From an uncultured bacterium (lineage in GTDB: Bacteria > Verrucomicrobiota > Kiritimatiellia > RFP12 > UBA1067), in assembly GCA_902780865.1 (NCBI GenBank), contig CACZHC010000005.1, positions 1-48,750 of the forward strand: DNA of 48,750 nucleotides, in the 5' to 3' direction. A program made the translations under genes and the position numbers. Within the stretch, counting starts at the first letter, position 1. Every line of letters starts with the position of its first letter. Of this stretch, positions 1-48,750 are shown piece by piece. The notes beneath the pieces were generated by a model. It had not been told where the DNA came from and ran no database searches. It saw only the letters and a program-made list of their open reading frames with translations.

Positions 1-90
1 AGCATTCTTTTCGCCTTCCCAGTTGGAATGGCTATCGCAACACCTGTTGCGCAGGAACAGGAATGTAGTCTATCAAAAACTGACTAGACA

Positions 91-109
91 AGGAGGAGCT
101 TTCGGACGC
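91..109. repeat. Short dispersed repeat, copy 1
   Basis: This 19-bp stretch matches 4829-4847 at 18 of 19 positions. At 4829 it forms part of the right arm of a long imperfect hairpin (4766-4858). It lies in the gene-free stretch 1-123, downstream of the stop codon of the leftward gene at 124. No other feature is seen in 1-123. It may be a truncated copy of the hairpin element. Confidence 0.45.
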
Positions 110-123
110 CGCCAACTAGCAAT

Positions 124-516
124 TTATAAATCTGCTATTGCTGATTCATATGGAGCGTCTTGCCAGGCAAGGAGCATTTCTGCGACGGCCATTTCCTCCG
201 ACTCACTCTCGGCAGACGTCTCTGCCAACGTCTCTGCACCATCCGCAGTGCGAAGAAGATCAATCACGCATGCAACCGTGTTCTCTGGCTTGGGAGAAGG
301 ATCAACATGCAAAACAGCAAACGAAAAGACAATGGCAAGCGAGGCCGCAACAAGCATAGCAGCCGTGCAACGGCGCCGCGAACAATGCTCGGCAACATGG
401 GCAAACGATTCTGCCGCAGCCGCGCGTTCGATTTCCGCAAGGCGAGGCGGCGACAGGGCGATGCCATCTTCAAGCCGTCCTTTCACGAAATCTTCGATAT
501 CACGGTATTCGTTCAT
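124..516 (-). CDS. Putative anti-sigma factor-like single-pass membrane protein
   Basis: This 130-aa protein has one hydrophobic segment at about residues 51-70, preceded by the basic, Cys-containing stretch CSRRRC. The N-terminal ~48 residues would face the cytoplasm and the acidic C-terminal half the periplasm. The ATG at 516 overlaps the stop of the ECF sigma gene (513-1070) by four bases, so the two are probably translationally coupled. No anti-sigma family motif is recognised. The role is inferred from the gene order: periplasmic LTXXQ-type protein, ECF sigma factor, small membrane protein, as in CnrYXH-type metal-stress systems. A longer start at 567 would overlap the sigma gene further and is less likely. 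Confidence 0.6.
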   Translation of the reverse strand: MNEYRDIEDFVKGRLEDGIALSPPRLAEIERAAAAESFAHVAEHCSRRRCTAAMLVAASLAIVFSFAVLHVDPSPKPENTVACVIDLLRTADGAETLAETSAESESEEMAVAEMLLAWQDAPYESAIADL

Positions 517-1070
517 TTCGATTCCCCCAACATCTCTTTCAATTTTAGCGTCGCAGTGCGCATCCACGTGAGCGCAGTGCCGAGCGGCACGCCAAGCTCG
601 GACGCAATCTCCTTGAAGGAAAGCTCGCCCTCTATCCGCATCAGCAGCACCTGCCGCGGGCCGTCTGGCAACGCACGCACCGCCTCCCTCACGTCCTCGG
701 CCGTGGCCTTGGACTCAAATCGCTCGCCTGGCGACGGCGCCTCGTCTGGAAGACGCTCTGCCGCAGACGCGCCTTCTTCATCTTCCGCGTCGAGACTGAC
801 GAGCCGCCCCATCTGCCGCAGGCGGTCTATCGCCACAGACCGCGCGACAACGGCGAGATAGGGCTTGACCTTGCCGCCGCGATACTTATCAGCGGACTTT
901 ACTACGCGAACCCACGTCTCCTGGAAAGCGTCCTCCGCGTCTTCCGCCGTCGGCAAAAGCCCACGGAGAAACGCCTGCATCCAGACGGCGTGCCGCCTAA
1001 CAAGCGCCGAGAGGGACTCGACGTCCCCTCGGCGCGAATAGGCAAAGAGGAGCTCGCTATCCTCTTCCAC
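513..1070 (-). CDS. ECF-family RNA polymerase sigma factor
   Basis: This 185-aa protein has the two sigma domains of the ECF group. Region 2 covers about residues 10-90, with the helix DAFQETWVRVV that contacts core polymerase and the -10 element. Region 4 is at about 130-180, with LPDGPRQVLLMR followed by the helix-turn-helix FKEIASELGVPLGTALTWMR. It would direct RNA polymerase to a small stress regulon and be held at the membrane by the neighbouring putative anti-sigma protein. It lies 6 bp downstream of the Spy/CpxP-like gene and overlaps the next gene by 4 bp, so the three form one leftward operon. The length is normal for the family. Confidence 0.9.
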   Translation of the reverse strand: MEEDSELLFAYSRRGDVESLSALVRRHAVWMQAFLRGLLPTAEDAEDAFQETWVRVVKSADKYRGGKVKPYLAVVARSVAIDRLRQMGRLVSLDAEDEEGASAAERLPDEAPSPGERFESKATAEDVREAVRALPDGPRQVLLMRIEGELSFKEIASELGVPLGTALTWMRTATLKLKEMLGESK

Positions 1071-1076
1071 AAGGCC

Positions 1077-1691
1077 TTACTTGGCTTCAGGTGCCGGAGC
1101 GGGCTTGTCGCAGCCCTCCTTGGGACCTTCCTTTGGCCCCTTCTCGCCGCGCGGACCCTTGCGCGGACCCTTGAACTCACGCGGACCCTTGCCTTCACGA
1201 CGAGGACCGCGATCGCCACGAGCTTCGAACATCTTCTTCATTTCCTCGTGGGCCATCTTGACCTGCTCAGGAGTAAGGACGGACTTCACCGCGATGACGC
1301 GCTTCGCCTGCTCCTTGGCCATCGCCTTGCGGAGTTCGAACACCTCGTCGATCGCTGCCATAACCGCGGCCTCGTCGATCTTCTCGGCCTTCATGAGCTC
1401 GACCTGCTTCATAGTCGCCTCGCGGACCTTCTTCTGCGACTCGCGGTTCGCCTCGCCATTGTCCTTCAACTCTTTGAGCTTGGCCTTCTGCTCGTCGCTG
1501 AGACCAATCTTCTCGGCAACCGCAGGATTAGACACCATACGAACAATGGGATCGCCGCCCATCATCGGACCGAACCCGTCACGCGGACCAAAGCCACGGT
1601 GCGGGCCTTCAGGACGCTGACCGCCTTCAGGACCATCAGCAAACGCCACGCAGCTGAGCGCGGCAACAACAACCACAATGAGACTCTTCAT
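1077..1691 (-). CDS. Spy/CpxP-like periplasmic LTXXQ-type protein
   Basis: This 204-aa protein has an N-terminal signal peptide (MKSLIVVVVAALSCVAFA) and then a Gly/Pro/Arg-rich stretch. The helical core includes KIGLSDEQKAKLKEL and, later, VLTPEQVKMAHEEMKKMF; both fit the LTxxQ-type motif of periplasmic chaperones and metal-stress sensors (Spy, CpxP, CnrX/ZraP). The tail is a Lys/Gly/Pro-rich low-complexity region of about 40 residues. A good Shine-Dalgarno (AAAGGA) precedes the ATG. It is the first gene of the ECF sigma operon, which suggests a sensor or chaperone role in envelope or metal stress. The exact ligand cannot be read from the sequence. Confidence 0.75.
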   Translation of the reverse strand: MKSLIVVVVAALSCVAFADGPEGGQRPEGPHRGFGPRDGFGPMMGGDPIVRMVSNPAVAEKIGLSDEQKAKLKELKDNGEANRESQKKVREATMKQVELMKAEKIDEAAVMAAIDEVFELRKAMAKEQAKRVIAVKSVLTPEQVKMAHEEMKKMFEARGDRGPRREGKGPREFKGPRKGPRGEKGPKEGPKEGCDKPAPAPEAK

Positions 1692-1803
1692 GTTCTTTTT
1701 TCCTTTCGCGGCCTTTGGCCGACTTTTACAGCGCCACAGCGGCGCCTACAGTTATTTAGACGAACGAGAGGGCGAATTTATTTTTGTTATATTTATTTTT
1801 GTT

Positions 1804-1889
1804 TTTTAACGCAGAGTCGCAAAGTCGCAGAGAACGCAGAGAATAATTGTTCTCAGCGCACTCCGCGTCTCAGCGTCTCTGCGTTAAAA
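1804..1889. repeat. CGCAGAG-type intergenic inverted repeat
   Basis: Perfect 13-bp inverted ends (TTTTAACGCAGAG at 1804-1816, its complement at 1877-1889) flank octamer-like units (variants of CGCAGAG and CTCTGCG) around an A/T-rich centre. It sits between the stop of the rmlD-like gene (1908) and the start of the Spy-like gene (1691). A half copy lies at 2917-2952. Repeats of this type occur between genes in many environmental bacteria; their function is unknown. Confidence 0.8.
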
Positions 1890-1907
1890 CATCATGCCTA
1901 AAAATGC

Positions 1908-2906
1908 TCAAAGTCCAGAATCTGGCGAGGCGACAAAGTCGCGGAGCGCGTCCTGCCAGCGCGGGGTGCGGTAGCCGAGCAAGTTCAGAACGCTCTTCTT
2001 CAGCGCCGAATTGCGCGGACGCGGCGCAGGGCGTGGGAATTCCTCGGTCGTGCAGGGGACGACTTCGCGCTTGAGCCCCATGAGGCGGAAAAGTTCGACC
2101 GTCAGGTCGTACCAAGTGCACTGGTCTTCGCATGTTCCATGGACGATGCCGCTTACGTCGGGGCGAGAGATGAGAAAGCGAATTACGTCCGCGACGACCT
2201 TTGTCGATGTCGGGTTGCCGCGCTGGTCGTTGACGACCTTGAGCGCAGGCCCCTCCTGGGCACCAAGCTTGGCCATCGTGTGAACGAAGCTCGGTCCGCC
2301 GGCGCCGTAGAGCCACGCGATGCGGAGGATCGTCGCGTCGGGCATGATCATGTGGATCATCTGCTCACCCGCGAACTTAGACGCGCCGTAGACGGTGCGC
2401 GGGCGCGGGATGTCCATCTCGCTCCATGCCCACGGCTCGCGCGGCGGCTCGCCAGAGAAGACGTAGTCGGTGGAGATCGCGATAAGCCGCGCACCTGCCG
2501 CCCTGCACGCAAGCGCGACATTGCGCGAGCCCTCTTCGTTGAGCTTGAACGCGAGATCTCGCTTCGCCTCGCAGTCATCGACCTTCGTCATCGCCGCGCA
2601 GTGGATCACGACGTCAGGCGCTGCGGCGATTGTCTTCTCGGTGAACGCATCCGCGTCGGTGATGTCCCACTCAGGAAGATCTGCGATAAGGAGCTCGTTC
2701 CTTCGCTCGTTCCGCTCATCGCTCACTCTCTCCGTCACTCGGGAGTTTCCCGCGCCTGACGGCTCAAGCTCGTTCCTTCGCTCGTTCCGCTCATCGCTCA
2801 CTCTCTCCGTCACTCGGGAGTTTCCCGCGCCTTGCGGCTCAAACTCCAGTTCCTTCTGCAGGGTCCTGCCCAGCATGCCCTTTCCGCCAGTGATCAGTAT
2901 CTTCAT
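1908..2906 (-). CDS. rmlD: RmlD-type dTDP-4-dehydrorhamnose reductase / sugar-nucleotide reductase
   Basis: This 332-aa protein starts MKILITGGKGMLG, the NAD(P)-binding glycine motif of extended short-chain dehydrogenases. It carries the catalytic YGASK (YxxxK) motif and the RmlD-type strings STDYVFSG and RGNPTST. RmlD reduces dTDP-4-keto-L-rhamnose to dTDP-L-rhamnose in the cytoplasm, for surface polysaccharide synthesis. The protein is about 40-50 residues longer than usual. The excess is two tandem 25-aa copies of a repeat (…GNSRVTERVSDERNERRNEL) inserted between the first helix and the second strand, encoded at 2692-2841. No rmlA/B/C genes are nearby, so a related sugar-nucleotide reductase is possible. 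The ATG at 2906 is preceded by a G-rich stretch. Confidence 0.85.
   Translation of the reverse strand: MKILITGGKGMLGRTLQKELEFEPQGAGNSRVTERVSDERNERRNELEPSGAGNSRVTERVSDERNERRNELLIADLPEWDITDADAFTEKTIAAAPDVVIHCAAMTKVDDCEAKRDLAFKLNEEGSRNVALACRAAGARLIAISTDYVFSGEPPREPWAWSEMDIPRPRTVYGASKFAGEQMIHMIMPDATILRIAWLYGAGGPSFVHTMAKLGAQEGPALKVVNDQRGNPTSTKVVADVIRFLISRPDVSGIVHGTCEDQCTWYDLTVELFRLMGLKREVVPCTTEEFPRPAPRPRNSALKKSVLNLLGYRTPRWQDALRDFVASPDSGL
2692..2841. repeat. 75-bp tandem direct repeat inside the rmlD-like gene
   Basis: Two adjacent 75-bp units (2692-2766 and 2767-2841) differ at two positions. Each adds 25 in-frame residues to the reductase, at a place where homologues have a short turn. The unit is rich in GCTC/GTTC steps and reads through as VSDERNERRNEL, which is highly charged and probably surface exposed. 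Confidence 0.95.
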
Positions 2907-2916
2907 CCAATACCCC

Positions 2917-2952
2917 CTGCGCACTCTGCGCCCCTGCGTCTCTGCGTTAAAA
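2917..2952. repeat. CGCAGAG-type repeat, half copy
   Basis: A run of CTGCG-containing units ends with the same 13 bp (CTCTGCGTTAAAA, 2940-2952) that closes the inverted repeat at 1877-1889. It fills the short gap between the stop of the YihY gene (2956) and the start of the rmlD-like gene (2906). Only the right half is present. Confidence 0.75.
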
Positions 2953-2955
2953 TCC

Positions 2956-3915
2956 TCACCGCTTGTCCTTCTCGCTCGCCTCAAGACTCGCATGCGTGAT
3001 GCACGCGCCGAGGAGAACTATCTGCCAGCTCATGTAGAGCCAGGCGAGGACGATGGGCAGAAACGCAAACGAGCCGTAAAGCGCAGACGCCTTAGCAATA
3101 CCGACCTGCGCGACGGCGCATATCTTTACCCATGCGCCAAAGAAGAACGCTGTCACAAACCCGCCAAAGATCGCGTCGCGGAAAGGCACCTTGCGATTCG
3201 GAAGAACCGCGAACGCATACGCGAACGCGAGCGACGCGATGGTAAGCGTTATGGCAAGGCGGAAGATCGTAGAGTCAAGGAACCAGATAAGTCCGTCAGA
3301 GACCCACTTGGTGAGCCATATCGAGCCCATCGTCGCAACTAGAATCTGCTTTGCAAGGGCGAGGATAGGCACCGAAAGCGCGAGAGCCGCGAAGATCGGC
3401 AAAATCACCGCCGTAAAGATATTCAGGTAGGCACGCTTCCAAATGGGCCGTGGCTTCTCCACATGGAAGACCTCGTTGAAACTCGTCTCGACCATGCTTA
3501 TCGCACTGATGACCGTCCACACGAGAAATCCGAAGCCGATCCAGCCGAACGTCCACACGTCGAACTGCGCAATGCGCTCGAAAAGCTTGTTGGAAATCTC
3601 GCGCGCCTGCGCGGCGAACTCCTCGGCGGCGATGCGCTTGCGCTCGCGTTCCTCCTCGCTGATTGGCGCGACCTTGGCAAGATCGTCGTCCTGCGCACGT
3701 TCGACGTTCGTGATCATCGCATCTATATGCGCGTTGATCTGATCGCGCGCGAAGTCGTCGGCACCGCAGAGCTTTGCGACCGAAAGGAGCACGCACAGAA
3801 GCGGTACGAGCGAAAGCATCGCGAAGTACGTGAGCCCCGCGGCATGCATCGCGCAGTGGCTCGTGTTGAAGTCATTGATTACGGTCTTGAACCATTTGAC
3901 GATTTTCTTCTTCAT
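2956..3915 (-). CDS. YihY/BrkB-family inner-membrane protein
   Basis: This 319-aa protein has the layout of the YihY/virulence factor BrkB family (once misnamed ribonuclease BN): an N-terminal amphipathic stretch, then about six membrane segments. Family-like strings include AAGLTYFAMLSLVPLL, WTVISAISMVETSFNEVF and the C-terminal SFAFLPIVLAWLYMSWQIVLLGA. A charged loop of about 75 residues follows the first segment. Biochemical function is not established for the family. The ATG at 3915 overlaps the stop of the upstream exporter-like gene by four bases, favouring it over the in-frame ATG at 3936. Confidence 0.85.
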   Translation of the reverse strand: MKKKIVKWFKTVINDFNTSHCAMHAAGLTYFAMLSLVPLLCVLLSVAKLCGADDFARDQINAHIDAMITNVERAQDDDLAKVAPISEEERERKRIAAEEFAAQAREISNKLFERIAQFDVWTFGWIGFGFLVWTVISAISMVETSFNEVFHVEKPRPIWKRAYLNIFTAVILPIFAALALSVPILALAKQILVATMGSIWLTKWVSDGLIWFLDSTIFRLAITLTIASLAFAYAFAVLPNRKVPFRDAIFGGFVTAFFFGAWVKICAVAQVGIAKASALYGSFAFLPIVLAWLYMSWQIVLLGACITHASLEASEKDKR

Positions 3916-4667
3916 ATCAGATGCCCCGTAAGCCACCCGAGCGCGACGCCAACGACGTAGACGACGGCGAGAATGGCAAGGTTCTCCTTTAGGTTGCGAT
4001 TAGTACGAAAGAGAACGAGCAGTCCGAGCCCGGAGCCGGCGAATGACGAGGACATAAGGGCACCCGCGCTCATCGCGCCCTTGCAGTAGAGCTCCGCGCC
4101 AGCGACCGACACGGCGCAGTTCGGTATTAGCATTGCAAGTTCTATTGCGCCAGAGACGACGACGATGAAGATGAAGATCTCCGCCGTGTGAATCAGCGCG
4201 GGAACGAGGATTCCCTTGTGCTCATGACATCCGCAATGGCTGTGTGCGCAGAGATCGTGGACTGCGACAGGTCGGCGAATGTGCCGCGCAAAGGCGAGGA
4301 TGGCGTTGAGAGAAAAACCGACGGCAATCGCCGCCGCCACCTTGATGGCGACAATCTTAACCATGAGCGCGGCAGGCATCTGCTTCGAAATCAGGACGGG
4401 GATGAGCTCGTCGGAAGTTGAGAGAAACACGGCGACGAGTGTGCCGACAGTCACGACACCGCCCGCGTAAAGCGACGCGGCCGCGGCAGATACGCCGCAC
4501 TGCGGAATCGCGCCAGCGAGAGCGCCGGCAAGCGGGCCTACGGACTTCGCCCGCTCAAGCCAGCGTTCGAGGGCGCCGCCAGCATGGGCCTCGACCGCCT
4601 CGAGCACGAGATAAGTTACGAAGAGAAACGGCAGAAGCAGAAGAGTCTCTTTTACGAAGTCGATCAT
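3912..4667 (-). CDS. ArsP_2-like putative heavy-metal/arsenic exporter membrane protein
   Basis: This 251-aa polytopic membrane protein matches the pattern of the ArsP_2 (putative 10-TM heavy-metal exporter) family. Its two halves have related strings: GAIPQCGVSAAAASLYAGG then GTLVAVFLSTSDELIP in the first, and AMLIPNCAVSVAGAELY then AGALMSSSFAGSGLG in the second. A His/Cys-rich cytoplasmic loop (HDLCAHSHCGCHEH, about residues 135-150) could bind metal. The substrate is inferred from the family only. The start at 4667 is chosen over 4706 because the leftward terminator and a TATAAT-like hexamer lie between them. It is translationally coupled to the YihY gene. Confidence 0.7.
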   Translation of the reverse strand: MIDFVKETLLLLPFLFVTYLVLEAVEAHAGGALERWLERAKSVGPLAGALAGAIPQCGVSAAAASLYAGGVVTVGTLVAVFLSTSDELIPVLISKQMPAALMVKIVAIKVAAAIAVGFSLNAILAFARHIRRPVAVHDLCAHSHCGCHEHKGILVPALIHTAEIFIFIVVVSGAIELAMLIPNCAVSVAGAELYCKGAMSAGALMSSSFAGSGLGLLVLFRTNRNLKENLAILAVVYVVGVALGWLTGHLI

Positions 4668-4684
4668 GTCGGCAATATTATACC

Positions 4685-4720
4685 AAATAAAAGGACGCGC
4701 CCGCACGGGCGCGCCCTTTT
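4685..4720 (-). terminator. Rho-independent terminator after the ferredoxin gene
   Basis: A GC-rich hairpin (arms roughly 4693-4703 and 4706-4716, one mismatch) is followed on the minus strand by TTTTATTT. It would end leftward transcripts from the ferredoxin gene at 4870. A run of T on the plus side makes it potentially bidirectional. Confidence 0.75.
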
Positions 4721-4765
4721 CGCGTTGTCAAACTGTTCGGCGTTGGCCGAAGGCTCCGTGTCGCA

Positions 4766-4858
4766 GTTGTTCGGTGGCGGAGCGAAGGTCCGAGCGAGTG
4801 GATACGGCGTATCCGCCGAGGTTCCACGAGGAGGAGCCTTCGGACGCTACCGAACAAC
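4766..4858. repeat. Long imperfect hairpin element
   Basis: The outer arms GTTGTTCGGT (4766-4775) and its exact complement (4849-4858) enclose further matching blocks on both sides of a central short palindrome (GGATAC-GGC-GTATCC, 4800-4814). The element fills the 3' untranslated region of the ferredoxin gene. Part of its right arm recurs at 91-109. Its design (long imperfect arms, short perfect palindrome at the centre with GGCGTAT) resembles the larger element at 47063-47223. Confidence 0.7.
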
Positions 4859-4869
4859 CTCTCTCGACC

Positions 4870-5040
4870 TTAGGCCGGGGCGATCGCCTCGTTCGGGCAG
4901 GTCGCGGCGCAGGCGCCGCAGTCAACGCACTTGTCAGCGTCGATCACGTAGGGCGTACCCTCGCTGATAGCCTCGGCGGGGCAGGCGTCCTTGCAGCAAC
5001 CGCACGCAACGCACTTGTCGGCAGCAATCTTGTGAGCCAT
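4870..5040 (-). CDS. 2x[4Fe-4S] ferredoxin (clostridial type)
   Basis: This 56-aa protein has two CxxCxxCxxxCP cluster motifs: CVACGCCKDACP near residue 10 and CVDCGACAATCP near residue 38. It is the small bacterial ferredoxin that carries electrons between low-potential oxidoreductases in the cytoplasm of anaerobes. The start MAHKIAADKC is typical. An AAGGAG ribosome-binding site lies about 10 bases upstream, a good promoter lies at 5082-5111, and a terminator at 4685-4720 follows, so it is a single-gene unit. It is too short for the supplied long-frame list but unambiguous. Confidence 0.95.
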   Translation of the reverse strand: MAHKIAADKCVACGCCKDACPAEAISEGTPYVIDADKCVDCGACAATCPNEAIAPA

Positions 5041-5081
5041 TTTCGTTTTCTCCTTTTTTTGTGGTTTGAAATGATGCTGTC

Positions 5082-5111
5082 ATTATACCACTCACCGCAC
5101 AAGTTAGGCAA
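5082..5111 (-). promoter_or_regulatory. Sigma-70-type promoter of the ferredoxin gene
   Basis: On the minus strand, TTGCCT (5111-5106) and TATAAT (5087-5082) are separated by 18 bp. The predicted start of transcription is about 35 bases upstream of the ferredoxin ATG. The perfect -10 hexamer supports the call. Confidence 0.7.
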
Positions 5112-5140
5112 CGGTAATTTAAGCACCTTCGGAGAAAGGG

Positions 5141-5172
5141 AAAAAAAGAAAACCGCCTTGCGGCGGCTTTTT
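5141..5172 (-). terminator. Displaced original terminator of tRNA-Leu
   Basis: On the minus strand an A-run, a CCGCC-GCAA-GGCGG hairpin and TTTTCTTTTTTT follow immediately after the left attachment repeat. In the uninterrupted chromosome this sequence would directly follow the 3' end of the tRNA-Leu gene now at 42766-42850. The hairpin can also work on the plus strand, because a T-run follows it there. Confidence 0.8.
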
Positions 5173-5174
5173 AA

Positions 5175-5200
5175 ATGGTGCTCGGGGCGGGACTCGAACC
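5175..5200. other. attL: attL: left attachment repeat of the prophage
   Basis: These 26 bp are identical to 42765-42790, which hold the 3' end (acceptor stem, CCA and T-arm side) of the intact tRNA-Leu gene. Sequences diverge immediately after the repeat. The copy here is the displaced original tRNA end; the other copy rebuilds the tRNA. Confidence 0.92.
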
Positions 5201-5300
5201 TTGACGAGCAGGGCTCAAGTTCGCGCAAGTGGGGGTTTTTCGGACTTGCCGCCATGTGAGGAATTTTTTGTGGGCACACATTGGTCACGGGATTTCCTGT

Positions 5301-6479
5301 TTATACGATCGGTCGGTTGCGAAGTTCCTGAAGGCAGTCCAGGAGACTGTTGTACACCGATTCCGACATTGACTCAGTGGCCGTTCCGTCTATCACTGCC
5401 GGCAGCAGCTTCAGCGCGAAGGCGAAGTCGTCTTCCTTGACTTTGTGCGCGACGAGCCACTCCTGGATCTGCACGGCTTCGGACGGTTCGATTACGCCAT
5501 CCGCAAATATGGCGCTTAGTAAATGCTGAAATTCGCTCAGGTCTCGCGTGCGCTTCGTCCGGCGGCAGCGCGGCTTGTAGTTCGGGTCGGCCATCGCCGC
5601 GGCGAGGTTTGCCAGTTCGCCCTCTTCCTTCTCCCGCGACCGGGCGGCGCGTTCGGCGGCGCGTTCCCGCTGTTCCTCGATCCGCCTGCGCTCGATGAGC
5701 GTGTCGAGCAGCTGCGACGCCTCGCTTTTTGTCATTCCGGACGGGGCATGTCCGCCGAGTGACTCGATGTAGTTGATTTGCGCCTGGGTCGCGTATTCGG
5801 GTTCGGCGTTCGCCGTCGGCGGCTCTTCTTCGCTTTCCGGATTTTGATTGCGGACTGCGTTGATGACGTCTCTCGAGATCAGACCGTTGGCGCCCTCGAA
5901 GACGACGGCCCTCTTCAGCTTCGCCGAGTTCAATGCCAGGACAAGCGGCGACGACTGGAGCGATACGATGTCCGACACCTTAATCACGCGCGTCTGCATC
6001 GATCCGGAAAACACGACCCGCCTGTTCGTGATGCAGAACGTGCCGCGGTCCACCCTCCTGAACTCGTCGTGCGACTCGGACCCGAAGCCGCCGGTGTGGA
6101 GCGAAATGCCGCGGGCGACTCTTACCGACGCGCCGCCATAGTTCCCGGAACGAATCGCGCGCGGCTCCATGAGGACCGTGTTCGCGCTGAAGAAAAGACA
6201 CTCCTCGCCCGGCTCGAGCGAAATCGGACTTCTGTATTCCGGAATCTCGCCACCGTTCGCCTTGACTGCCTGAAGCCACCGGCGATACGCGCTGCTCGCC
6301 ATTGTCGACATGTTGGCCTTTTCCCGGCTATCCGACGCCGACTTGAGAATCACGTAGAGGATGATGACGAAAAATATAACCCCGACGAGGATCCAAAGAC
6401 CAACAGCGGCATCCTCCGGCATGATGTCTGCCAGTAGTGGCCACGCAACTGTCGCGAGAAGCTCCGGCACGGGAATCAC
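5301..6479 (-). CDS. Membrane-anchored protein with PH-like and TerB-like regions; possible lysogenic conversion gene
   Basis: This 392-aa protein has one membrane segment near the N-terminus (about residues 25-46). A middle domain (about 75-200) contains GTFCITNRRVVFSG, a pattern of bacterial PH/GRAM-like domains. A short motif ATQAQINYIESLGG lies near 230, followed by an Arg/Glu-rich coiled region. The C-terminal ~75 residues (FQHLLSAIFADGVIEPSEA…) resemble the all-alpha domain found at the ends of some BRCT/exonuclease and TerB-like proteins. The GTG at 6479 overlaps the stop of the 49-aa gene upstream; a shorter ATG start at 6422 is possible. Its place just inside attL, opposite to the lytic genes, fits expression in the lysogen. 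Function unknown. Confidence 0.7.
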   Translation of the reverse strand: MIPVPELLATVAWPLLADIMPEDAAVGLWILVGVIFFVIILYVILKSASDSREKANMSTMASSAYRRWLQAVKANGGEIPEYRSPISLEPGEECLFFSANTVLMEPRAIRSGNYGGASVRVARGISLHTGGFGSESHDEFRRVDRGTFCITNRRVVFSGSMQTRVIKVSDIVSLQSSPLVLALNSAKLKRAVVFEGANGLISRDVINAVRNQNPESEEEPPTANAEPEYATQAQINYIESLGGHAPSGMTKSEASQLLDTLIERRRIEEQRERAAERAARSREKEEGELANLAAAMADPNYKPRCRRTKRTRDLSEFQHLLSAIFADGVIEPSEAVQIQEWLVAHKVKEDDFAFALKLLPAVIDGTATESMSESVYNSLLDCLQELRNRPIV

Positions 6480-6625
6480 TTCTTATGCTGCCAGCAATAC
6501 GCGGAGCCAGGCTCGGCCTGACGACTACACTGTTTTCCCTTCTTCGTAGTCGCCGCGCATTGTGCAGCCGCAACGGTGAACACGAGCGCGAGCGCCGCCA
6601 TGATTGTTAGTGTGATTTTCTTCAT
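6476..6625 (-). CDS. Small exported Cys/His-motif protein (DUF5763-like)
   Basis: This 49-aa protein begins with a signal peptide-like stretch (MKKITLTIMAALALVFTVAAA) and then a compact motif with C23, C33, C44 and H47: TTKKGKQCSR … GSAYCWQH. The pattern resembles small zinc-binding DUF5763-type domains. Its ATG follows a GAGGG-free leader, but a TATAAT box lies 7 bases upstream on the same strand. It is translationally coupled to the 392-aa membrane protein (GTGA overlap). Probably expressed from the prophage in the lysogen. What it does is not known. Confidence 0.7.
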   Translation of the reverse strand: MKKITLTIMAALALVFTVAAAQCAATTKKGKQCSRQAEPGSAYCWQHKK

Positions 6626-6631
6626 GAGGGC

Positions 6632-6660
6632 ATTATATCACCCTTCTGAAAAAAAATTAA
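6632..6660 (-). promoter_or_regulatory. Leftward prophage promoter with operator half-site
   Basis: On the minus strand, TATAAT (6637-6632) lies 17 bp from a weak -35 (TTAATT, 6660-6655). The -10 overlaps TATATCAC (6634-6641), half of the 12-bp operator found at 6677-6688 and 7191-7202. This would drive the two leftward genes and be controlled together with the rightward promoter. Confidence 0.5.
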
Positions 6661-6669
6661 TATACCCCG

Positions 6670-6699
6670 TTGACAAGTGATATATCATTATTATATAAT
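6670..6699 (+). promoter_or_regulatory. Rightward early promoter with operator in the spacer
   Basis: Consensus hexamers TTGACA (6670-6675) and TATAAT (6694-6699) are separated by 18 bp. The spacer contains GTGATATATCAT (6677-6688), an 11-of-12 palindrome. A repressor bound there would block RNA polymerase directly. Expected transcription start is about 50 bases upstream of the first early gene. Confidence 0.8.
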
Positions 6700-6756
6700 G
6701 CCAACCGTCAACAGGAAACAGGCGAAACTCAAACAACAAATCAAAAGGTCAGACGC

Positions 6757-7056
6757 ATGAACAACGACAAAAAGAAATCACGGCAAGGTCGGCATCCCGA
6801 CCACTACGTGATGCTCGGCGGCCTCGTTCCGCCGGAGAAGAAAGCCATCGCCATGATCACGGCTGCAGTCGTGGCGGGCGACGGCAAGCTCACGGTGCTC
6901 GATCTTATGTGGCGCGGCGTTGAGAATATCGCCCGCACGGTCGGCGTCCTGGACGAAAACGGCAAGGTCGCCGCAAAGTATCGCGACGCCGTCCTGCTCG
7001 CAGAGCTCACAATCGCGGATAACCAGAAGAAGCGGAGGGAGAAGTATGCGAAGTAA
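6757..7056 (+). CDS. First early gene, unrecognised 99-aa protein
   Basis: The protein has a Lys/Arg-rich N-terminus (MNNDKKKSRQGRHPDH), a central hydrophobic helix with AIAMITAAVVAGDGKLTVLDL, and a basic C-terminus. No family is recognised. It is the first gene after the consensus promoter at 6670-6699, a position often used for control proteins. The ATG at 6757 is chosen because AAAGG lies just upstream and the consensus promoter lies before it. It overlaps the next gene by 11 bp. Confidence 0.65.
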   Translation: MNNDKKKSRQGRHPDHYVMLGGLVPPEKKAIAMITAAVVAGDGKLTVLDLMWRGVENIARTVGVLDENGKVAAKYRDAVLLAELTIADNQKKRREKYAK

Positions 7057-7249
7057 TAATCCCGAAATCCTCAAGGTCGCAGAACGGATCGCCGCGCAGA
7101 ACGGCGTATCCGTCGACGAGGTGATCCAGAAGTTCCGCCGCGGAGTTCAAAAGTCAGCGTTTTCCGTCAGTGATTTTTTTTGGCCCGATAGTGATATATC
7201 ACTCAAGGGGAAAAAGCTCGGCCGCCCGCATTTGAGGGCTGCCGTGTGA
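7046..7249 (+). CDS. Unrecognised 67-aa early protein
   Basis: The N-terminal half (ILKVAERIAAQNGVSVDEVIQKFRRGVQ) looks helical and could be a small DNA-binding or dimerisation unit. The tail is basic (KGKKLGRPHLR). A GGAGGGAG ribosome site precedes the ATG, which overlaps the previous gene. The last third of the gene contains the perfect operator palindrome at 7191-7202, so repression of the downstream genes may act from within this gene. No family assigned. Confidence 0.6.
   Translation: MRSNNPEILKVAERIAAQNGVSVDEVIQKFRRGVQKSAFSVSDFFWPDSDISLKGKKLGRPHLRAAV
7191..7202. promoter_or_regulatory. Perfect operator palindrome GTGATATATCAC
   Basis: This is a perfect 12-bp palindrome, extendable to 14 bp (7190-7203). 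It matches the site in the rightward promoter spacer at 11 of 12 positions. It lies about 95 bp upstream of the ribbon-helix-helix gene at 7298 and could serve in its autoregulation. Confidence 0.65.
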
Positions 7250-7297
7250 CGCCTGGGCGAGCACTTTCGCAACACGAAACAACAAGGGGAGACCGTA

Positions 7298-7507
7298 ATG
7301 GAAGCTGAAGAAAAAATCGACATCCTCATCAAAGGAGTCCCGAAAGACGTGGCCGACGAACTTGACCGGCGCGCCGACGAGCACTTCCGCTCGCGCACCG
7401 GCGAGATCTTGTCAATCCTCGTCACGGAATGCCGCAAGCCCGCCGTCGGCAGCGTCGCGCCCATCAGCCGCGAGCGCGCTCAAGAGCTGGCCAAACAGAT
7501 TCCATGA
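7298..7507 (+). CDS. Ribbon-helix-helix (CopG/Arc-like) DNA-binding protein, candidate repressor
   Basis: This 69-aa protein has the pattern of a CopG/Arc-type ribbon-helix-helix fold: a beta strand (KIDILIKGVP), helix A (KDVADELDRRADEH) and helix B (SRTGEILSILVTECR). Such proteins bind DNA as dimers on palindromic operators. A strong AAGGGGAG ribosome site precedes the ATG. It is the best candidate in the prophage for the protein that binds the GTGATATATCAC sites; no lambda CI-like repressor was seen. That link is inference. An Arc-type role in other phage control is possible. Confidence 0.7.
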   Translation: MEAEEKIDILIKGVPKDVADELDRRADEHFRSRTGEILSILVTECRKPAVGSVAPISRERAQELAKQIP

Positions 7508-7521
7508 TGGAAGGAGGAAAT

Positions 7522-8070
7522 ATGACGAAGGCAGAGGTGTTTGAGGGATTCGCCTTCCCGAACCCCGGCGAGGCGGACATGCTGCAACGATGGCTTGACG
7601 ATGCCGCGCTTGGAACGCGGAGGCGCAAGGCGCTTGTGATCGTCGGGCCGAAATGCAGCGGCAAAACCACGTTGCTATATCGCATTGCGGAATACAAGGG
7701 CGAAGCGCCCTGCCTTTACGACGGGAGGTCTGGCATTGTGCCGGCAAAATTGAGCCACGGGGACACGTTGCGGCGATACCGCGAGTTCGAGGGCTGCAAA
7801 GTCATATTGGTCAATGATTTGTGCGTGAAGTCGGCTCGGGCACTTATGGAGATCCAGCGGTTCGCGGAAGGGTTCAAGACCTACCTACGCGAGCCCCGTT
7901 CGACATCGAAGATCGTCGAGTTCAACATCTCCGCACCCCTTGCCGTCGCAGTTTCGGCAGACGACGCGGAACGCGCCGAGCAGTTGATAGCGAAGGACTT
8001 CGCAAACTGCGTCGATAAGAAGCGTCTGCCCTACCTTTTGATTCATCCAACGATTGGAGGTGAGAAATGA
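7522..8070 (+). CDS. P-loop ATPase, phage replication/loader-like
   Basis: This 182-aa protein has a clear Walker A motif (GPKCSGKTT, about residues 42-50) and a Walker B-like strand (KVILVND, about 91-97), as in small AAA+ or DnaC-like ATPases. Such proteins in phage early operons usually load helicase or assist replication. The internal ATG at 7522 is used because GGAGGAAAT lies just before it; the earlier in-frame ATG at 7504 has no such site. The stop overlaps the next start (ATGA). The exact role is not determined. Confidence 0.7.
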   Translation: MTKAEVFEGFAFPNPGEADMLQRWLDDAALGTRRRKALVIVGPKCSGKTTLLYRIAEYKGEAPCLYDGRSGIVPAKLSHGDTLRRYREFEGCKVILVNDLCVKSARALMEIQRFAEGFKTYLREPRSTSKIVEFNISAPLAVAVSADDAERAEQLIAKDFANCVDKKRLPYLLIHPTIGGEK

Positions 8071-8273
8071 AATTCAGGATGTTCACGGACGCAGTCCGCA
8101 AGGGCAAGAAGATTGCGGTCAACATTGACCGCGTGAGGTTCATCCAGGTGGCCGACGCAGAGGCGGGGACCACGGAGATATGGATGGACGGACACAGCGG
8201 CGACGCCATTGTGCTCGAGGTCGGCGAGGACTTCGACACGGTGCTCTCGCGGCTGAACACTATCGCGGAGTAG
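8067..8273 (+). CDS. Unrecognised 68-aa early protein
   Basis: The protein reads as a small alpha/beta fold with alternating strands (IAVNIDRVRFIQV, TEIWMDG, DAIVLEV) and a final helix (DFDTVLSRLNTIAE). It overlaps the ATPase gene by ATGA and is preceded by GGAGGTGAG, a strong ribosome site. No family recognised. Confidence 0.6.
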   Translation: MKFRMFTDAVRKGKKIAVNIDRVRFIQVADAEAGTTEIWMDGHSGDAIVLEVGEDFDTVLSRLNTIAE

Positions 8274-8277
8274 GAAG

Positions 8278-8457
8278 ATGAGACCGTGGCATATTTCGTG
8301 GGCGCAGCTCGAAAACGGGCGCGAATATCGATACACGGAGACGGTCGTCGCGGAGACGCCGGCTAAAGCGATCGAGGAATGGTCGAAGAAGTCGTGGATC
8401 CACGCGCGCATCGATGCCGTGTACGATCCGCAGAAGTTCGCCGTCGTAAGGATTTAA
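8278..8457 (+). CDS. Unrecognised 59-aa early protein
   Basis: This small frame (MRPWHISWAQLENGREYRY … KFAVVRI) lies five bases after the preceding stop, with GGAAG before the ATG. It is rich in Trp and charged residues and looks like a compact alpha/beta domain with YTETVVAETPAKAIEEW in the middle, a pattern seen in many small phage proteins of unknown function. Placement in a tightly packed operon supports it as real. Confidence 0.55.
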   Translation: MRPWHISWAQLENGREYRYTETVVAETPAKAIEEWSKKSWIHARIDAVYDPQKFAVVRI

Positions 8458-8534
8458 CAGCGGAACACCAAAAACCTCCGAACGGCTCAAGGGAATGCCG
8501 GGGAGAAAATTCCTAAAACACAAGGAGGTCTGAA

Positions 8535-8768
8535 ATGATTGCGTGGGGACGAATGGAAGACATACAGCGCGATGTTGCGAACGTGCCAGAAAACTGGCTG
8601 CGGGCTTTCATGGTCCGCCATCCGGCCGACGTCCGGAAGTTCGGCGACTCGCGGAACTCGACGCTCCTCTTCCGATCGAGCGCAGTGCTCGCCGCCGTAG
8701 AGGCGGGCGAGACATCCAAGAAGAGCGACACGGAGACAGAAAAGGAAAAGAAAGCAGAGGTGGCGTGA
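8535..8768 (+). CDS. Putative helix-turn-helix / excisionase-like small protein
   Basis: This 77-aa protein has ENWLRAFMVRHPADVRKFG followed by LLFRSSAVLAAVEAG, which resembles a winged-helix excisionase (AlpA/MerR-type) layout. The Lys/Glu-rich tail is disordered. AAGGAGG precedes the ATG at an ideal distance. If the reading is right it could be the directionality factor for the integrase or a local regulator. The match is by pattern only. Confidence 0.5.
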   Translation: MIAWGRMEDIQRDVANVPENWLRAFMVRHPADVRKFGDSRNSTLLFRSSAVLAAVEAGETSKKSDTETEKEKKAEVA

Positions 8769-8769
8769 C

Positions 8770-9033
8770 ATGTTTGCATTTTCAGTAGGCAAGGTGTACT
8801 TTGCGACGCCGACTATCCAGGGAGCGCCGCAGCGCGTCGTGACGTGCCTCAAGCGCTCGGCGGCGACCGTCACGCTTGTGGACGTGCGAGAGGTACTGCG
8901 CGTTCCTGTGCGCGTCATCATGGACCGCGAGACCGCCCTTCTCAAATGTCCCGACGGACACGACCGGTTTGTGAGCGCCGTCGTGGAGGCGGATGCGGTG
9001 GACGTGGCGACGGCGGGGAGAGCTGTCAAATGA
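8770..9033 (+). CDS. Unrecognised 87-aa early protein
   Basis: The protein appears beta-rich (FSVGKVYFATP, QRVVTCLKRSAATVTLVDV, VPVRVIMDRE) and may be a small SH3-like or OB-like barrel. It begins one base after the preceding stop and overlaps the next start by ATGA. No family recognised. Confidence 0.55.
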   Translation: MFAFSVGKVYFATPTIQGAPQRVVTCLKRSAATVTLVDVREVLRVPVRVIMDRETALLKCPDGHDRFVSAVVEADAVDVATAGRAVK

Positions 9034-9227
9034 TTTTTGCTGCAGGAACAAGACGCCACGAGACCATCAAAGCCGAAGAGGTCCTTCGGCCGAGTGCGAC
9101 GTGGCCGGCGCGATTCGTGGCGCGCGCCCGGGTTTGGCGCGATACGTACGTCGTGCAACGGTTTGGGATTCGCACCAGGGCGGGGCGACACGCCGCCTTA
9201 CAATTTGAGGGGAGCTGCTGCAGATGA
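9030..9227 (+). CDS. Possible 65-aa early protein
   Basis: An ATG at 9030 overlaps the preceding stop and the frame closes with an overlap into the primase start at 9224, continuing the chain of coupled genes. The product is Arg-rich (RPSATWPARFVARARVWRD). No ribosome site stands out and no family is recognised. It may instead be untranslated spacer. Confidence 0.45.
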   Translation: MIFAAGTRRHETIKAEEVLRPSATWPARFVARARVWRDTYVVQRFGIRTRAGRHAALQFEGSCCR

Positions 9228-12200
9228 CGATCGAGGATTTCCTTTCGCAGCTCCAGGGCGTGGTCGAGACGGGCGCGGGCAAGTGGTCCGCGTGCTGCCC
9301 GGCGCATGATGATTCGAATCCATCGATGTCCGTCACGGTGGGCGACAACGGCGGGATCCTCGTGCACTGCCACGCTGGATGTTCGCCTGAGTCGATCGTC
9401 GGCGCGATGGGGCTGAAGATGAGCGATTTGATGAAGGACAGTCCTCGCCGTGGCCGCGAGCCGGGGAAGAAGAAGTCGGCGAAGGCCGACGACGCGCCGC
9501 TGCCGAGCTTCAAGGCGCCGAAGAAGAAGCGCGACTACGGCAAGAAGGTCGCGGAGTACGATTACCAGGACGCGGACGGCAAGGCGATCTTCCGCGTGGA
9601 GCGGCGCGTCATGGCCGACGGGAAGAAGACATTCGTGCAGATGCACCCGGATCCGAAGAGCAAGTACGGCTGGACCTGGGGCGTGAAATCGGCCGGCGTC
9701 GAGCGTGTGCCCTTCCATCTGCCGAAGATCCTCGCCGCGGGAAAAGCCGGGAAGAATGTCGTCGTCGTCGAGGGCGAGAAGGACGTCCTGACGGTCGAGA
9801 AGCTGATAGGATGCTGCGCCACGTGCAACAGCGGGGGCGCTGGCAAGTGGGAGCGCGGCTGGGGGAAGTACTTCGAGGGCGTTCCGAAGATTTTGATTGT
9901 GGCCGACAAGGATCCGGAGAAGAAGATCGACGAGAAGACCGGCGAGGAGAAGACGTTCGCCGTCGGCCAGAAGCATGCGTGTCTCGTCGAGCGCTGCCTG
10001 CGGGGCGACGGCTACGAGGGCAAGATCGTCAAGATATGCGTCTCGGACGTCGCAGGCGCGGACGGTGCGACGGTGCACTGCAAGGACTTCACGGACTGGG
10101 CGGAGGCGATGGCGGCCGCGGGAAAGAAGGTCGACAAGTCGGCGTTCCAGGAAGCGATCAGGGCATTTGGCCAGTGGCCAGAGAACTGGCAGTTCGGCGA
10201 CGCCGACTTGGCCGACCTTCCGCGCGCCGGAAAAGCGGCGCGCAACTCCGCATCCTCTGGAGACGGGCACGAGCGCGCCGGAAAAGCGGCGCGCAACTCC
10301 GCATCCTCTGAAGCCGAGGAATTTTCCGCCGCTGGGAGGTTCGGCCGCCCGTCCCCCCTCTCCCCCTCTGAAAAGGAGCGTTGGTTTTTGGTGGATTACC
10401 AAATCAATGCCGGAAAGATCGCGCGGTTTGAAATCGGCGTAAACCACTTCAGGTTCGAGGGCTGGAAGAAGAGCAACAACGACGACGAGACGAAGGGCAA
10501 GTTCGTGAAGGACGCGAAGTACTCCGCGATGGAGGGCGAGCTGACGCAGTTCTTCGGCCTGGCGTTCGGATGCTGCTCGAGCTTCGACCACACGTTCAAG
10601 GTTTCCGGGCCGGTACGGCTTGCGCTCGTCTCGTCGATAACGCTGGCGTGGCTCAGGTCTCGCGGCAAGTTTTTCGCGGACATGAACAACCCCTGCTACG
10701 AGACCTCGCTATTCTTCGACTCGGCGCAGGGCGTCCTCTATCTGCTGCACTCGAACGAGTTTTCGTCGTTTCTCGCGACGATCGCGGATGTGAACCGCGA
10801 GGACAAGCTCTTCAAGTACATGGTCTCGCTAATCGACGACATGGCGCTCGATGCGGCAATTACGCCGCGCGTCGTGCCGTCTAAGGAATGGGACCGGCGC
10901 GGTGGCGCGATCTACATCTCCAATGGCGACTCGCAGGTCTGCAAGGTCACCGGCGGGAAGTTCGAGCTCGTTCCGAACGGGACCGACGACGTGCTATTCA
11001 TCCGCGGCGCAACGCTCGCGCCCTGGGCGGTCGAGGAAGGCCCGGGCGTGGATCCGTTCAAGGACTCGATGCTCTTCAAGCTCGCGGCGCTCGAGAAGGA
11101 AACCGATCGGATGAACTGCCGGCTGTGGTGGCTCAATCTTTTCGCATGCCATGCGAATAAGCCGATCTTGCTCGTGACTGGGCCGAAGGGCTCCGGAAAG
11201 ACGCGGCTGCTGCAGGGCATGAAGCAGTTCCTCGGAATGCGCGAGGACGGCAAGCCCGACGATACGGTCAACGATATCGACCCGACCGACAAGGGCCTCG
11301 ACGCGTTCTGGATTATCGAGGACCGCGGGCGCTTTGAGATCTTCGACAACTACGACTCGAAGATTAAGTGGGCCGAGAATGCTTTCCAGACGGCCGCGAC
11401 GAACGGCTCGGCCAAGCGCCGCGAACTTTACAAGACTTCGACGCTCGTCACGCTGTCGGCCAATGCCTACATGGGCGTGACGTCTAACAATCCGATCTTC
11501 ACGACCGAGGGCGGAGGTCTGCCGGACCGTATCATCACGGCGCGGATCGGCAGCGGCCGCAAGGTCTCCGTCGGCGACGAGCTGCGGAAGGACATCGACG
11601 AGCACCGGAACCAGTACATGACATGGCTCGTCCGGACGCTCATGGCTGCGCTGGCCGACGACAAGCCGGTGGACACGTCCATCAACAGGCGCCATCCGGA
11701 CTATGGCGTGTTCGCTGTCCGCTGCGGGCGTGCCTTCGGCGATGAGATGGGCGCAGTCGCGGCGATGGAGGCGGCAGAGCTCGACAAGGCCCTGCTGCCG
11801 CTCCTCAATGACACCGTCGCAAAGGAAATCGTCGCCGTGCTGCGTGCCCAGGAGCCGGTCGGCTCGATGCGCTTCACGGCATCGGATATGTCGGACGCCA
11901 TCATCAAGCGCTTCGGAGACGACGAAAGCGACGACAACACCAAGAAGATCTACGGCGCCAGGCGCATTGGCAAGGCCATCAAGAAGCTCGAGCGTGAGTT
12001 CTCCACCCTCTTCAGCTGGACGTCTGGCACAATCGAGGGCCGCACTCGATACGAATTTACGGGGCTAACCACCCAGGGGAACCTGGTTTTTGGCCCTGAT
12101 TCCGGTGGATTCGGTGGGTTTGGAGGGTTAGATTCGGGAAAAGTCTCTACGGGATGCGCACACGCGGGGGACTTTTTCGAAAACAACCCACCAAATCCAC

Positions 12201-12328
12201 CTAACCCACCATACGCGCGCGCGCAGGCGCATTCGGACTTTTCTTCCGTTAAAGGGGAGAGAATAGGGGGAGATTCTGAAAGTGATGTTGATTACGGCGA
12301 CGACCCGGAGGACTTCGAGCTATGGTGA
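9224..12328 (+). CDS. Phage primase-helicase (CHC2 zinc finger, TOPRIM, P-loop ATPase)
   Basis: This 1034-aa replication protein has, in order: a CHC2-type zinc motif (C25, H28, C49, C53, with CCPAHDD and CHAGC); a TOPRIM-like region with VVVEGEKD near 180 and ILIVADKD near 224; a linker with two 17-aa repeats near 333-366; and a C-terminal ATPase domain with Walker A LLVTGPKGSGKT near 648-660 and an acidic Walker B-like EIFDNYD near 706. It would lay RNA primers and unwind or organise the fork for phage DNA. The C-terminus is Gly/Phe- and Pro/Asn-rich (GGFGGFGG, PPNPPNPP), encoded by quasi-palindromic DNA. It overlaps the next gene by ATGG-frame coupling. Confidence 0.85.
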   Translation: MTIEDFLSQLQGVVETGAGKWSACCPAHDDSNPSMSVTVGDNGGILVHCHAGCSPESIVGAMGLKMSDLMKDSPRRGREPGKKKSAKADDAPLPSFKAPKKKRDYGKKVAEYDYQDADGKAIFRVERRVMADGKKTFVQMHPDPKSKYGWTWGVKSAGVERVPFHLPKILAAGKAGKNVVVVEGEKDVLTVEKLIGCCATCNSGGAGKWERGWGKYFEGVPKILIVADKDPEKKIDEKTGEEKTFAVGQKHACLVERCLRGDGYEGKIVKICVSDVAGADGATVHCKDFTDWAEAMAAAGKKVDKSAFQEAIRAFGQWPENWQFGDADLADLPRAGKAARNSASSGDGHERAGKAARNSASSEAEEFSAAGRFGRPSPLSPSEKERWFLVDYQINAGKIARFEIGVNHFRFEGWKKSNNDDETKGKFVKDAKYSAMEGELTQFFGLAFGCCSSFDHTFKVSGPVRLALVSSITLAWLRSRGKFFADMNNPCYETSLFFDSAQGVLYLLHSNEFSSFLATIADVNREDKLFKYMVSLIDDMALDAAITPRVVPSKEWDRRGGAIYISNGDSQVCKVTGGKFELVPNGTDDVLFIRGATLAPWAVEEGPGVDPFKDSMLFKLAALEKETDRMNCRLWWLNLFACHANKPILLVTGPKGSGKTRLLQGMKQFLGMREDGKPDDTVNDIDPTDKGLDAFWIIEDRGRFEIFDNYDSKIKWAENAFQTAATNGSAKRRELYKTSTLVTLSANAYMGVTSNNPIFTTEGGGLPDRIITARIGSGRKVSVGDELRKDIDEHRNQYMTWLVRTLMAALADDKPVDTSINRRHPDYGVFAVRCGRAFGDEMGAVAAMEAAELDKALLPLLNDTVAKEIVAVLRAQEPVGSMRFTASDMSDAIIKRFGDDESDDNTKKIYGARRIGKAIKKLEREFSTLFSWTSGTIEGRTRYEFTGLTTQGNLVFGPDSGGFGGFGGLDSGKVSTGCAHAGDFFENNPPNPPNPPYARAQAHSDFSSVKGERIGGDSESDVDYGDDPEDFELW
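10222..10310. repeat. Two 38-bp direct repeats, each with a hairpin, in the primase linker
   Basis: Identical 38-bp copies lie at 10222-10259 and 10273-10310, 51 bp (17 codons) apart, so the frame is kept. Each copy begins with a perfect inverted repeat GCGCGCCG-GAAAAG-CGGCGCGC. In protein they give RAGKAARNSASS twice. The site is a likely disordered linker between the TOPRIM and ATPase parts. Confidence 0.95.
12104..12210. repeat. GGTGGGTT-type quasi-inverted repeat at the end of the primase gene
   Basis: The left block 12104-12130 has GGTGGATTCGGTGGGTTTGG-type units, and the right block 12185-12210 has the complementary CCACC/AACCC units. A further copy of the left type lies at 12772-12792. 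The blocks encode the GGFGGFGG and PPNPPNPP stretches. They may form a large hairpin or act as iteron-like sites near the replication genes. Confidence 0.6.
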
Positions 12329-12879
12329 CGGTCGGCGAGAAGGTGTGGAATCGGCTGCGGGCTGCGGGCGGCTTCGTCTGGACATTGGCGGACGGCCGGA
12401 AGTTTGTGCACTTCAACAAGGGGTGCCACTGCTCGCCAGAACTGCGAGACCTCCTGAAGCGCCACAGCGAGGAGCTGAAGGCGTTCGTCGACGCCAGGCA
12501 CGCCGAGGCCGACCGCGGCCGGCGTCGTCCTGCCCTCCCCCCGGGGGTAGGTTCTTCCCAGGCGGCCGATCGGGATGCCCCCATCGGGCGAGATCGCCGT
12601 ATTTGCGAGTGCAACGCCGACACGAGGTTCCCGATTTCAGGGGAATCGGCCGAAAAGTGGAATTTCAGCCACCGGCGGGGTGCTGCAGCCGTCTCTCCGG
12701 CGATTTCAGCCGTCCTGGCAGCGGTTTTCGCCGCCTTCTCTGAAATTCAGGGGGCACCCGCGCACGCGCCCGGTGGGTCGGTGGGTTTGAGGAATGCGCT
12801 TTTAACGAAATCTTCCTCGGAGGGCGGGGCACGGGTGTGTCTTGCTGACTCGGGGGTAAACACAAAAACGGGGAGGTAG
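12322..12879 (+). CDS. Unrecognised 185-aa protein with TubC_N-like N-terminus
   Basis: The first ~65 residues (VWNRLRAAGGFVWTLADGRKF … LRDLLKRHSEELKAFVDAR) resemble the small helical-hairpin TubC_N-type domain found after phage replication proteins. The remainder is Arg/Ala/Ser-rich low complexity without recognisable domains and may be poorly structured or decayed. It starts within the last codons of the primase gene. Function unknown. Confidence 0.55.
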   Translation: MVTVGEKVWNRLRAAGGFVWTLADGRKFVHFNKGCHCSPELRDLLKRHSEELKAFVDARHAEADRGRRRPALPPGVGSSQAADRDAPIGRDRRICECNADTRFPISGESAEKWNFSHRRGAAAVSPAISAVLAAVFAAFSEIQGAPAHAPGGSVGLRNALLTKSSSEGGARVCLADSGVNTKTGR

Positions 12880-12881
12880 GT

Positions 12882-14384
12882 ATGGCTAAGGAACAGAAAT
12901 GGATGAAGGTCGAGCGGCTCGTCCACGTCGACTGGAATCCGCGAACGCCCGAGGAGCTCAAATGGGACCATCCGGAAATGGTTCCGCTGATCGCGTCGGT
13001 GAAGTCCGTCGGCGTCGTGCAGCCGATTGCGGTGTGGGCGGATAAGGCGGCGATCGAGCACTGCGACTACGAGGCGGCAAAGCATCCGATCGACGGCGTC
13101 GTCATCGCGGGCAACCGTCGCCTGGAGGCGGCGGTGGCTGCGGGACTAAAGGAAATTCCGGCGCTCGTCTTTACGGACATCAGCAGCGCCCAGGCACAGG
13201 AAATCACGCGCCTCGAGAACGAAGTGCGCCTCGGCGTGGATCCGCTGAAGGACGCGTCGCTCATCGGCTCCATGCTGGGACTCGGCTACTCGCAGAAGGA
13301 AATCGCCGCGCACTTCGGCGTCTCGGAGGCGCGGATCTGCCGGCGGCGCAAGCTGCTCGATCTCGTGCCCGCGATCCGGGAGCTCGCGGAGAAAAGCGGC
13401 AAGCTCACCGTCGACGCGCTCGAGCGGATCGCGCTCTATCCGAAGGACATCCAGGAGCGGTGCGCGAAGGAAGTCGTCCACCGCGTGGGATGCGGTTCAT
13501 CGGATTCGCAGATCAAATGGCGAGACATCTCCTGGAAGTTCGCGGACGAAACGCAGGACCTCGAAGACGCGCAGTTCGACACATCGCCCTGCAAGTCGTG
13601 CCCGAAGCGCACCGGCGCACAGCCCGACCTCTGGGGCGATACGGCGGACGACGGCGACGGGCTCGGGGTGTGTCTCGATGCGAAATGCTACCGCGAGCGC
13701 TGCGAGGCATGGGCGATGGAGAAACTTCGCAAGAAAGTCGGCAAGCGCGTCGAGCTGATTCCAGGCGCGAAGAACGGAATCGCATATCCGTACAGCGCCC
13801 CGGACAGCATCTTCGCCTTCGAGGACCAGAAGTCCGACAAAAAGCATCCGGCGTGCTGGTACTGGATCGACGAATACGACGGCGAGCTCAGCTACAGGTT
13901 CGGGCCGACGGTCGAAGACTACACCGCCGAGATGCAGCGTCGCAAGAAAGAAGCGGAAGAGGTCGCGAATGCCACCAAGAAAAAACAGGCGAAGATCAAG
14001 GCCGAGGAGGCGCGCAAGGCGAAACTGCAGAAGGAACTCGACGGACTGGAAGGTGCAGCCGGCGACCTCGAGTACAAAATCGCGCAGAAGGTCAGCGTCG
14101 CGGTACAGGGAGGAAAGAGCGAGGCCGACATGGTGAAGTTCGTCGAGTCGAAACTGCTGAACGTCGTCGGATTCCCGAAGCCGCAGCGCCTCGCACTCGC
14201 GAAGTTCATCGCCCCCTACTTCGACTACGGCTGCGGCGACTACGACGCGGACATCGCGGACCTCTGCGACGCCTTCCCGAAGTTCGCGACGGCGTGCAAG
14301 GTCACGAAGAAGGAACTGAGCGAACGCGCGGCCGCGCGCCTCGCCGTCGAGACGTTCAAGATGAAGAACAACATCAAGGACTGA
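12882..14384 (+). CDS. ParB/Srx-fold protein with helix-turn-helix and Cys cluster
   Basis: This 500-aa protein begins with a ParB-like domain (GVVQPIAVW near 44 and GNRRLEAAVAAG near 78-89). A KorB-type helix-turn-helix follows (SQKEIAAHFGVSEARICRRRKLL, about 137-159, one continuous helix pair). A Cys cluster (CKSCPKR near 236 and CLDAKCYRERC near 263) probably binds metal. After that come a coiled coil (about 350-400) and a C-terminal helical region. Phage proteins of this type act in partition, transcription control or nicking. GGGGAGG lies just before the ATG. It stands between primase and sliding clamp genes, so a replication or partition role is likely. Which activity it has is not shown by the sequence. 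Confidence 0.8.
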   Translation: MAKEQKWMKVERLVHVDWNPRTPEELKWDHPEMVPLIASVKSVGVVQPIAVWADKAAIEHCDYEAAKHPIDGVVIAGNRRLEAAVAAGLKEIPALVFTDISSAQAQEITRLENEVRLGVDPLKDASLIGSMLGLGYSQKEIAAHFGVSEARICRRRKLLDLVPAIRELAEKSGKLTVDALERIALYPKDIQERCAKEVVHRVGCGSSDSQIKWRDISWKFADETQDLEDAQFDTSPCKSCPKRTGAQPDLWGDTADDGDGLGVCLDAKCYRERCEAWAMEKLRKKVGKRVELIPGAKNGIAYPYSAPDSIFAFEDQKSDKKHPACWYWIDEYDGELSYRFGPTVEDYTAEMQRRKKEAEEVANATKKKQAKIKAEEARKAKLQKELDGLEGAAGDLEYKIAQKVSVAVQGGKSEADMVKFVESKLLNVVGFPKPQRLALAKFIAPYFDYGCGDYDADIADLCDAFPKFATACKVTKKELSERAAARLAVETFKMKNNIKD

Positions 14385-14387
14385 GTC

Positions 14388-14642
14388 ATGGACGAGAAGA
14401 AAATGAAGAAACTGACCGTCGGCGACATGAGCGGCTGCAACCGCTCCGGCGAAAGATGCCACGTCGTCCGCGAGAGCATCGGGGAGATCGCCGTCGGCGA
14501 GGCGGTGTTGATCCGCTTCAAGGGCGAGTGCGGCGACATCACGCCGTGGCGCCGCTACATGCTCGAGGAAAAACACTTCCGCGACGAGTACGATGCAACG
14601 CGACTCAGATACACCGGAACATTCGTTCGCGTCACGAAATGA
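14388..14642 (+). CDS. Unrecognised 84-aa protein
   Basis: The protein (MDEKKMKKLTVGDMSGCNRSG … RRYMLEEKHFRDEYDATRLRY) is charged, with two Cys in the first half and one in the middle. It starts four bases after the ParB-like gene and its stop overlaps an ATG, so it belongs to the replication operon. No family recognised. Confidence 0.6.
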   Translation: MDEKKMKKLTVGDMSGCNRSGERCHVVRESIGEIAVGEAVLIRFKGECGDITPWRRYMLEEKHFRDEYDATRLRYTGTFVRVTK

Positions 14643-14656
14643 AAAAGGAGGAAATC

Positions 14657-15799
14657 ATGAAAATCGAAATCAAGTCCCAGACGATCATGTTCGTCGCGAA
14701 GATCTTCGAGAGACTCTTCGGCGACGACGTCCCCGTTGAAATCTCCGCGACGGCGAACGGTGCCGCGCTCACCGCCGGATCCGGTACCAGCGCTGCCACC
14801 CTTCCGCTCGCGACGGCCCGCGTGATTGAAGTCGGCGAAGTCGTCGCCGAGGTCGGCAGTCTCATCCGCGCCGTCTCCGCGTTTCCCCGCCGCGAGATCG
14901 CCATCGCCTCCTCCGACGATTCCCGCGCGATAGTCTTCGCCGACGGCATGCGCCTGAAGCTCGACCACGAGTTCGGGAAGCCGCTCCGGCCCGACAAGGC
15001 CGAGAGCGGCGCGGCCTGCGCCGTAGTCGACGCGGGCCTGCTCTTCGACGTGGTCGACGCCGTCCGGCACGCGATGGCCTGCGCCTTCGACCGCCCGAGT
15101 CTCAAGTCCCTTCGGCTCGAGATCTCCGACGACCTCTGCCTGGCCGCCGCCGCGGCTGACGGCCGCCGCCTCTCGTTCGTTGAGCGGTGGCTCAAGGACG
15201 CCTCCATCCCGAAGGGCGGCTTCCAGGTGACGCTTCCGGCCGTCGCCGTCGACTTCATCCTCTCCGCGCCCCACGGCAGCCGCGTGTCGATCTTCGTCGA
15301 GAAGCACAGCGTCACGATCCTGACCGGCAGCAGTCTCGGCAGATTCTTCTCGGACATCGGCTTCCCCAAGTGGCGCGACGTCGTCCCGGCAGAAGAGTCG
15401 CCGCAGGTCGCGGGCCTTTCCTGCCAGGAGACGGCCGCCGCCCTTCGCGCCCTTCTCACATTCGCCGGCTTCGACGAAGACTCGGACGACGCCTACGCGC
15501 CGTCCGTCAGGATCACCCGCGAGAAGAATTCCGTCGAGCTGAAGCGCGTCGTCGCCCGAAACGTCTACGAGCGCACCGGCGACTTCACCGCGCACTTCAA
15601 CGTCGGACTGACGGAGCACCCGCCCTTCAGCGTCACCATCAACGCGAAGTATCTCCTCGATGCGCTCGGCGAGCACACGGGCAGCGTGATCATCCGCGCC
15701 CGCAAGAACGAGAGCGACGCGGGCTATGGCGTCCTCCAGCTCGACTTCGAGGACGACGCAGACATCCACGAAGTCATCATGCCCATCCGCGAGATCTGA
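14657..15799 (+). CDS. Phage-encoded DnaN-like sliding clamp (beta subunit)
   Basis: The 380-aa length and pattern match bacterial beta clamps made of three similar domains. Recognisable landmarks are SLKSLRLEI … ADGRRLSFV near 150-175 (compare the ATDGHRLA region of DnaN), GFPKWRDVVP near 235 (compare FPDYRRVIP), SVTINAKYLLDALG near 325 (compare the N-x-x-YL-LDAL motif) and the C-terminal EVIMPIREI (compare VIMPMRL). Such a ring holds the polymerase on DNA. AAAGGAGG before the ATG at 14657 fixes the start. No phage polymerase gene is present, so the clamp would have to work with host DNA polymerase III. Confidence 0.8.
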   Translation: MKIEIKSQTIMFVAKIFERLFGDDVPVEISATANGAALTAGSGTSAATLPLATARVIEVGEVVAEVGSLIRAVSAFPRREIAIASSDDSRAIVFADGMRLKLDHEFGKPLRPDKAESGAACAVVDAGLLFDVVDAVRHAMACAFDRPSLKSLRLEISDDLCLAAAAADGRRLSFVERWLKDASIPKGGFQVTLPAVAVDFILSAPHGSRVSIFVEKHSVTILTGSSLGRFFSDIGFPKWRDVVPAEESPQVAGLSCQETAAALRALLTFAGFDEDSDDAYAPSVRITREKNSVELKRVVARNVYERTGDFTAHFNVGLTEHPPFSVTINAKYLLDALGEHTGSVIIRARKNESDAGYGVLQLDFEDDADIHEVIMPIREI

Positions 15800-15816
15800 A
15801 ATAATTGAGGTGCAAA

Positions 15817-16098
15817 ATGAAAGACATATTAATCTTTGACGACCCGCAGAAGGACGAGTTCATCGAGATCTTCAAGGCGCCTCCGATCCCTCTGATCGAG
15901 GTCAAGAAAATCCTCGAGCGCCAGGCCAACACCTACATCCTCGCGAACACATCGCCCTGGACGGACTGCTTCTACATGGACAAGCTCTTGTATGAGCGCG
16001 CACATTTATCAGCCCCACGGCGGGGCGAGCCGGAAGTGCTGAAACCGCCGAGGCAAAAGACGGGACCCTCCCCGGCAATTTTGGAGGGAACACGGTGA
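15817..16098 (+). CDS. Unrecognised 93-aa protein
   Basis: The first ~65 residues (MKDILIFDDPQKDEFIEIF … WTDCFYMDKLLYERAHL) look like a folded small domain; the last ~25 are Pro/Arg-rich and less protein-like. TTGAGGTG precedes the ATG at 15817. No family recognised. The odd tail leads into a 294-bp stretch (16099-16392) in which no convincing gene is seen; short frames there lack ribosome sites. Confidence 0.55.
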   Translation: MKDILIFDDPQKDEFIEIFKAPPIPLIEVKKILERQANTYILANTSPWTDCFYMDKLLYERAHLSAPRRGEPEVLKPPRQKTGPSPAILEGTR

Positions 16099-16392
16099 GC
16101 CGAACCGCGCGAGCCCATGGCCATAGGAACGCGCCGCGCCTACACGCGCGACGCGGGGACGTCCTGCAACCATTCTTCTACCGTCGCACCTCGCGGCGCG
16201 GCGATGGTCGGATGACGTCCAGCATGGGTACTGGTACGCGGGCGACCCTTCGCCCGTGGCGCACAAAGGGGAAACTGCTACAGACGCGGCACATCTGCCG
16301 CGCTCACTCGTAATACGCCAACCGCCGCGCGCTCCGGCGGCCCATCAGGGAGAGCGCCATTATCGAACCACGAAATACACGAAAGGAGAAGC

Positions 16393-16881
16393 ATGAGCGA
16401 AAGACAAGAGACGGTCGACGACATCATCGCGGAGAAGCGGCGACGGGCCGAAGAGATCGAGCGTGACTGCGCCGAGAAGATGAAGCGCGGCGAGATGGTT
16501 AGCGACTGCTACGCTCGCGAGCTTGTCGCGGACATCCGCCGCGAGGCCGACCGCCTTGAGGCCGCGCACAGGCGCGAACGCGGCAACTCCGCCGCGCTGC
16601 GCGAGGCGCTGGAAGCGGCAGAGCTTGGATTGTTCTGGTGGCAGTCCGGGTCAATGAACCGAGACAAGCATCGCGCACTGATCGCCACGATTAAGGCCGC
16701 CCTCGCCGCGCCGCCGCGCAACTGCGACATATACTTCACGGAAGAGGCCGTGGGCGCGGCGACCGTGACCGTGCGCGACTGCGGGGCGTGTTCCCGCATC
16801 GACATGGAAGCCCCGTGCGTTTTCTGCATGGTGCGCTGGCTACTCGCCCCGGCGCAGGAGAAGGAAGGAGATGCAAAGTGA
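16393..16881 (+). CDS. Accessory phage protein, paralogue A
   Basis: This 162-aa protein shares its layout with the product of 17728-18309. The shared strings are an N-terminal ETVDDIIAE, then RLEAAHRRE, NSAALREALE, ALAAPPRNCD and a C-terminal W-LLAPAQ. It has a cluster of Cys in the last third (CGACSRID, CVFCM) that may bind metal. AAAGGAGAAGC precedes the ATG. Proteins of this layout are common small accessory proteins of gut phages; function unknown. The C-terminus GDAK is the translation of the next gene's ribosome site. Confidence 0.65.
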   Translation: MSERQETVDDIIAEKRRRAEEIERDCAEKMKRGEMVSDCYARELVADIRREADRLEAAHRRERGNSAALREALEAAELGLFWWQSGSMNRDKHRALIATIKAALAAPPRNCDIYFTEEAVGAATVTVRDCGACSRIDMEAPCVFCMVRWLLAPAQEKEGDAK

Positions 16882-17156
16882 CTACATATCCGATAAGCCA
16901 AACGGAGTGGGACGTTCTCAAGGCGACGTCGCCCGACACGCAGGTCTTGCTAAATCTGGTAGTCGACTCGGCGAAAGACCTGACGCCAGGAAAAAAGATC
17001 ATCGTCCGCCCGCTGTACGACAAGCCGTGCGGGAGCGTGACAGTACGTGAAGTACTGAGCACCAGGAAACACCAATCCGGAATCGTGGCCGCAATCGTCG
17101 TCTCCGGCTTCATGCTTCGCGACGATCTGTCCGCCTACGGAGGAGGCGCGAAATGA
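16878..17156 (+). CDS. Unrecognised 92-aa protein, GTG start
   Basis: The GTG at 16878 overlaps the preceding stop (GTGA) and has AAGGAAGGAG about 10 bases upstream. The product has TEWDVLKATSPDTQVLLN followed by a beta-rich region (GKKIIVRPLYDKP, GSVTVREVLS, GIVAAIVVSGFML). It ends GGGAK, which again is the translated Shine-Dalgarno of the next gene. No family assigned. Confidence 0.6.
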   Translation: MTTYPISQTEWDVLKATSPDTQVLLNLVVDSAKDLTPGKKIIVRPLYDKPCGSVTVREVLSTRKHQSGIVAAIVVSGFMLRDDLSAYGGGAK

Positions 17157-17731
17157 GCTGGGACGGCAAGACGTACGACAAGTACAGGATAGCGCACACG
17201 GACGGAACGCCCCTCAAGGGAAAAAAGTATTTCGTCCTACGCCTCGACTCCGACGACCCCGTGGAGGCGGCAAGGGTTGCCGCCGCAATGCGGGCGTACA
17301 AAGGCGCGCCAAGGATGGAGGCACGAATGGCTGAAACGTACGATACAATCAAAGGACTGCTCGCGGAGTTTCGCGGCTACTCGGCGGGTATGCCTGCGAG
17401 CTACCACGTCACGATGAGCTGGGCGGACTTCCGCAAGATGCTCACCCGCTTCGAGTGGGCGCACGACCATGACATCGCGACTGCGACCGAGGCGTGCGCG
17501 CGTGCGGTCGTCGGCGCGTGCGTGAAGCAGCAGGAAGCGGAGCGCGAGCGCGACGAGATGCTTGACGCGCTTGTCCGCATCGGCAACTGGTGCGCCCAGG
17601 ATCTGGCCGAGAACACATACGTGAGCGATTCCAGCGGAAACTACCTGAAGACGCTCAACGGGCTGTGCGAGGTGTGTAGGCCCTTCATGCAGAAGGCGAG
17701 CAAGTTAAAGAGATACGGAGGTGTGGAATGA
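17153..17731 (+). CDS. Unrecognised 192-aa protein, probably two fused small genes
   Basis: The first ~58 residues (MSWDGKTYDKYRIAHTDGTP … DPVEAARVAAAMRAYKG) look like a complete small phage protein. The rest starts at an in-frame ATG (17327) preceded by GGAGGCACGA, a strong ribosome site like those between neighbouring genes. The second part (MAETYDTIKGLLAEFRG …) is helical with a Cys-containing end. The frame may therefore be translated both as one fused protein and as a separate 134-aa protein. Function unknown. Confidence 0.6.
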   Translation: MSWDGKTYDKYRIAHTDGTPLKGKKYFVLRLDSDDPVEAARVAAAMRAYKGAPRMEARMAETYDTIKGLLAEFRGYSAGMPASYHVTMSWADFRKMLTRFEWAHDHDIATATEACARAVVGACVKQQEAERERDEMLDALVRIGNWCAQDLAENTYVSDSSGNYLKTLNGLCEVCRPFMQKASKLKRYGGVE

Positions 17732-18309
17732 GTGACACAAACGAGACAATCGCGGACATCATCGCGGAAATGCGTTTCCACGCGCAACAAAATATCGACG
17801 CAGAGAAGGACAAGCCAGAGTACGGCTTCTTAACCGTCGAGGGGAGGAGCATCCAGAGCTACGCCGACCGTCTTGAGGCGGCGCACAAGCGCGAGCTCAT
17901 TGAAGTGGCAACCCGTGCGGCTACGCAGGGCGTGAAGCTGACCAACGAAAAGTATGCCAACATGCCTATCGGCAACTCCGCCGCGCTGCGCGAGGCGCTG
18001 GTTCGTGTTCAGGACTGGCTGAAACGCATGAACGCGGAACCGCTGAACACGCTGGCTGTATCAGAGTTGACGCCATCATACGCTGTAAACAGAACCGCAA
18101 AGTCAATCATCGAGGATAATGATTACCACATTAGTCAACTCACCGCCGCCCTTGCCGCGCCGCCGCGCAACTGCGACCGATTCGGCGGCGACATAGACAA
18201 ACTGAGAGAGGCGTGTGCACGGGAGCGTGGCTTGAATCCCGAAGAGGACTTCCCCGACGTGTTCCCAGACTGGCTTCTCGCCCTGGCGCAGAAAGGAGGC
18301 GCGAAGTGA
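17728..18309 (+). CDS. Accessory phage protein, paralogue B
   Basis: This 193-aa protein is the second member of the pair with 16393-16881. It has ETIADIIAEMR at the start, a YADRLEAAHKRE helix, NSAALREALVRV, ALAAPPRNCDR and a final DWLLALAQKGGAK. The middle 50 residues differ from paralogue A. It overlaps the preceding gene by ATGA. The C-terminal GGAK is the ribosome site of the next gene read in frame. Function unknown. Confidence 0.65.
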   Translation: MSDTNETIADIIAEMRFHAQQNIDAEKDKPEYGFLTVEGRSIQSYADRLEAAHKRELIEVATRAATQGVKLTNEKYANMPIGNSAALREALVRVQDWLKRMNAEPLNTLAVSELTPSYAVNRTAKSIIEDNDYHISQLTAALAAPPRNCDRFGGDIDKLREACARERGLNPEEDFPDVFPDWLLALAQKGGAK

Positions 18310-18452
18310 ATGATAAAGGATTCGATTGTCTCGTGGTTGCGTGTATGCTCGTGCTCCTCATCACAATGCTCCTTGCCGGGTATTGGCACCACTGCGAGGA
18401 GATGGCGAAGATTTCGGCAGGCGTGAAGGCGCAGGAAGGCGGTGCGAAGTGA
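18306..18452 (+). CDS. Small single-pass membrane protein (48 aa)
   Basis: The GTG at 18306 overlaps the preceding stop and has GGAGG nearby. The product has one membrane segment (CLVVACMLVLLITMLLAGYW) and a short His/Cys-containing outer or inner tail ending GGAK. It is one of two tiny membrane proteins in a row. A holin, antiholin or superinfection role is possible but cannot be shown. Confidence 0.55.
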   Translation: MNDKGFDCLVVACMLVLLITMLLAGYWHHCEEMAKISAGVKAQEGGAK

Positions 18453-18601
18453 CGGCGGCGGATGGCTTCGGCATCGCGGGCGTCGGCGTCGCGTTTGTGA
18501 TCGTGCTCGTCGCGGTCGGCGCGTCCGTCTGCGCCGTCCTCGCCGATCACGACAAAGACAAAAAGAAAACGAAAGGAACAAACAATGTTCGGAATACTTG
18601 A
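18449..18601 (+). CDS. Small single-pass membrane protein (50 aa)
   Basis: The GTG at 18449 overlaps the preceding stop (GTGA). The product has one membrane segment (GVAFVIVLVAVGASVCAVLA) and a very basic tail (HDKDKKKTKG). Its last 17 bases overlap the next gene. Function unknown. Confidence 0.5.
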   Translation: MTAADGFGIAGVGVAFVIVLVAVGASVCAVLADHDKDKKKTKGTNNVRNT

Positions 18602-18749
18602 AGAAATATCGGATGCAGAGAGTGACGCGATCACCACGACCGCGGAGGTCGCTGCAGGCGTAGTGGTCGGCACCGTTGAAGGCGTCGTCAAGGCGCCCAT
18701 AACAGTCGCCGAGAAGGTCGTGGAAAAACTGGAGGAGGTGGGAGAATGA
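18585..18749 (+). CDS. Unrecognised 54-aa protein
   Basis: The ATG at 18585 has GAAAGGAAC at a good distance. The product (MFGILEEISDAESD … VVVGTVEGVVKAPITVAEKV) is acidic with a central Gly/Val-rich amphipathic helix, like small proteins that coat or insert into membranes. It overlaps the following gene by ATGA. No family recognised. Confidence 0.55.
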   Translation: MFGILEEISDAESDAITTTAEVAAGVVVGTVEGVVKAPITVAEKVVEKLEEVGE

Positions 18750-19117
18750 AAATCGAGACATTCACTGTCAGCGTCGCGTGTCATGTATTGGTGAAGCGCG
18801 AGGAACTTGCCGCGGCGCTCCGCAAGGCCGCCGGCGATCAGGGCATCTACTATGTCGAGGTCGAAGACCGGAAGGAGCTCGCCATCCGGGACAAGCCCTC
18901 AGGCGCGATAATGGTACCGTGCTCGACGACCACGAAAAGACGCGGTAGGCCGCCGAAGGCAGCGACCGCCGATCCGAAGCCGCCGATCGAACCCGCACCA
19001 AAGTCGAAGCGCAGCGTGAAGACCGAAGAAGAGCGCGGCGTCCCTGTGACGCACAGGCAGCGCGAAGACGGCACGCGCATCGAGACACGCGGCCGCTGCC
19101 CGGGAGGTGCGATATGA
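18746..19117 (+). CDS. AT-hook-containing protein
   Basis: This 123-aa protein has an N-terminal alpha/beta part (VSVACHVLVKREELAAALRK) and then an AT-hook core (KRRGRPPK, about residues 66-73), followed by a Pro/Lys-rich disordered tail. An AT-hook binds the minor groove of A/T-rich DNA. It could be a DNA-binding accessory protein. GGAGGTGGGAG precedes the ATG. Confidence 0.6.
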   Translation: MKIETFTVSVACHVLVKREELAAALRKAAGDQGIYYVEVEDRKELAIRDKPSGAIMVPCSTTTKRRGRPPKAATADPKPPIEPAPKSKRSVKTEEERGVPVTHRQREDGTRIETRGRCPGGAI

Positions 19118-19527
19118 CAGAAATCCTTAGCACCACCCGAGATCCTGACATGCCATGGATCGAGAAGCCGGACACGGTCGATCGCATTCTCCGCGACCTC
19201 GCAGCGCACACGCTCAATCCGGTTTTTGAGAAATACGGCGACTTCTGCGACCACCACCCAGAGTGGCTTACGGAGGCAGCGAAGAAGAAGTACGCGGGGT
19301 GTACCAGATTCTGGGGCGACTTCCTCGAGCACGCCAGCCTGTTCGATGTCATCACGGACGACCGAGAAACAATCGCAAGGCTGTCGAAGGCAATCGCCTG
19401 CAACAAGGCGACGCCGCAATACATCGAGGCGCGACGAGTCCTGGCGGCGAGGGAAGCCGAACGCCGGGCCGAGATGGAGCGCGACCGCCAGCGCAGGATC
19501 GCATTCGCGGAGGTGGCAAATGGATAG
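19114..19527 (+). CDS. Unrecognised 137-aa helical protein
   Basis: The protein contains NPVFEKYGDFCDHHPEWL and a long Arg/Glu-rich C-terminal helix (RVLAAREAERRAEMERDRQRR). It overlaps both neighbours: ATGA at its start and 8 bp with the recombinase at its end. It may act together with the recombinase, since the two are coupled. No family recognised. Confidence 0.6.
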   Translation: MTEILSTTRDPDMPWIEKPDTVDRILRDLAAHTLNPVFEKYGDFCDHHPEWLTEAAKKKYAGCTRFWGDFLEHASLFDVITDDRETIARLSKAIACNKATPQYIEARRVLAAREAERRAEMERDRQRRIAFAEVANG

Positions 19528-20341
19528 CAGAATAGACCTCGCCCGTTTCGAGTCAGGGATGCGAGACGCGAAGATGTCGAAGAACGCCGTCGCGTCGTAT
19601 CTCTATGCGGGAAAGGTTTTCGACAAACAGTTCGGCGACGTGACGCGGCAGAACCTCGACGCCTACAAGACATGGCTCATCGAGAACTTCGCAGTCAAGA
19701 CCGTGAACATACGACTCCTCGCGCTGAACTGGTACGCCAAGCACGTACTAAAGAACCAGAGACTGTGGACGCCGCTCATCAAGGAGCAGCAGAAGCCGTT
19801 CCTCGAGGACGTCATCAGCGAGGCCGACTACGAGTACCTGAAGCGTCGTCTCGAAAACGAGAAGGACCGCAAATGGTACTTCATCGTAAGGTTCCTCGGC
19901 GCAACCGGCGCCCGCATAAGCGAATTTCTCCAGTTCAAGGTGGAGCACGTCAGGGCGGGGAAGGTCGACATCTACGGCAAGGGCGGCAAGCTGCGCCGCG
20001 TCTACATACCTGCCGCGCTTCGCGACATGGCGCTCGCATGGCTTGACGACATAGGCCGCCAGTCTGGATTCCTCTGGCTCAACCAAAACGGCGAGCGCAT
20101 GACGGCTCGCGGAATCGCCGCCGGGCTGAAAGACCGCGCGAAGAAGTACAAGATGAACCCGGATGTCGTTTATCCGCACTCCTTTCGCCACAGATTCGCG
20201 AAGAGTTTTCTCGAACGATACAGCGATATAGCGTTCCTCGCCGATCTCATGGGGCATGCGTCAATCGAGACGACGCGCATCTATCTCCGAAAGACTGCGA
20301 CAGAGCAGCGCGAAATCGTCGACCGGGTCATTACATGGTGA
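19520..20341 (+). CDS. Second tyrosine recombinase (XerC/D-like)
   Basis: The 273-aa protein has all active-site residues of the tyrosine recombinase family: R132 (GATGARISE), a Lys in the GKGGKLRR hairpin, H220 and R223 (HSFRH), H246 (GHASIETT) and the nucleophile Y255. The N-terminal ~90 residues form the SAM-like core-binding domain. It lies in the early operon about 22 kb from the integrase at the att site and has no attachment repeat of its own. Possible jobs are dimer resolution, DNA inversion or an integrase gained separately. A GGAGG ribosome site precedes the ATG at 19520. Confidence 0.88.
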   Translation: MDSRIDLARFESGMRDAKMSKNAVASYLYAGKVFDKQFGDVTRQNLDAYKTWLIENFAVKTVNIRLLALNWYAKHVLKNQRLWTPLIKEQQKPFLEDVISEADYEYLKRRLENEKDRKWYFIVRFLGATGARISEFLQFKVEHVRAGKVDIYGKGGKLRRVYIPAALRDMALAWLDDIGRQSGFLWLNQNGERMTARGIAAGLKDRAKKYKMNPDVVYPHSFRHRFAKSFLERYSDIAFLADLMGHASIETTRIYLRKTATEQREIVDRVITW

Positions 20342-20613
20342 GATCGTGCGAGAGCCCGGCCGGCGCAAACGTTGGCGACATTCTGGCAGCGGCGATGGCC
20401 GCCGCCGGAATGACGCTTTGCGACCCAGCATGCCGCATCCGCTGCGAGACGGACTACCTTGCGATAAGCGGAGCTACATTCCCGGATGTTCCGTCGGCCG
20501 AGCTGGACTCGTTCAACAAGAAGACGCTGAAGCCAGTCATGACTGAGGCCGACGAGTTCAACAGATACCGACTCATAGCCACGTTCTTCCACAGGAGGCC
20601 GTCATGCCGCTGA
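20335..20613 (+). CDS. Unrecognised 92-aa protein
   Basis: The ATG at 20335 overlaps the end of the recombinase gene; a GTG at 20338 gives the same frame. The product has GANVGDILAAAMAAAGMTLCDPACRIRCE, with three closely spaced Cys, and a charged C-terminus. It precedes the genes of the packaging module. No clear ribosome site is present, so it would rely on coupling. Confidence 0.5.
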   Translation: MVRSCESPAGANVGDILAAAMAAAGMTLCDPACRIRCETDYLAISGATFPDVPSAELDSFNKKTLKPVMTEADEFNRYRLIATFFHRRPSCR

Positions 20614-21095
20614 AAGACCCAGAAAAGGCACGCGCCTACCGTAAATCGCGCAGAGAGATTGACCGCAAACGCGAAGCCATGCGCTACGCGACTGATCCAG
20701 CATTCCGCGCCCGCAAGATCGCCTCGGCCCAAAAGTATTACGCGAAACATCGCGAGAAGCGCGATAATGTCAAGAAGAAGTGGGCTGATGCCAATCGCAA
20801 CAAGGTGCGCGGCTACGTGAGGAAGTCCATAAGGAAAACCAGGCTTGCGTGGTGTTTTGATTCCGAGCTGTATGCGAAAGGGAGAGCGTACGATCGGATG
20901 CTAAAGGCAAAGCGCACCATCCTGCGGGGCGGAACGTACAGACCGCACTTTGGATACCGCATACCAGATTGGGCGGTCAAGGGCGAGACGATATTGAATT
21001 CCTCGTCTCAGTGGCTCCAGAGCAACATCACGCCGTCGCAACGCGCATTCGCGCGCGAACTCGCAATCGAGAGAAAGGAGCGGTCGGCGACGTGA
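20604..21095 (+). CDS. Basic protein upstream of terminase, possible small terminase or DNA-binding protein
   Basis: This 163-aa protein is strongly basic. It has KDPEKARAYRKSRREIDRKRE and KYYAKHREKRDNVKKKWADANR, a pattern of repeated KxRxY units often found next to HNH or DNA-binding domains of phages. ACAGGAGG gives a good ribosome site. Its place directly before the large terminase is where the small subunit normally lies, but no terS signature is visible. Function uncertain. Confidence 0.55.
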   Translation: MPLKDPEKARAYRKSRREIDRKREAMRYATDPAFRARKIASAQKYYAKHREKRDNVKKKWADANRNKVRGYVRKSIRKTRLAWCFDSELYAKGRAYDRMLKAKRTILRGGTYRPHFGYRIPDWAVKGETILNSSSQWLQSNITPSQRAFARELAIERKERSAT

Positions 21096-23254
21096 CGAAG
21101 AAGAAGAGACTCGCGCTCGCCAAGCTCGCGAAGAAGGCGGCGGCGGAACGCCGGGCCGCGCAGGAAGCCGAAGAAAAGGCGAACCTCGCGCACTGGCTCG
21201 AAGGCACCGCGTGGCCGTCATTCCAGGAAAAGCTGAAGGCGAACTCGACCGAGCGCTCCCGCGCCTGGCGCGTCCACGGTCGCGAGCTCGGGCCGATCCC
21301 GCCGCCACGCCACCCCAGACTCCTCGAGTCATGCCGCTATGATCTACTTCGCTTCGGCACCATATTCTGTACCGGCGAATACGAGGGCATGAAGCCGCTC
21401 CTGAAGCGCCCGCCTTCCCTGCGGATGCAGCGCTTCATCAAGGCGCTCCAAGACAAGATCCTCCACGGCGGCCTGAAGCACGTGCGCTGGCCGCGCGGCA
21501 AGGGCAAGTCCACCTGGGTGAAGATCGCCATCATGTGGGCCGCCCTCTACGGGCACAAGTTCTTCATGGTCGTGGTGGAGAAGACAAAGGGCATGGCCCA
21601 GGTCGTCGTCGAGGAGATCTGGAAGCGCATCCAGACCTCGCCGAAGATCGCGGCCGACTTCCCGGAGTTCGCCATCCCCATGCGCGACGTCGCGCTGACG
21701 CCGCAGCGGATGCGCGTCCAGACCTACATGGGCCGCCCCACCTACATGCGCATGGACGTCTCGAAGTTCTACTACTACAAGCTCCCGACGATCGCCGGCA
21801 TGCCGCACACCGGCGCGATCATCGCCTATCGCGGCGCGGACCAGACGCTGCGCGGAATCAACATCGAGTCGGCGCGTCCGGACTTCTTCTTCATAGACGA
21901 CCCCCAGACGGACGAAGACGCGAAGAACCCCGAGACCGTCGCCAAGATCGAGGACAACATACAAGGCGCGGTGCTCGGCTCCGGCGAGCTCTCCGAGCGC
22001 ATCTCCGCCGTCATGGCCTCGACGCCTATCGAACCGGACGACGTCTCTGAGCGCTTCGCCGATCCGAAGCGACACCCCGAATGGCACACCGAGACCGAGC
22101 CGCTTGTCGTGCACTGGGGGAACGAAGACCTCCGCGACGAATATCTCGCCCTTCTCGCCGCCGACCACGCCCACGAAGACGAGGCGCTCGCGACCTCGCA
22201 AAAGTTCTACATGGAACATCGCGCCGAGATCGAGGCGGGCGTCGTAATGATGGACGACGGCGATTTCGATCCGGAGACCGAGGTCAGCGCCTACCAGCAC
22301 GCGCTGTGGCTCCTGGACACGATGAAGCACAAGCGCTTCTATTCCGAGATGCAGATGGAGACGCGCCGCGACGAGTCGATCATCAACATCACGCCGAAGC
22401 TCATCCTCGCCCGCGTCCGCAAAGGCGCCGTCGCCGCGCAGATTCCGGAGGGCACCGTCATGGTGTGCGTCGCGACTGACATCAACCCCTCCTATGCGTT
22501 AACCTGCGCCGCCGTCGCGTTCGACCCCAGGCGGACCGGTCTCTGCATCGACCACTGGCGGCACCCATGCCACCTGAAGGCGACGCTGAGCGACACGGAG
22601 TTCCACGCCGCGATCTACAACCTGCTCGCGGCGGTCGAGGCGGACTTCGTGGAACGCGGCTACGACATAGCCGACCGCAGCTTCCACTGGGGCATCGACT
22701 GCTCGGGCGCGCAGTACAAGAGCGTGAACCAATTCGTCTACGAGCGCCGCAGGAAGCGCGACACTCCGCTCGATCTCTACGCCATGCGCGGCCTCGACAA
22801 CAAGATGTTCAACCCCCGCGTCTCGACGAGGAAGTTCAAGGAGGTGCCCGGACGGAACGACACCGTTCTCGTCCTGGACTCCGCGACCGGCTACGAGCAT
22901 ATCAACTTCAACAAGGACACATACGAATACACGGCGCACCGTGCATGGCTCCCGGCTGTCGGCGCTCCCGGCGGGCTCTCGCTCTACGAGCTGCGCGGCG
23001 GCGGATCCGTCGAGACGCACGAGGAGTTCGCCCTTCAGGTCTGCGGCGAGCAGCTGAAGTGGAAGCCCGACGATCCCGAGCGCGATCGCGTCGCCTTCAA
23101 GTGGAACGACCGCGTCTACCTGCGCCACGACTACGGCGACTGCGTCTACAACTGCTACGCGCTCGCCGGATTCCTCGGCCTCGCCGTCGAGGGCCTGCAG
23201 CGGCAAGCCACGCGGCGGAAGCGCCGCGCCATCGTGGGCGGGAGAGTGAATTGA
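21092..23254 (+). CDS. terL: Terminase large subunit
   Basis: The 720-aa protein has an ATPase with Walker A RGKGKST (about residues 135-141) and Walker B FFFIDD (about 265-270). A C-terminal RNase H-like nuclease follows, with acidic residues in VATDINPS (~458), GIDCSG (~534) and HDYGDC (~678). It drives DNA into the prohead and cuts concatemers. The first ~45 residues are a Lys/Ala-rich extension. The GTG at 21092 overlaps the preceding stop and follows AAAGGAG by 11 bases. It is longer than most terminases of its class, with additional sequence between the two domains. Confidence 0.85.
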   Translation: MTKKKRLALAKLAKKAAAERRAAQEAEEKANLAHWLEGTAWPSFQEKLKANSTERSRAWRVHGRELGPIPPPRHPRLLESCRYDLLRFGTIFCTGEYEGMKPLLKRPPSLRMQRFIKALQDKILHGGLKHVRWPRGKGKSTWVKIAIMWAALYGHKFFMVVVEKTKGMAQVVVEEIWKRIQTSPKIAADFPEFAIPMRDVALTPQRMRVQTYMGRPTYMRMDVSKFYYYKLPTIAGMPHTGAIIAYRGADQTLRGINIESARPDFFFIDDPQTDEDAKNPETVAKIEDNIQGAVLGSGELSERISAVMASTPIEPDDVSERFADPKRHPEWHTETEPLVVHWGNEDLRDEYLALLAADHAHEDEALATSQKFYMEHRAEIEAGVVMMDDGDFDPETEVSAYQHALWLLDTMKHKRFYSEMQMETRRDESIINITPKLILARVRKGAVAAQIPEGTVMVCVATDINPSYALTCAAVAFDPRRTGLCIDHWRHPCHLKATLSDTEFHAAIYNLLAAVEADFVERGYDIADRSFHWGIDCSGAQYKSVNQFVYERRRKRDTPLDLYAMRGLDNKMFNPRVSTRKFKEVPGRNDTVLVLDSATGYEHINFNKDTYEYTAHRAWLPAVGAPGGLSLYELRGGGSVETHEEFALQVCGEQLKWKPDDPERDRVAFKWNDRVYLRHDYGDCVYNCYALAGFLGLAVEGLQRQATRRKRRAIVGGRVN

Positions 23255-23279
23255 GGACACGCAAAGAAGAAAGACCAAC

Positions 23280-23483
23280 ATGAAACGGAAGAAACCAACG
23301 ACAAAACCACAAGTCCTCGACCCCCTTACGCTTTCGCGTTGCCTAAAATGCGGCAAGCTCGTCAAGTGGCGCGTCGTCAGTTTGTACAAGTGCGCCGACG
23401 GGAAGCACCAGATCCGGTACCTGAGATGCCCCACGAAGGGCTGCGACGGCCGCGCAAGGCAGATCGCGGACATCGCGCAATAG
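23280..23483 (+). CDS. Small zinc-ribbon protein (Com-like)
   Basis: This 67-aa basic protein has CLKCGK at residue 21 and CPTKGC further on, a four-Cys zinc ribbon like that of Mu Com-type translational regulators. It lies between terminase and head genes. AAGAAAG lies before the ATG. Target unknown. Confidence 0.6.
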   Translation: MKRKKPTTKPQVLDPLTLSRCLKCGKLVKWRVVSLYKCADGKHQIRYLRCPTKGCDGRARQIADIAQ

Positions 23484-23517
23484 TCTTTTAACTCCCTTCA
23501 CCCCCCTCTTGAAGCCG

Positions 23518-23544
23518 TTTTCTTGCTACGCCATAGCAAGAAAA
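23518..23544. promoter_or_regulatory. Perfect 11-bp inverted repeat between zinc-ribbon and gpW-like genes
   Basis: TTTTCTTGCTA (23518-23528) and its exact complement (23534-23544) are separated by CGCCA. The arms carry T and A runs at the outside, so the hairpin can act as a weak terminator in either direction or as a protein site. It lies in the 108-bp gap ahead of the head genes, followed by TTTTTT and a TAAAAT hexamer (23580-23585). Confidence 0.6.
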
Positions 23545-23591
23545 CGCGCCAAATGTCTTTTTTGCCCTTGACGGCGTGGTAAAATCGTGCC

Positions 23592-23858
23592 ATGACCGCG
23601 CAAGAAAAAAAAGCATGGCTTAACGAACTGCTGCAGCGGCGCATGGAGCTTAAGCGCCAGCTGTTCGCCGTCGACTCGCAGTCCGCGTCCCTCTCGTCGG
23701 GGGGCGGCTCCAAGAGCTTCACGAACCGCTCAATCGCCGACCTGAAGGAGAAGATCGCGGCCATCGAGAACGAGATCGCCGGTCTCTGCGACGAACTCGG
23801 CGAGGAAATCCCCTTCAAACCGGCGCGCGGCGTCTACAAGATCAAGGTGAGGTTCTAA
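23592..23858 (+). CDS. gpW-like head-tail joining protein
   Basis: This 88-aa protein has two long helices (KKAWLNELLQRRMELKRQL and NRSIADLKEKIAAIENEIAGL) joined by a Ser/Gly-rich turn with KSFTNRS, the layout of lambda gpW-family head completion proteins. The position directly before the portal gene agrees. It would close the head vertex after packaging. No strong ribosome site is seen; the start is chosen by frame and by the TAAAAT box just upstream. Confidence 0.65.
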   Translation: MTAQEKKAWLNELLQRRMELKRQLFAVDSQSASLSSGGGSKSFTNRSIADLKEKIAAIENEIAGLCDELGEEIPFKPARGVYKIKVRF

Positions 23859-23860
23859 CG

Positions 23861-25390
23861 ATGTTCGGACTCTTCGGCAAGAAAAAGCAGGGAAACCGCG
23901 GCGAATGCGCCGCGCACCGTTCGCGGCATCCGTTCTTCTTCCGCGCGTTTGCGGCGGCAGAGGTCTCGCGCACCCTCGCCGCGTGGATCTTCGACGGCGG
24001 CTTCTCGAACGCCGAGATCGCGGCGCAGCTCGCCACGATCCGATCGCGCTCTCGCGAGCGCCAGAAGAACGACGAGTATTTCTGCAACTACTTCCGCCTC
24101 TTCAGGAACAACGTAGTCGGTCGCGGCTTCACCTTCAAGGCGCAGCCGTCGCTGATCGCCGGGGAGCCCGAAATCGACAACGAGGCGAAGAAGTTCCTGC
24201 AGTACCACTTCTGGAAGTGGTCGAAGAACCGCCGCGAATGCGATCTCGCCGGCCGCCACAACCTTGCGGCGATCTTCCGCCTCATGGCCGCGAACTGGGC
24301 GCGCGACGGCGAGGCCATCGCCATCATCGAGCGGAACGCTCCGACCGTCTACGGCTTGCAGCTCCGCGTCGTGCGGCCCGACGCCCTGGACGAGACGCTG
24401 AACGCGCGCGGCACGTCTGCCGCGACGACAATCCGGAACGGCGTCGAGATCGAGCGCACCACCCGCCGCGTCGTCGCCTACTGGTTCCGCACCAGCAGGG
24501 AAGACCCGACGGCGGTCTACATCGACGGCTCCCAGCCCTTGATGCGCATTCCCGCCTCCGACGTGATCCACTGCTTCTCGACCGAGGACGCGGCGCAGAC
24601 GCGCGGCATCCCGCTCACCCACGCCGCCCTCAAGAAGGGCAAGATGCTCGACGACTTCAACCAGTCGGAGCTCGTCGCCGCCCTGGACGAGACGAACACG
24701 ATCGGAACTTTCAAGGACAAGTCCGGCCGCGACCCCGCGAGCGCCGGGGTCGGCGCGGCCGACGAGGGATACACCGACGAGGAAAAGGCGGCCTACACGC
24801 AGAAGTCGGAGCCCGGCACGAAAATGTGGCTCGACGGCGACATCGACTTCGAATGGCACAGCCCAAACCATCCGAACCGCGAGGTCACGCCCTTCAAGAA
24901 GACGACAATCCGCGACATCGCCTGCGGCCTCGGCGTGGACTACCCCGTCTTTGCAAACGATCTCGGCGAGGCCAACTTCTCGTCGATCCGCGCAGGCACC
25001 ATCGCCATGCGCGACAACTGGAAGGTGCTGCAGGACGACTTCATCGACCAGGTCGTCACGCCCGTGTACGAGGCGTGGCTTGCATCCTTCCTCGCCCGCC
25101 CTGTCGCGAATCCATACGTGCCGTCGGACTTCGAGCGCCTCGTCGAGCACGAGTTCCAGGGCCGCACGTGGGACTGGGTGGACCCGCTCAAGGACGTCAA
25201 CGCGGCCGTGATCGCGGTCGAGCACGGCTGGAAGACCAACGAAGAGGTGACGTCGCAGTACGGCGGCGCCGACTTCCTCGAGAACTGCGACCGGCTCAAG
25301 ATCGAAAACAAGGCGAAGGCCGCCGCCGGAATCGCGGCCAAGAATCCAACACCCGAAAAGGAGAACAATGAAGAAGAAAATCAAGATTGA
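23861..25390 (+). CDS. Portal protein, lambda (gpB) family
   Basis: This 509-aa protein has the lambda-type portal landmarks: RNNVVGRGFTFKA near residue 82, VVRPDALDETLN near 168, RNGVEIERTTRRVVAYWF, IPASDVIHCFSTEDAAQTRGIPL near 230-252 and a C-terminal NEEVTSQYGGADFLEN, where the family has a similar end. It forms the dodecameric ring through which DNA enters and leaves the head. It overlaps the protease-capsid gene by 23 bp. Confidence 0.9.
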   Translation: MFGLFGKKKQGNRGECAAHRSRHPFFFRAFAAAEVSRTLAAWIFDGGFSNAEIAAQLATIRSRSRERQKNDEYFCNYFRLFRNNVVGRGFTFKAQPSLIAGEPEIDNEAKKFLQYHFWKWSKNRRECDLAGRHNLAAIFRLMAANWARDGEAIAIIERNAPTVYGLQLRVVRPDALDETLNARGTSAATTIRNGVEIERTTRRVVAYWFRTSREDPTAVYIDGSQPLMRIPASDVIHCFSTEDAAQTRGIPLTHAALKKGKMLDDFNQSELVAALDETNTIGTFKDKSGRDPASAGVGAADEGYTDEEKAAYTQKSEPGTKMWLDGDIDFEWHSPNHPNREVTPFKKTTIRDIACGLGVDYPVFANDLGEANFSSIRAGTIAMRDNWKVLQDDFIDQVVTPVYEAWLASFLARPVANPYVPSDFERLVEHEFQGRTWDWVDPLKDVNAAVIAVEHGWKTNEEVTSQYGGADFLENCDRLKIENKAKAAAGIAAKNPTPEKENNEEENQD

Positions 25391-27302
25391 AGTCGAGCCG
25401 CAGTTCCGCAAGCCCGCGGACGATCCGCGCATGTTCCGCGAGGCGGAGCTTACGGTCGAGACCCGCAAGGACGAGAACGGCGAGGCCAAGACCACCGTGC
25501 GCGTCTCCGTTTCGTCGGAGGCGCCCTACCTGCGCCGCTTCCTGTACGACGCCGAGCAGGATGCCTGGGTCAAGGGCTACGAAGTCCTCGGCCACAAGGA
25601 CGGCGAGATCGACGACTCCCGCATGAAGGACGGCCTCATCATCCAGGACACGCACTGGGGAGACCAGATCGGCATCATCCGCAAGCCCGAGGTCAAGGAC
25701 GGCAAGCTCGGCGGCGAGATCGAGTTCGGCTGCGGCGAGCGCGCCCAGGAGATCGCGAAGGACGCGGCGGCCGGGATCCGCCGCAACATGTCCGTCGGCT
25801 ATCTCGTCGTCGAGCAGAAGAAGGTCGGCAAGGCCGAGGACGGACTTCCCATTTTCCGCGTCACGAAGTGGACGCCATACGAAGCATCTTTTGTGAACGT
25901 TCCAGCAGACACCCAGGTGGGCGTCGGGCGTTCGCATGAACAACCCCCCACGGCGGCGAAGCCGCTCGAAAGGAACCACATGGAACCCAAAGAGGTGACA
26001 TACTCCGCAGCGGAAGTCACCGAGGCCTACCGCCTCGCCTCCGCCGCTCACATGACAAACGCCGAAGTCCGCGCGATGCTGGACGAAGGCAAGCCCTACG
26101 GCGAGGTGAAGGAAGCCCTCCTCTCCAAGCTCGAGGCGTACCAGAAGGAACTCGCGAAGAAGACCGACAAGCCCGCCGAGCCCTCTCGCCGCGAGTTCGA
26201 CGAAGGCGAGAAGCGCGAGATCGCCAAGCGCTTCGACATCATGAAGGCCATCCGCGCCCTCTGCGCCGAGAAGGGCCAGGCCGTCGGCACCGTCGACGCC
26301 GGCTTCGAGCGCGAGATCTCCGCCGAGATCGGCAAGTTCCGCGGCAAGGTCGCGCAGGGCATCTACGTCCCCGACTTCATCCGCGCCGCCGGCAGCGAGA
26401 CGCTCGGCCGCCCCGCCACCGGCACGATCGCCGGCATCGGCGGCAACGGCCAGGCGACCATCGCGACGAACCTCATGTCGGGCTCGCTCATCGAGGCGCT
26501 CCGCGACACGCTCGTCCTCCGCGAACGCTGCGGCGCCCAGGTGCTCGCCGGTCTCACGGGGAACATCGCGATCCCGAAGAGCGGCAAGCTCACCGCCTCG
26601 TGGATCTCGCAGGAAGGCGGCGACGCCACCAAGACGAATCCGACCTTCGGCCAGATCGCGGCGACCCCGCACGCCCTCGGCGGCTACGTCGACATCACCC
26701 GCCAGCTGCTCATCCAGTCGAGCCTGGACGTCCAGGCGTTCTGCGTCGCGGAGCTCGTCTACGCCATCGCGGCATGCCTTGAGGCGGCGGCGTTCTCCGG
26801 CACCGGCACGGACGGCCAGCCCACCGGCCTCGTCTCGCAGATCACGCAGACCTCCGCGTGGGCGAACGCGCCGACCTTCGACAAGATCGTCGCGCTCATC
26901 GCTCTCGCCCGCAAGGCGAACAGCTACAACGCCAGCTTCCGCTTCGTCGGCGACACCGACGTCTGGTCGAAGCTCGCGACGACCCGCGACTACGAGGTGA
27001 TCCAGAACATCGCCGGCAACGAGAACGTCGCCGTCGCCGGTGGCGCGACCCGCCTCCTCGACGTCGCAACCGACAAGGTGCTCGGCCGCGAGTTCGTCGA
27101 GTCGCACTTCGCGCCCGCGAAGAAGCTCGTCTTCGGCGACTTCTCGCAGCTCGTGTTCGCCCTCTGGAGCGGCACCGACCTCGTCGTGGATCCGTACTCC
27201 AACTGCACGAAGGGCGCGATCCGCGTCGTCGCGCTGCAGGACGCGGACATCCTCGTCAGGCGGCCCGAGTCCTTCGCGCTCGCGACGGGCGTCCACGCCT
27301 AA
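25368..27302 (+). CDS. Fused prohead protease and HK97-type major capsid protein
   Basis: This 644-aa protein combines two usual head proteins. Residues ~30-190 resemble prohead proteases of the S78 type, with a candidate catalytic His in DTHWGDQIG (~95), Ser in RRNMSVGY (~141) and the closing strand WTPYEASFVNVPAD. Residues ~200-335 form a charged coiled coil acting as a delta/scaffold domain. Residues ~335-644 are an HK97-fold capsid, with TNLMSGSLIEALRD, GNIAIPKSGK, GGYVDITRQLL and the closing VALQDADILVRRPESF. The capsid part would be released by self-cleavage. AAAGGAG precedes the ATG. It is followed by a hairpin at 27312-27346. Confidence 0.87.
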   Translation: MKKKIKIEVEPQFRKPADDPRMFREAELTVETRKDENGEAKTTVRVSVSSEAPYLRRFLYDAEQDAWVKGYEVLGHKDGEIDDSRMKDGLIIQDTHWGDQIGIIRKPEVKDGKLGGEIEFGCGERAQEIAKDAAAGIRRNMSVGYLVVEQKKVGKAEDGLPIFRVTKWTPYEASFVNVPADTQVGVGRSHEQPPTAAKPLERNHMEPKEVTYSAAEVTEAYRLASAAHMTNAEVRAMLDEGKPYGEVKEALLSKLEAYQKELAKKTDKPAEPSRREFDEGEKREIAKRFDIMKAIRALCAEKGQAVGTVDAGFEREISAEIGKFRGKVAQGIYVPDFIRAAGSETLGRPATGTIAGIGGNGQATIATNLMSGSLIEALRDTLVLRERCGAQVLAGLTGNIAIPKSGKLTASWISQEGGDATKTNPTFGQIAATPHALGGYVDITRQLLIQSSLDVQAFCVAELVYAIAACLEAAAFSGTGTDGQPTGLVSQITQTSAWANAPTFDKIVALIALARKANSYNASFRFVGDTDVWSKLATTRDYEVIQNIAGNENVAVAGGATRLLDVATDKVLGREFVESHFAPAKKLVFGDFSQLVFALWSGTDLVVDPYSNCTKGAIRVVALQDADILVRRPESFALATGVHA

Positions 27303-27311
27303 TGAGCGACT

Positions 27312-27346
27312 GCCCTGCGCCGAGACTACCTCCCCCGGCGCAGGGC
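27312..27346 (+). terminator. Hairpin after the capsid gene
   Basis: A perfect 11-bp stem (27312-27322 with 27336-27346) and a 13-nt loop lie ten bases after the capsid stop. There is no T-run, so it is more likely an RNA-stabilising or partially attenuating hairpin than a full terminator. Confidence 0.5.
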
Positions 27347-27382
27347 GGCCTCCTTCAATCCGCAACCGAAAGGAACGACAAA

Positions 27383-27793
27383 ATGCGCAAGTTTATCATG
27401 ACCGCGATCATCGCGGCGTTCGCCGTCTCCGCGGCGCTCGCGGACTTCTCGACCGCCGACTTCAAGGCCGTCGAAGTCGCGGCGCCCTCGGCGGTCACGT
27501 CCGGAACGGCGACGACCAACGCCTTCGAGGTCGCGGGCTACGTCGGTCTCGGCGAAATCCTCGCCGACTACGCGGCCGCATCGACCTCGTGCGTCTTCAC
27601 CGTGACGCTCGAAGGCACGAACATGGTGTCCGGCGGATGGGCGACAATCGCGACCGGCTCTTCGACCGGAAAGACGAGCGGCCTCGTCCGCGTGCCCTTC
27701 TCGTCCATCTACCTGCCGCGCCACGTGCGCGTCATACGCGCCGCGTCCGGCGCAAACGCGACGGCCACCTCCGCCGTGTTTCTATCGAGGTAA
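27383..27793 (+). CDS. Exported protein encoded after the capsid gene
   Basis: The 136-aa protein has a clear signal peptide (MRKFIMTAIIAAFAVSAALA, cleavage before DFSTAD) and a mature part rich in small and polar residues with several beta strands (SCVFTVTLEGTNMVSGGW, HVRVIRAASGANATATS). In other phages this place holds a head-decoration or connector protein, which normally has no signal peptide. AAAGGAAC precedes the ATG at 27383. Its sequence does not identify its function. Confidence 0.65.
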   Translation: MRKFIMTAIIAAFAVSAALADFSTADFKAVEVAAPSAVTSGTATTNAFEVAGYVGLGEILADYAAASTSCVFTVTLEGTNMVSGGWATIATGSSTGKTSGLVRVPFSSIYLPRHVRVIRAASGANATATSAVFLSR

Positions 27794-27798
27794 TTAGC

Positions 27799-27860
27799 GA
27801 TTCGTGGTTCGTGGCTCGTGATTCGTGTCACCAACCACGAACCACCAACTAACGACTAAC
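27799..27860. repeat. TTCGTGG heptamer repeat with partial dyad symmetry
   Basis: Heptamers of the type TTCGTGG are repeated four times (27801-27828) and followed by complementary CCACGAACCACC units. The element fills the whole gap between the exported protein gene and the ATG at 27861 and leaves no Shine-Dalgarno for that start. A short related string (CGAACCACGAAATACACG) occurs at 16375-16392, before paralogue A. Confidence 0.75.
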
Positions 27861-28193
27861 ATGCTCACCTTCCACATCCCAGAGTCGGCGTTCGCGCCCT
27901 TCTACGACACGCCCGTCGCGTTCCACGGCGAGCGCGCGGTCGCGCGTCCCGTCGATTTGACGGTGGAGTGCTGCGTCTTCGAGGGCGGGTTCGCGGATCC
28001 GCTTCTCGAGCAGAACTCCGACACGGATGTGCGCGTGCTGGGTTTGTCGTTTCCGATTTCCAAGTGGCGCGACGAGACGCCCCCGCAAGTCGGCGATCGC
28101 GTCACGTTCGAGGATGCGCCCTTCCACGTCACGAAGGTCGAGCGCGTCCTTTCCGATTTCCACGTCACCATAAAGGAGGGCGCGGAGTCGTGA
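27861..28193 (+). CDS. Putative head-tail connector protein
   Basis: This 110-aa protein is beta-rich (LTFHIPESAFAPFYDTPVAFHGE, VDLTVECCVFEGGF, HVTKVERVLSDFHVTIKEG) and resembles small head-completion or connector proteins of siphoviruses by size and place. The ATG at 27861 lacks a ribosome site because a heptamer repeat lies directly before it. The stop overlaps the next GTG. The identification is by position. Confidence 0.55.
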   Translation: MLTFHIPESAFAPFYDTPVAFHGERAVARPVDLTVECCVFEGGFADPLLEQNSDTDVRVLGLSFPISKWRDETPPQVGDRVTFEDAPFHVTKVERVLSDFHVTIKEGAES

Positions 28194-28993
28194 ACTTCTC
28201 CTTCGAGGCGACCTGGGGCGAATCGAAGCCCCTCGAGGAGCTCACGCGGCTCGCGGAGAAGCGCATGTCCCTCATGCGCGAGACATCCTACGACGCCGCG
28301 GTCTCGACGCTCATCAATACGCTCGTCTCGCTTCGCGCGCTCACGCGCCGCGCCCGCCCCGCCAGGAAGACGAAGGTCATCGTCGAGCCGGTGAACCAGT
28401 ATGTGCCCTCGGCGTCCAAGCGCGGCGGCAAGTACCAGCGGTGCCTCAGGACCCGCGACGGCGTCCACATCACCGGCATACGCCGCCTCAGGTGGATCAC
28501 GAACGACATGCCGTACCGCGACCTCCACGTCTACCGCGTCACTCCCGAGCACGCTACCGTGAAACCCTATCTCGTCGTCGCCCCGAGCGCAGCCGTCGCC
28601 GAGGACTTCGAGCAGAAGTGCGCACGTCATCGCAAGGACAACTACGGCGAACTCGCGAAGACCGCGCTCGGTATCGCTATGGCCAAGCTCTCGACGCGCA
28701 ACGTCCCGACGAAGCGCTTCGCGCGCATTTCCGAATCGCAGATCGCCGCGACCGCCGAGACGCGGGAAGGCGATTTTGTCACTATCGAGGCGCGTGACAT
28801 GCTGGACTACGCCGCGGCCGCCCTTCCGCACGGGCGCAGCGACATCAACACCGCGCTCATGCGCGCCGCCAACAAGACGCAGGGCATCCTCGTCAACTTC
28901 ATCAACAAGTACGGCATGCGGGTGTTCGGCCCCGAGGCGAACATCGGCCCGACGCCGTTCCCTGAAGTCCTCAAGAGGAGGAAGTCTGCATGA
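28190..28993 (+). CDS. Putative neck/tail-completion protein
   Basis: This 267-aa protein starts with a GTG that overlaps the preceding stop, with AAAGGAGGG upstream. It has an N-terminal helix (KPLEELTRLAEKRMSLMRE) and a basic patch (RRARPARKTKVIVEPVNQY), then an alpha/beta middle and a C-terminal region with TQGILVNFINKYG. Its place between connector and tail terminator suggests an HK97 gp10-like neck protein, although it is longer than usual. Identity uncertain. Confidence 0.5.
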   Translation: MNFSFEATWGESKPLEELTRLAEKRMSLMRETSYDAAVSTLINTLVSLRALTRRARPARKTKVIVEPVNQYVPSASKRGGKYQRCLRTRDGVHITGIRRLRWITNDMPYRDLHVYRVTPEHATVKPYLVVAPSAAVAEDFEQKCARHRKDNYGELAKTALGIAMAKLSTRNVPTKRFARISESQIAATAETREGDFVTIEARDMLDYAAAALPHGRSDINTALMRAANKTQGILVNFINKYGMRVFGPEANIGPTPFPEVLKRRKSA

Positions 28994-29454
28994 TTGAGCA
29001 GCAGTTAGAGGCAGCCGTCGTCGCGAAGTTCGCGGCGCTCAATATCGATGGACTCACCGTCTACGGTTTCTGGCAGCCGACCTCTACCGGCATTCCGAAG
29101 GGCCGCGAGGCCGCCGCGCCTGCCACGCTCGGGATAGTCGTCGCCCCGCGCTCTTATGAAACCTTCACAACTCCGAAGGCGCTTTTCACCGTCGCCGTCA
29201 CCTTGAAAGTCCGCCGCGACATATTCCCGACCGGCGCGAAGCTCGCGGAGTTCACGGAGCCGATCTTCGACCTTTTCCAGACCTGGCAGATGTCCATCAA
29301 TCAGGTCAAGACCGACTTCACCATGACGGACGAGAACGACGCGCCTGTCTTTGTGCCGCACGGGTTCAAGCTCGACGGCGGAGATGTTTCCACCGATCCG
29401 GACGCCGGCGTCTGGGTCATCACTCAAACCTTTACGCTGCGAGGCGTGATGTAA
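28990..29454 (+). CDS. Putative tail terminator / minor tail protein
   Basis: This 154-aa protein has an N-terminal helix (MIEQQLEAAVVAKFAAL), then beta strands (TLGIVVAPRSY, LFTVAVTLKVRRDIFPT) and a C-terminal WVITQTFTLRGVM. This helix-then-sheet layout with a closing strand is typical of phage tail-terminator proteins, which cap the tail tube. It overlaps the previous gene by ATGA. The call rests on layout and position. Confidence 0.55.
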   Translation: MIEQQLEAAVVAKFAALNIDGLTVYGFWQPTSTGIPKGREAAAPATLGIVVAPRSYETFTTPKALFTVAVTLKVRRDIFPTGAKLAEFTEPIFDLFQTWQMSINQVKTDFTMTDENDAPVFVPHGFKLDGGDVSTDPDAGVWVITQTFTLRGVM

Positions 29455-29473
29455 AGCAGAAAGGAAAAAACCA

Positions 29474-30163
29474 ATGAGCTGGGAAGCCAAGACAGACTAC
29501 TGCGGCCTCGCGGTCGCCAACAAGGTAATAATCAAATCCTCCTCGATGAACCGCTCCGGGCAGTATCTCGAGAAGGCGGGCGCGTCCGGCGCGATCTGCG
29601 CGACGAAGCCCTTCGGGACGCTCGACGCGCCGTCGTGCGAATACGCGATTGCGTCCGCGTACACCTTCTCCGGGCTCAAGCTCGGCGCGGTCACGACCGT
29701 CGACGGGAAGCGCTACGCCCTTCAGTCGGTCCACTACGAGAACGGCGCCGCGCAGGAGCCGGTCCTCTCCGCGACCGCGCAGCAGATCGAGACGTCCTCG
29801 GACGGCACGACGCGGACCTTTGACGTCCCCTCGTTCGACATCTCCCCCGACGAGGCCGCCGCGATGGTCATGTCCGCCGGCACCGTCGGCGGCACCGGCT
29901 GCGAGCTGACGAAGGTGACGCTCGACGCGTCCGCCAACGTCAACAACCACACGGTGAACGGCGACCCCGTCGCGTCCGACGCCGTCATGGGGCACGTCCA
30001 GGTCGAGATCGAAGTCCTCCAGAACTCGTCGACCGCGCCGACGCTCACCGCCGGGTCCGGCTGGGACATCTCCTCGCCTCTCACCTGCGACGACCCCGAC
30101 GCCGACTTCCCCGTCTGGAAGGCGACTCTCACGAAGCCGCTCGCCTACACGTCCGCGGCGTAA
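29474..30163 (+). CDS. Putative major tail tube protein
   Basis: This 229-aa protein is beta-rich, begins without a signal peptide, and has DVPSFDISPDEAAAMVM and HVQVEIEVLQNSST. Size and position (after the terminator, before tail chaperone and tape measure genes) fit a major tail protein. AAAGGAAAAAACC precedes the ATG. No specific family motif was recognised. Confidence 0.5.
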   Translation: MSWEAKTDYCGLAVANKVIIKSSSMNRSGQYLEKAGASGAICATKPFGTLDAPSCEYAIASAYTFSGLKLGAVTTVDGKRYALQSVHYENGAAQEPVLSATAQQIETSSDGTTRTFDVPSFDISPDEAAAMVMSAGTVGGTGCELTKVTLDASANVNNHTVNGDPVASDAVMGHVQVEIEVLQNSSTAPTLTAGSGWDISSPLTCDDPDADFPVWKATLTKPLAYTSAA

Positions 30164-30186
30164 TTGCCGCGGGGAGGGACAAGCCA

Positions 30187-30903
30187 ATGGTCGCGAGCAT
30201 GTTCAGGAAGGACTACGAGCGGATGCTAAGGGAGGGACTATTGCCCACCCTTGACGACATCATCCGCCTGAACGCGCTCGCCGTCCATGCCAAGCTCGCG
30301 GGCCGCCCCTTCTCGCATGCGCACCTCCGGCGCACCGTGTACCTCACGGACTCGATCGAGCTCCGCGAGCCGACAATCGCGCACGACCTCTGGACCGAGC
30401 GCGTGTCGCGCTTCATCGACATGGACGACAACCTGGTCTTCCGGTTCGTGCACGCCTTCGCGCTCTCGCGCGATGCGAAGAAGCTCCCCGACCCGAAGCG
30501 CCCGCAAGTCGTCATCCACGAAGTCTTCCGCTTCGCGAGGAAGTTCGAGCGCGAAGTGACGCGCGACACCCTCGCGGACGCCGTGGACTACGCGCTCTTC
30601 GGCGCGGACTGGAAGAACGGCGAGTTCCCGCCTCCCCGGAAGGACCGCGGCGAATCTGCCGCGCGCGGCGAATCTCCCGCGGTCGGCGTCATGCTCGGGG
30701 CGATCTCGCGGCGACTCCCGCTCACCCTCGACGACATGAAGAGCATGACGGCCGGCGAAGTCGAGGAGGCGACGGCGAACGCAATCGCCGCGGACGGTCA
30801 TCTCGACCCGGACGCCGAGAGGAACGACGCGCTCGGCGACTACTTCGCAGCACGCGCCGAAATCGTTGAACGGCTCAGGAAGGAAAGGAACGAGAAGAAA
30901 TGA
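30187..30903 (+). CDS. Unrecognised tail protein (tail-assembly chaperone position)
   Basis: This 238-aa protein is mostly helical, with YERMLREGLLPTLDDIIRLN, VSRFIDMDDNLVFRFVHAFALSRD and a Glu/Arg-rich end. It includes a short internal repeat RGESAARGESPA (about 157-168). It stands between the tail tube and tape measure genes, where the tail assembly chaperones G/GT lie, but no slippery frameshift site was identified. It overlaps the tape-measure-like gene by ATGA. Confidence 0.5.
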   Translation: MVASMFRKDYERMLREGLLPTLDDIIRLNALAVHAKLAGRPFSHAHLRRTVYLTDSIELREPTIAHDLWTERVSRFIDMDDNLVFRFVHAFALSRDAKKLPDPKRPQVVIHEVFRFARKFEREVTRDTLADAVDYALFGADWKNGEFPPPRKDRGESAARGESPAVGVMLGAISRRLPLTLDDMKSMTAGEVEEATANAIAADGHLDPDAERNDALGDYFAARAEIVERLRKERNEKK

Positions 30904-32342
30904 GCGCCAACGAAATCTACCTGAAGGTCAAGACCCTATTCACCGACACGGCGCTCCCGAAGATAAAGGCGTTCACGGCGAACGTCGCGCGGTCGATGTC
31001 CCAGGCGGGGAAGGCCGTCGCGGGCATCTCCGCGGTGATGGGCGAACTGCCCGGCAAGATGGGCAAGGCGATCAGCGGACTCGGGCGCGTCTGGACCGCG
31101 TTCATGGCGCTCGGTCCGGTCGGCGCGGTAGTCGCGGGAATTGGCGCCGCCTGGGAGCTCGTCGAGGCGAAGATGAAGAAGTCGTGCGACGCTATGGTCG
31201 AGGCGTCGAAGCGCGCACTCGCCGCGGTAGAGGCGAACTTCGCGAAGATGAAGCAGGGCATCCTCGACAATCTCGACAAGTCGCTCAAGTCCGCGACGAC
31301 GGAAGCGCAGCGCACCGCCCGCGCGTTCGAGACGCTTGCCGCGTCCTATCTGAAAGTCGCGGACGCGAAGGGTCAGACGGCCGCCGCGGGCGACTCCGCC
31401 GAAGTCGCGGCTCTCAAGGCCGAGCGCACCGGCGCGATGGCCGCCGCCTCCGAAGGCGCAAGGGCGGGAATCGGCGCGGAGTACGACGTCAAAATAGCGG
31501 AGCGGATCGCGAAGGCGACCGCCGAGAACCACGAGCGCGCCGTCGCGAAGGCAGACGCGGAGGCGGAGCAGGCCGCGGGCCGCCTGAATCTCGCGACGGA
31601 CGCCGAGGCGAAGGCGAAGAAGGCGCTCGCGGAAGCGCAGGAGATGGAGGGCCGCGCGCAGCATGTCCGCGACGAGCAGTTCCGGAAGCAGCTCGCCGCG
31701 AAGCGCGAGGCCGCGGAGCAGGCGCTCTTCGACGCGCAGCAGAAGCGAATCGCCGCGGAGACCGAAGTCGCCGTCGCGAACGAGAAGCAGAAGCAGGCGG
31801 CGCTCGCGCAGGCCGCCGCGCTCAATGACGCATCTGCCGCGGTAGTCCAGGCGAAGCAGACCTACGCCGATCTCGTCCGCGCACAGAAGGAAGCCGCTGC
31901 AGCCGAAGTCGCGCAGAAGGAAGCCGCGGCAAAACGAGCCGCGCTCGAGGGCGAGCAGGGAGATGTCCGCGCGAACCTCGGCGGACTGAACGCCGCCTTC
32001 AACCGGCAGCAGGCGGCAGTCGCCGCGGCAGAGCAGGGCAAGGCGAACGCCTGGGCGCTCTACAAGTCGCCCGAGGCGATGAAGGCGAAGCTCCAAGAGG
32101 AGAAGGAAGAGGCGAAAGCGCAGGCGCGCTTCTCGCGCGACGCCGCGCGTCTGCAGCGCCGCGCGGACTGGCGCACCGCGCGCCTCAGCGCACGCGACGA
32201 AGCGACCCGGCGCATGCTTCTCGCGCAGGAAGAGGCCAAGAAGGAAAAGGCCGAACTCGACCGCATGCGCAAGCACGTCGAGGAGGCGGAGAACCAGCTC
32301 AAGGGAATCGCCCAGACGCTGAACCAGGGCGTCGTGCTATAG
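30900..32342 (+). CDS. Tape-measure-like protein
   Basis: This 480-aa protein has an N-terminal part with hydrophobic segments (SGLGRVWTAFMALGPVGAVVAGIG, split by small residues) and then more than 300 residues of Ala/Glu/Lys/Arg-rich coiled coil, the composition of phage tape measure proteins. The length would set a short tail of roughly 70 nm if the common ratio of 0.15 nm per residue applies. It starts in an ATGA overlap. It could instead be a coiled-coil internal tail protein, but its place agrees. Confidence 0.65.
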   Translation: MSANEIYLKVKTLFTDTALPKIKAFTANVARSMSQAGKAVAGISAVMGELPGKMGKAISGLGRVWTAFMALGPVGAVVAGIGAAWELVEAKMKKSCDAMVEASKRALAAVEANFAKMKQGILDNLDKSLKSATTEAQRTARAFETLAASYLKVADAKGQTAAAGDSAEVAALKAERTGAMAAASEGARAGIGAEYDVKIAERIAKATAENHERAVAKADAEAEQAAGRLNLATDAEAKAKKALAEAQEMEGRAQHVRDEQFRKQLAAKREAAEQALFDAQQKRIAAETEVAVANEKQKQAALAQAAALNDASAAVVQAKQTYADLVRAQKEAAAAEVAQKEAAAKRAALEGEQGDVRANLGGLNAAFNRQQAAVAAAEQGKANAWALYKSPEAMKAKLQEEKEEAKAQARFSRDAARLQRRADWRTARLSARDEATRRMLLAQEEAKKEKAELDRMRKHVEEAENQLKGIAQTLNQGVVL

Positions 32343-32356
32343 GAGGGTAAAAGAAG

Positions 32357-32818
32357 ATGGCACTACTCACATCAGCTTCAGCAGTAGACCGCGTAGTGGA
32401 CGCACACCTCCGCGTCGTCTACGCCCGGCGCCCTATCTACGGCACCTGGACCTACGTGACTCTGAACATCACGACGACCTACACGAAGGCGTGGGAGTAT
32501 TCCCGCGTCGCGACGAAGACCTACCGCTATGTCGGCCTCACCGAGACCGCGGCAAAAGCGAAAGCAGCGGAGCTGAACACGCTCTACACCCGCGCGACGA
32601 AGGTCAGCGAGTGGAACAGTGTCAATGGCGAGTTCGACCATGTCGACGGCGGCGACGTCCCTATGGCGGACATCGTCGTGCAGCTCGACGAAGGCGAGGC
32701 GTATTCCGTCGTCGTCTCCGTCAACGAACAGGACACGCGCATCTCCTTGAGCGCGAGCGAGAGCTTCGCGTCGCTCTTTTCGACCGAAGACCAGAGAACG
32801 TATGACGACGGGGAGTAG
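32357..32818 (+). CDS. Unrecognised 153-aa tail-region protein
   Basis: The protein has aromatic-rich beta strands (YGTWTYVTLNITTTYTKAWEY, split by Thr) and an acidic end (SLFSTEDQRTYDDGE). AGGAGGG gives a strong ribosome site. It follows the tape measure gene, where distal tail or baseplate-like proteins lie. No family recognised. Confidence 0.6.
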   Translation: MALLTSASAVDRVVDAHLRVVYARRPIYGTWTYVTLNITTTYTKAWEYSRVATKTYRYVGLTETAAKAKAAELNTLYTRATKVSEWNSVNGEFDHVDGGDVPMADIVVQLDEGEAYSVVVSVNEQDTRISLSASESFASLFSTEDQRTYDDGE

Positions 32819-32823
32819 AAGAA

Positions 32824-33390
32824 ATGGCGAGACCACCGACAATACAGAAGCTAAAGCACGGGCGGATCCTTTGCGGAGCCGTGTTCCGCTTCCTTGTCGA
32901 GACCTGGAACTGGCTCACGGCCTACGTCGACAACATGAAGGGAGACCTGGACGTCGATCCGAAGAACGGCGTCCTCACAATCGACCGCACGCAGCCCGAC
33001 CACCCCGTAATCCGTCTCAGGAAAGACCGCCTCCCCGCGTCGAAGGTATACATCGGGCCCTTCAACCCGGTCACCGACGCCGACGGCCGCGTCTCGGGCT
33101 TTGAGTACTGCTATTTCCAAGTCGGCGGCAGGACATTTCTCATCGAGGACGTGGAGAACTTCGGCGGCTCCGACTGCATTGTCGCCTTGAAAATCCCCGC
33201 GACGGCCGGCGCAAGCCCCGCGGACGCCGAAGTCGTCACATATTCGGGCGAGAACGCCTACTCTAACCTCTCGGCCGCGCAGGTCAATGAAGCGCATGAA
33301 ATCGTTCCCCTCTTCGTCCTCGACGCGAACAAGCGCGTCGTCGTAGACCTTCGCGCAATTCCGACCTTCCAGCAGGAGGAGGAAATCTGA
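32824..33390 (+). CDS. Unrecognised 188-aa tail-region protein
   Basis: The protein has VFRFLVETWNWLTAYVDNM at the start and then a beta-rich body (VLTIDRTQPDHPVIRL, SGFEYCYFQVGGRTFLIED), ending with ALFVL-like strands before FQQEEEI. Five bases separate it from the gene before; its stop overlaps the next ATG. Similar short proteins before large tail proteins are often baseplate or fibre-attachment proteins. Function unknown. Confidence 0.6.
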   Translation: MARPPTIQKLKHGRILCGAVFRFLVETWNWLTAYVDNMKGDLDVDPKNGVLTIDRTQPDHPVIRLRKDRLPASKVYIGPFNPVTDADGRVSGFEYCYFQVGGRTFLIEDVENFGGSDCIVALKIPATAGASPADAEVVTYSGENAYSNLSAAQVNEAHEIVPLFVLDANKRVVVDLRAIPTFQQEEEI

Positions 33391-36038
33391 TGATGTTCGC
33401 CGCGCTACTCTTCGCCGCCATCATGACGGAAAAGAACGGCACGTTCGCAGACGCGCCGGCGGGCGCGGCAGTCGCCGTCGACTCGCGGTATATCCCGTAC
33501 GGCACCTACACGGGCGGCAACGGCGGGACGGAATACAGGCGAGTCACGACGAACCTCGTCGGCGCGGTCGCCTCGATGATCGACGGCCTCTGGGAGAGGG
33601 TCGCCCTTCCGTATGGATGGCTGCCGGGCGAATATCCTCTCAGGGAATCCGCTCGCGACTCGAAGAGGATCCTCGCGAACGCCATCAACTACTACGGCTC
33701 GGACGATGGCGGACAGGGCCTCCGCAATCCGATCGAGGAGACGCTCGCGAACGGCTACGTCTACGAAACCTGGGAACCCGGCCCAGGCGGCGTCTACACG
33801 TACAAGACGAACGCCGTGCACGCAGGCATCGCGGGATCCGCGCTCAATGGGTTCATCGTCTCGGAGGGGCTTCGCTTTCGCGAGTACGAGCCGGTCCCGA
33901 TTGCCTGGACATCGAGGAAGGCCGAGGACGTCTTCGGCGACCCGGACCCGCCTATCTCGCAGACATGGAGCGCCGAACTCCCATTCCTTCTCAAAGACAC
34001 GAACACATGGCAGAAGGTCTTCTCGTCGTACTCCGCTTATGAATACGACCCGCATATCTTCCAGTCGAACTACGAGGACTTCGTCGCCTGGAATCTCGAC
34101 TACGCGCGCCCGCACATCCGGCGCTGGATGATGGCAGAGCATGTCGACGACCTCTGGGGGAGGGACGTACTCGGCGGCTCGGGCGACGGGGCGGGCACAG
34201 ACCTCGAGGAATGGCTTCGCAAGACCCCGGTCGCGACGAACGCCGTGATGGAGGAAGTGCTGAAAGTCGACCCCGGCTTCGAGTACAACTATCCGCCGGT
34301 CGAGACCGGGAGCTATTGGACAGTGAGCGGACCGCTTGGCAATTTCGAGTTAGGCGCGTTCTACGATTACTCGCCCAGCTTTCTCGGATGGGACAACTGG
34401 GAGGAACCATACCCGACGAACTATTATGTCGAAATCGGCTATAATTTTGACGGCAGCAACTACTCGCTATTGATCTACGACGCGCCGACCGGCGAACAGC
34501 TCTTCTACAGCTACACCATCGCCGACGAAGACGCCGACACCCTCTACTTCGACGGCTACGCGGCATATCGGACGCGCCTCTACAATGACGCCGACGACTT
34601 CGTCCACTGGCGGAACATGACGACGCGCCTCGACTGGAAACGCCTCGCCATCATCGCGCAGCTCGAGCGGCACATGGAGATCACCTACCGCGCGAGGGAG
34701 CGCGAAGACTATCTCCCGCTCTGGGAGTACTTCGTCCGGGCGCACCGCGACTACACCGGCTATCTCCCGATCCACGTGAGAATCGATTACGACGACATCG
34801 CGGAGGCGTATGTCGTCGGCCATAAGCCGAGTCTCTCGCTCGAGTGGGCGAGCTGGACTCTGGACGGCGAATCGATGGAGACGCAGACGAACCGCCTCTC
34901 GGCCTCCTATCCGACCGCGCGCACGATCGTCAACATCGACGGCGCTCTCGTCTCCACCATGTCGTCGCCGATCCACGGCACCTTCGACATCCGCGACGAC
35001 GTGCTGCTGGACGAACTCAAGTTCCTGATGCTGCGAATCGTCAACCCCTTGCCGGCGGGCGCGAAGAAGATCCGCATCGACTTAAATGTCGTCGCGTCGG
35101 GAATCGAGGCCGCGACGATCTTCGTCTGGTACGGTCCCGCCGACGTCAGGAGCTACTCGGCCTACCAGACGCCCATCTACCCTCTCCAAGTCCCGCCGAT
35201 CGAGACGGAGGGCGTCTTCACGCTGCAGCGCGACGACGCGAAGATCGCGCGCGACGTCACGACGGTCGCCAACAACGCGACCCAGGAGTACAAGCTCATG
35301 GGGCGAGACATCCCGGCGGCCTATCCAGACGTGATGTCTGAGACGGCAATCACGAACCTCGAGGCGCACCTCTGGGGAGATGGCTACATCAAGAACATCT
35401 CGCTCCCGACGGTCGAGGTGCGGCTCGCCGCGACGAACGACTACTGGGCGGCCCAGCTTGAGGCGGAGCCGGTGATGCCGTGGCTCGGCACAATCGGAGA
35501 GACGAACGAGGACATCCGCGCCTTTAGGTACCAGTGCGACGTCAAGAACTCCGTCGGGCTCGACAACTCGCGCGGCGACCGGCTTCTCTCGCTTCGCGAC
35601 CTGAACTCCGAGGTGCGGAAGCATTTCAAGAAGTTCGCGGGCCGCGACATCGCGACGGGGCTCGCCGGGCGCGCCGTCTTCAACGCCGCGGAGATTGCGG
35701 CATGCAACAGGGCGATAGAGCAGGCGAACGCCGTTGTCACGCTCCGGAAGAACGTCGAGAGGCAGGCGTGGCTCGAGGCCGAGTTCGACTTCGACAACGG
35801 CTGGAACGAGGGCGACACGGCTGACTTCTGCTATGTCACGTCCGAAGGCACGAACGTCACGCAGCTCATCTACTCCACGACGAACTACGTCTCGCACGCC
35901 TACGGTGAATGGTATGTCGACGTCTCGGCGAGCGCCTATCCCGCGATCACGAACTCAGGGATCCGCGTGGACGGCCACCAGAACCAGCTTATGAAAACCC
36001 TCTGGAAGTTCAAGAACATGAGAGACCCGAACCTATAA
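33390..36038 (+). CDS. Large tail protein (882 aa), function unknown
   Basis: This is the largest structural protein, very rich in Tyr, Trp and Asp/Asn (for example YDYSPSFLGWDNWEEPYPTN and YRAREREDYLPLWEYFVR), as in receptor-binding or baseplate proteins. The first ~12 residues (MMFAALLFAAIM) are hydrophobic but short and not a convincing signal peptide. The C-terminus has a helical stretch (AEIAACNRAIEQANAVVTLR) followed by beta strands. AGGAGGAGG precedes two adjacent ATGs at 33390 and 33393. It is probably the central tail-tip or baseplate protein. No enzymatic motif was seen. Confidence 0.65.
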   Translation: MMFAALLFAAIMTEKNGTFADAPAGAAVAVDSRYIPYGTYTGGNGGTEYRRVTTNLVGAVASMIDGLWERVALPYGWLPGEYPLRESARDSKRILANAINYYGSDDGGQGLRNPIEETLANGYVYETWEPGPGGVYTYKTNAVHAGIAGSALNGFIVSEGLRFREYEPVPIAWTSRKAEDVFGDPDPPISQTWSAELPFLLKDTNTWQKVFSSYSAYEYDPHIFQSNYEDFVAWNLDYARPHIRRWMMAEHVDDLWGRDVLGGSGDGAGTDLEEWLRKTPVATNAVMEEVLKVDPGFEYNYPPVETGSYWTVSGPLGNFELGAFYDYSPSFLGWDNWEEPYPTNYYVEIGYNFDGSNYSLLIYDAPTGEQLFYSYTIADEDADTLYFDGYAAYRTRLYNDADDFVHWRNMTTRLDWKRLAIIAQLERHMEITYRAREREDYLPLWEYFVRAHRDYTGYLPIHVRIDYDDIAEAYVVGHKPSLSLEWASWTLDGESMETQTNRLSASYPTARTIVNIDGALVSTMSSPIHGTFDIRDDVLLDELKFLMLRIVNPLPAGAKKIRIDLNVVASGIEAATIFVWYGPADVRSYSAYQTPIYPLQVPPIETEGVFTLQRDDAKIARDVTTVANNATQEYKLMGRDIPAAYPDVMSETAITNLEAHLWGDGYIKNISLPTVEVRLAATNDYWAAQLEAEPVMPWLGTIGETNEDIRAFRYQCDVKNSVGLDNSRGDRLLSLRDLNSEVRKHFKKFAGRDIATGLAGRAVFNAAEIAACNRAIEQANAVVTLRKNVERQAWLEAEFDFDNGWNEGDTADFCYVTSEGTNVTQLIYSTTNYVSHAYGEWYVDVSASAYPAITNSGIRVDGHQNQLMKTLWKFKNMRDPNL

Positions 36039-36052
36039 GAGAGGAGACGCCA

Positions 36053-36643
36053 ATGAAGATAGACCTCACACATCAGATCGCGGAAAACCCGCTCTTCCCC
36101 GCCGGGCCTTTAGTCGGCTATTCCGGCTCGTCCGTCCTCGCCGAGCTTTGCGGCGTGCCCGCGGCCCTCGGAGGCGGCACCGTCGCAGGCGTCGCGGTCT
36201 CGCTCACCCTTCCCGACGGCATACCCGTCACGGCGCCCGCCGAGAAGGTCGGCAGCGAATGGCACGTCCTCTTCGCCGCGGCGAACTTCACCTGCTACGG
36301 CGTGACGCGCCGCGGGTTCAAGGCGGTCGCGACCATCCAGCGCGACAACGGGACCATCTTCCCGTACACGCTCGGCATCGGCAACCTCCGAATCGACCCG
36401 GGCACGCCCGACGCGCAGCCGGGCGACCCGATGAAGAACTACGTCGTCAAGGGCGACGAAGTCTACCTCAAGTCGCAGATGGTCGGAGACGTCCAGCACT
36501 ACGTCAAGCAGGTCATGGAGTACGACGCCGAGATCGGCTGGGGCGCGAGCTGGATCGGCGACTACATCCTCGTCGACGGCGAGTTCGTCGACGGCACTCC
36601 GGAGCCGACAACGGGGGAGGAAGATCCCAATGACGCGGTCTAA
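36053..36643 (+). CDS. Unrecognised 196-aa tail-fibre-region protein
   Basis: The protein lacks a signal peptide (MKIDLTHQIAENPLFPAG) and is beta-rich in its first half (AGVAVSLTLPDGIPVTAP, WHVLFAAANFTCYGVTRRG). A Pro/Asp turn and a helical piece (YLKSQMVGDVQHYVKQVME) follow. GAGGAGACG gives a ribosome site. The layout suggests an adaptor between the tail tip and the exported-type proteins encoded next; the function is not known. Confidence 0.6.
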   Translation: MKIDLTHQIAENPLFPAGPLVGYSGSSVLAELCGVPAALGGGTVAGVAVSLTLPDGIPVTAPAEKVGSEWHVLFAAANFTCYGVTRRGFKAVATIQRDNGTIFPYTLGIGNLRIDPGTPDAQPGDPMKNYVVKGDEVYLKSQMVGDVQHYVKQVMEYDAEIGWGASWIGDYILVDGEFVDGTPEPTTGEEDPNDAV

Positions 36644-36965
36644 GCTCATAGCATGCGCCGCGGCGCTTCTGCCGCTCGCCGCGTGCGCCATCACGGCGAC
36701 GAAGGAATACGTCGACCGGCAGGACGGCAAAAACGCCGTCGCCGCGACGAACCTCGTGACGTCCGCGACGAACGCCATCGCAGCCGCGACCGCCCAGGCG
36801 ATCGCGTCGAAGGCCGACGCCGAGAAGACCGTCACGATCAACACGGGCGCAGGCGCGACGAACCTCGTCGTGCGGCCCGTCTACGCCAACGTCAATCTGG
36901 TCATCCGCGAGTGCGAGACGGCCAACGGACAGAAACAATACCGCCTAATCAAGAAGGAAGACTGA
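36630..36965 (+). CDS. Lipoprotein-like protein with coiled coil
   Basis: This 111-aa protein has an N-terminal signal with the lipobox LAAC (C19), then KEYVDRQDGKNAVAATNLV and an Ala-rich helical stretch (SATNAIAAATAQAIASKADA), typical of the trimeric stalks of tail fibres. It ends in a small beta part. A lipobox would predict processing by signal peptidase II and anchoring to a membrane, unlike a virion protein. It overlaps the previous gene by 14 bp. Confidence 0.6.
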   Translation: MTRSKLIACAAALLPLAACAITATKEYVDRQDGKNAVAATNLVTSATNAIAAATAQAIASKADAEKTVTINTGAGATNLVVRPVYANVNLVIRECETANGQKQYRLIKKED

Positions 36966-36966
36966 C

Positions 36967-37908
36967 ATGAAGAAACTACTCACAATCGTCGCGGCGTCCG
37001 TTGCGCTCGCCGCCACCGCCGCCGACACGGACGTCGGCGCGCTCATCACCGCGTCCAACATCGAGGACGTCGCCGCTGTCGAGAACCTCACCGGCGCGAA
37101 CGCCGGCAAGGCGACCGTCACGATCAAGAACAACTCGGGAACCGCGAACGCCGTCACCGTCTACAACTCCGCGACGATGGACACCGCCCTCTCCGGCAAG
37201 GCGTCGACCGGCGATGTCACCGCGCTGCAGACGCGCGCCACCGCGCTCGAAACGGCGACGAACAACCTGACGACAGCAGTCGCAACGGCGCAGTCCACGG
37301 CGAACGGCAAGGTCAGCAAGTCGGGCGACACGATGTCCGGGGCGCTGCACTTCGGAAGCGAAGACAACGGCGTCACCCTAAGCTCGGGCGAAATCAAGCT
37401 GAGCGACAAGGACGGAAACCACGTCGAATCGCTGAGCCTGGACTACGAATCCATCACCAAGAAGTACGACTCGTCCTCCTGGATGATTTACGTCCCAAAT
37501 AAGGCCGGCACCTTCGCCCTCACTTCCGACATCCTGACGCAGTTCCCCTACACGGCGATCACGAACGCGCCGTGGATAACAACCTGGACGGAGACCGACC
37601 CGACCGTCCCCTCCTGGGCAAAGGCGGCCTCGAAGCCCTCCTACAACTTCAGCGAAATCGGCTCGAAGCCCTCGACCATTTCCGGCTACGGCATCACCGA
37701 CGCGAAGATTGCGAACGGCACGATCACGCTCGGCGCGAACTCCATCACGCCGCTCACGAGCTACACGGAAACCGACCCGACCGCGCTGAAGCCCTCGCAG
37801 CTCAAGGTCAACGGGACCGCCATGACCACGGCGAGCGCCGCGGTCGAGCTCGGCCAGTACTACATCAAAACCGTCGACGGCAAGCCCCACCTCTTCCTCA
37901 GGAACTAA
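36967..37908 (+). CDS. Tail-fibre-like protein with an N-terminal signal peptide
   Basis: The 313-aa protein starts with a signal peptide (MKKLLTIVAASVALAATA, cleavage before ADTDVG). A coiled region (ALQTRATALETATNNLTTAV) and the tail-fibre hallmarks SKSGDTMSGAL (~118-128) and KPSTISGYGITDA (~234-246) follow, together with TSYTETDPTA-type repeats. These last motifs occur in caudoviral long tail fibres. A Sec signal on such a protein is unusual, because virion proteins assemble in the cytoplasm. The mature start ADTDVGALIT is shared with the next protein. A ribosome site AAGGAAG lies upstream. Confidence 0.75.
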   Translation: MKKLLTIVAASVALAATAADTDVGALITASNIEDVAAVENLTGANAGKATVTIKNNSGTANAVTVYNSATMDTALSGKASTGDVTALQTRATALETATNNLTTAVATAQSTANGKVSKSGDTMSGALHFGSEDNGVTLSSGEIKLSDKDGNHVESLSLDYESITKKYDSSSWMIYVPNKAGTFALTSDILTQFPYTAITNAPWITTWTETDPTVPSWAKAASKPSYNFSEIGSKPSTISGYGITDAKIANGTITLGANSITPLTSYTETDPTALKPSQLKVNGTAMTTASAAVELGQYYIKTVDGKPHLFLRN

Positions 37909-37911
37909 ACC

Positions 37912-38607
37912 ATGAAGCGATTCGCCCTTATCTTCGCAGTCGCCGCGGCGTATCTGCCGCGGGCGGGCCTTGCCGACACCGATGTGGGCGAGCTCGTCAC
38001 GCGCGTCTCGCCGACCGGCTACGTCGCCTACACGAACGTCGTCGCGCGGCCGACGAACGGCTCCGCGGCGTATGTCCGCGTCACATCCGCCGCGACCCTC
38101 TCCGCCGACTCCGCGAACTGGCCCGACGGATCCTCCGTCCTCGCGGTCGTGGTCCCGGCGGGCACGTACTCCGTCGCGAACTCGCTGCAGCTCGTCGGGT
38201 ACGGCGTCTGGCCGACCAACGCCTTCCAGATGGTCGCGTGGCGTCTCGGGGGAACCGTCCGCTGCAACGTCATCAGCGAATTTGCCGCGGCGCCCACTGT
38301 CACGTTCGGCTCCGACGGCCCCGCGCCGCTGCGCGCGCCCGTCGGCTGGACCTACCTCGACGCGCCCATATCGTACCAGGCGAACGGGAACTCGGTCGAT
38401 GTAATCCTGGACGCGGGCGACACGTTCGCCGTCTCGTCGACCGGCTGGGTCGACGGGCAGTCGATGCTCGTCGCCGTCCATCCGCTCGGCGCGTACTCCG
38501 TCGCCTCGGACATCCGTCTCGTCGGGTACGGCTCGTGGCCGACCACCGACTTCTACGCCGTAGTCTGGCGCGTCGGCAACATCTTCTACGTCAACTTAGT
38601 CAAGTGA
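37912..38607 (+). CDS. Exported protein with an internal duplication
   Basis: This 231-aa protein has a signal peptide (MKRFALIFAVAAAYLPRAGL) and a mature start ADTDVGELVT close to that of the preceding protein. It contains two related ~58-aa units (about 62-120 and 171-229). Each has a W-x-DG-x-S/Q-x-L-x-V start, a GxYSVA turn, LVGYGxWPT and a closing VxWRxG strand. The units look like a carbohydrate- or surface-binding beta domain. It starts four bases after the previous stop. Function unknown. Confidence 0.7.
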   Translation: MKRFALIFAVAAAYLPRAGLADTDVGELVTRVSPTGYVAYTNVVARPTNGSAAYVRVTSAATLSADSANWPDGSSVLAVVVPAGTYSVANSLQLVGYGVWPTNAFQMVAWRLGGTVRCNVISEFAAAPTVTFGSDGPAPLRAPVGWTYLDAPISYQANGNSVDVILDAGDTFAVSSTGWVDGQSMLVAVHPLGAYSVASDIRLVGYGSWPTTDFYAVVWRVGNIFYVNLVK

Positions 38608-38617
38608 AAGGAACAAC

Positions 38618-39190
38618 ATGAAAAAGACACTCGCCATTTTTGCCATCGCCGCGGCGCTCTGCGCATCCGCTGCCGACAAGTTCATCTACTCGAACGACGG
38701 GCAGACCGTCGGCTCTTCGCCGCGCGAGCTCCCGACCCAGGGCGTCTCGCGCACGACCGGCAAGGTGGTAGTCGGCCTCCTCTCACTCGACGACGCCGCA
38801 CGCGCCGATTGCGGCTGGTACAGGATAGTCACGACCGAGCACCCCGCGGCGCAGTCGAACGAGTACTACACCGTCACCGGCTACAGCTTCACGAACTACA
38901 CGGCGCAAACCGTCTGGACTTGCAAGTGGCGCAAGGTGACGCCGACGAAGTACTCGAAGCTCGCCATCATCACGGCGCTCAAGACCGTGAACGGCGCGGC
39001 CGGGGACGCGAACGCGTGGATCTCCGTAAAGAAGGCGATCGAGGCAGCGGACCTCATGGATGAGTGGAACGCCTGCACGTATCTCGCGACGGACAACGCG
39101 CTCTTCACTGCGCTCAAGGCGCAGGCGTCGGCCATCACCGGGATGTCCGACGCGCAGATCGAGGAACTTCTCAAGAACTGCATCTACTAA
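38618..39190 (+). CDS. Exported protein of the tail-fibre region
   Basis: This 190-aa protein has a signal peptide (MKKTLAIFAIAAALCASA, cleavage before ADKFIY), a beta-rich first half (SRTTGKVVVGLLSL, YYTVTGYSFTNYTAQTVWTC) and a helical second half (KYSKLAIITALKTVNGAAGD, QIEELLKNCIY). The C-terminal part resembles small tail-fibre-associated or chaperone-like helical domains in general layout only. GAAAGGAAC precedes the ATG. Confidence 0.65.
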   Translation: MKKTLAIFAIAAALCASAADKFIYSNDGQTVGSSPRELPTQGVSRTTGKVVVGLLSLDDAARADCGWYRIVTTEHPAAQSNEYYTVTGYSFTNYTAQTVWTCKWRKVTPTKYSKLAIITALKTVNGAAGDANAWISVKKAIEAADLMDEWNACTYLATDNALFTALKAQASAITGMSDAQIEELLKNCIY

Positions 39191-39191
39191 A

Positions 39192-40208
39192 ATGAAACGC
39201 CTCGCACTATTCGCGCTCGCAGCGCTTGCCGTCCGCGGCGCATTCGCCGCGCCCGAGCTGCTTGCGCCGCCGCAGTTCGGCGACCCTACGCGCATGTGCT
39301 CGTATTCGTGCTCGAACGTCTTCGACGTCGCGACCGCGTACTTCTCCGACGACCAGGCGTCGAACTTCACGGCGATCGTCTGGATGAAATGGACTCCGCG
39401 GCAAAACCACGTCGCGAGCTCCGGTTTCGTCCCGTTTGCGATATTCAATGTCTCCGCCGACCCTGCGCGCGCAACGTGCGAAGGCGGCGACGGCCTTCCC
39501 GACCTTCAGTCGCACCGCTACGAAGTGCCGCTCACTCTCTCGGGCGGAACCTGGGCCGAGACGTGCCTTCCGGCTTCGTATGATTATCCGGACAGCACGC
39601 TCGAGAACTGGAAGTATGGCTGCTACGCCGTCAACATCGAGACGGACACCGCGCTCACGCTGAACGTCGGCGGGGCCGAGAAGTCGATCTCGGCGTCTCC
39701 TGAGAAGCAGCGGTTCAACATCCTGGCGACAAGCGCCTCGCGTTCCGTCTCAATCTCGGCGGCGAGCTCGTCCGCGACCGTCAAGTTCGGCATCGCCGTC
39801 AATCCGCTCGTCCAGTTTGTCGGCGCACAGTTCGACGACAACAACTCATACGGAACATCGGGGAACGCCCAGATCGGCGGCCTCGCCTCGAACGAATGGC
39901 GGATGGTAGTCTTCCGCGGCAGAATCGCCGCGGGCTCCGCCACGTGCAACGCGTGCGGCTACAACGCGACGACGAAGCTGCAAAACGAACAAACTTCCAC
40001 TAAGGAGCTATGGCATCCGCGCACGACGTTCGCGAAGAACGCGCGGATCCGTGTCATGGTCGCCTCGCTGCTGGGCATCCAGTACGATGGAAAGTACGAC
40101 ACCTTCCATCTCTACGGCTTCAGAGTGTACCGCGGCTGGTTTTCCGACGCGCAGCTCGAACAGATGCGCGACCAGGACGCGGCAGAAATGACAAGGAGGG
40201 GAATGTGA
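39192..40208 (+). CDS. Exported LamG/concanavalin-like protein
   Basis: This 338-aa protein has a signal peptide (MKRLALFALAALAVRGAFA, cleavage before APELLA). The body is beta-rich and ends with DTFHLYGFRVYRGWFSDAQL, a string like the last strand and helix of LamG/concanavalin-type domains. Other strands include NFTAIVWMKW and EWRMVVFRGRI. Such domains bind glycans, fitting host-surface recognition. It starts one base after the previous stop. Cys-rich spots (CSYSCSN, CNACGYN) suggest disulphides, which would form in the periplasm. Confidence 0.7.
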   Translation: MKRLALFALAALAVRGAFAAPELLAPPQFGDPTRMCSYSCSNVFDVATAYFSDDQASNFTAIVWMKWTPRQNHVASSGFVPFAIFNVSADPARATCEGGDGLPDLQSHRYEVPLTLSGGTWAETCLPASYDYPDSTLENWKYGCYAVNIETDTALTLNVGGAEKSISASPEKQRFNILATSASRSVSISAASSSATVKFGIAVNPLVQFVGAQFDDNNSYGTSGNAQIGGLASNEWRMVVFRGRIAAGSATCNACGYNATTKLQNEQTSTKELWHPRTTFAKNARIRVMVASLLGIQYDGKYDTFHLYGFRVYRGWFSDAQLEQMRDQDAAEMTRRGM

Positions 40209-40489
40209 AGATCAACACGGCAAACGGCACCTCGACTTCGGGGAAGTTTCTGAGGGTCTTCGAGACGCTTGACGAGATCAAGGCATCGCTCATCCGCCTC
40301 GAGACGCGCGACGAGACCCGCAAGGAGGAGATCGACGGCGTCAAGGTCAAGGTCGAGGCCATCCAGAAGACGCTCTACCAGATCGTCGGCAAGGAGTCCG
40401 TCAGGTCCTCCATCTACGGCGTCGTCGGCGCGATCGTCGCGTCCGTCGTCACCTGGCTCATCACACTATTCTGCAAGGGAGGAAGCTGA
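40205..40489 (+). CDS. Holin-like protein (XhlA type)
   Basis: The GTG at 40205 overlaps the preceding stop and has AAGGAGGGG just upstream. The 94-aa product has an amphipathic coiled coil (KFLRVFETLDEIKASLIRLE, RKEEIDGVKVKVEAIQKTL) and one membrane segment near the C-terminus (YGVVGAIVASVVTWLITLF), the layout of XhlA/hemolysin-type phage proteins. It probably opens or primes the membrane for lysis. No endolysin gene could be identified beside it. Confidence 0.65.
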   Translation: MKINTANGTSTSGKFLRVFETLDEIKASLIRLETRDETRKEEIDGVKVKVEAIQKTLYQIVGKESVRSSIYGVVGAIVASVVTWLITLFCKGGS

Positions 40490-40956
40490 TGGGCCTCGTG
40501 CGTGCAGTCGAGGGCATCAGGATGCCGGACTACCACGGCGATCCGGCCACGGGGAAGCATGTCGTCTCCGTCGAATGGAGAGTCGACGGCATCCTTCCGG
40601 ACGGCCGCGTATTCAGCGTGTGCGTCAAGGTCGGCTTCTCTTTCGACGGCTGCAGCGTGCCGCGCCTCCTCTGGCGGCTTTGCGGACACCCAATGGAAGT
40701 GCCGCGCGTCGCCGCAGCGCTCGCCCACGACTGGCTCTACGCCGCTCACGTCTGCGATCGCGAGACGGCCGATATGATCTTCCGCGAGATCTGCCGGATG
40801 GTCGGCCTCTCTGCGCTTAGGTACAACACGGAGTACTGGGCCTTGCGCGTCGCCGGCGGCGCTGCCTGGAAGAGCCACGGCGCGGCCGATCAGGAATTTG
40901 CGCGGGCGCACGGTGCGCTCATGCTCGATGGAAAAATCCAAGAAGGAGAACAATGA
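40489..40956 (+). CDS. DUF1353-family phage protein
   Basis: The 155-aa protein matches the DUF1353 pattern. It has FSFDGCSVPRLLWRLCGHP near residue 50, then AAALAHDWLYAAH near 77 and RETADMIFREICRMVG near 92, followed by ALRYNTEYWALRVAGGAAW. Members are found in phage lysis regions and are of unknown biochemical function. It overlaps the holin-like gene by one base (TGATG) and the next gene by ATGA. Confidence 0.8.
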   Translation: MGLVRAVEGIRMPDYHGDPATGKHVVSVEWRVDGILPDGRVFSVCVKVGFSFDGCSVPRLLWRLCGHPMEVPRVAAALAHDWLYAAHVCDRETADMIFREICRMVGLSALRYNTEYWALRVAGGAAWKSHGAADQEFARAHGALMLDGKIQEGEQ

Positions 40957-41513
40957 AAAAACTACTCATCCTCGCCGCGCTCGCGGCAATCACAACCGGC
41001 TGCGCCACGAAGTCGCGCACTTTCGACGCAAAGGGCATGTACGTCTCAGAATCGGGGCAGCTCGCCGTCGGCTACATTCACGTCGATGCGATTCCGGAGG
41101 GAGTGGACTCCGCCGTAATCCACTACACGGAGGACACGGCACTTCTCTCGCCTTCAACGAAAACGCACGACATCGACATCATACTTACCGGCACGAATTC
41201 CGTCGGCTCGGCCAGCGGAATCGTCAAGTCGATCTGCAGTGCGTTCGTCCAGGTCGCGCCGTCGATTGCAAAGATCAACGCCGACGCGCCGAAGGGAATC
41301 ACGGTGCTGGACGTCATCAAGCCAAACGCCGCGACTGAGCTCGTGAAGCTCGTCGGGATGGATGCGTTTCAGTCGTTCGTCTCCGGAGGCGGCGACGCCG
41401 GCAAGGCGACGGTGACGAAGCTCTCGGACGGCTCGACGAAGATCTCCGACGGATCCATCTGCACGACATGCGTCGACGGCGTCTGCACGACCGGCGCTTG
41501 CAATCCGCAGTGA
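40953..41513 (+). CDS. Phage-encoded lipoprotein
   Basis: The 186-aa protein has a lipoprotein signal (MKKLLILAALAAITTGC; lipobox TTGC with C17). The mature protein has beta strands (GQLAVGYIHVDAIPEGVDSAV), a helix (SGIVKSICSAFVQVAP) and a Cys-rich end (CTTCVDGVCTTGAC). It is the last rightward gene and is followed by a strong terminator. A role as outer-membrane lysis (spanin-like) or superinfection-exclusion lipoprotein is possible; neither is proven. Confidence 0.7.
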   Translation: MKKLLILAALAAITTGCATKSRTFDAKGMYVSESGQLAVGYIHVDAIPEGVDSAVIHYTEDTALLSPSTKTHDIDIILTGTNSVGSASGIVKSICSAFVQVAPSIAKINADAPKGITVLDVIKPNAATELVKLVGMDAFQSFVSGGGDAGKATVTKLSDGSTKISDGSICTTCVDGVCTTGACNPQ

Positions 41514-41537
41514 CGCACAGACACTCTCCCCACCCCC

Positions 41538-41576
41538 GGCCCCGCGGCGACTTGTCCTCCGCCGCGGGGCCTTTTT
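41538..41576 (+). terminator. Strong terminator at the end of the late operon
   Basis: A perfect 12-bp GC-rich stem (41538-41549 with 41560-41571), a 10-nt loop and TTTTT (41572-41576) end the rightward transcript. It separates the late genes from the convergent integrase gene, whose stop lies at 41578. Confidence 0.9.
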
Positions 41577-41577
41577 G

Positions 41578-42675
41578 TCAGCTTGCCAGCATGTGCTGCA
41601 GGGCGGCGCGCGTCTCGTCCAGATGCTCGTCGTGGTCGTAGCGCCGCGCCGTGATGTCCTCCGTGTGGCCGAGGATGCGCTTCCGCGTCTCGATGTCGGC
41701 GCCCGCCTCCGCGAGACGTGTCGCGGCCGTGTGGCGCCAGGAGTGGATCGAGTACCCTTCTCCCGTGATGCCGGCAAGGTCAAGGACTTCGCGAAAAGCG
41801 AGCCCGGCGTCCTTCTGGCTGCGTGATTTTTTGTTTTGGTAGTATTCCGCGTGCAAGGGGAAGAGGAAATCGCCGCGGCGCACGAGGGAGTCCAGCGCCT
41901 CGCGCACGGCTCCGACGATCGGAATCGCGACGGAGATTCCGTGCCGGCGCGTCTTGTTTGGCTTCAGGCGAATGACGTCGCCCTGGATCTCGCTCCATTC
42001 CATCATCGCGACGTCGCCATAGCGAAGCCCGGTTCCCTGCATGATCGCGCAGATCGGCCACCAATCCTTGCCGACCTTCTTCGCGGCTTCGAGCACGGCG
42101 CGTTCCTGGTCGCGCTCGAATGCCATCCCGCGGCGTCCGTCCGTGTCAGGGGGCGCGAGATGCAGCCAGGGATTGCGAACACCCGCGGACGCCTTCTCGA
42201 GCGTGTTCCAGACGGTCGAAAGGTCTCCGATGATGTTCCGGCGGGTCTTCGTCTTAAGCTTGAGGTCTTGGCCGAGATACTCGGCGAAGCCGGCGGCGAT
42301 CGGGCCGGTGACGTGTTCGGCGAATTTGACGGTCGCGCGCTTCTCGGAGATCCAGGCGACCAGCCGCTCGACATGATTACGCCGACCGCGCAGGGTGTCG
42401 TGCGAGAGCTTGTCCTTTCCGACGGCTGCGGCGAGGCGCGTGTACGTCTCCCATATCCCGGAGAGCGGCAACATGCCCTGGGGCGCTTCTTCGGGGTAGA
42501 ATTGCCGGAGAACTGCGACGGCTGCCTCAAACGACGGCATGCGCCTCGCGACGTCGATCTGCTCCATGAACGCCCGGGCGACGGCCTTGTCGGCCGTTCC
42601 GGTCGATTGCCGGTGTCTTTTACCGCCTGCGCGATAATCGATCCACCAGATCTTCCCTCTCTTCGTCAGCTTCAT
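41578..42675 (-). CDS. int: Phage integrase (tyrosine recombinase)
   Basis: The 365-aa protein has an N-terminal arm-binding-type region (KRGKIWWIDYRAGGKRHRQS), a core-binding domain near 75-165 and a catalytic domain. The catalytic residues are R218 (GTGLRYGDV), a Lys near 241, H311 and R314 (HSWRH), H337 (GHTED) and the nucleophile Y346. It inserts and excises the prophage at the tRNA-Leu end, 90 bp from attR. AAAAGGAGC precedes the ATG. TTGGTCAC occurs both near its start (42694) and near attL (5281), and could be an arm-type site. Confidence 0.93.
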   Translation of the reverse strand: MKLTKRGKIWWIDYRAGGKRHRQSTGTADKAVARAFMEQIDVARRMPSFEAAVAVLRQFYPEEAPQGMLPLSGIWETYTRLAAAVGKDKLSHDTLRGRRNHVERLVAWISEKRATVKFAEHVTGPIAAGFAEYLGQDLKLKTKTRRNIIGDLSTVWNTLEKASAGVRNPWLHLAPPDTDGRRGMAFERDQERAVLEAAKKVGKDWWPICAIMQGTGLRYGDVAMMEWSEIQGDVIRLKPNKTRRHGISVAIPIVGAVREALDSLVRRGDFLFPLHAEYYQNKKSRSQKDAGLAFREVLDLAGITGEGYSIHSWRHTAATRLAEAGADIETRKRILGHTEDITARRYDHDEHLDETRAALQHMLAS

Positions 42676-42764
42676 GATTTGCTCCTTTTAGAGTTGGTCA
42701 CAAAGCGGACACACCAAAAACCACCTGAAACTCCATCTCGCCCATATTTTGCAGTTCTGGGAAG

Positions 42765-42790
42765 ATGGTGCTCGGGGCGGGACTCGAACC
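42765..42790. other. attR: attR: right attachment repeat of the prophage
   Basis: These 26 bp are identical to 5175-5200 and form the 3' end of tRNA-Leu, so integration restored the tRNA sequence. The integrase gene lies 90 bp to the left. Confidence 0.92.
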
Positions 42791-42850
42791 CGCAAGGAGT
42801 TACCCACATGCACCTCAAGCATGCGTGTCTGCCAATTTCACCACCCGAGC
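42766..42850 (-). tRNA. tRNA-Leu (anticodon GAG)
   Basis: On the minus strand the 85-nt gene folds into an acceptor stem GCTCGGG/CCCGAGC, a D-arm, an anticodon stem CATGC/GCATG with loop TTGAGGT (anticodon GAG), a long variable arm typical of tRNA-Leu, and the T-arm GGGTTCGAGTCCC. CCA is encoded (42768-42766). The 3' end is phage-derived. Its original terminator is now at 5141-5172, and the sequence after the 3' end belongs to the prophage. Confidence 0.95.
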
Positions 42851-42914
42851 AGTGAAACGGGAGATAGTATACGCTTTCTGCGCTCAGAAATCAAGGGGGT
42901 AAATGTGGAAAAAA

Positions 42915-42953
42915 TAAAGAAGGCGCATCCTGTGCGGATGCGCCCCTTTTTTG
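42915..42953 (-). terminator. Terminator of the dnaK-groES-groEL operon
   Basis: A perfect 9-bp stem (42923-42931 with 42937-42945) has a 5-nt loop. It is followed on the minus strand by TTCTTTATTTTTTCC, 17-55 bases after the groEL stop. The T-run on the plus side makes it also usable by rightward transcription. Confidence 0.88.
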
Positions 42954-42969
42954 CCTCGTAAGGCAGGCA

Positions 42970-44667
<1,698 letters not shown>

Positions 44668-44955
44668 TTACTTCTCGAGGACTCCGAGGAGATCCTCTTC
44701 CCTGACGAGCTGCAGCTTCTTGCCGTCGAGCTTGATCTCGGTCCCGCCGTACTTCGGGAGGAGAACGGTGTCGCCCTTCTTGACGTCGAACTTGATCTCC
44801 TTGCCGTCCTTGTCGAGCTTCTTGCCGACGGCGAGAACCTTGCCCTGCATGGGCTTCTCCTTCGCGGAGTCGGGGATGTAGATTCCGCCGACGGTCTGTT
44901 CCTTTTCCTCGATCGGCTCTACGAGAACGCGATCACCCAGTGGTCTGATGTTCAT
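44668..44955 (-). CDS. groES: Co-chaperonin GroES
   Basis: The 95-aa protein begins [17 protein letters not shown] and has the mobile-loop region [18 protein letters not shown] and the YGGTEI strand. It forms the heptameric lid of GroEL. It starts 25 bp after the dnaK stop in the same operon. Length is normal. Confidence 0.97.
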
Positions 44956-44980
44956 TTGTTGTTTTCCTTTCTTTCCAAAA

Positions 44981-46897
44981 TTATTTCATCGTGAAGTCTG
45001 CGTCGACGACATCGTCGCCGCCCTTCTCCTTCTTGGGCTCGTCCTGAGGGGGCGGCGTGCCGGCCCCAGGAGGCGGCGTACCGGCGCCGGCCTGCTGCGA
45101 AGACGAATACATCTCCTGCGCGACTGGCTCCATCGCCTTCATGAGCGCCTCCTGCTTCGACTTGATTTCGTCGATCGGCGCAGGCGGCTGCTTTGCAAGA
45201 GCGTCCTTGAGCTCCTTGAGGGCAGCTTCGACCGGCGCCTTCTTGTCGGCGGAGATCTTGTCGCCCGCGTCCTTCAGAGTCTTCTCGACCTGGAACGCGA
45301 GGCCGTCGGCCTTGTTGCGCTCCTCGACCTCGGCGTGGCGCTTCTCGTCCTCCGCGGCATGCGCCTCGGCGTCCTTGCGCATCTTCTCGATCTCCTCCTT
45401 GGAGAGGCCGCCGGCGGCAGTGATCGTGATCTTCTGCTCCTTGCCGGTGCCCTTGTCTTTCGCGGAGACGTTCAGGATGCCGTTCGCGTCGATGTCGAAC
45501 GTGACCTCGATCTGCGGTACGCCGCGCGGGGCGGGCGGGATGCCGTCGAGGTTGAAGTTGCCGAGCGCCTTGTTGTCGCGCGCCATCTTGCGGTCGCCCT
45601 GGAAGATCGCGATCGTCACGGCCGGCTGGTTGTCCGCAGCCGTAGAGAAGACCTGCGACTTCTTCGTCGGGATCGTGGTGTTGCGCTCGATGAGCGGAGT
45701 GAGGACGCCGCCAAGGGTCTCGATGCCGAGCGTGAGCGGCGTCACGTCCAGGAGGAGCACGTCCTTGACTTCGCCCTTCAGGATGCCGCCCTGAATCGCC
45801 GCGCCCATCGCAACGACCTCGTCGGGGTTCACGCCCTTGTGGGGCTCCTTGCCGAAGAGCGACTTCGCCTTCTCCTGGAGGAGCGGCATGCGCGTCTGGC
45901 CGCCGACGAGAACGACCTCGTCAACGGTCGAGAGCTCGGCGTCGGACATGCACTTGCGGCACGGCTCGGCCGTGCGGTTCACGAGATCCATAGTCAGCGT
46001 CTCGAGGATCGGGCGCGTAAGCGTCGCGGTGAGGTGCAGAGGACCAGACTGGTTCATCGTGATGAACGGCAGGTTGATGTCGTAGCTCGTCGCGCTCGAG
46101 AGCGCGCACTTCGCCTTCTCGGCCTCCTCTTTCAGGCGCTGCTTCGCCATCGTGTCCGCGAGAAGGTCGACGCCGTTGTCCTTCTTGAAGTTGTCGGCGA
46201 GCCAGGTCATGATCGCCTGGTCGAGATCGTCGCCGCCGAGGTGCGTGTCGCCGTTCGTCGCCTTCACCTCGAAGACACCGTCGCCGATGTCGAGGATCGA
46301 GATATCGAACGTGCCGCCGCCGAAGTCGTAGACTGCGATCTTCTCGTTCTTCTTCTTGTCGAGGCCGTACGCGAGCGAAGCCGCGGTCGGCTCGTTAACG
46401 ATGCGCTTCACGTCAAGACCGGCGATGCGGCCGGCGTCCTTCGTCGCCTGACGCTGCTGGTCGTTGAAGTAGGCAGGGACGGTGATGACCGCCTCGGTGA
46501 TCTTCTCGCCAAGGAACGCCTCCGCGTCCTCCTTCAACTTGCGGAGCACCATTGCGGAGATCTCCTGCGCGGTGTAGACCTTCCCGGCCACCTCGACCGC
46601 CGCGTCGCCGTTCGGTGCCGCAACGACCTTGTAGGGGACCATCTTGATCTCGTCGCCCATCTCGCTGAAGCGGCGGCCGATGAAGCGCTTGATGGAGTAG
46701 ATCGTCGACTGAGGGTTCGTCACTGCCTGGCGCTTCGCGGCCTGGCCGACGAGAATCTCGCCGTTCTTCGTGAATGCGACGATTGAGGGGGTCGTGCGTG
46801 CGCCCTCCTTGTTAGGGATGACTGTCGCCTCGCCACCTTCCATGACAGCCATGCAGCTGTTCGTCGTTCCAAGGTCAATTCCAAGTACTTTTGCCAT
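44981..46897 (-). CDS. dnaK: Hsp70 chaperone DnaK
   Basis: The 638-aa protein has the ATPase signatures [10 protein letters not shown] at the start, [19 protein letters not shown] and [12 protein letters not shown] linker and a substrate domain follow ([14 protein letters not shown]), then a helical lid and the acidic tail [10 protein letters not shown]. It binds exposed hydrophobic segments in an ATP cycle. The ATG at 46897 is chosen because AGAAGAAGAT lies before it and the GIDLGTTNS motif then starts at residue 6. It is the first gene of the operon with groES and groEL, an order less common than separate dnaK and groESL operons. No dnaJ or grpE gene is adjacent. Confidence 0.98.
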
Positions 46898-46946
46898 AAT
46901 CTTCTTCTCAACTTTCTTTCGCCCACCATGGGCGACGCAAGATTTA

Positions 46947-46962
46947 AGCAAAGACCGTGCCA
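46947..46962 (-). promoter_or_regulatory. Sigma-54 (RpoN) -24/-12 promoter upstream of dnaK
   Basis: On the minus strand TGGCACG-GTCT-TTGCT matches the sigma-54 consensus at every defined position, with the GG and GC dinucleotides 10 bp apart. The predicted transcription start is near 46936, giving a 39-nt leader before the dnaK ATG at 46897. No sigma-70 or CIRCE (TTAGCACTC…GAGTGCTAA) element is seen between the site and the gene. Confidence 0.8.
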
Positions 46963-46980
46963 ATTTCAAGGAAAATACGC

Positions 46981-47027
46981 TGTGACACATGACACACCTG
47001 CGACACTAATTGCGACAATTTGTCACA
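46981..47027. promoter_or_regulatory. TGYGACA repeat array, candidate enhancer-binding site
   Basis: The array has TGTGACA (46981), TGCGACA (46999 and 47011) and the inverted TGTCACA (47021-47027). TGTGACA and the inverted copy form a widely spaced inverted repeat. The array is 45-91 bp upstream of the predicted sigma-54 start, where bacterial enhancer-binding proteins may sit. Confidence 0.5.
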
Positions 47028-47062
47028 TCTTTGCTGATTTATTTATGCTTGCCTTCCATCGT

Positions 47063-47223
47063 GCGGCTTGCTTCGCCGCAACGGTGCTCACCCACGAGAA
47101 ATGGCCGATTCGCGCGTCCTTGCAACCACTCGGCGTATACATATACGCCGTCGGGTCGCAGTCCTGCGCGACTCGTCTCATTTTCGTGGGCTCCGCCCCG
47201 CTGTCGGCGGCGAAGCAAGCCGC
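47063..47223. repeat. 161-bp long imperfect inverted repeat
   Basis: Outer arms of 17 bp are perfectly complementary (47063-47079 with 47207-47223). Inner blocks also pair (CCCACGA with TCGTGGG, GCGCG blocks), and the centre is a perfect palindrome CGGCGTATA-CA-TATACGCCG (47131-47150). No convincing gene lies in 46898-47581. The whole could fold into one long hairpin of RNA or a cruciform of DNA. It resembles the smaller element at 4766-4858. Confidence 0.75.
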
Positions 47224-47243
47224 GCAGTGCATCCTCGGGAACT

Positions 47244-47513
47244 GGGCTAACGGCGCATGCGTTCGTCTCTCGCTTCGGGGAAAAGCGCGGCTCCTCCCGC
47301 GCGCTGCATCCACCGTCCGCAGCGCGATACTTCGTCGGCGGAATACCGCCTCCTTGTCTCGCGCGCGTCCTGTGGCGCATCACGCGAACGCGGCCTCTTG
47401 CGACCGCTTACGCGGCTCGGGCTTCGGCCTCGGGCAACCTGATCGCTTCGCGACAGGCGCATGTCGTCGCGCCGTTCCCCTGCGCATGTTCCTCACACAT
47501 GCGCCGTTAGCCC
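47244..47513. repeat. 270-bp inverted repeat
   Basis: Perfect 16-bp ends (GGGCTAACGGCGCATG at 47244-47259 and its complement at 47498-47513) enclose about 240 bp with further partial complementarity (for example GGGGAA and GGCGCG blocks near both ends). It starts 20 bp after the first long inverted repeat. Frames in this stretch have no ribosome sites and unnatural Arg/Ser-rich composition, so it is treated as non-coding. Confidence 0.65.
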
Positions 47514-47581
47514 GACCTTCCGCTGTGGCGCGTTTCTTTTCGTAGTTTTTGCGCTCGCCGACTTATCGTCGGCTCGCTTAA

Positions 47582-47773
47582 CTACTTGCGACCGCAACAC
47601 CACGCGCAGTCTGGTGTATAACGCACCAGCAACATGAGATACTTGAACCGCAATACATCGTCAAGGAGATTGGCAAGCACAATGCCAACCAGCGCCACCG
47701 GCGGCATCCACACGCTCGCCACCACCCGCCACAAGATGCTAACACCTTTCTTCATTGGCTTTATGATACTCAT
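47582..47773 (-). CDS. Possible small membrane protein (63 aa)
   Basis: The frame encodes MSIIKPMKKGVSILW and then a membrane segment (VASVWMPPVALVGIVLANLL) and a Cys-containing end (RYTPDCAWCCGRK). Other starts (47866, 47755) are possible and none has a clear ribosome site. It is divergent from the next gene. Function unknown. Confidence 0.45.
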   Translation of the reverse strand: MSIIKPMKKGVSILWRVVASVWMPPVALVGIVLANLLDDVLRFKYLMLLVRYTPDCAWCCGRK

Positions 47774-47867
47774 TTCAGTGGCCAATGTCAACCCCGTCGG
47801 AGCGAGACAACAATTTATGATATACTGTCCGTATGAAACGGCTACACGACATTGAGAAAGGAACAAG

Positions 47868-48233
47868 ATGAAGAAGCGCTTCTTGCTACTTCTCGGCGTG
47901 AGTCTTGCGGCGCCAATCTTTGTGGCCGTGGGGACAATGTTCGAGTATTTCTCAGCCGGACTGGCCGTCCTGCTTTGGGGAGTGTTCTTTGAACCCTACT
48001 TTTCGGCAGTCGGATTGGTCGCTGTCCGCGACTGCTTCTCTCTTGGACTTTTCCAGTCCGACACATTCATTCGCATCGCTTCCCCAATTTGCTATTTGTT
48101 CTACCTCGCGCTGGCAGCCATCTTTCTCTCTACCGAGTCAGCGAAAACTCGGTGGATCGCCTTCGGACTCTACGCCCTTCTCTGCGCGTTGTCGTTGTTC
48201 GGTTTTGCCTTCTACGCCAGCACGGTATGCTGA
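47868..48233 (+). CDS. Small integral membrane protein (121 aa)
   Basis: The protein has about four hydrophobic segments: RFLLLLGVSLAAPIFVAVGT, AGLAVLLWGVFF, ICYLFYLALAAIFL and IAFGLYALLCALSLFGFAFY. AGAAAGGAACAAG precedes the ATG at a good distance. A TATACT hexamer (47821-47826) lies upstream. A 12-codon frame from 47833 ends in an ATGA overlap with this start and might act as a leader. No family recognised. Confidence 0.65.
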   Translation: MKKRFLLLLGVSLAAPIFVAVGTMFEYFSAGLAVLLWGVFFEPYFSAVGLVAVRDCFSLGLFQSDTFIRIASPICYLFYLALAAIFLSTESAKTRWIAFGLYALLCALSLFGFAFYASTVC

Positions 48234-48282
48234 CGCTCCTTCTGCCGCAAGATGTTGAATACTTTCTTGGTAGCGGTCATCC

Positions 48283-48606
48283 TTACGGATACCACCGCTT
48301 CCAACGAAGATAGGCCACAAGCAAATACCCCAATGGCACTAGCGCGCTTAACACACACATGGCAAACGCAACATCCGGCCGACGGAAAAAGCGGGTTGTC
48401 GCATTGTTAAAATTCTCTGCGCTTTTCTTGGGACGGCACAAGATCCACGCGACGAAGACAGCTAATATCCCATACAGTATGCCGCAAATGATCCGAGCCG
48501 CAACACCTTCCCCGTCATTTCCAAACATGACGCGAATCTTAAGCCACGGCCAAGCAAACGCCAAAAGAACGAGGCACATCAAGATCTTGCGCAAGCAACT
48601 CGTCAT
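48283..48606 (-). CDS. Small integral membrane protein (107 aa)
   Basis: The protein has three hydrophobic segments (LMCLVLLAFAWPWL, IICGILYGILAVFVAWIL, VAFAMCVLSALVPLGYLLVA) separated by a basic loop (KKSAENFNNATTRFFRR). GGAG lies 10 bases before the ATG at 48606. An alternative ATG at 48636 overlaps the stop of the antitoxin gene, which would couple the two. Function unknown. Confidence 0.6.
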   Translation of the reverse strand: MTSCLRKILMCLVLLAFAWPWLKIRVMFGNDGEGVAARIICGILYGILAVFVAWILCRPKKSAENFNNATTRFFRRPDVAFAMCVLSALVPLGYLLVAYLRWKRWYP

Positions 48607-48632
48607 CTTGGCATTTCTCCATGTGTTTGCAG

Positions 48633-48750
48633 TCATAGACAGGCAACCCGGCCAAGCGCGGGCTTGATTGTCGACTTTATGTCCTTCCAGATGCTGTTTC
48701 TTGCAACGTCCATCTCGTACTGGCTCTGGAGATTCTGCCAGACCTCGGGC
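48633..48750 (-). CDS. HigA-type antitoxin, C-terminal part (cut by the window edge)
   Basis: Only the last 38 codons are present. The peptide begins PEVWQNLQSQYEMDVA, the characteristic helix that follows the helix-turn-helix in HigA-family (XRE-type) antitoxins, and ends IKPALGRVACL. The rest of the gene, and a higB-type toxin if present, lie beyond 48750. The antitoxin would neutralise the toxin and repress its own promoter. Confidence 0.75.
   Translation of the reverse strand, partial: PEVWQNLQSQYEMDVARNSIWKDIKSTIKPALGRVACL

Follow-up and report, generated by a model that had tools for sequence, protein, structure and literature searches.

A divergent DnaN-type sliding clamp encoded by a temperate phage in which no DNA polymerase was recognized

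The gene at 14657-15799 on the plus strand of the window (the whole stretch of DNA analyzed, which is an entire 48,750-base contig of a MAG that is 85.6% complete) encodes a true, distant, and divergent β-type sliding clamp of a temperate phage. The clamp gene lies in a prophage of 37.6 kb (5175-42790) whose two ends are marked by att repeats of 26 bp at a tRNA-Leu gene; the features used in the analysis are the following.

5175-5200: att core of 26 bp, left-hand copy (direct repeat)
9224-12328 (+): primase, 1034 aa, with an N-terminal primase-like region and a C-terminal P-loop, GPKGSGKT (PHROG 6088, 4.4e-24; PHROG 239, 4.1e-12)
12322-12879 (+): 185-aa ORF between the primase and ParB-like genes, the last of high DNA identity to the relative G096 before the diverged block
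12882-14384 (+): ParB/Spo0J/KorB-like protein, 500 aa, the directly upstream member of the block that appears to be exchanged (Pfam ParB_N, 3e-8; PDB Spo0J, 8.6e-12)
14388-14642 (+): 84-aa ORF between the ParB-like gene and the clamp, no convincing match (Pfam, PHROG, PADLOC, PDB)
14657-15799 (+): DnaN-like β sliding clamp, 380 aa (PHROG 947, PDB, TIGR00663, HHalign, AF2, pocket residues)
20969-23254 (+): terminase large subunit, with a 720-aa core common to relatives (PHROG 38, 3.8e-20)
25368-27302 (+): major head protein with a head-protease-like N-terminal part (PHROG 617, 1.6e-84; PHROG 80; PHROG 3244, head maturation protease)
41578-42675 (-): tyrosine integrase (Pfam Phage_integrase, 1.4e-19; PHROG 1, 1.7e-38)
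42765-42790: att core of 26 bp, right-hand copy, inside the 3′ end of tRNA-Leu (direct repeat)
42766-42850 (-): tRNA-Leu (gag), the attachment-site gene (tRNA call)

The att repeat, integrase, terminase, and head protein bear out the phage setting that had been proposed from the letters of the DNA. Host groEL and dnaK genes stand beside the att/integrase end. Two IMG/VR contigs (38.6 and 36.5 kb) span the joined att site, so close relatives also occur in the excised state. Five loci were fetched from relative genomes, and in all five an uninterrupted stretch runs from the 32-37 bases flanking the core on its left (from 5138 or 5143) through the core into tRNA-Leu, as in an empty site. The left flank shared with these loci is short, and further left the window is unmatched; in one relative (L171, G002:C2:30000-34500) the genes that come after tRNA-Leu are homologues of window 131-2297, not groEL. 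Thus, the gene order around the att site differs among relatives. The nearest relatives of the host DnaN (90-94% identical) are from uncultured bacteria, including the goat-duodenum Kiritimatiellae RGIG2266 (93%) and 'Lentisphaerae' RUG673 (94%), and those at 64-76% that carry a group name are assigned to Kiritimatiellae/Kiritimatiellia, Verrucomicrobia, or Lentisphaerae; from these matches, the host is in our view a bacterium of the ruminant gut related to Kiritimatiellae.

The clamp ORF has an ATG start, 380 codons, and a TGA stop at exactly 14657-15799(+), with a Shine-Dalgarno-type AAGGAGG directly 5′ of the ATG. A minus-strand ORF of 404 aa (14555-15769) overlaps it and was chosen over it by a crude gene picker that relies on codon-position G+C; we take the plus strand as coding at this locus because both homology and synteny favor it. 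The protein matches PHROG 947 ('DNA polymerase processivity factor') over nearly the full length of the profile, with residues 29-379 aligned to 37-365 of its 368 positions (E 1e-16; the PHROGs have no curated cut-off). The host DnaN matches the same profile far better (2.2e-82), and 13 of 14 control genomes also have a match, so the profile fails to separate phage from cellular clamps. In the PDB, phmmer matches residues 52-378 to the Caulobacter β clamp (7.4e-6). The NCBIfam dnaN model TIGR00663 (2.6e-9) is hit with 36.5 bits, far from its cut-off of 137.65, and the three Pfam clamp domains score 17, 16, and 13.7 bits, none reaching its cut-off (27, 24.4, and 27, respectively); we therefore do not file the protein as DnaN itself. 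An HHalign comparison of three phage clamps alone (the window's and those of the two relatives described below) with six DnaN sequences gives a probability of 99.1 (E 1.1e-18, 303 columns). The comparison with the host dnaN product (G000:C48) that the sequence-only reading had called for gives ~20% identity over 356 aligned positions. As judged from these alignments, the homology of the clamp to DnaN is real but distant. A recent copy of the host dnaN was considered as the source of the gene and rejected on account of the ~20% identity and of the separate clade that the phage clamps form in the tree (vide infra). With the window clamp as query, tblastn of the phage collection gave no match at E values up to 1, a scan of the viral contig collection gave no match, and PADLOC found nothing for the clamp.

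AF2 run on the three phage clamps alone returned a model that is not usable (pLDDT 37.2); run on an alignment of 50 sequences, of which 45 are bacterial DnaN and pull the model towards the clamp fold, it returned a model with pLDDT 90.5 and pTM 0.86. The best Foldseek matches of this model are bacterial β clamps (E 2.6e-22, TM 0.78), and structure comparison superposes it on Thermotoga β with a Z of 33.6 (354 residues at 2.7 A); among viral models, its best matches are DnaN-like phage clamps. In the model, the protein has a DnaN-type fold, with the clamp domain repeated three times along the full chain. The outcome that the sequence-only reading had named as counting against it, a prediction without threefold repeated clamp domains, thus did not occur, and its description of the 380-aa product as a β clamp through all three domains is upheld by the AF2 fold, the Foldseek matches, the Z of ~33, and PHROG 947.

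The peptide-binding pocket was compared using the 18 residues of Escherichia coli β that a review lists for it (PMC11139829). The window clamp and the host DnaN share 14 of these 18 residues, compared with 57 of 338 aligned positions elsewhere (Fisher p 8e-8), and the window clamp and E. coli β share 13 of 18; the clamps of the two sister phages have 14/18 each. The hydrophobic pocket, for which a check had been proposed, is thus preserved. The host DnaN and E. coli β also share 14/18, so the pocket of the phage clamp resembles the host's as closely as a different bacterium's pocket does. We read the kept pocket as a standard docking site that is probably still offered to the host clamp loader and Pol III.

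Other residue sets were also compared. At 16 positions that we take to form the β dimer interface, the window clamp is identical at 5/16, and two pairs of bacterial DnaN proteins at 4/16 and 5/16; since the bacterial pairs also lack an excess of identity there, these positions say nothing about a homodimer, and the idea of a 'private dimer' based on unconserved interface residues was dropped for the same reason. At the published DNA-contact residues of E. coli β, the window clamp is identical at 0/5 aligned positions and the host DnaN at 1/6, so this set is equally uninformative. Scans for the published clamp-binding consensus in 49 prophage ORFs found no pentamer and one hexamer (shuffle means 1.0 and 1.2), and a looser hexamer motif occurs at eight places with no strict match; the host DnaE has two clamp-binding pentamer matches. 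The counts for the published consensus do not rise above the shuffles, and we discarded the scans of the prophage ORFs as evidence either way.

Six-frame searches with Pfam DNA_pol_A, DNA_pol_B, and DNA_pol3_alpha gave no match on the window contig (C5) or on the contigs of the two relatives, and the same searches find the host polA and dnaE (on contigs C38 and C74); for these three families, the earlier statement that the phage has no polymerase holds. Scans with Pfam and PHROG of 45 distinct ORFs in the window (all the large ones and a portion of the small, including host flanks and some doubtful frames) recognized the primase-ATPase, ParB-like protein, terminase, head protein, and integrase and no polymerase. 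No clamp loader was recognized among the ORFs scanned, of which the ATPase encoded at 7429-8070 matches the Rad17/AAA P-loop only weakly; loading of the clamp by the host is therefore an assumption. The same small P-loop ATPase also has weak STAND/AAA and PADLOC mad8 matches and has no blastp match in G096.

The two close relatives from IMG/VR (G096 and G097) were found through the ParB-like protein and primase, not through the clamp, and in all three phages the clamp gene occupies one and the same position, following those for primase and the ParB-like protein. For the three pairs (window-G096, window-G097, and G096-G097, respectively), the amino acid identities are 99.6, 98.1, and 98.5% for terminase, 96.7, 91.4, and 93.8% for the head protein, 98.6, 88.4, and 87.6% for integrase, and 98.5, 79.5, and 79.2% for primase; for the clamp, they are 30.4, 32.1, and 43.2% (26.5, 27.2, and 42.7% by a second alignment). 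All three clamps are intact ORFs despite this great divergence. The ParB-like proteins are 48.9% identical between the window and G097, and 67.0% identical over 270 aligned N-terminal residues between the window and G096. In 60-base steps, the DNA identity of the window and G096 is 93-100% from 12322 to 12801, 83% at 12802, and 16-92% from 12862, the start of the ParB-like gene; identity resumes in pieces from 16546, with small ORFs rearranged. From these comparisons, a ParB-like/clamp block appears to have been exchanged between close phages, the ParB-like gene moving along with distant clamp alleles; this reading is based on three genomes, with the G096 contig cut inside the ParB-like gene and DNA identity within that gene patchy and with no clean break. 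We found no report of an exchange of clamp genes among phages in the literature searched. The block is one of several variable regions: relative to G096, for example, identity is 66% for a tail-region ORF (33390-36038) and 31.5% for a small ORF at 6670, and relative to G097 it is 25-37% for several late genes.

In a tree, the three phage clamps form one clade (support 100/99) with a stem of 2.65 and a window tip of 1.99 changes per site; the clade groups weakly (85/88) with the clamps of two other contigs, L158 and L045, and its place is uncertain because of the long branches. L158, an IMG/VR contig, has a phage DnaB shortly upstream of its clamp. L045 (G050:C14), which came up as a second clamp-like match in its genome, is a prophage-like contig from the same host genus; it encodes a DnaN-like clamp together with terminase and structural genes related to those of the window (27-57%).

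The ParB-like protein is closest among NCBIfam models to PRTRC ParB (TIGR03734, 2.4e-20, under the cut-off); it has GxRR at residue 77, and the GxRR and ENxxR motifs are present in all three phages. The primase has weak Pfam Zn_ribbon_DnaG and AAA matches. No ParA was recognized among the ORFs scanned, and a search for iterons or an origin in the ParB-clamp block gave no convincing array. The small neighbors of the clamp were considered as clamp inhibitors and rejected: 15805-16095 has no PDB match, and 14388-14642 has one weak match (0.012, a P2X receptor) that we judge to be chance. Elsewhere in the prophage, the ORFs at 16393-16881 and 17728-18309 look like paralogues since both match a single G096 ORF (46.5% and 68%), in a region rearranged relative to that phage; the N-terminal protease matches of the head protein suggest a protease-capsid fusion; and 36630-41513 contains five late ORFs with signal-peptide-like N-termini (in the style of MKKLL...AAALA), some of them variable between relatives, that are possibly surface or conversion genes.

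Clamps of this kind are present in other phages. Using the host DnaN as the tblastn query, 180 of 50,697 phage records match, a count that may miss clamps as divergent as the window's and that is not a pure phage count because bacterial contigs are among the matches (the large Salmonella contigs AGRM01000003.1 and AFYI01000003.1, with an annotated dnaN, sit among the 'phage' records); using the clamp of a Salinibacter phage as the query, 117 records match. The expectation that clamps are rare in phages of this size is therefore only partly right: few phages overall have a DnaN-like clamp, but 27 of the 60 matches listed for the host DnaN query fall in records 30-62 kb long, and the 35-kb Salinibacter phage M8CR30-2 encodes a clamp immediately before a TOPRIM primase. 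In 11 clamp-bearing phages of 35-61 kb, picked by hand from the tblastn matches and not at random, PolA, PolB, and PolIII alpha were found in none (0/11); thus, a phage with a clamp and without a polymerase is an already existing kind. Small phages of PHROG 947 (such as Salinibacter M8CR30-2, Aurantimonas AmM-1, Agrobacterium Rivra, and Arthrobacter Richie) resemble the window in this respect, with a β-type clamp and no PolA, PolB, or PolIII alpha in 35-61 kb; however, the window clamp belongs to its own clade with the two IMG/VR relatives and is encoded directly behind a ParB-like gene. In Arthrobacter phage Piccoletto, a ParB-like gene is ~1 kb from the clamp on the opposite strand. Bacterial DnaN shares with the window clamp the three-domain fold and the pocket and differs from it in sequence (~20% identity, with the window clamp under the TIGR00663 cut-off). 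In T4-type replisomes, the polymerase is gp43. Their clamp (gp45) is also phage-encoded and is served by the gp44/62 loader (PMC9690074), whereas the prophage in the window has a DnaN-type clamp and no recognized phage polymerase or loader.

As the phage encodes a clamp but no recognized polymerase, it probably puts the host polymerase to work on phage DNA. We consider it likely that the phage clamp, loaded by the host clamp loader, is used by the host Pol III for phage replication. This best explanation draws on the fold, the conservation of the pocket, the location in a prophage, the conserved gene order with primase and the ParB-like protein, and the negative searches for three polymerase families; the redirecting of Pol III in particular is supported by the retained pocket. 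On induction, when the clamp would presumably be expressed, the phage primase/ATPase would open and prime the phage DNA, and two phage clamp subunits would assemble a ring (putatively a homodimer). The host clamp loader would then place the ring on the primed phage DNA via the retained pocket, and the host Pol III, perhaps with ligase and repair proteins, would dock on the same pocket, with the result that phage DNA is replicated.

A kept pocket would also serve a clamp that acts chiefly as a takeover weapon, tying up the host clamp-binding proteins or loader and so halting host replication. Gene 35 of mycobacteriophage Adephagia, a putative sliding clamp (PMC11373665; a table in the same source names it exonuclease), is one of the most toxic genes of that phage on overexpression, which its authors suggest may reflect interference with the replication of the host. 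Waterfoul gp48, for which the name sliding clamp subunit is used, is cytotoxic too (PMC11797047). However, toxicity on overexpression is no proof of the natural role, the whole three-domain fold is kept, which is more than a decoy requires, and in three phages the clamp gene stands in synteny with replication genes; we regard takeover as quite unlikely. The low identity of the clamp (27-32%, against 98-99.6% for terminase) might instead be the trace of an arms race, with the ParB-clamp exchange yielding a clamp that is unseen by an inhibitor or sensor of clamps from the host or a rival phage. This exchange among near-identical phages is the single hint at the takeover or evasion of defenses that the sequence-only reading had raised. 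Phage inhibitors of a host clamp exist, for example, Twort Gp168, which acts in the DNA channel (PMC11139829). We judge evasion to be improbable as well: no inhibitor or defense partner was found, PADLOC being negative for the clamp, and tail-region genes vary too (33390-36038), so ordinary phage mosaicism may suffice for the divergence. The very long branches of the tree are what would be expected of a degenerate passenger, that is, a clamp acquired once and now functionless, and yet the ORFs are intact in three phages, in the same place in each genome, with the pocket kept at 14/18 in each and a good Shine-Dalgarno sequence in the window; decay is unlikely on these grounds, and we hold the passenger reading to be very improbable.

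Redirection of the host Pol III, which we prefer, leaves room for a further proposal that we hold to be doubtful: the ParB-like gene and the clamp may be an exchangeable replication-specificity block in which close relatives of one temperate phage swap entire distant clamp alleles, with the docking pocket kept and almost all the rest of the protein changed, so that phage forks could be told from those of the host or of a co-resident phage, or inhibitors could be escaped, with the ParB-like protein marking phage DNA and guiding the clamp and the host Pol III. If this were true, there would be a functional link between the ParB-type DNA-binding protein and the DnaN-type clamp encoded next to it. 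Small phages that bear a clamp and no polymerase were already known, and why such a phage should replace one ring of the host replisome is a question on which the literature searched holds little; the new element is a strikingly divergent clamp among near-identical phages. Three close phages with very different clamps and a kept pocket are a natural experiment that sets partner binding, which must be kept, against what may change, and the same trio allows one to ask whether the choice of clamp decides whose DNA gets copied.
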